Source: an uncultured Lachnobacterium sp.
GTDB taxonomy: Bacteria > Bacillota > Clostridia > Lachnospirales > Lachnospiraceae
Direction of reading: 5' to 3'
NCBI GenBank assembly: GCA_900546625.1
Contig: URDU01000048.1
Location: 1 to 14,057, forward strand
Length of the DNA stretch: 14,057 bases
Shown here: positions 1 to 14,057 of the stretch, piece by piece
How positions within the stretch are numbered: the first letter of the stretch is position 1
How the letters are laid out: every line of letters begins with the position of its first letter
Program-made: the position numbers and the translations under genes
Notes under the pieces: model-generated
What the model was told of the DNA's origin: nothing
Databases searched by the model: none
The model's input: the letters and a program-made list of their open reading frames with translations, nothing else

Positions 1-36
1 TTCAAGGTGCTGGCTCTTTCAAAAATTCCATTCTAA
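1..36 (+). other. possible 3' end of an upstream gene
   Basis: Frame 1 is open from the window edge and ends at TAA (34-36), giving eleven residues, FKVLALSKIPF. This could be the C-terminus of a gene that starts outside the window. It is too short to assign to a family, and a chance open frame of this length is common. The rest of 37-195 is AT-rich, with no gene or clear hairpin that I can support. Confidence 0.25.
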
Positions 37-195
37 TAAATTGCACGACAACTTAGTGTAAAACGGACTCCCAATTATGGAAAAATGTATATAAATGTAT
101 AAAAGTATCAAAATCGAATAATTATAAGGACTTATGCATCAGACATACTTTTGTAAAAAGGGAGTTTTAAAAAGCATATGAATATAAAAATAATC

Positions 196-224
196 TTGAC
201 ATCCAAACCGCAAAGGTTTACTAT
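196..224 (+). promoter_or_regulatory. sigma-A-type promoter of the riboflavin operon
   Basis: TTGACA (196-201) is a perfect -35 box. It is followed after exactly 17 bases by TACTAT (219-224), a good -10 box. The predicted start near 231 lies about 20 bases upstream of the FMN aptamer, so the whole riboswitch is transcribed as leader RNA. Confidence 0.85.
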
Positions 225-249
225 AGTTAGCGTAAGCTAATTAAATAAT

Positions 250-360
250 TATTCTTCAGGGCAGGGTGCAATTCCCTACCGGTGGTATAGCCCACGAGCC
301 GTAAGGCATGATTCGGTGAGATTCCGAGGCCGACAGTAAAGTCTGGATGAAAGAAGATGT
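250..360 (+). promoter_or_regulatory. FMN riboswitch aptamer (RFN element)
   Basis: The sequence carries the conserved RFN blocks in order: CAGGGCAGGGTG, AATTCCCTACCGG, AGCCCACGAGCC, ATTCGGTGAGATTCCGAGGC, and CGACAGTAAAGTCTGGATG followed by AAGAAG. The closing helix P1 can form between TCTTC (253-257) and GAAGA (353-357). The aptamer binds flavin mononucleotide, and in Firmicutes it normally turns off rib operons by transcription termination. Its position between the promoter and two terminators, ahead of ribD-ribE-ribBA-ribH, fits feedback repression of riboflavin synthesis by FMN. Confidence 0.97.
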
Positions 361-375
361 GGATATGATAGTGAC

Positions 376-408
376 TCTGGAGTGTTTTATACATTCCGGA
401 TTTTTTTT
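376..408 (+). terminator. first leader terminator, likely riboswitch expression platform
   Basis: A 10-bp stem (376-385 with 391-400, two G-U pairs) with a short T/A loop is followed by eight T residues (401-408). The 3' arm TCCGGA (395-400) could instead pair with TCTGGA (342-347) inside aptamer helix P6. That alternative would act as an antiterminator when FMN is absent; this pairing is inferred by eye and was not energy-calculated. Confidence 0.85.
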
Positions 409-482
409 ATCTCAAAAGTCATTTATGATGAAATGCAGCTAGTGCATATTTATCTGAGATTATGATATTTGAAATCATTAGG

Positions 483-514
483 CCCTGAACGATAATAGTT
501 CAGGGATTTTTTTT
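483..514 (+). terminator. second leader terminator immediately before ribD
   Basis: A perfect 8-bp stem CCCTGAAC/GTTCAGGG (483-490, 498-505) with a 7-base loop is followed by A and eight T residues (507-514). It ends only 16 bases before the ribD start codon and overlaps the approach to its ribosome binding site (GGAAAGG, about 517-523). It may be a second attenuator in the leader, or may affect translation of ribD. Confidence 0.85.
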
Positions 515-530
515 GCGGAAAGGAAACCAA

Positions 531-1697
531 ATGACTGATGAACAATATATGAGAAGGGCAATTGAGCTTGCAAAGCGCGGCATGGGATATACCTCGCCAA
601 ACCCGATGGTCGGAGCTGTGATTGTAAAGGACGGCAGGATAATCGGAGAGGGCTGGCATGAGAGATACGGAGAGCTGCACGCGGAAAGAAATGCGTTAAA
701 GCATTGCAAGGAATCGCCACAGGGAGCAGATATGTATGTGACTCTCGAGCCCTGCTGTCATCATGGCAAGCAGCCACCATGTGTGGAGGCAGTGATAGAA
801 GCCAGTATAAAAAGAGTATATGTGGGCTCGGATGACCCAAATCCGCTTGTCGCCGGAGGCGGTATCAAAATCCTTAAAGAGCATGGGATAGAGGTTGTCA
901 CGCAGGTGCTTAAAGAGGAGTGTGACAGGCTGAACGAGGTGTTCTTTTACTATATACAGACCAAACTTCCATATGTCGCTATGAAATATGCCATGACGAT
1001 GGACGGAAAGATAGCCACATATTCAGGGCTTTCAAAGTGGATAACAGGAGAAAAAGCGAGAGAACATGTGCAAAACCTGCGCCACAGATATAAAGCCATA
1101 ATGGCAGGAATAGGAACAGTGCTTGCAGACGATCCACTGCTTACATGCAGAATCGAGGGCGGAGTAAATCCAATCCGCATAATATGCGATACGCACCTTA
1201 AGCTTCCACTGGAATCGCAGATAGTAAATACTGCAAAGGAAGTGCCAACGATTGTTGCAGTCAGTGAGCGATATCGTGAAACCGCACAGTCAGAAGCCTT
1301 ACCTGATACTGAAAAAGATAGTATAGAAGAAAACATTGATTATCAAAAAAAGAGAAAAATAACACGGCTTGAAGAAAACGGAATAGAAATTCTGTATGTA
1401 GCTGAAAAAAACGGTCATATTGATTTAAATGACCTCATGCAAAAGCTCGGCGAAAGAAGCATAGACAGCATTCTGCTTGAGGGAGGCGGAATACTCAACT
1501 GGTCAGCCCTGGAGAGTGGGATTGTGAATAAGGTATACGCTTACATTGCACCAAAGCTTTTCGGAGGGGCGGATGCAAAAACTCCGATAGAGGGAATGGG
1601 AACCGACTCACCGGCACATGCCGTGATGCTTGGAAACAGTAAGGTAACAAAGCTTGGTGATGATTTCCTCATCGAGAGTGATGTTGTGAATACTTAA
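531..1697 (+). CDS. ribD: bifunctional riboflavin deaminase/reductase RibD
   Basis: RibD deaminates the pyrimidine made from GTP by cyclohydrolase II, then reduces its ribose side chain with NADPH (steps 2 and 3 of the pathway). The protein has 388 residues. The N-terminal cytidine-deaminase-like domain (about 1-145) has the zinc site H50-A-E52 and PCCHHGKQPPC with C75 and C84. The C-terminal reductase domain (about 146-388) has TMDGKIA (156-162), SKWITG and EGGG (317-320). I chose ATG 531 because GGAAAGG sits correctly before it; an in-frame TTG at 513 lies inside the terminator T-run. Residues about 248-282 form a polar, charge-rich linker that looks like an insertion relative to compact RibD proteins. 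It is the first gene of the rib operon. Confidence 0.97.
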   Translation: MTDEQYMRRAIELAKRGMGYTSPNPMVGAVIVKDGRIIGEGWHERYGELHAERNALKHCKESPQGADMYVTLEPCCHHGKQPPCVEAVIEASIKRVYVGSDDPNPLVAGGGIKILKEHGIEVVTQVLKEECDRLNEVFFYYIQTKLPYVAMKYAMTMDGKIATYSGLSKWITGEKAREHVQNLRHRYKAIMAGIGTVLADDPLLTCRIEGGVNPIRIICDTHLKLPLESQIVNTAKEVPTIVAVSERYRETAQSEALPDTEKDSIEENIDYQKKRKITRLEENGIEILYVAEKNGHIDLNDLMQKLGERSIDSILLEGGGILNWSALESGIVNKVYAYIAPKLFGGADAKTPIEGMGTDSPAHAVMLGNSKVTKLGDDFLIESDVVNT

Positions 1698-1716
1698 AAA
1701 AGAAAGGCGATACACA

Positions 1717-2436
1717 ATGTTCACAGGAATAGTTGAAGAAGTTGGAACAATAGATACAATTTCACGTGGAGCAAACTCAGCAGTACTTACAATCAGAGCT
1801 GAAAAAGTGCTAGCTGGAATAAAGGTCGGAGACAGCATAGCGGTAAACGGTATCTGCCTCACGGTCACAAGGCTCATGCCACATGCGTTTACAGCGGATG
1901 TCATGCACGAGACGCTAAACCGTTCATCACTTGCAAATGCGATGAGAGGAGCACATGTCAATTTGGAGCGTGCGATGGCAGCAGATGGCAGATTCGGCGG
2001 GCACATCGTGTCGGGACATGTTGACGGAACAGGCAGGATTGTGGAGGTCAAAAAGGATGATAATGCCATCTGGTATACGATACAGGCTGCACCACAGCTC
2101 ATGCGCTATATAGTCGAGAAGGGCTCCGTCACAATCGATGGAATAAGCCTCACAGTCGCAAAGGTGGCAGAGGATAATTTCTCGATATCAGCGATACCGC
2201 ACACGGTAAGCCAGACTGTGCTAAAGGACAGAAAGGTGGGAGCTGTCGTAAATCTGGAAACAGATATCATAGGAAAATATGTTGAGAAGCTGTTGTTTAA
2301 AGGGCAGTCGGATGGAATAACAGAAGAAATGACAGGAACACAGACAATTAAGGAAAATGTACCACATAAATCCGGCGAAAATAAAAAACAACCGGATGGA
2401 ATAACAAGAGAGTTCCTGGCAAAATACGGCTTTTAA
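1717..2436 (+). CDS. ribE: riboflavin synthase, alpha subunit
   Basis: Riboflavin synthase dismutates two 6,7-dimethyl-8-ribityllumazine molecules into riboflavin and a pyrimidine that is recycled by lumazine synthase. The start MFTGIVEEVG is diagnostic. Two lumazine-binding repeats are visible: the first (about 1-94) with NGICLTVT (44-51), the second (about 95-190) with GHIVSGHVDG (95-104) and DGISLTVA (141-148). At 239 residues it is longer than the usual 200-220. The excess is a C-terminal tail (about 195-239) in which the motif DGIT occurs twice, encoded by an identical 14-base word 84 bases apart. AGAAAGG precedes the ATG. It lies 19 bases after ribD. Confidence 0.97.
   Translation: MFTGIVEEVGTIDTISRGANSAVLTIRAEKVLAGIKVGDSIAVNGICLTVTRLMPHAFTADVMHETLNRSSLANAMRGAHVNLERAMAADGRFGGHIVSGHVDGTGRIVEVKKDDNAIWYTIQAAPQLMRYIVEKGSVTIDGISLTVAKVAEDNFSISAIPHTVSQTVLKDRKVGAVVNLETDIIGKYVEKLLFKGQSDGITEEMTGTQTIKENVPHKSGENKKQPDGITREFLAKYGF
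2309..2406 (+). repeat. in-frame direct repeat in the 3' end of ribE
   Basis: The 14-base word CGGATGGAATAACA occurs at 2309-2322 and again at 2393-2406. The offset is 84 bases, exactly 28 codons, so both copies encode the same DGIT motif. The second copy leads to the usual terminal segment (REFLAKYGF). Flanking similarity is limited, so it could be an old internal duplication or a local insertion. Confidence 0.7.
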
Positions 2437-2543
2437 CATAAAAGCACGGGTATCGTGCGAGTTTGCGAATGTGCGTGGAGCTGAAGGGTTAAAAAATTAT
2501 GTAATTGAACATCTTCAAAATCATAAGAGAAAGGACATAAAAT

Positions 2544-3740
2544 ATGAAATTCAACACAGTAGAAGAAGCACTTGATGAGCTTCGTGCAGGGAAAATAATA
2601 CTTGTCACAGATGATGAGGACAGAGAGAATGAGGGCGATTTCATCTGTGCGGCAGAATTTGCCACAACAGAAAACATCAACTTTATGGCGATGCACGGCA
2701 AGGGTCTGATATGCATGCCGATGTCGCAGGAATATGTAAAGAAGCTTCGTTTTCCGCAGATGGTGCAGGAAAATACAGACAATCATGAGACAGCATTTAC
2801 AGTATCAATAGACCATGTCTCAACAACCACAGGCATTTCCGCAGCAGAGCGCTCAATCACAGCAATGAAATGTGTCTCTGATGACGCAAAGCCTGAGGAT
2901 TTCAGACGTCCGGGCCACATGTTTCCGCTTCTTGCAAAGAAAAACGGCGTACTGGAGAGAAACGGACACACAGAGGCAACAGTCGATCTGTGCAGGCTCG
3001 CAGGACTAAAGGAATGTGGACTGTGCTGTGAGATAATGCGTGAGGACGGTACCATGATGCGCACAACAGAGCTCATGGAGCTTGCAAAAAAATGGGACAT
3101 CAAGTTCATCACAATAGCGGCACTTCAGGAATACAGAAAGATACATGAAAAGCTCGTTGACCGTGTCACAGAGGTAAAGCTGCCGACTAAATACGGCGAA
3201 TTCAAGGCATATGGCTTCGTCAACAGATTAAACGGAGAGCATCACGTAGCACTTGTAAAGGGCGAAATCGCAGATGGAAGAGATGTGCTCTGCCGAGTAC
3301 ATTCAGAGTGTCTCACAGGAGATGTATTCGGCTCGCAGCGCTGCGACTGCGGTCAGCAGCTTGAGGCAGCCATGAGACAGATAGACGAGGAGGGCAGAGG
3401 AATACTGCTCTACATGCGTCAGGAGGGCAGAGGCATCGGCCTGATAAATAAGCTGAAGGCCTATGAGCTTCAGGAGCAGGGCATGGACACACTCGAAGCA
3501 AATCTGGCACTCGGCTTTGCCGGAGATGAGCGCGAGTACTATATCGGAGCTCAGATATTAAGAGAGCTCGGCGTACACAGCCTGCGCCTTCTCACAAATA
3601 ACCCTGACAAGGTATACCAGCTCTCAGAGTTTGGCATGGAAATAAGCGAGCGTGTGCCAATCCAGATGAGCGCCACAGCACATGACCTGTTTTATCTGAA
3701 AACAAAGCAGAACCGCATGGGACACATACTCTCATATTAG
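2544..3740 (+). CDS. ribBA: bifunctional DHBP synthase / GTP cyclohydrolase II
   Basis: This fusion supplies both precursors of the pathway. The N-terminal domain (about 1-200) makes 3,4-dihydroxy-2-butanone 4-phosphate from ribulose-5-phosphate and shows [10 protein letters not shown] (23-32), GKGLICMP and RRPGHMFPL. The C-terminal domain (about 205-398) opens GTP and shows the zinc motif [14 protein letters not shown] (C256, C267, C269), RQEGRGIGL and LLTNNPDK. The length of 398 residues is typical of Firmicute RibBA. Start ATG 2544 follows GAAAGGA. The 107-base gap after ribE holds only a small GCACG/CGTGC hairpin (2443-2458) without a T-run, so I treat the genes as one transcript. Confidence 0.98.
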
Positions 3741-3861
3741 TACACCGCATCGAGCATTTTTGCAATGTGTGCGGGGATTCTGAATAGTAACAAATTCTAA
3801 ATAGTTAATAATTGCAGATAAACTCATCTGAGTAAAAATAAAAAACATAAGGAGAACAAAA

Positions 3862-4326
3862 ATGAACGTAATCGAAGGAAAAATGACACAGGATGGAATC
3901 AAGATAGGAATCGTAGTAGCAAGATTCAATGAATTTATCACATCAAAGCTTTTAGGAGGAGCAAAGGACGGACTCGTAAGACATGACGTGCCGGAGGAAA
4001 ACATAGACGTAGCATGGGTGCCGGGAGCATTCGAGATACCACTCATCGCAAAGAAGATGGCAAAAAGTGGAAAATATGATGCAATCATCTGCCTCGGAGC
4101 AGTAATCAGAGGAGCAACAAGTCACTATGACTATGTGTGCAACGAGGTATCAAAGGGAATCGCATCCGTATCACTTGAGTCAGAAATCCCGGTAATGTTT
4201 GGAGTAGTCACCACCGAAAACATCGAGCAGGCAATAGAAAGAGCCGGAACAAAAGCCGGAAACAAAGGATATGACTGTGCACTCGGTGCAATCGAAATGA
4301 TAAATCTTGTCAGACAAATCGGATAA
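3862..4326 (+). CDS. ribH: 6,7-dimethyl-8-ribityllumazine synthase
   Basis: Lumazine synthase condenses 3,4-dihydroxy-2-butanone 4-phosphate with the RibD product to make the substrate of riboflavin synthase, usually as a 60-subunit capsid. The 154-residue protein carries all family blocks: ARFNEFIT near the N-terminus, [23 protein letters not shown] (79-92, with H88 at the position of the known catalytic histidine), and [24 protein letters not shown] precedes the ATG. The 121-base gap after ribBA has a weak hairpin (3745-3774) with no T-run, so co-transcription is likely. It is the last gene of the operon. Confidence 0.98.
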
Positions 4327-4350
4327 TATAATTTATATAGCATAATACCC

Positions 4351-4383
4351 CGAGGTCCAAATATCATCGATATTTGGACCTCG
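4351..4383 (+). terminator. long perfect hairpin after ribH, probable operon terminator
   Basis: A 14-bp perfect stem (4351-4364 with 4370-4383), extendable by a C-G pair to a 3-base loop, begins 24 bases after the ribH stop. The sequence behind it is AT-rich but has no clean T-run. It may therefore terminate inefficiently or mainly protect the mRNA 3' end. Confidence 0.6.
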
Positions 4384-4465
4384 AATAATATATATATAAA
4401 ATAATCTGCCTATTAATTGTCATCCTGAAATAGCGTAGTAATCCACAAAAAAATAACTTTCAAAC

Positions 4466-4495
4466 GCAAGCTTAACAGCGTGTTGTCAAGCTTGC
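4466..4495. repeat. inverted repeat GCAAGCTT/AAGCTTGC
   Basis: GCAAGCTT (4466-4473) and AAGCTTGC (4488-4495) are perfect inverted copies. AACA/TGTT (4474-4477, 4481-4484) extends the stem past a 3-base bulge (4485-4487), leaving a GCG loop. No T-run follows on either strand, so it is not an obvious terminator. Confidence 0.6.
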
Positions 4496-4553
4496 AACCA
4501 ACCAATAACTAAAAATCGCAAATCATAAGTAGTAAATTATTGTCACAACGTAA

Positions 4554-4593
4554 GTGGCGTAAGCGCTGCACGGATGCCCGGCGCTTACGCCAC
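4554..4593. repeat. 13-bp GC-rich palindrome
   Basis: GTGGCGTAAGCGC (4554-4566) is perfectly inverted at 4581-4593 around a 14-base GC-rich loop. It stands out from the AT-rich spacer. No T-run follows on either strand, so it looks more like a REP-type palindromic element, a protein-binding site or a structured RNA than a terminator. Confidence 0.65.
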
Positions 4594-4635
4594 GCCCTCC
4601 AAACAAAAAAGAAGAAAAATTTAATATCTAAAGAA

Positions 4636-4664
4636 TTGCACGAAAAATCTGTATATAGTATAAT
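4636..4664 (+). promoter_or_regulatory. promoter of the tyrosine-phosphorylation operon
   Basis: TTGCAC (4636-4641) and a perfect TATAAT (4659-4664) are separated by 17 bases. The expected start near 4671 leaves a leader of about 30 bases before the TTG start at 4701, containing GGAGG at 4686-4690. Confidence 0.8.
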
Positions 4665-4700
4665 GATAGTTCAGGAAAACAAAACGGAGGACCATGAATT

Positions 4701-5402
4701 TTGATAGATATACATTGCCATTTATTATACGGAGTGGATGACGGCTCAAAGTCGCTCGAGGAATCGGTAGAGATGCTCAAGATAGCCAAAAAGCAGGGCA
4801 TCACAGGCATAATCCTCACACCGCACCTGCGCCATGGAATGTTTAAGCATCCGCTTGAAAAGATAGAGCGACACTATAAAAAGCTGATGCCATATGCAAA
4901 GAAGCTTGGGATAGAATTAAAGCTCGGCACAGAGTATCATGTGGCAACCGATATGATAGATGCCTTTCATGGTGGGCTGTGTCATACACTGGCAGATACA
5001 CAGTATATACTCACAGAGTATTCACATTCCAGCGAATACTCGTTTGTATACAAGATGACGCGCGAAGCTATATTTGCAGGATATATACCGGTGATAGCAC
5101 ATGTTGAGAGATATGAGTGTCTCAGTGATATAAGCCGTATAGAGGATTTGCAGGAGCTGGGAGCGCTCATACAGGTTAATGCAGACTCAGTGCTTGGCAT
5201 AGATGGCAGACACTTCAAGAGATACACAAAGAAGCTTTTGAAGGCAGGACTTGTTGATGTAATAGCAAGCGACAGCCATGGTACAAAGGAGCGCGTCTGC
5301 AACATGAAAAAATGCTATGAGTACGTGGCAAAGAAGTTCGGTGATGACTTCGCGCAGGAAATCATGCAGACCACACCGGAAAATATAATAAACGGAAGAT
5401 AA
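4701..5402 (+). CDS. cpsB: PHP-family protein-tyrosine phosphatase, CpsB/YwqE type
   Basis: Proteins of this family are metal-dependent phosphatases that remove phosphate from the tyrosine cluster of CpsD-type kinases. The 233-residue protein has the PHP signature: H5-C-H7 with DDG (13-15), TPH42, E78 and H80, AHVER (H134), and SDSH (D191, H193). These match the metal ligands known for the family. The start is TTG, placed 10 bases after GGAGG. The nearby ATG at 4694 is in another frame, too close to the ribosome binding site, and opens only 15 codons. The start MIDIHCHLL agrees with homologues. It is the first gene of the operon and is followed 24 bases later by its adaptor gene. Confidence 0.93.
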   Translation: MIDIHCHLLYGVDDGSKSLEESVEMLKIAKKQGITGIILTPHLRHGMFKHPLEKIERHYKKLMPYAKKLGIELKLGTEYHVATDMIDAFHGGLCHTLADTQYILTEYSHSSEYSFVYKMTREAIFAGYIPVIAHVERYECLSDISRIEDLQELGALIQVNADSVLGIDGRHFKRYTKKLLKAGLVDVIASDSHGTKERVCNMKKCYEYVAKKFGDDFAQEIMQTTPENIINGR

Positions 5403-5426
5403 TAAGTGTAAATGCGGGGATAAATA

Positions 5427-6200
5427 ATGGAGAGAGAACAGGATTTTGACAACGAGATAGAGATAGACTTAAAGGATCTGTTTCTTGAGATAATTTCATA
5501 TTGGCAGTGGATAATTCTTGTTACGATAGCGGCAGGTGCAGTGGCATTTGCGATAAGCAGATTTATGATTACACCTATGTATGAATCGACATCTGAGCTC
5601 TATGTACTTTCAAAGAGCACATCAATCACAAGCCTTGCGGATATCCAGACAGGCACCAGCCTGACAAATGATTACATAGTTGTAGTAAAGGGACGTCCGG
5701 TGCTGGATCAGGTCATAGAGAATCTCAATCTGAATGAGAGCTATAAGACACTTGGCGGTAGGGTGACGCTCGACAATCCGTCCAACTCGCGAGTACTCAA
5801 CATCACAGTAACGGATCCGGATCCGCAGATGGCAAAGACCATAGCAGATGAGATAGCAAAGGTAGCATCGGCATATATAGCGGAAAAGATGAAGCAGGAT
5901 CCGCCGACCATCATCCAGAGCGGATATGATGATGGAGGCGCAGTAAGCCCTAATATCGGCAAAAACACAGTGATAGGAGCCTTTGCGGGAGCATTTCTGT
6001 CGATTGCGGTTATAGTGGTTTCTTATCTGTTCAATGATACAATCATAGATACAGAGGATGTGGAGAAGAAGCTTGGCATGAACGTGCTTGGTACACTTCC
6101 GCTCGATGAAGCGGAGGATGACGGAGAGCATGGAAAGGGTAGAAAGCATAGCAAGGGCAGCCACAGAAAGATAAGAAAAAAGAAATCGGCTTCAGCATAA
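5427..6200 (+). CDS. Wzz/CpsC-like chain-length and kinase-adaptor protein
   Basis: This is a polysaccharide co-polymerase family membrane protein, which in Firmicutes activates the partner BY-kinase through its cytoplasmic tail. The 257 residues show a charged N-terminus (1-25), TM1 about 28-46, an extracytoplasmic part beginning with the typical YESTSELYVL (52-61), TM2 about 179-200, then a cytoplasmic tail. DTEDVEKKLGMNVLGTLP, just after TM2, is the usual kinase-proximal segment. The final 30 residues are unusually basic (GKGRKHSKGSHRKIRKKK), following an acidic patch. GCGGGGA lies 6 bases before the ATG. It sits between the phosphatase and kinase genes, 26 bases before the latter. Confidence 0.92.
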   Translation: MEREQDFDNEIEIDLKDLFLEIISYWQWIILVTIAAGAVAFAISRFMITPMYESTSELYVLSKSTSITSLADIQTGTSLTNDYIVVVKGRPVLDQVIENLNLNESYKTLGGRVTLDNPSNSRVLNITVTDPDPQMAKTIADEIAKVASAYIAEKMKQDPPTIIQSGYDDGGAVSPNIGKNTVIGAFAGAFLSIAVIVVSYLFNDTIIDTEDVEKKLGMNVLGTLPLDEAEDDGEHGKGRKHSKGSHRKIRKKKSASA

Positions 6201-6226
6201 GGAAGCCTGTATCAGGAGATGGGCAG

Positions 6227-6940
6227 ATGGAATTAGTAAAGTTTGGCAAGCTAAAAGAACAAAGCTATACAATGAAGGAATCGCTTCGAGCTTTGAAGAC
6301 AAATATACAGTTTTGCGGGGATGATATACGCACGCTTCTTGTGACAAGCTCTGTTCCAAATGAAGGCAAAAGCACCGTGGCACTTGATCTGGCGCGGTCG
6401 CTTACAGAGTCAGGAAAGAGAGTGCTTTTCATAGATACTGATATGCGTAAATCAGTCCTTGCAGGGCGTCTGCGTGCCACAGCGGCAAGTGGAGGGGAGA
6501 TATGCGGATTGTCGCACTATCTTTCCGGTCAGAGACGTCTCGAGGAAGTGATGTATGGCACGGAAATACCGGGCCTTTTTATGATATTTGCAGGGCCGTC
6601 TGTGCCGAATCCGACAGAGATTCTTGAGAAAAAATACTTTCAGGAGCTTCTTAATTTCGGCAAGGAGCACTTTAACTACATAATTATAGACTGTGCACCG
6701 ATAGGAGCTGCCATAGATGCGGCAGTTGTAGCAAAGTATTGTGACGGAGCTATAATAGTGATAGGACAGGGCATGGCGAGCGCCAGAATGATACAGAGTG
6801 TGAAAAAACAGCTCGAGGCATCGGGAGTGAGGATACTGGGCGCTGTGCTCAACAAGGTAAACAACAAGAAAAACAGCCATGTCAGTGGGTACTATGGCAA
6901 TTACTACGGCAGCTATTACGGGCGGTCGGATAAAGCATGA
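6227..6940 (+). CDS. cpsD: CpsD/YwqD-like bacterial tyrosine kinase
   Basis: BY-kinases phosphorylate themselves and other proteins on tyrosine and control exopolysaccharide polymerisation. The 237-residue protein has Walker A PNEGKST (44-50), Walker A' FIDTDMR (68-74) and Walker B YIIIDCAP (151-158). A C-terminal cluster YYGNYYGSYYG (222-232) provides six tyrosines as autophosphorylation sites. It is the separate cytoplasmic type that needs the adjacent Wzz-like protein. AGGAG (6214-6218) precedes ATG 6227. Its stop codon overlaps the next start as ATGA, which suggests translational coupling to the Hsp90-like gene. No polysaccharide-synthesis genes are in the window, so its substrate is unknown. 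Confidence 0.95.
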   Translation: MELVKFGKLKEQSYTMKESLRALKTNIQFCGDDIRTLLVTSSVPNEGKSTVALDLARSLTESGKRVLFIDTDMRKSVLAGRLRATAASGGEICGLSHYLSGQRRLEEVMYGTEIPGLFMIFAGPSVPNPTEILEKKYFQELLNFGKEHFNYIIIDCAPIGAAIDAAVVAKYCDGAIIVIGQGMASARMIQSVKKQLEASGVRILGAVLNKVNNKKNSHVSGYYGNYYGSYYGRSDKA

Positions 6941-8835
6941 AAAGCATCGATGTAGAGTTAGGAAAATCAAATATGCTGCCGCTTATTGCAAGCCAGCAGT
7001 TTTATGCTTCGTGGAAGGTCTTTATCAGGGAGCTTTTGCTCAATGCCATGGATGCCTGCAATGTGCGGCAGGCACTTGAGTGGAGCTGGGGCACGGAGTT
7101 CCTCGAGCTGGAGCAGGCAAGCCAGATGCGCGATGTCAGGGCCATATATGAGCCGCGCATAGACATCACGTACAGCAGTGATACAAGACTGTTTACGATA
7201 GAGGATAACGGAATAGGCATAAATGAATATGACCTGGAGCACTTTATCGCACAGATAGGGGCAAGCTATTATACAAGCGCAGATTTCTTCAATCAGCAGC
7301 TGAAGTATGAGCCGTATTCCCACTATGGCATCGGGCTATGCTCGTGCTTTACAGTCTCAAAGGCTGTGCTCATCGAGTCGAAAAAGGATAAGGTCATAAA
7401 CACTGCCTGGAACATAAGCAATCCGCAGGATACGGCACCGGTCATGGCAAAGTGGTTTGGAGATAGTGGCCAGATAGAGTATGTCATATCGCAGAAAAAG
7501 ACACCGGGCACACGCATCTCTATCCCTGTAAAGCCATCATATGCGCCGTATATAGATATGGATTTTATAGTGGACACCATAAAGCACTATATGCTTACAC
7601 TGCCTATACCTGTAAATATCAGGTGTGATACGAGGGAGGTATGCCTGTCGCAGCCAAAGGCAAAGTGGAACTATCCGATGAATGAGCTTGTTGGCATGAA
7701 TATCATACGAGTGGATAACAGCCTGCTTGAGGGCTATGTTGCCATATATCATCCAAAGCACAAGGGGTATTTTCCTAAGTCCACGCTGTACCAGCAGGGA
7801 GTCCTTGTGTCAGATGCTACAGACATACTGAGGCTTGCGCCATCGTGGATAGACAATTTCTCGTATCAGCTCAATATCAAAAAAAGGTTTTTAAACATAA
7901 GCATATCGAGAGACGGAGCAGCCTTCGATGAAAAGCACATAGAGCTCCGCCAGTACATCGGACAGATTATTATTGATTTTTTTGGTCAGAGTCCACTCAC
8001 ACTTGGACAGTACCTGTCAGACGGCAGAAAACGGCTGGTAGGTGAATACGAGGCAGAAAACGAGCTGGTAAGCAGAGCTATACAGGTGCTTGTATATATA
8101 AAGGAGCGCGAGGTAGAGGTGCCGGTGAGGACAGTGATAAACGGCTTTATCGGGCGGAAAATAAAGATAGCATTCATGCAGAGGGCGCTTTTTGCACACT
8201 ATAGGGAGAACTACCCTTATGATTATGGTCAGTTTATTGACAAGTACGATATCATAGTATTTGAGCAGAATATCCGAGCCTTCTGGCAGTTTATGACACC
8301 ATACATCACATCTATGGAGTATGTTATGGGTGACATGCCGGGCATCATATACACGGATGTATCGGCAGACCTAACAGTGGCAAAGACAGCAGCATCGTAC
8401 AGAAACGACTACGTGCTAAGACCGGAGTATTATGATCTGGACCCTGTATTTTGTCTGGTGTCAAATGAGCTGACAGACCCGATGGAGCTGGTGATAAATA
8501 CCCACAACCGCAATGCAATGCTTTTGCAGCGCGCCGAAAAGTACAAAAAGGTAAGGATTGCAAGAGCTGTGATCATAGAAAATATCAAGCAGAGGATACT
8601 GGGCAATGCATCCAGATGGAACAGTATCATAGATTTTGGAGGCGAGCTCGTGCACCAATATGAGCTGGAAAAGCCAATGAGCCTGCAGGCACAGTGGTGC
8701 CTCGAGAGAGACTTCCCGGATGAAATCAATGCGTATATAGCAAAGACCTTTACAGACAGGGAAATCGCAGATTACGGGCTTACAAGTCTTTATTTTACAA
8801 GGAAGGACTTTATAAAGTGGTGGATGGCACCATAG
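6937..8835 (+). CDS. Hsp90-like (GHKL) ATPase-domain protein, function unknown
   Basis: The N-terminal third carries an Hsp90/HtpG-type nucleotide fold. RELLLNAMDAC (31-41) places E32, N36 and D39 as in the HtpG catalytic helix; EDNGIGI (89-95) is the GHKL G1 box. HYGIGLCSCF (129-138) followed by VSKAVLIESK resembles the Hsp90 G2/lid region, and GTRISIPV (191-198) resembles the end of the ATPase domain. After about residue 200 I recognise no domain, and the typical Hsp90 middle and C-terminal sequences are not evident. No membrane segment or signal peptide is visible. At 632 residues it is near HtpG length. The start overlaps the kinase stop (ATGA), so it is probably translated together with the BY-kinase. 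It may be a chaperone or a signalling ATPase serving that module; this is inference. Confidence 0.8.
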   Translation: MKSIDVELGKSNMLPLIASQQFYASWKVFIRELLLNAMDACNVRQALEWSWGTEFLELEQASQMRDVRAIYEPRIDITYSSDTRLFTIEDNGIGINEYDLEHFIAQIGASYYTSADFFNQQLKYEPYSHYGIGLCSCFTVSKAVLIESKKDKVINTAWNISNPQDTAPVMAKWFGDSGQIEYVISQKKTPGTRISIPVKPSYAPYIDMDFIVDTIKHYMLTLPIPVNIRCDTREVCLSQPKAKWNYPMNELVGMNIIRVDNSLLEGYVAIYHPKHKGYFPKSTLYQQGVLVSDATDILRLAPSWIDNFSYQLNIKKRFLNISISRDGAAFDEKHIELRQYIGQIIIDFFGQSPLTLGQYLSDGRKRLVGEYEAENELVSRAIQVLVYIKEREVEVPVRTVINGFIGRKIKIAFMQRALFAHYRENYPYDYGQFIDKYDIIVFEQNIRAFWQFMTPYITSMEYVMGDMPGIIYTDVSADLTVAKTAASYRNDYVLRPEYYDLDPVFCLVSNELTDPMELVINTHNRNAMLLQRAEKYKKVRIARAVIIENIKQRILGNASRWNSIIDFGGELVHQYELEKPMSLQAQWCLERDFPDEINAYIAKTFTDREIADYGLTSLYFTRKDFIKWWMAP

Positions 8836-8898
8836 GCTGTACCGCACAGACATATATTATCAAACACTTATTGAAGCATGAATAAGGAGAACATGAAA

Positions 8899-9519
8899 AT
8901 GGAGATATTAGACTTAAACAACGAAGAAGACACAAAAACAACCGATGAGATGGAGCCAAAAAAGCCGGAGGAAAAAACATCACCTGTCAAGGAAATCTTA
9001 AGCTGGGTGTTAACAATCGCATTCGCCATTGTAGCGGCAATACTCATAAAGAACTATGTCATTATAAATGCAAATATTCCGTCAGGCTCGATGGAGAACA
9101 CCATACAGATTGGAGATGACATATTTGGCTTCAGGCTCGCATATACATTTTCTGACCCAAAGCGAGGGGATATAGTCATATTCAATGCCCCGGATTCGCC
9201 TTCTGAGAAGTACATCAAGCGTGTAATAGGTCTGCCGGGAGAGACAGTCACCATAGAGGACGGCCAGGTGTATATAGACGGTGAGGCGCTTGAGGAGGAT
9301 TATCTCAAGTCAAACCAGAGCGGTGAGGATCCGTGGACAGTAAATGCCGGACCTTACGAGTTTAAGGTGCCACAGGACTCATATCTGCTGCTCGGTGACA
9401 ACAGAAACGGCTCATCAGACGCAAGAGTCTGGGAACACACATATGTGTCCAAGGACGATATACTTGCAAAAGCGATATTCAGATATTACCCGTTCGACAG
9501 ATTCGGAGCGGTGAAATAA
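8899..9519 (+). CDS. lepB: type I signal peptidase
   Basis: Signal peptidase I removes signal peptides from exported proteins at the outer face of the membrane. From ATG 8899 the protein has 206 residues: an acidic and lysine-rich cytoplasmic N-terminus (about 1-32), a single TM segment (about 34-53), box B IPSGSMENT with catalytic S64, box D KYIKRVIGLPGE with catalytic K107, and box E GDNRNGSSDAR. Candidate ATGs occur at 8878, 8893 and 8899. AAGGAG (8884-8889) lies 9 bases before 8899 but only 3 before 8893, and lies downstream of 8878, so I prefer 8899. It follows the Hsp90-like gene by 63 bases with no terminator between. Confidence 0.93.
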   Translation: MEILDLNNEEDTKTTDEMEPKKPEEKTSPVKEILSWVLTIAFAIVAAILIKNYVIINANIPSGSMENTIQIGDDIFGFRLAYTFSDPKRGDIVIFNAPDSPSEKYIKRVIGLPGETVTIEDGQVYIDGEALEEDYLKSNQSGEDPWTVNAGPYEFKVPQDSYLLLGDNRNGSSDARVWEHTYVSKDDILAKAIFRYYPFDRFGAVK

Positions 9520-9560
9520 GCTGTAAATCAGGATATAAAATAAAAATAGAGGTAAAGTAA

Positions 9561-10709
9561 ATGCCAAAGACAGAAACAGACATTGAAAAACGAAATAAAT
9601 ATGGCATGCTGTGCGGTATAGTCGGTATATTTTTAAACCTCATACTCTTTGCCGGCAAGCTCTTTGCAGGAATGCTAAGCGGTGCAATTTCAATCACTGC
9701 GGATGCATTCAACAACCTGTCAGATGCAGGCTCATCAATCATCACAATAGCGGGCTTCAAGATGGCGGCGCAGAGAGCTGATGAGGAGCACCCATACGGA
9801 CATGCGAGGATGGAGTATGTGGCTACACTGGCAGTTGCAGCAATCATACTCATAATGGGCTTTGAGCTGTTCAGGGATTCCTTTGGCAAAATCATAAAGC
9901 CGCAGGACATAGAGTTTTCATGGCTTATTGTAGCGATACTACTGGCATCGATAGCCGTAAAATGCGTCATGGCGGTATACAATTTCTATTTTTCAAAAAA
10001 GCTTGATTCATCAACACTCGAAGCGACAGGCAGGGACAGTCTGTCAGACTGTATCGCTACATCTGTAGTACTTGCAGCCACACTCATAGCGCACTTTTCA
10101 GGACTCAATCTGGATGGAATAGGCGGTGTATTTGTGTCATTGTTTATATTCTATTCAGGGATATCATCAGCCAGGGAGGCGATAGACCCGCTGCTTGGAG
10201 CAAAGCCGGAGCCGGAGTTTGTCGATAGACTCAAGGAGATGGTACTGGACTTTGACAAAAACATACTCGGTATGCATGACCTTATGGTGCATGATTATGG
10301 ACCGGGACACAGGATAGTATCGTTTCATGCAGAGGTGCCGGAGGACGGAGATATGGTCGAGCTGCACGATATAATCGATAATCTGGAGCGCAGGATACGA
10401 AGGGAGCTGGGCTGTATAGTGACCATCCACATGGACCCGGTAGCGATAGAGGATGAGGAGGTAGCCGGACTGAAGGCCGAGGTGCTCTCTGTGATAAAAG
10501 GGCTTGATTCGCACATAAATATGCACGATTTCCGTATTATCAGGGGTGATACACATACGAATCTGGTTTTTGACATTGCAGTTCCATTCGGCTATATCAC
10601 CTCAGATGATGATATATGCAATGCAATACAGGAAAATGTCAGGAAAAAGCTTGGAAAGAATTACTATACCGTGATAGAGGTAGACCGCGATAATTACATA
10701 AATATATGA
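9561..10709 (+). CDS. cation diffusion facilitator transporter, possibly Mn-type
   Basis: CDF proteins export divalent metal ions in exchange for protons. The 382-residue protein has about six TM segments in residues 15-210 and a long cytoplasmic C-terminal domain. The TM2 motif is DAFNNLSDAGSS (N51, D55) and the TM5 motif is GRDSLSDC (D159, D163). HPYGHARMEY follows TM2. The transport site would thus be N-D-D-D without histidine. Zinc-type members usually have a histidine there; an Asn/Asp site is reported for Mn exporters such as MntE, so manganese is my inference. The C-terminal domain is longer than usual, with a second segment from about 300. GAGGTAAAG precedes the ATG; 41 bases separate it from lepB. 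Confidence 0.92.
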   Translation: MPKTETDIEKRNKYGMLCGIVGIFLNLILFAGKLFAGMLSGAISITADAFNNLSDAGSSIITIAGFKMAAQRADEEHPYGHARMEYVATLAVAAIILIMGFELFRDSFGKIIKPQDIEFSWLIVAILLASIAVKCVMAVYNFYFSKKLDSSTLEATGRDSLSDCIATSVVLAATLIAHFSGLNLDGIGGVFVSLFIFYSGISSAREAIDPLLGAKPEPEFVDRLKEMVLDFDKNILGMHDLMVHDYGPGHRIVSFHAEVPEDGDMVELHDIIDNLERRIRRELGCIVTIHMDPVAIEDEEVAGLKAEVLSVIKGLDSHINMHDFRIIRGDTHTNLVFDIAVPFGYITSDDDICNAIQENVRKKLGKNYYTVIEVDRDNYINI

Positions 10710-10746
10710 CATTGTAAGGGATATATACGAGCTTCGTCGGTGGCTG

Positions 10747-10776
10747 TTGGGATAAAGAAACGGTGCACAATAAGAT
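10747..10776 (+). promoter_or_regulatory. weak candidate promoter for the two-component genes
   Basis: TTGGGA (10747-10752) and TAAGAT (10771-10776) are 18 bases apart in the 84-base gap between the transporter and the response regulator. Both boxes are imperfect. A separate promoter is plausible because the downstream genes differ in composition and function, but read-through from upstream is equally possible as there is no terminator in the gap. Confidence 0.3.
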
Positions 10777-10793
10777 AAAAGAGGGTAAAGTAT

Positions 10794-11522
10794 ATGTTAC
10801 GAATAGGAATATGTGATGACTCAGCGGAAGCAAGGCAGCATATGCTGCAATTATGTCAGAAATATTATGAAAACAATACGGATGCATTTGAATATAAAAT
10901 GTATAAAAACGCAGAAGAGGTTCTTGAATATTGTGATGATGAGGAAAACCAAAAAATAGATATACTTTTTCTGGATATAGAGATGGATGGTCTCAGCGGA
11001 ATAAAACTAAAGGAACGAGTACTGAAACTGGACAAAATCTGGCGGATAGCATTTGTGTCGAGTCATGATGAGAAGATGATAGATTCCTTTGGAATCAAGA
11101 CTATAGATTTTATCAGGAAGCCGGCCGGATATATGGATGTGAAAGCAGTGCTGGAAAAGGTATTGATAGAGAAATGTGAGAATGTAGGCATTTCGTATTT
11201 GTCTGAAACCGGTCAAAACATAATAATCTATGCTGAGGATATAAGATATATAGAAGCACAGGGAAAATATGCGTATATTTATACCAATGGGCAGAACTTT
11301 GTAGGAATGAATATATCTGAGATTGAGAAACGGCTTGAGGACAGTTCTGTGATACGTGTTCATAAATCATATATGGTTAATCTTGAATATGCCACACTTA
11401 GAAATGGAAAATTATCTATAAGAGATATGGATATTGAAATTCCGATTGGTAGAAGCTATAAAGAAACCGTAAAAAGGTTATATCACGAGTATGGTGAAAG
11501 AATGGCGAGGCGAAGAATGTGA
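10794..11522 (+). CDS. LytTR-family response regulator (AgrA/ComE type)
   Basis: The 242-residue protein has a receiver domain (about 1-125) with acidic pocket D8-D9, phosphoacceptor D61 in FLDIEM, and K109-P110. A C-terminal LytTR DNA-binding domain (about 140-235) shows the typical core VIRVHKSYMVN. LytTR regulators bind pairs of direct repeats about two helical turns apart, often in promoters of bacteriocin or pheromone genes. AGAGGGTAAAG precedes ATG 10794. The gene overlaps the kinase start by four bases (ATGTGA), so the pair is co-translated. A suitable direct repeat lies downstream of the kinase at 12852-12881, which suggests the target. Codon use is more AT-rich than in the preceding genes. 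Confidence 0.95.
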   Translation: MLRIGICDDSAEARQHMLQLCQKYYENNTDAFEYKMYKNAEEVLEYCDDEENQKIDILFLDIEMDGLSGIKLKERVLKLDKIWRIAFVSSHDEKMIDSFGIKTIDFIRKPAGYMDVKAVLEKVLIEKCENVGISYLSETGQNIIIYAEDIRYIEAQGKYAYIYTNGQNFVGMNISEIEKRLEDSSVIRVHKSYMVNLEYATLRNGKLSIRDMDIEIPIGRSYKETVKRLYHEYGERMARRRM

Positions 11523-12814
11523 TAAGGGATATATTGTATTTGATAGTATATTTTGTAACAGAGACGGTACTTTATTCATTAGCATATCGTACTGCACTAA
11601 GTAGAGGAATTACCAATAAAGCTGTCAAATGGATGGTATATATCATTGCGGTGGTAATTACAGGGAGTATTGTATATGTAAATAATAATCTACAGTATGT
11701 AATGGGAGCATCCATATTTATAATGGTTATGTTGCCTGTTTTTATAATAGAGCCATTTAAAATTCAAAATTTGATTTTGTATCCGTTTGTGGTTATAGCA
11801 AGCTCTATATTTGGAATGTTGTTTTCATTTATTATATCTATAAAAATTGGAATTTCTGAATACTACGTTAAGGAATCTCCGGCTTTAACGATTTTATGTC
11901 AGATATTGAGTATAGGTGTCTGGGCGCTAATATATGTAATAAAACGAAGAAAAAATGATCAGGAAGAAGTAGTTTTAGATCTAAAACATTACATCATTTT
12001 GTATTTAGTTACCATCAGTTCATTGATATTAGTAGGATCAATTCAGACTTTTTCAGAATTGGAAGAGTATGAAGATTTGCAAATTTATGGGGTGTTTGCA
12101 GTAATGGCTTGCTGTACACTTGTTGTAGTAACACTTATGCAGATTGTTGTTTTAAGCCAGAATGCACATATAAAAAAGTCAAATGACATGTATAAGGAGC
12201 ATATGGCTTTACAAAAGCAGTACTATGAGCATATGCTTCTGCAATATGAAGAACTGCGGAAATTCCGTCATGATGTAAAAAATCATATGCTTGCGTTAAA
12301 TAGTATGTGTACCAGCGAAGATAATTCACAAATAAAAAAATATTTATCGCAGCTAACTAATGAGGTTTCATCTAAAAAACCGGTAGAGTACACCGGAAAC
12401 AGGGAATTGGATGCGGTAATAGCTCCATTTGTCCTGGAAGCTGAAAGTAAAAATATAAAGGTTCAGTTTAAGGGGCGCGTATCGGATAATGTAGCAATTG
12501 ATATGTTTGATATGTGCACAATAATATCAAATCTCTTAAATAATGCCATAGAGGCATGCGAAAAAATACAAGAGGACAAAAGAATAATTGAGTTTGAGAT
12601 AGCCGGTTATAATTCACAAATATTTATCTCGGTTTGTAATAGTTATGATATGGAGAGTATTATAAATCAAAAACAAAAGTTTATTACTACAAAAGAGGAT
12701 AAGCTGAATCATGGTATTGGCTTAGAAAATGTAAGCAGGACTGTAAAAAAATATGATGGAGATATGAGAATATCTCAGGAAAATGAAAGATTTATTGTAA
12801 CAATAAATATATAA
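11519..12814 (+). CDS. AgrC/BlpH-type GHKL sensor histidine kinase
   Basis: The first 215 residues form about six to seven hydrophobic segments, typical of peptide-pheromone receptors, and contain no extracellular sensor domain. After a coiled region the kinase core has the H-box FRHDVKNHM with H251, the N-box NLLNNAIEA (338-346) and the G-box HGIGLENV. This arrangement (a histidine in FRHDxKNH and a GHKL ATPase) belongs to the HPK10 family of AgrC, ComD and BlpH, which sense secreted peptides. The start is GTG 11519 inside the end of the regulator gene, with GAGG at 11506-11509; length 431 residues is typical. A terminator follows at 12841-12902. The cognate signal peptide is not identified; the small peptides downstream are candidates. 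Confidence 0.94.
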   Translation: MIRDILYLIVYFVTETVLYSLAYRTALSRGITNKAVKWMVYIIAVVITGSIVYVNNNLQYVMGASIFIMVMLPVFIIEPFKIQNLILYPFVVIASSIFGMLFSFIISIKIGISEYYVKESPALTILCQILSIGVWALIYVIKRRKNDQEEVVLDLKHYIILYLVTISSLILVGSIQTFSELEEYEDLQIYGVFAVMACCTLVVVTLMQIVVLSQNAHIKKSNDMYKEHMALQKQYYEHMLLQYEELRKFRHDVKNHMLALNSMCTSEDNSQIKKYLSQLTNEVSSKKPVEYTGNRELDAVIAPFVLEAESKNIKVQFKGRVSDNVAIDMFDMCTIISNLLNNAIEACEKIQEDKRIIEFEIAGYNSQIFISVCNSYDMESIINQKQKFITTKEDKLNHGIGLENVSRTVKKYDGDMRISQENERFIVTINI

Positions 12815-12840
12815 AAAATAGGAAAATAGTTATAGAAATA

Positions 12841-12902
12841 AGCAATCACTATGTCGTTCATACCTAAAAAGTGTCGTTCATGCAATAGTGATTGCTTTTT
12901 TT
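12841..12902 (+). terminator. kinase terminator with a large loop holding a direct repeat
   Basis: AGCAATCACTA (12841-12851) and TAGTGATTGCT (12886-12896) form a perfect 11-bp stem followed by a seven-T run (12896-12902). The loop is 34 bases, far larger than usual for an intrinsic terminator. It contains two copies of TGTCGTTCAT. Confidence 0.75.
12852..12881 (+). promoter_or_regulatory. candidate LytTR operator: 10-bp direct repeat
   Basis: TGTCGTTCAT occurs at 12852-12861 and again at 12872-12881. The start-to-start distance is 20 bases, about two helical turns on the same DNA face. A CGTT core and a 9-10 bp pair with this spacing are typical of AgrA, ComE, PlnC and BlpR-type sites. The right copy ends 34 bases before a possible -10 box, the position expected for an activator site. 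Assignment to the regulator at 10794 is inference. Confidence 0.6.
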
Positions 12903-12921
12903 GTGTATAAAAGAGTATAGT
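12892..12921 (+). promoter_or_regulatory. candidate regulated promoter of the small-peptide genes
   Basis: TTGCTT (12892-12897) and TATAGT (12916-12921) are 18 bases apart. The weak -35 box overlaps the 3' arm of the kinase terminator, and the direct repeat lies just upstream, as in activator-dependent LytTR promoters. Transcription would begin near 12928 and read into AGGGAGG (12941-12947). Confidence 0.5.
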
Positions 12922-12957
12922 GAATATGCAAAGATAAATAAGGGAGGAAATAGTGGG

Positions 12958-13017
12958 ATGACACCAATGATTATAGATCTAGAATGGCTTATTCGAATAT
13001 TGATGGGAAAAAAATAA
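12958..13017 (+). CDS. 19-residue small peptide, function unknown
   Basis: ATG 12958 opens a 19-codon frame, MTPMIIDLEWLIRILMGKK, 10 bases after a strong AGGGAGG. It is the first possible gene behind the candidate LytTR promoter. The peptide is hydrophobic, with interspersed D7, E9 and R13 and a lysine end, so an amphipathic helix is plausible. It has no double-glycine leader, Cys residue or AgrD-like features that I can name. It may be a pheromone, a PSM-like peptide, a leader peptide or a chance frame. The evidence for expression is the ribosome binding site and position only. Confidence 0.4.
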   Translation: MTPMIIDLEWLIRILMGKK

Positions 13018-13229
13018 AAACTTATGATTATAAAAATCTATATTAATAAGTCCGGTAAAGTATCTGATTTACAAAATCAAAAAATTACTTTATAAAACAC
13101 AGTCGGTATAGAATGTGTAGTACTGCTGTACCGCAAGATAATTATGGTATGAAGCAAGCAATTGCTTTATATATATTCTCAACAATGCGCAGAAAGAGAA
13201 AATAGGAATTATATGAAGGGAGAAAGATC
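13018..13229. other. AT-rich leader region before the first bacteriocin-like gene
   Basis: I see no convincing gene. The stretch contains a 5-bp inverted repeat CGGTA/TACCG (13104-13108, 13129-13133) and a perfect 12-bp palindrome AAGCAATTGCTT (13156-13167), neither followed by a T-run. No second copy of the TGTCGTTCAT repeat is present. A 23-codon frame at 13024-13095 lacks a good ribosome binding site. Confidence 0.5.
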
Positions 13230-13376
13230 ATGGAATTAGCATTACAATTTGAAAATTTGAATTGTGAAGAGTTATGTGCGATTGATGGTGGAAACAAAGC
13301 ACAGGATGTAGGCTATCAGGTAGGAAAGTATATTGGAATTACAGCTACATTAATTCTTAAGTTGATGGGATACTAA
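13230..13376 (+). CDS. double-glycine-leader peptide, class IIb bacteriocin-like
   Basis: This 48-residue gene has AAGGGAGA (13216-13223) before ATG 13230. Residues 1-21 form a leader ending LNCEELCAIDGG, which matches the LSxxELxxIxGG pattern cut by C39-peptidase ABC exporters. Cleavage after G21 would release a 27-residue peptide of net charge about +2, starting NKAQDVGYQVG. It contains consecutive GxxxG motifs (G28, G32, G36) followed by a hydrophobic end (TATLILKLMGY). GxxxG motifs and small cationic peptides encoded in pairs are the mark of two-peptide (class IIb) bacteriocins. It has no cysteine after the cleavage site, so a lantibiotic or cyclic thiolactone is unlikely. It could also serve as the signal for the upstream kinase. 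Confidence 0.8.
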   Translation: MELALQFENLNCEELCAIDGGNKAQDVGYQVGKYIGITATLILKLMGY

Positions 13377-13499
13377 ATTAAATAATATTTGAGCATGTTA
13401 ACTTTTGAGATTTGCATCTATAATAATAATATTTGTAAATGTCACAAATAGATATGATTCAGTCGATGTTATCATGAATGTAAAGGAGGTGTATATTAA

Positions 13500-13640
13500 A
13501 TGTTCAAAGAAATTAGTGGAAGAGACCTTTTCATAATTGAGGGGGGAAAGAAAAATCCTGTTTGGAAATTTTTTGAAGGTACAGGATATTTTGCCATTGG
13601 TGTTTACAATGGAATTAAGGACTGGTTTGGAGCTTGTTAG
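13500..13640 (+). CDS. second double-glycine-leader peptide, class IIb bacteriocin-like
   Basis: This 46-residue gene follows a near-perfect AAAGGAGGT (13482-13490), 9 bases before ATG 13500. The 16-residue leader MFKEISGRDLFIIEGG fits the double-glycine pattern, with cleavage after G16. The predicted 30-residue product is cationic (about +2) and aromatic (W22, F24, F25, Y30, F31, Y36, W42, F43), has GxxxG at G34-G38, and ends in GAC with one cysteine. Its IGVYNGIKDWFG segment resembles Blp/lactacin-type peptides by eye. With the peptide at 13230 it may form a two-component bacteriocin. The 123-base gap holds a TATAAT (13419-13424) but no good -35 box. An immunity gene and exporter would be expected nearby. 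Confidence 0.8.
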   Translation: MFKEISGRDLFIIEGGKKNPVWKFFEGTGYFAIGVYNGIKDWFGAC

Positions 13641-13657
13641 GTGATGAACTGAAGAAT

Positions 13658-13687
13658 AAAGAGAGACTAAAATTAGAGTCTCTCTTT
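13658..13687 (+). terminator. 11-bp hairpin after the second peptide gene
   Basis: AAAGAGAGACT (13658-13668) and AGTCTCTCTTT (13677-13687) are perfect inverted copies around an 8-base loop, 18 bases after the peptide stop. Only three T residues close the stem and none follow. It may be a weak terminator or attenuator lowering expression of the next gene, or an mRNA-stabilising end. Confidence 0.5.
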
Positions 13688-13784
13688 AAGGTGGTATTCA
13701 AGTTAAATGAAGCAAAATTAAATATAAATTTTTTGTCAGTGATGAGAACTTTTAATCAAGTCATTTATCAGGAGAATAATACAA

Positions 13785-14057
13785 ATGAATAAAAGAAAGA
13801 GTAATTATATATATATTGAAATGAGGCATAAAATGCTAATAGTTGGAGTTATAATAATTCATGTTTGTTTTATGCTCATAGGGGCTAGTGGCATTATATC
13901 TGGTTTAAAAGAAAAAAATATATTTTATGGACTGCTGATAAATATGATTTATCAGTTGACTTTGATTATCATGATTGGAGTGGCAATGAAGCAATATTTG
14001 ACCACTTCATTTAAAAAATTCAAAGCTGACAGAATTTCTGTAAATATAAAAAGAGTT
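13785..14057 (+). CDS. membrane protein, 5' part only (possible immunity/accessory protein)
   Basis: ATG 13785 follows AGGAG (13770-13774) by 10 bases and opens a frame that stays open to the window end (91 codons). After a basic N-terminus (MNKRKSNYIYIEMRHK) two TM segments are visible, about residues 17-40 and 47-67, then a lysine-rich loop with KKFKADR. I do not recognise the family. Its place directly behind two bacteriocin-like genes makes an immunity or bacteriocin-associated membrane protein the simplest guess. A transport component is also possible, though the visible part shows no ABC or peptidase motif. The C-terminus is outside the window. Confidence 0.7.
   Translation, partial: MNKRKSNYIYIEMRHKMLIVGVIIIHVCFMLIGASGIISGLKEKNIFYGLLINMIYQLTLIIMIGVAMKQYLTTSFKKFKADRISVNIKRV

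Follow-up and report, generated by a model that had tools for sequence, protein, structure and literature searches.

Which peptide does the membrane kinase of this locus sense, and do the small genes behind it encode a regulated two-peptide bacteriocin? We addressed both questions in a contig of an uncultured Lachnobacterium sp. (GCA_900546625.1, URDU01000048.1, positions 1 to 14,057; this whole 14,057-nt stretch is called the window here). The original prediction, made without knowledge of the source, described a LytTR regulator and a kinase followed by two double-glycine (GG) peptides of a class IIb pair in a probable gut Lachnospiraceae, and a gut member of that family is indeed where the DNA comes from. 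The features discussed below are collected in Table 1.

Table 1. Features of the locus (positions in the window)
Feature	Position	Strand	Remarks
LytTR-family response regulator	10794..11522	+	242 aa; Pfam LytTR 53.6 bits, Response_reg 41.5 bits
AgrC-type GHKL sensor kinase	11519..12814	+	431 aa, GTG start; Pfam HATPase_c_5 88.7 bits
Terminator-like hairpin after kinase	12836..12901	+	17-nt arms 94% complementary; -21.8 kcal/mol, z -5.0
Direct repeat TGTCGTTCAT x2, period 20	12852..12881	+	exact; predicted LytTR operator
Promoter-like site TTGCTT-N18-TATAGT	12892..12921	+	found by eye; first hexamer 3/6 vs consensus
Micro-ORF MTPMIIDLEWLIRILMGKK	12958..13017	+	19 aa; RBS GGGAGG 12942-12947; candidate signal peptide
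3' remnant of third GG peptide gene	13043..13111	+	5'-truncated; intact in G001
Block common to G015	13043..13294	+	94.9%; ends just after peptide 1 GG codons
GG peptide 1	13230..13376	+	48 aa; leader 13230-13292; good RBS
GG peptide 2	13500..13640	+	46 aa; leader 13500-13547; good RBS
Inverted repeat after peptide 2	13657..13688		possible terminator, without clear T run
CPBP (Rce1-like) membrane protein gene, start	13785..14057	+	cut by window end; full-length copy in G001

The regulator and its kinase

Pfam profiles and a PDB match identified a LytTR-family regulator and an AgrC-type kinase just where the original prediction had placed them. The kinase contains seven hydrophobic segments, which are helices in the structure model, with the kinase module after them. 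The kinase module of S. aureus AgrC was its sole sequence match in the PDB at E ≤ 0.01 (2.1e-12) and also its top fold match. A polytopic N-terminal domain joined to an AgrC-like GHKL kinase module is the architecture of AgrC/HPK10-type receptors, and the protein is proposed to be a membrane peptide receptor. AgrB and AgrD were sought beside it, and no plus-strand ORF of ≥60 aa lies between 12814 and 13785. Nor was a gene for an Rgg-type receptor noticed by eye among the ORFs from 10500 to the window end; the receptor-type gene adjoining the micro-ORF encodes a membrane kinase and is not of the Rgg type.

A kinase-profile match at the chosen threshold was present in 264 of 397 Lachnospiraceae genomes, and the near-identical genome G001 holds 22 GHKL matches above the cut-off. 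The window kinase itself was absent from 62 genomes of the genus at 1e-45 (0/62). Between the window and G001, identity is 26% for the kinases and 24% for the regulators in the equivalent slot. The kinases of G001 and of a further genome, G015, share 18-42% identity in the sensor domain and mostly 90-98% in the kinase domain, while alleles of the window kinase (P0086) are 54-64% identical up to residue 200 and then 94-100% to residue 350. At the level of these alignments, a mosaic sensor attached to a near-identical kinase domain is a pherotype signature.

Double-glycine peptides in a strain-variable island

Both tiny genes were confirmed at the predicted coordinates, with the leaders and good RBSs ascribed to them. 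Each product has a leader ending in GG and a short mature part, as class II double-glycine peptides do. The predicted mature peptides are short and cationic, as proposed (27 and 30 aa, net +2 each), and GxxxG motifs occur in both: two overlapping ones in peptide 1 (GYQVG, GKYIG) and one in peptide 2 (GVYNG). Comparison with bacteriocin profiles succeeded in part, since peptide 1 matched Pfam Bacteriocin_IIc with E 0.0018 and 18.6 bits, below the curated cut-off of 27.1, and peptide 2 matched nothing in Pfam or NCBIfam. Among public metagenome proteins at E ≤ 1, peptide 1 gave 25 rows and peptide 2 gave 10, a number of which were frame-shifted or incomplete; in such proteins, leader 1 precedes at least two other full-length cores. 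When leader-1 DNA was searched against the 397 family genomes, 34 matches passed E 0.01 and G001 alone gave a full match. The other 33 were fragments of ~60 bases or less and were judged to be due to chance.

G001 carries both peptide genes (858/858 bases covered, with one amino acid change in each peptide), adjacent as in the window, and has four GG peptide genes in a row. Its similarity to the window resumes at 13042, inside the third GG-peptide gene; upstream of the same peptides, the two genomes have unrelated regulator cassettes. The next gene after the peptides in G001 encodes a full-length CPBP protein (243 aa, PF02517 at 7e-21). In the same chromosomal slot, G015 contains a C39 exporter, an HlyD-like protein and further GG peptides, whose cores differ from those of G001. 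Leader 1 is present there with another core, i.e., one core was swapped exactly behind a conserved leader, and peptide 2 is missing. Two full C39 exporters are encoded elsewhere in the G001 genome. In G015, the counterpart of the window's CPBP gene lies at the end of a contig and has four stops in the stretch examined.

The exporter and the putative immunity gene that were expected in related genomes were thus located, the former in the G015 island and the latter directly after the peptides in G001, and together with the GG peptides they largely support a bacteriocin-type reading. A strict class IIb pairing of the two peptides did not stand, given leader 1 with other cores, the G015 island without peptide 2 and the four GG peptides of G001. 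The window is best explained as a single haplotype of a bacteriocin island that is modular and varies between strains, its site fixed between a cation-efflux gene and the CPBP gene. Bacteriocins, exporter and whole signalling cassettes are exchanged in it among the strains of a single gut species or species pair. In seven further species of the genus, the syntenic loci (L056-L062) had no island DNA in common with it, only patches of flanking genes. Peptide 2 was not found in the plasmid collection, the viral contigs held no match for leader-1 DNA, micro-ORF DNA or the kinase, and the cassette was not found in the phage and plasmid collections; therefore, nothing in the collections searched points to carriage by a phage or plasmid.

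A micro-ORF behind a period-20 repeat

Between the kinase and the GG peptides lie a hairpin with a direct repeat, a promoter-like site and a micro-ORF with a strong RBS. The original prediction mentions neither the hairpin, repeat and micro-ORF nor the truncated third GG-peptide gene and the start of the CPBP gene. The repeat sits in and beside the loop of the hairpin, which a scan allowing loops of 3-8 only did not list. A scan for the repeat with up to 3 mismatches allowed returned 1 match vs 0.01 expected. It is the only regulator-type direct repeat found in the region, and the region scan detected no period-20/21 repeat directly before peptide 1 or 2. A regulator of the peptide-sensing type is supported, as proposed, and its link to the peptides is more specific than predicted: the repeat precedes the micro-ORF and not directly either peptide gene. 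Sigma-70 sites showed no excess (22 found vs 21.6 expected). Because of its poor first hexamer, the promoter-like site is missing from that scan; it may be an activator-dependent promoter.

Of the kinases found in other genera, the two nearest relatives (L084, L085) are directly followed by a short ORF with an RBS in front, and at L084 the identical 10-mer recurs with the same period between kinase and micro-ORF. Aromatic micro-ORFs starting within 300 nt downstream were found at 21 of 82 related Lachnospiraceae kinases, as compared with 1/82 in antisense, a mean of 3.1 (maximum 8) in shuffles and 7/315 for non-kinase long ORFs, from which kinases had been removed by the kinase profile (p 1.5e-10). 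The 82 were hits outside the profile, the window kinase and the eight others that form it being left out. Twenty-two of them had been examined before the criterion was fixed; the 60 that had not, taken best scores first among the matches listed with a few skipped (contig edges, stops, already read), yielded 12 (p 2e-6). One micro-ORF (L140) starts 27 nt past its kinase, outside the 30-300 nt range noted beforehand, and with that range the counts become 20/82 and 11/60. Like L125 and L186, it is also unlike the rest of the family. Two likely members under a looser RBS rule (L108, L134) were missed by the criterion and are uncounted in the 21. By the same criterion 61 of the 82 have no such ORF, and at four of the 82 the kinase is accompanied by another kind of conserved peptide, which ends in LTxxCC. 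The window micropeptide, with one Trp, itself fails the aromatic criterion applied to the related loci.

Exact period-20 direct repeats occurred at 10 of the 21 micro-ORF loci; shuffled sequences gave 0.3, and periods other than 20 gave 0 to 2. Since they also occurred at 9 of the 61 related loci without a criterion-passing micro-ORF, the repeat does not imply a micropeptide. A strict operator version with a CGTT core was present at 5/21 micro-ORF loci and 4/61 others, so the period is better supported than any one sequence. Searching with the repeat only gave 6 places in the 397 genomes vs 0 for a reversed control; three of the six lead into a micro-ORF (L190, L193, L194), and in the locus of L194 a second copy (L195) lies ahead of a gene for a double-glycine peptide and of a C39 exporter frame. 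Within the genus, conservation was gauged from two genomes only, whose micro-ORFs differ at 4/72 bases (3 silent, 1 Tyr to His), consistent with coding. In a Mantel test on 24 of 27 loci (three with short kinase reads were dropped), peptide similarity was tied more closely to similarity of the sensor (p 0.015) than of the kinase domain (p 0.10). The correlation with the sensor is a small one (rho 0.165; partial 0.136, p 0.038), and these are single-test p values.

The likeliest signal and its alternatives

We lean, with modest confidence, towards a blp-like modular bacteriocin island controlled by a quorum-sensing cassette that probably uses a micropeptide without a leader as its signal; the 19-aa micropeptide is the most likely candidate for the signal of the adjoining kinase. 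In such a circuit, the kinase would sense the peptide at the membrane and phosphorylate the LytTR regulator, which we infer to bind the direct repeat and switch on the promoter. Transcription might then yield the micropeptide and, by read-through, the GG peptides. Once secreted, the micropeptide could act as an autoinducing signal in a positive loop like comCDE, blp or agr, a short leaderless signal taking the place of ComC, BlpC or AgrD. A C39 exporter, encoded in the island (G015) or elsewhere (G001), would cleave and export the GG peptides, to which killing is provisionally ascribed, and the CPBP proteins may confer immunity or aid peptide processing. Several observations count against the micropeptide as signal: the window's own copy is a weak example of the family, the correlation with the sensor is small, most of the related kinases show no such ORF by the criterion, no exporter for a leaderless peptide was identified, and the candidate signal at the equivalent place in G001 and G015 is a GG peptide. 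The window cassette would therefore use a different type of signal at the same site.

Alternatively, the locus could encode a class IIb bacteriocin under regulation, with a double-glycine peptide doubling as the inducer and the micro-ORF being incidental. According to passages of PMC7595303, kinases of the ComD/BlpH type usually have double-glycine peptides as their signals. The variable kinase genes of G001 and G015 have a GG peptide gene next to their 5' ends, and the G015 peptide shows weak matches to the BlpC model (E 0.058) and the lactococcin G-alpha model (E 0.016). However, peptides 1 and 2 stay near-constant between the window and G001 in spite of unrelated kinases and regulators, and therefore could hardly be the matched signal of both. 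They also have no period-20/21 repeat immediately in front of them, and related kinases repeatedly have a micro-ORF beside them where no GG peptide is seen directly afterwards, so that we regard a GG inducer as unlikely.

Somewhat less likely again is that the micropeptide is a leaderless membrane-active effector, either phenol-soluble-modulin-like or a leaderless bacteriocin, and that the true signal is another. The peptide is short, hydrophobic and leaderless and lies behind a regulator-type repeat, and in staphylococci AgrA directly controls peptides of the phenol-soluble-modulin kind. Nevertheless, the micro-ORF stays with the kinase, whereas what follows it varies from locus to locus (bacteriocins and an exporter in L084; proteins that look secreted by eye in L120, L170, L176 and L193), many micropeptides of the family are neutral or acidic, and their similarity follows the sensor domain, if weakly. 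A cis-acting leader (Trp-codon attenuator), or a small membrane protein tuning the kinase from inside, as small membrane regulators of kinases do exist, would suit a Trp-rich short ORF close behind a hairpin but is very improbable, for some members that contain a single Trp or no Trp (window, L193, L101) nonetheless resemble the others, the window hairpin precedes the ORF rather than following it, and no tryptophan genes were noticed in passing in the loci read.

If the micropeptide is the signal, the locus might represent an undescribed class of peptide quorum sensing in the Lachnospiraceae, a proposal for which we see the chances as evenly balanced. Its members would combine a LytTR regulator and an AgrC-type kinase with a micropeptide of ~13-28 aa that has no leader, is usually aromatic and is encoded right behind a period-20 operator; AgrB, a double-glycine leader and an Rgg receptor would be absent. 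In this species, the cassette would compete with a double-glycine-signal cassette for the same bacteriocin island. No description of the locus or the micropeptide family was found among the listed titles and abstract openings, or in passages, of the open-access journal literature. AgrC-type kinases are common in the Lachnospiraceae and, to our knowledge, most lack an assigned signal; a micro-ORF that recurs behind an easily recognised repeat would supply candidate signals to roughly one in four of the 82 kinases. Genes of such shortness are easily missed by annotation, and tiny Trp-rich peptides adjoin related kinases in other gut bacteria.

Comparison with known systems

The locus resembles Agr in its AgrC-like kinase module, by both sequence and fold, its LytTR regulator and its mosaic sensor. 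It differs in that the window has no AgrB-sized ORF between kinase and peptides and no cyclic-peptide precursor was seen. For streptococcal Rgg pheromones, the receptor is cytosolic. These pheromones, e.g., that of Rgg1518 in the passages of PMC9426450, are likewise small-ORF peptides with a Trp-X-Trp motif, and the active C12 form, IQLIWFETWFWG, resembles the C-termini of the micropeptide family; however, there the precursor is 33 aa long and an Rgg-type transcriptional regulator serves as receptor, in contrast to the membrane kinase and LytTR regulator found here. Sil of Streptococcus anginosus likewise joins a quorum-sensing bacteriocin locus to an adjacent CPBP/CAAX protein, the CAAX protease SilX; according to the portions of PMC9298176 that concern it, a SilX mutant loses activity, which added signal restores, and keeps immunity.

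The closest parallels are offered by blp of S. pneumoniae, with its bacteriocin immunity region, as portrayed in sections of PMC7595303: a syntenic site with strain-variable double-glycine peptides and immunity genes, a polymorphic receptor kinase (pherotypes), and a C39 exporter that many strains carry in broken form, a different exporter taking its place. We liken this arrangement to the window island. The blp inducer, as given in the same sections, is itself a double-glycine peptide, whereas the candidate in the window is a leaderless micropeptide behind a predicted operator, and blp differs further in that, in the window's island, unrelated regulator-kinase cassettes replace each other.

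Structure of the island

The locus had been read in the original prediction as a quorum-sensing, class IIb two-peptide bacteriocin system. Its regulator, its kinase and two RBS-preceded ORFs with double-glycine leaders (48 and 46 codons) are present as described, and their positions were confirmed. Seven hydrophobic segments, helices in the structure model (mean pLDDT 78.9), lie N-terminal to the catalytic part of the kinase, and the S. aureus AgrC kinase module is both its best fold match and the sole sequence relative with a solved structure at E<=0.01 (2.1e-12). The bacteriocin character predicted for both peptides met with a weak match of peptide 1 to Bacteriocin_IIc (E 0.0018, below the curated cut-off) and, for peptide 2, with no profile match in Pfam or NCBIfam. 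There is no + strand ORF of at least 60 aa between 12814 and 13785; therefore, no AgrB lies between the kinase and the CPBP gene at the window's end. Elsewhere in the window, 6937-8835 encodes a 632-aa protein whose N-terminal ATPase part is HSP90/HtpG-like (below the curated cut-offs of HSP90 models), behind genes that by eye are polysaccharide chain-length and tyrosine kinase-like.

Features of the island in the window
Feature	Position	Strand	Remarks
LytTR regulator	10794-11522	+	domain profile match
GHKL kinase	11519-12814	+	GTG start; domain profile match
Strong hairpin	12836-12901		between kinase and double-glycine peptides; -21.8 kcal/mol, z -5.0
Promoter-like site and RBS			between hairpin and micro-ORF; promoter by eye
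Micro-ORF	12958-13017	+	19 codons, MTPMIIDLEWLIRILMGKK
3' remnant of double-glycine peptide gene	13043-13111		right edge of exchange inside that gene of G001
Double-glycine peptide 1	13230-13376		leader 1
Double-glycine peptide 2	13500-13640		leader 2

Exchange of the regulator cassette and of peptide cores

The nearest genome, G001 (one contig, 3,449,685 bases), aligns with window 1-10717 (in pieces) and 13042-14057 at ~95-99% identity, leaving 10718-13041 without alignment. In that slot G001 carries a different LytTR regulator (24% identical), an opposite-strand kinase (26% identical) and two additional double-glycine peptide genes; because the right-hand edge of the exchange cuts into one such gene, its 3' remnant is found in the window. 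The window-end gene, complete in G001, encodes a 243-aa CPBP protein (PF02517, 7e-21). A C39 profile search detected no exporter near it; the two full C39 exporters of G001, one ~45 kb onward in the same direction and the other far off, each have double-glycine peptide genes beside them, together with a gene that by eye is HlyD-like. The G001 locus L016 (G001:C1:836000-852000) holds, by eye, an agr-like set of AgrB-like protein, short precursor, kinase and LytTR regulator next to a C39 exporter; the several double-glycine peptides there have the leader MDMCYDGALVLPSSYAVM in common.

A second genome of the genus, G015, has a practically identical efflux protein and 96.7% DNA identity across 2 kb. 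Its island at the same site, with regulator and kinase 91% and 65% identical to those of G001, is fuller, with several double-glycine peptides, a 509-aa HlyD-family protein, CPBP proteins and a 737-aa C39-ABC exporter closest, among solved structures, to the bacteriocin transporter 4ry2 (PCAT1). The exporter and immunity-type genes expected of such a locus are thus found in a related genome.

Block 13043-13294 is 94.9% identical in G015 and leader-1 DNA is unchanged, but directly after the GG codons the core changes to KRNYSIEKYVKNYLDFIKKAIDIFRPMPI; peptide 2 is absent from G015. Public metagenome proteins join leader 1 to the window core and its variants, to the G015-type second core (e.g., P0026, P0030, P0034), to a third core ending DGFLDWFGAC (P0031) and to the short KRVNVKPRALDN (P0032); leader 2, too, is continued in more than one way. 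Frame-shifted versions of known peptide-gene DNA among the metagenome rows (e.g., P0009, P0010, P0024, P0033) may be loss-of-function alleles or sequencing errors. Since leader 1 has several cores and G015 is without peptide 2, the sequences argue that cores are exchanged while the leader stays fixed, and against an obligatory two-peptide pair. The locus is a real, modular, quorum-sensing-type bacteriocin island, partly as predicted; the pairing is unsupported, and the probable signal, the micropeptide, had been overlooked.

A micropeptide family beside related kinases

Among 394 family genomes, 15 matched the window kinase at 1e-35. Just 3' of its two nearest relatives (L084 and L085, 33-34% identity) is an RBS-preceded ORF, MIASIDWSWLWKLFG and MPYGLNWDWLIGLITGNGGKEEE, respectively; in L084, two double-glycine peptides and a C39 exporter come next. 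With a profile built from nine kinases, kinase matches came from 264 of the 397 genomes searched. Micro-ORFs of 13-28 codons that had an RBS, one or more Trp and three or more aromatic residues, and that began no more than 300 nt behind the kinase, occurred at 21 of the 82 kinases examined outside the profile set, as compared with 1/82 on the antisense strand and 3.1 in shuffles (n=100, maximum 8). Twenty-two of the 82 loci were inspected before the criterion was fixed; the 60 not inspected beforehand gave 12 (20/82 and 11/60 under the range first set, 30-300 nt). Control non-kinase long ORFs gave 7 among 315 (p 1.5e-10 vs. the 82; p 2e-6 vs. the 60). Three of the 21 (L125, L140, L186) differ in look from the other members, and the criterion passes over two likely ones (L108, L134). 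The aligned set (n=27, window and first loci included) contains 12% Trp and, by eye, a common core [DN]-x-aromatic-W-x-W-[LIF], with a hydrophobic residue plus Gly close to the end in 18. The window micropeptide, with one Trp, is a weak but recognisable member, nearest by eye to MVFYICDLTDWLKWILGIHK (L107), MLCDIDWINWFISMFGKKK (L142) and MTFDEIIRMLLGL (L193).

Other small ORFs were also seen. Another G001 kinase (L063, G001:C1:1220500-1229000) is followed by a very Trp-rich, cationic 16-residue ORF, MRRWQWGWLTKWLRKK. A conserved companion peptide of 47-49 aa ending ..[IL]LT[IL]xCC stands behind 4/82 kinases and one profile kinase (L104, L117, L118, L123, L125), with no NCBIfam match for three tested and no Pfam match for one tested.

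A candidate operator

Within the hairpin lie two copies of TGTCGTTCAT at a period of 20 (1 match vs. 0.01 expected). Direct repeats in which at least 9/10 bases agree and the period is exactly 20 were present in 10/21 micro-ORF loci (shuffles 0.3; other periods 0-2) and in 9/61 loci without a qualifying micro-ORF; in L084 the window's 10-mer is itself duplicated, with an unchanged period. A repeat-only search of 397 genomes gave six places in four genomes (reversed control 0), three of which lead into a micro-ORF (L190, L193, L194). The repeat at L192 (G191:C33) is ahead of a permease-like gene (by eye), and that at L191 (G249:C5) has no clear target. At 131 nt beyond the repeat of L195, on the contig of L194, lies a double-glycine peptide gene (MFKTLNQNEMMTVNGG...), with a C39 exporter frame behind it. 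In the L194/L195 locus the kinase is thus followed by a first repeat and the micropeptide; then come the regulator, a second repeat, the double-glycine peptide and the exporter. This arrangement independently exemplifies the coupling that is proposed in the window. The G001 and G015 cassettes have a different, AAATAGCAC-like repeat of period 21 5' of their own double-glycine genes; therefore, the predicted operator and the regulator change together.

Receptor polymorphism

The G001 and G015 kinases are 18-42% identical over the first 200 residues and 90-98% over most of the remainder. Among metagenome alleles of the window kinase, P0086 is 54-64% identical to residue 200 and then 94-100% to residue 350, and P0081 differs mainly at residues 100-200. 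In G001 and G015 a double-glycine peptide gene, its core differing between the two, adjoins the kinase's variable end, making this peptide the natural signal candidate there. Across 24/27 loci, micropeptide similarity correlated with sensor similarity in the expected direction, with a small effect (rho 0.165, p 0.015; partial 0.136, p 0.038; uncorrected), compared with rho 0.10 (p 0.10) for the kinase domain.

Proposed mechanism and comparison with known systems

We propose that the signal would bind the kinase and that the regulator would then bind the direct repeat, firing the micropeptide promoter and yielding more signal. Since a scan allowing short loops only listed no + strand terminators in 10700-14057, the double-glycine peptides may be made by read-through from this promoter, to be trimmed and secreted by a C39 exporter. 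The CPBP proteins might either protect or process; the S. anginosus CAAX protease SilX apparently serves signal production and not immunity (PMC9298176).

If confirmed, the micropeptide class would be the important part of this finding; in the literature searched, we found no description of Trp-X-Trp-type peptides beside membrane kinases. The micropeptides resemble a small-ORF Trp-X-Trp peptide that has been proven to serve an Rgg regulator as its pheromone (active form IQLIWFETWFWG; PMC9426450), but they adjoin membrane kinases instead. Likewise, the break in the G001/G015 kinases and the window alleles resembles the pherotype polymorphism described for CSP-ComD and BIP-BlpH (PMC7595303).
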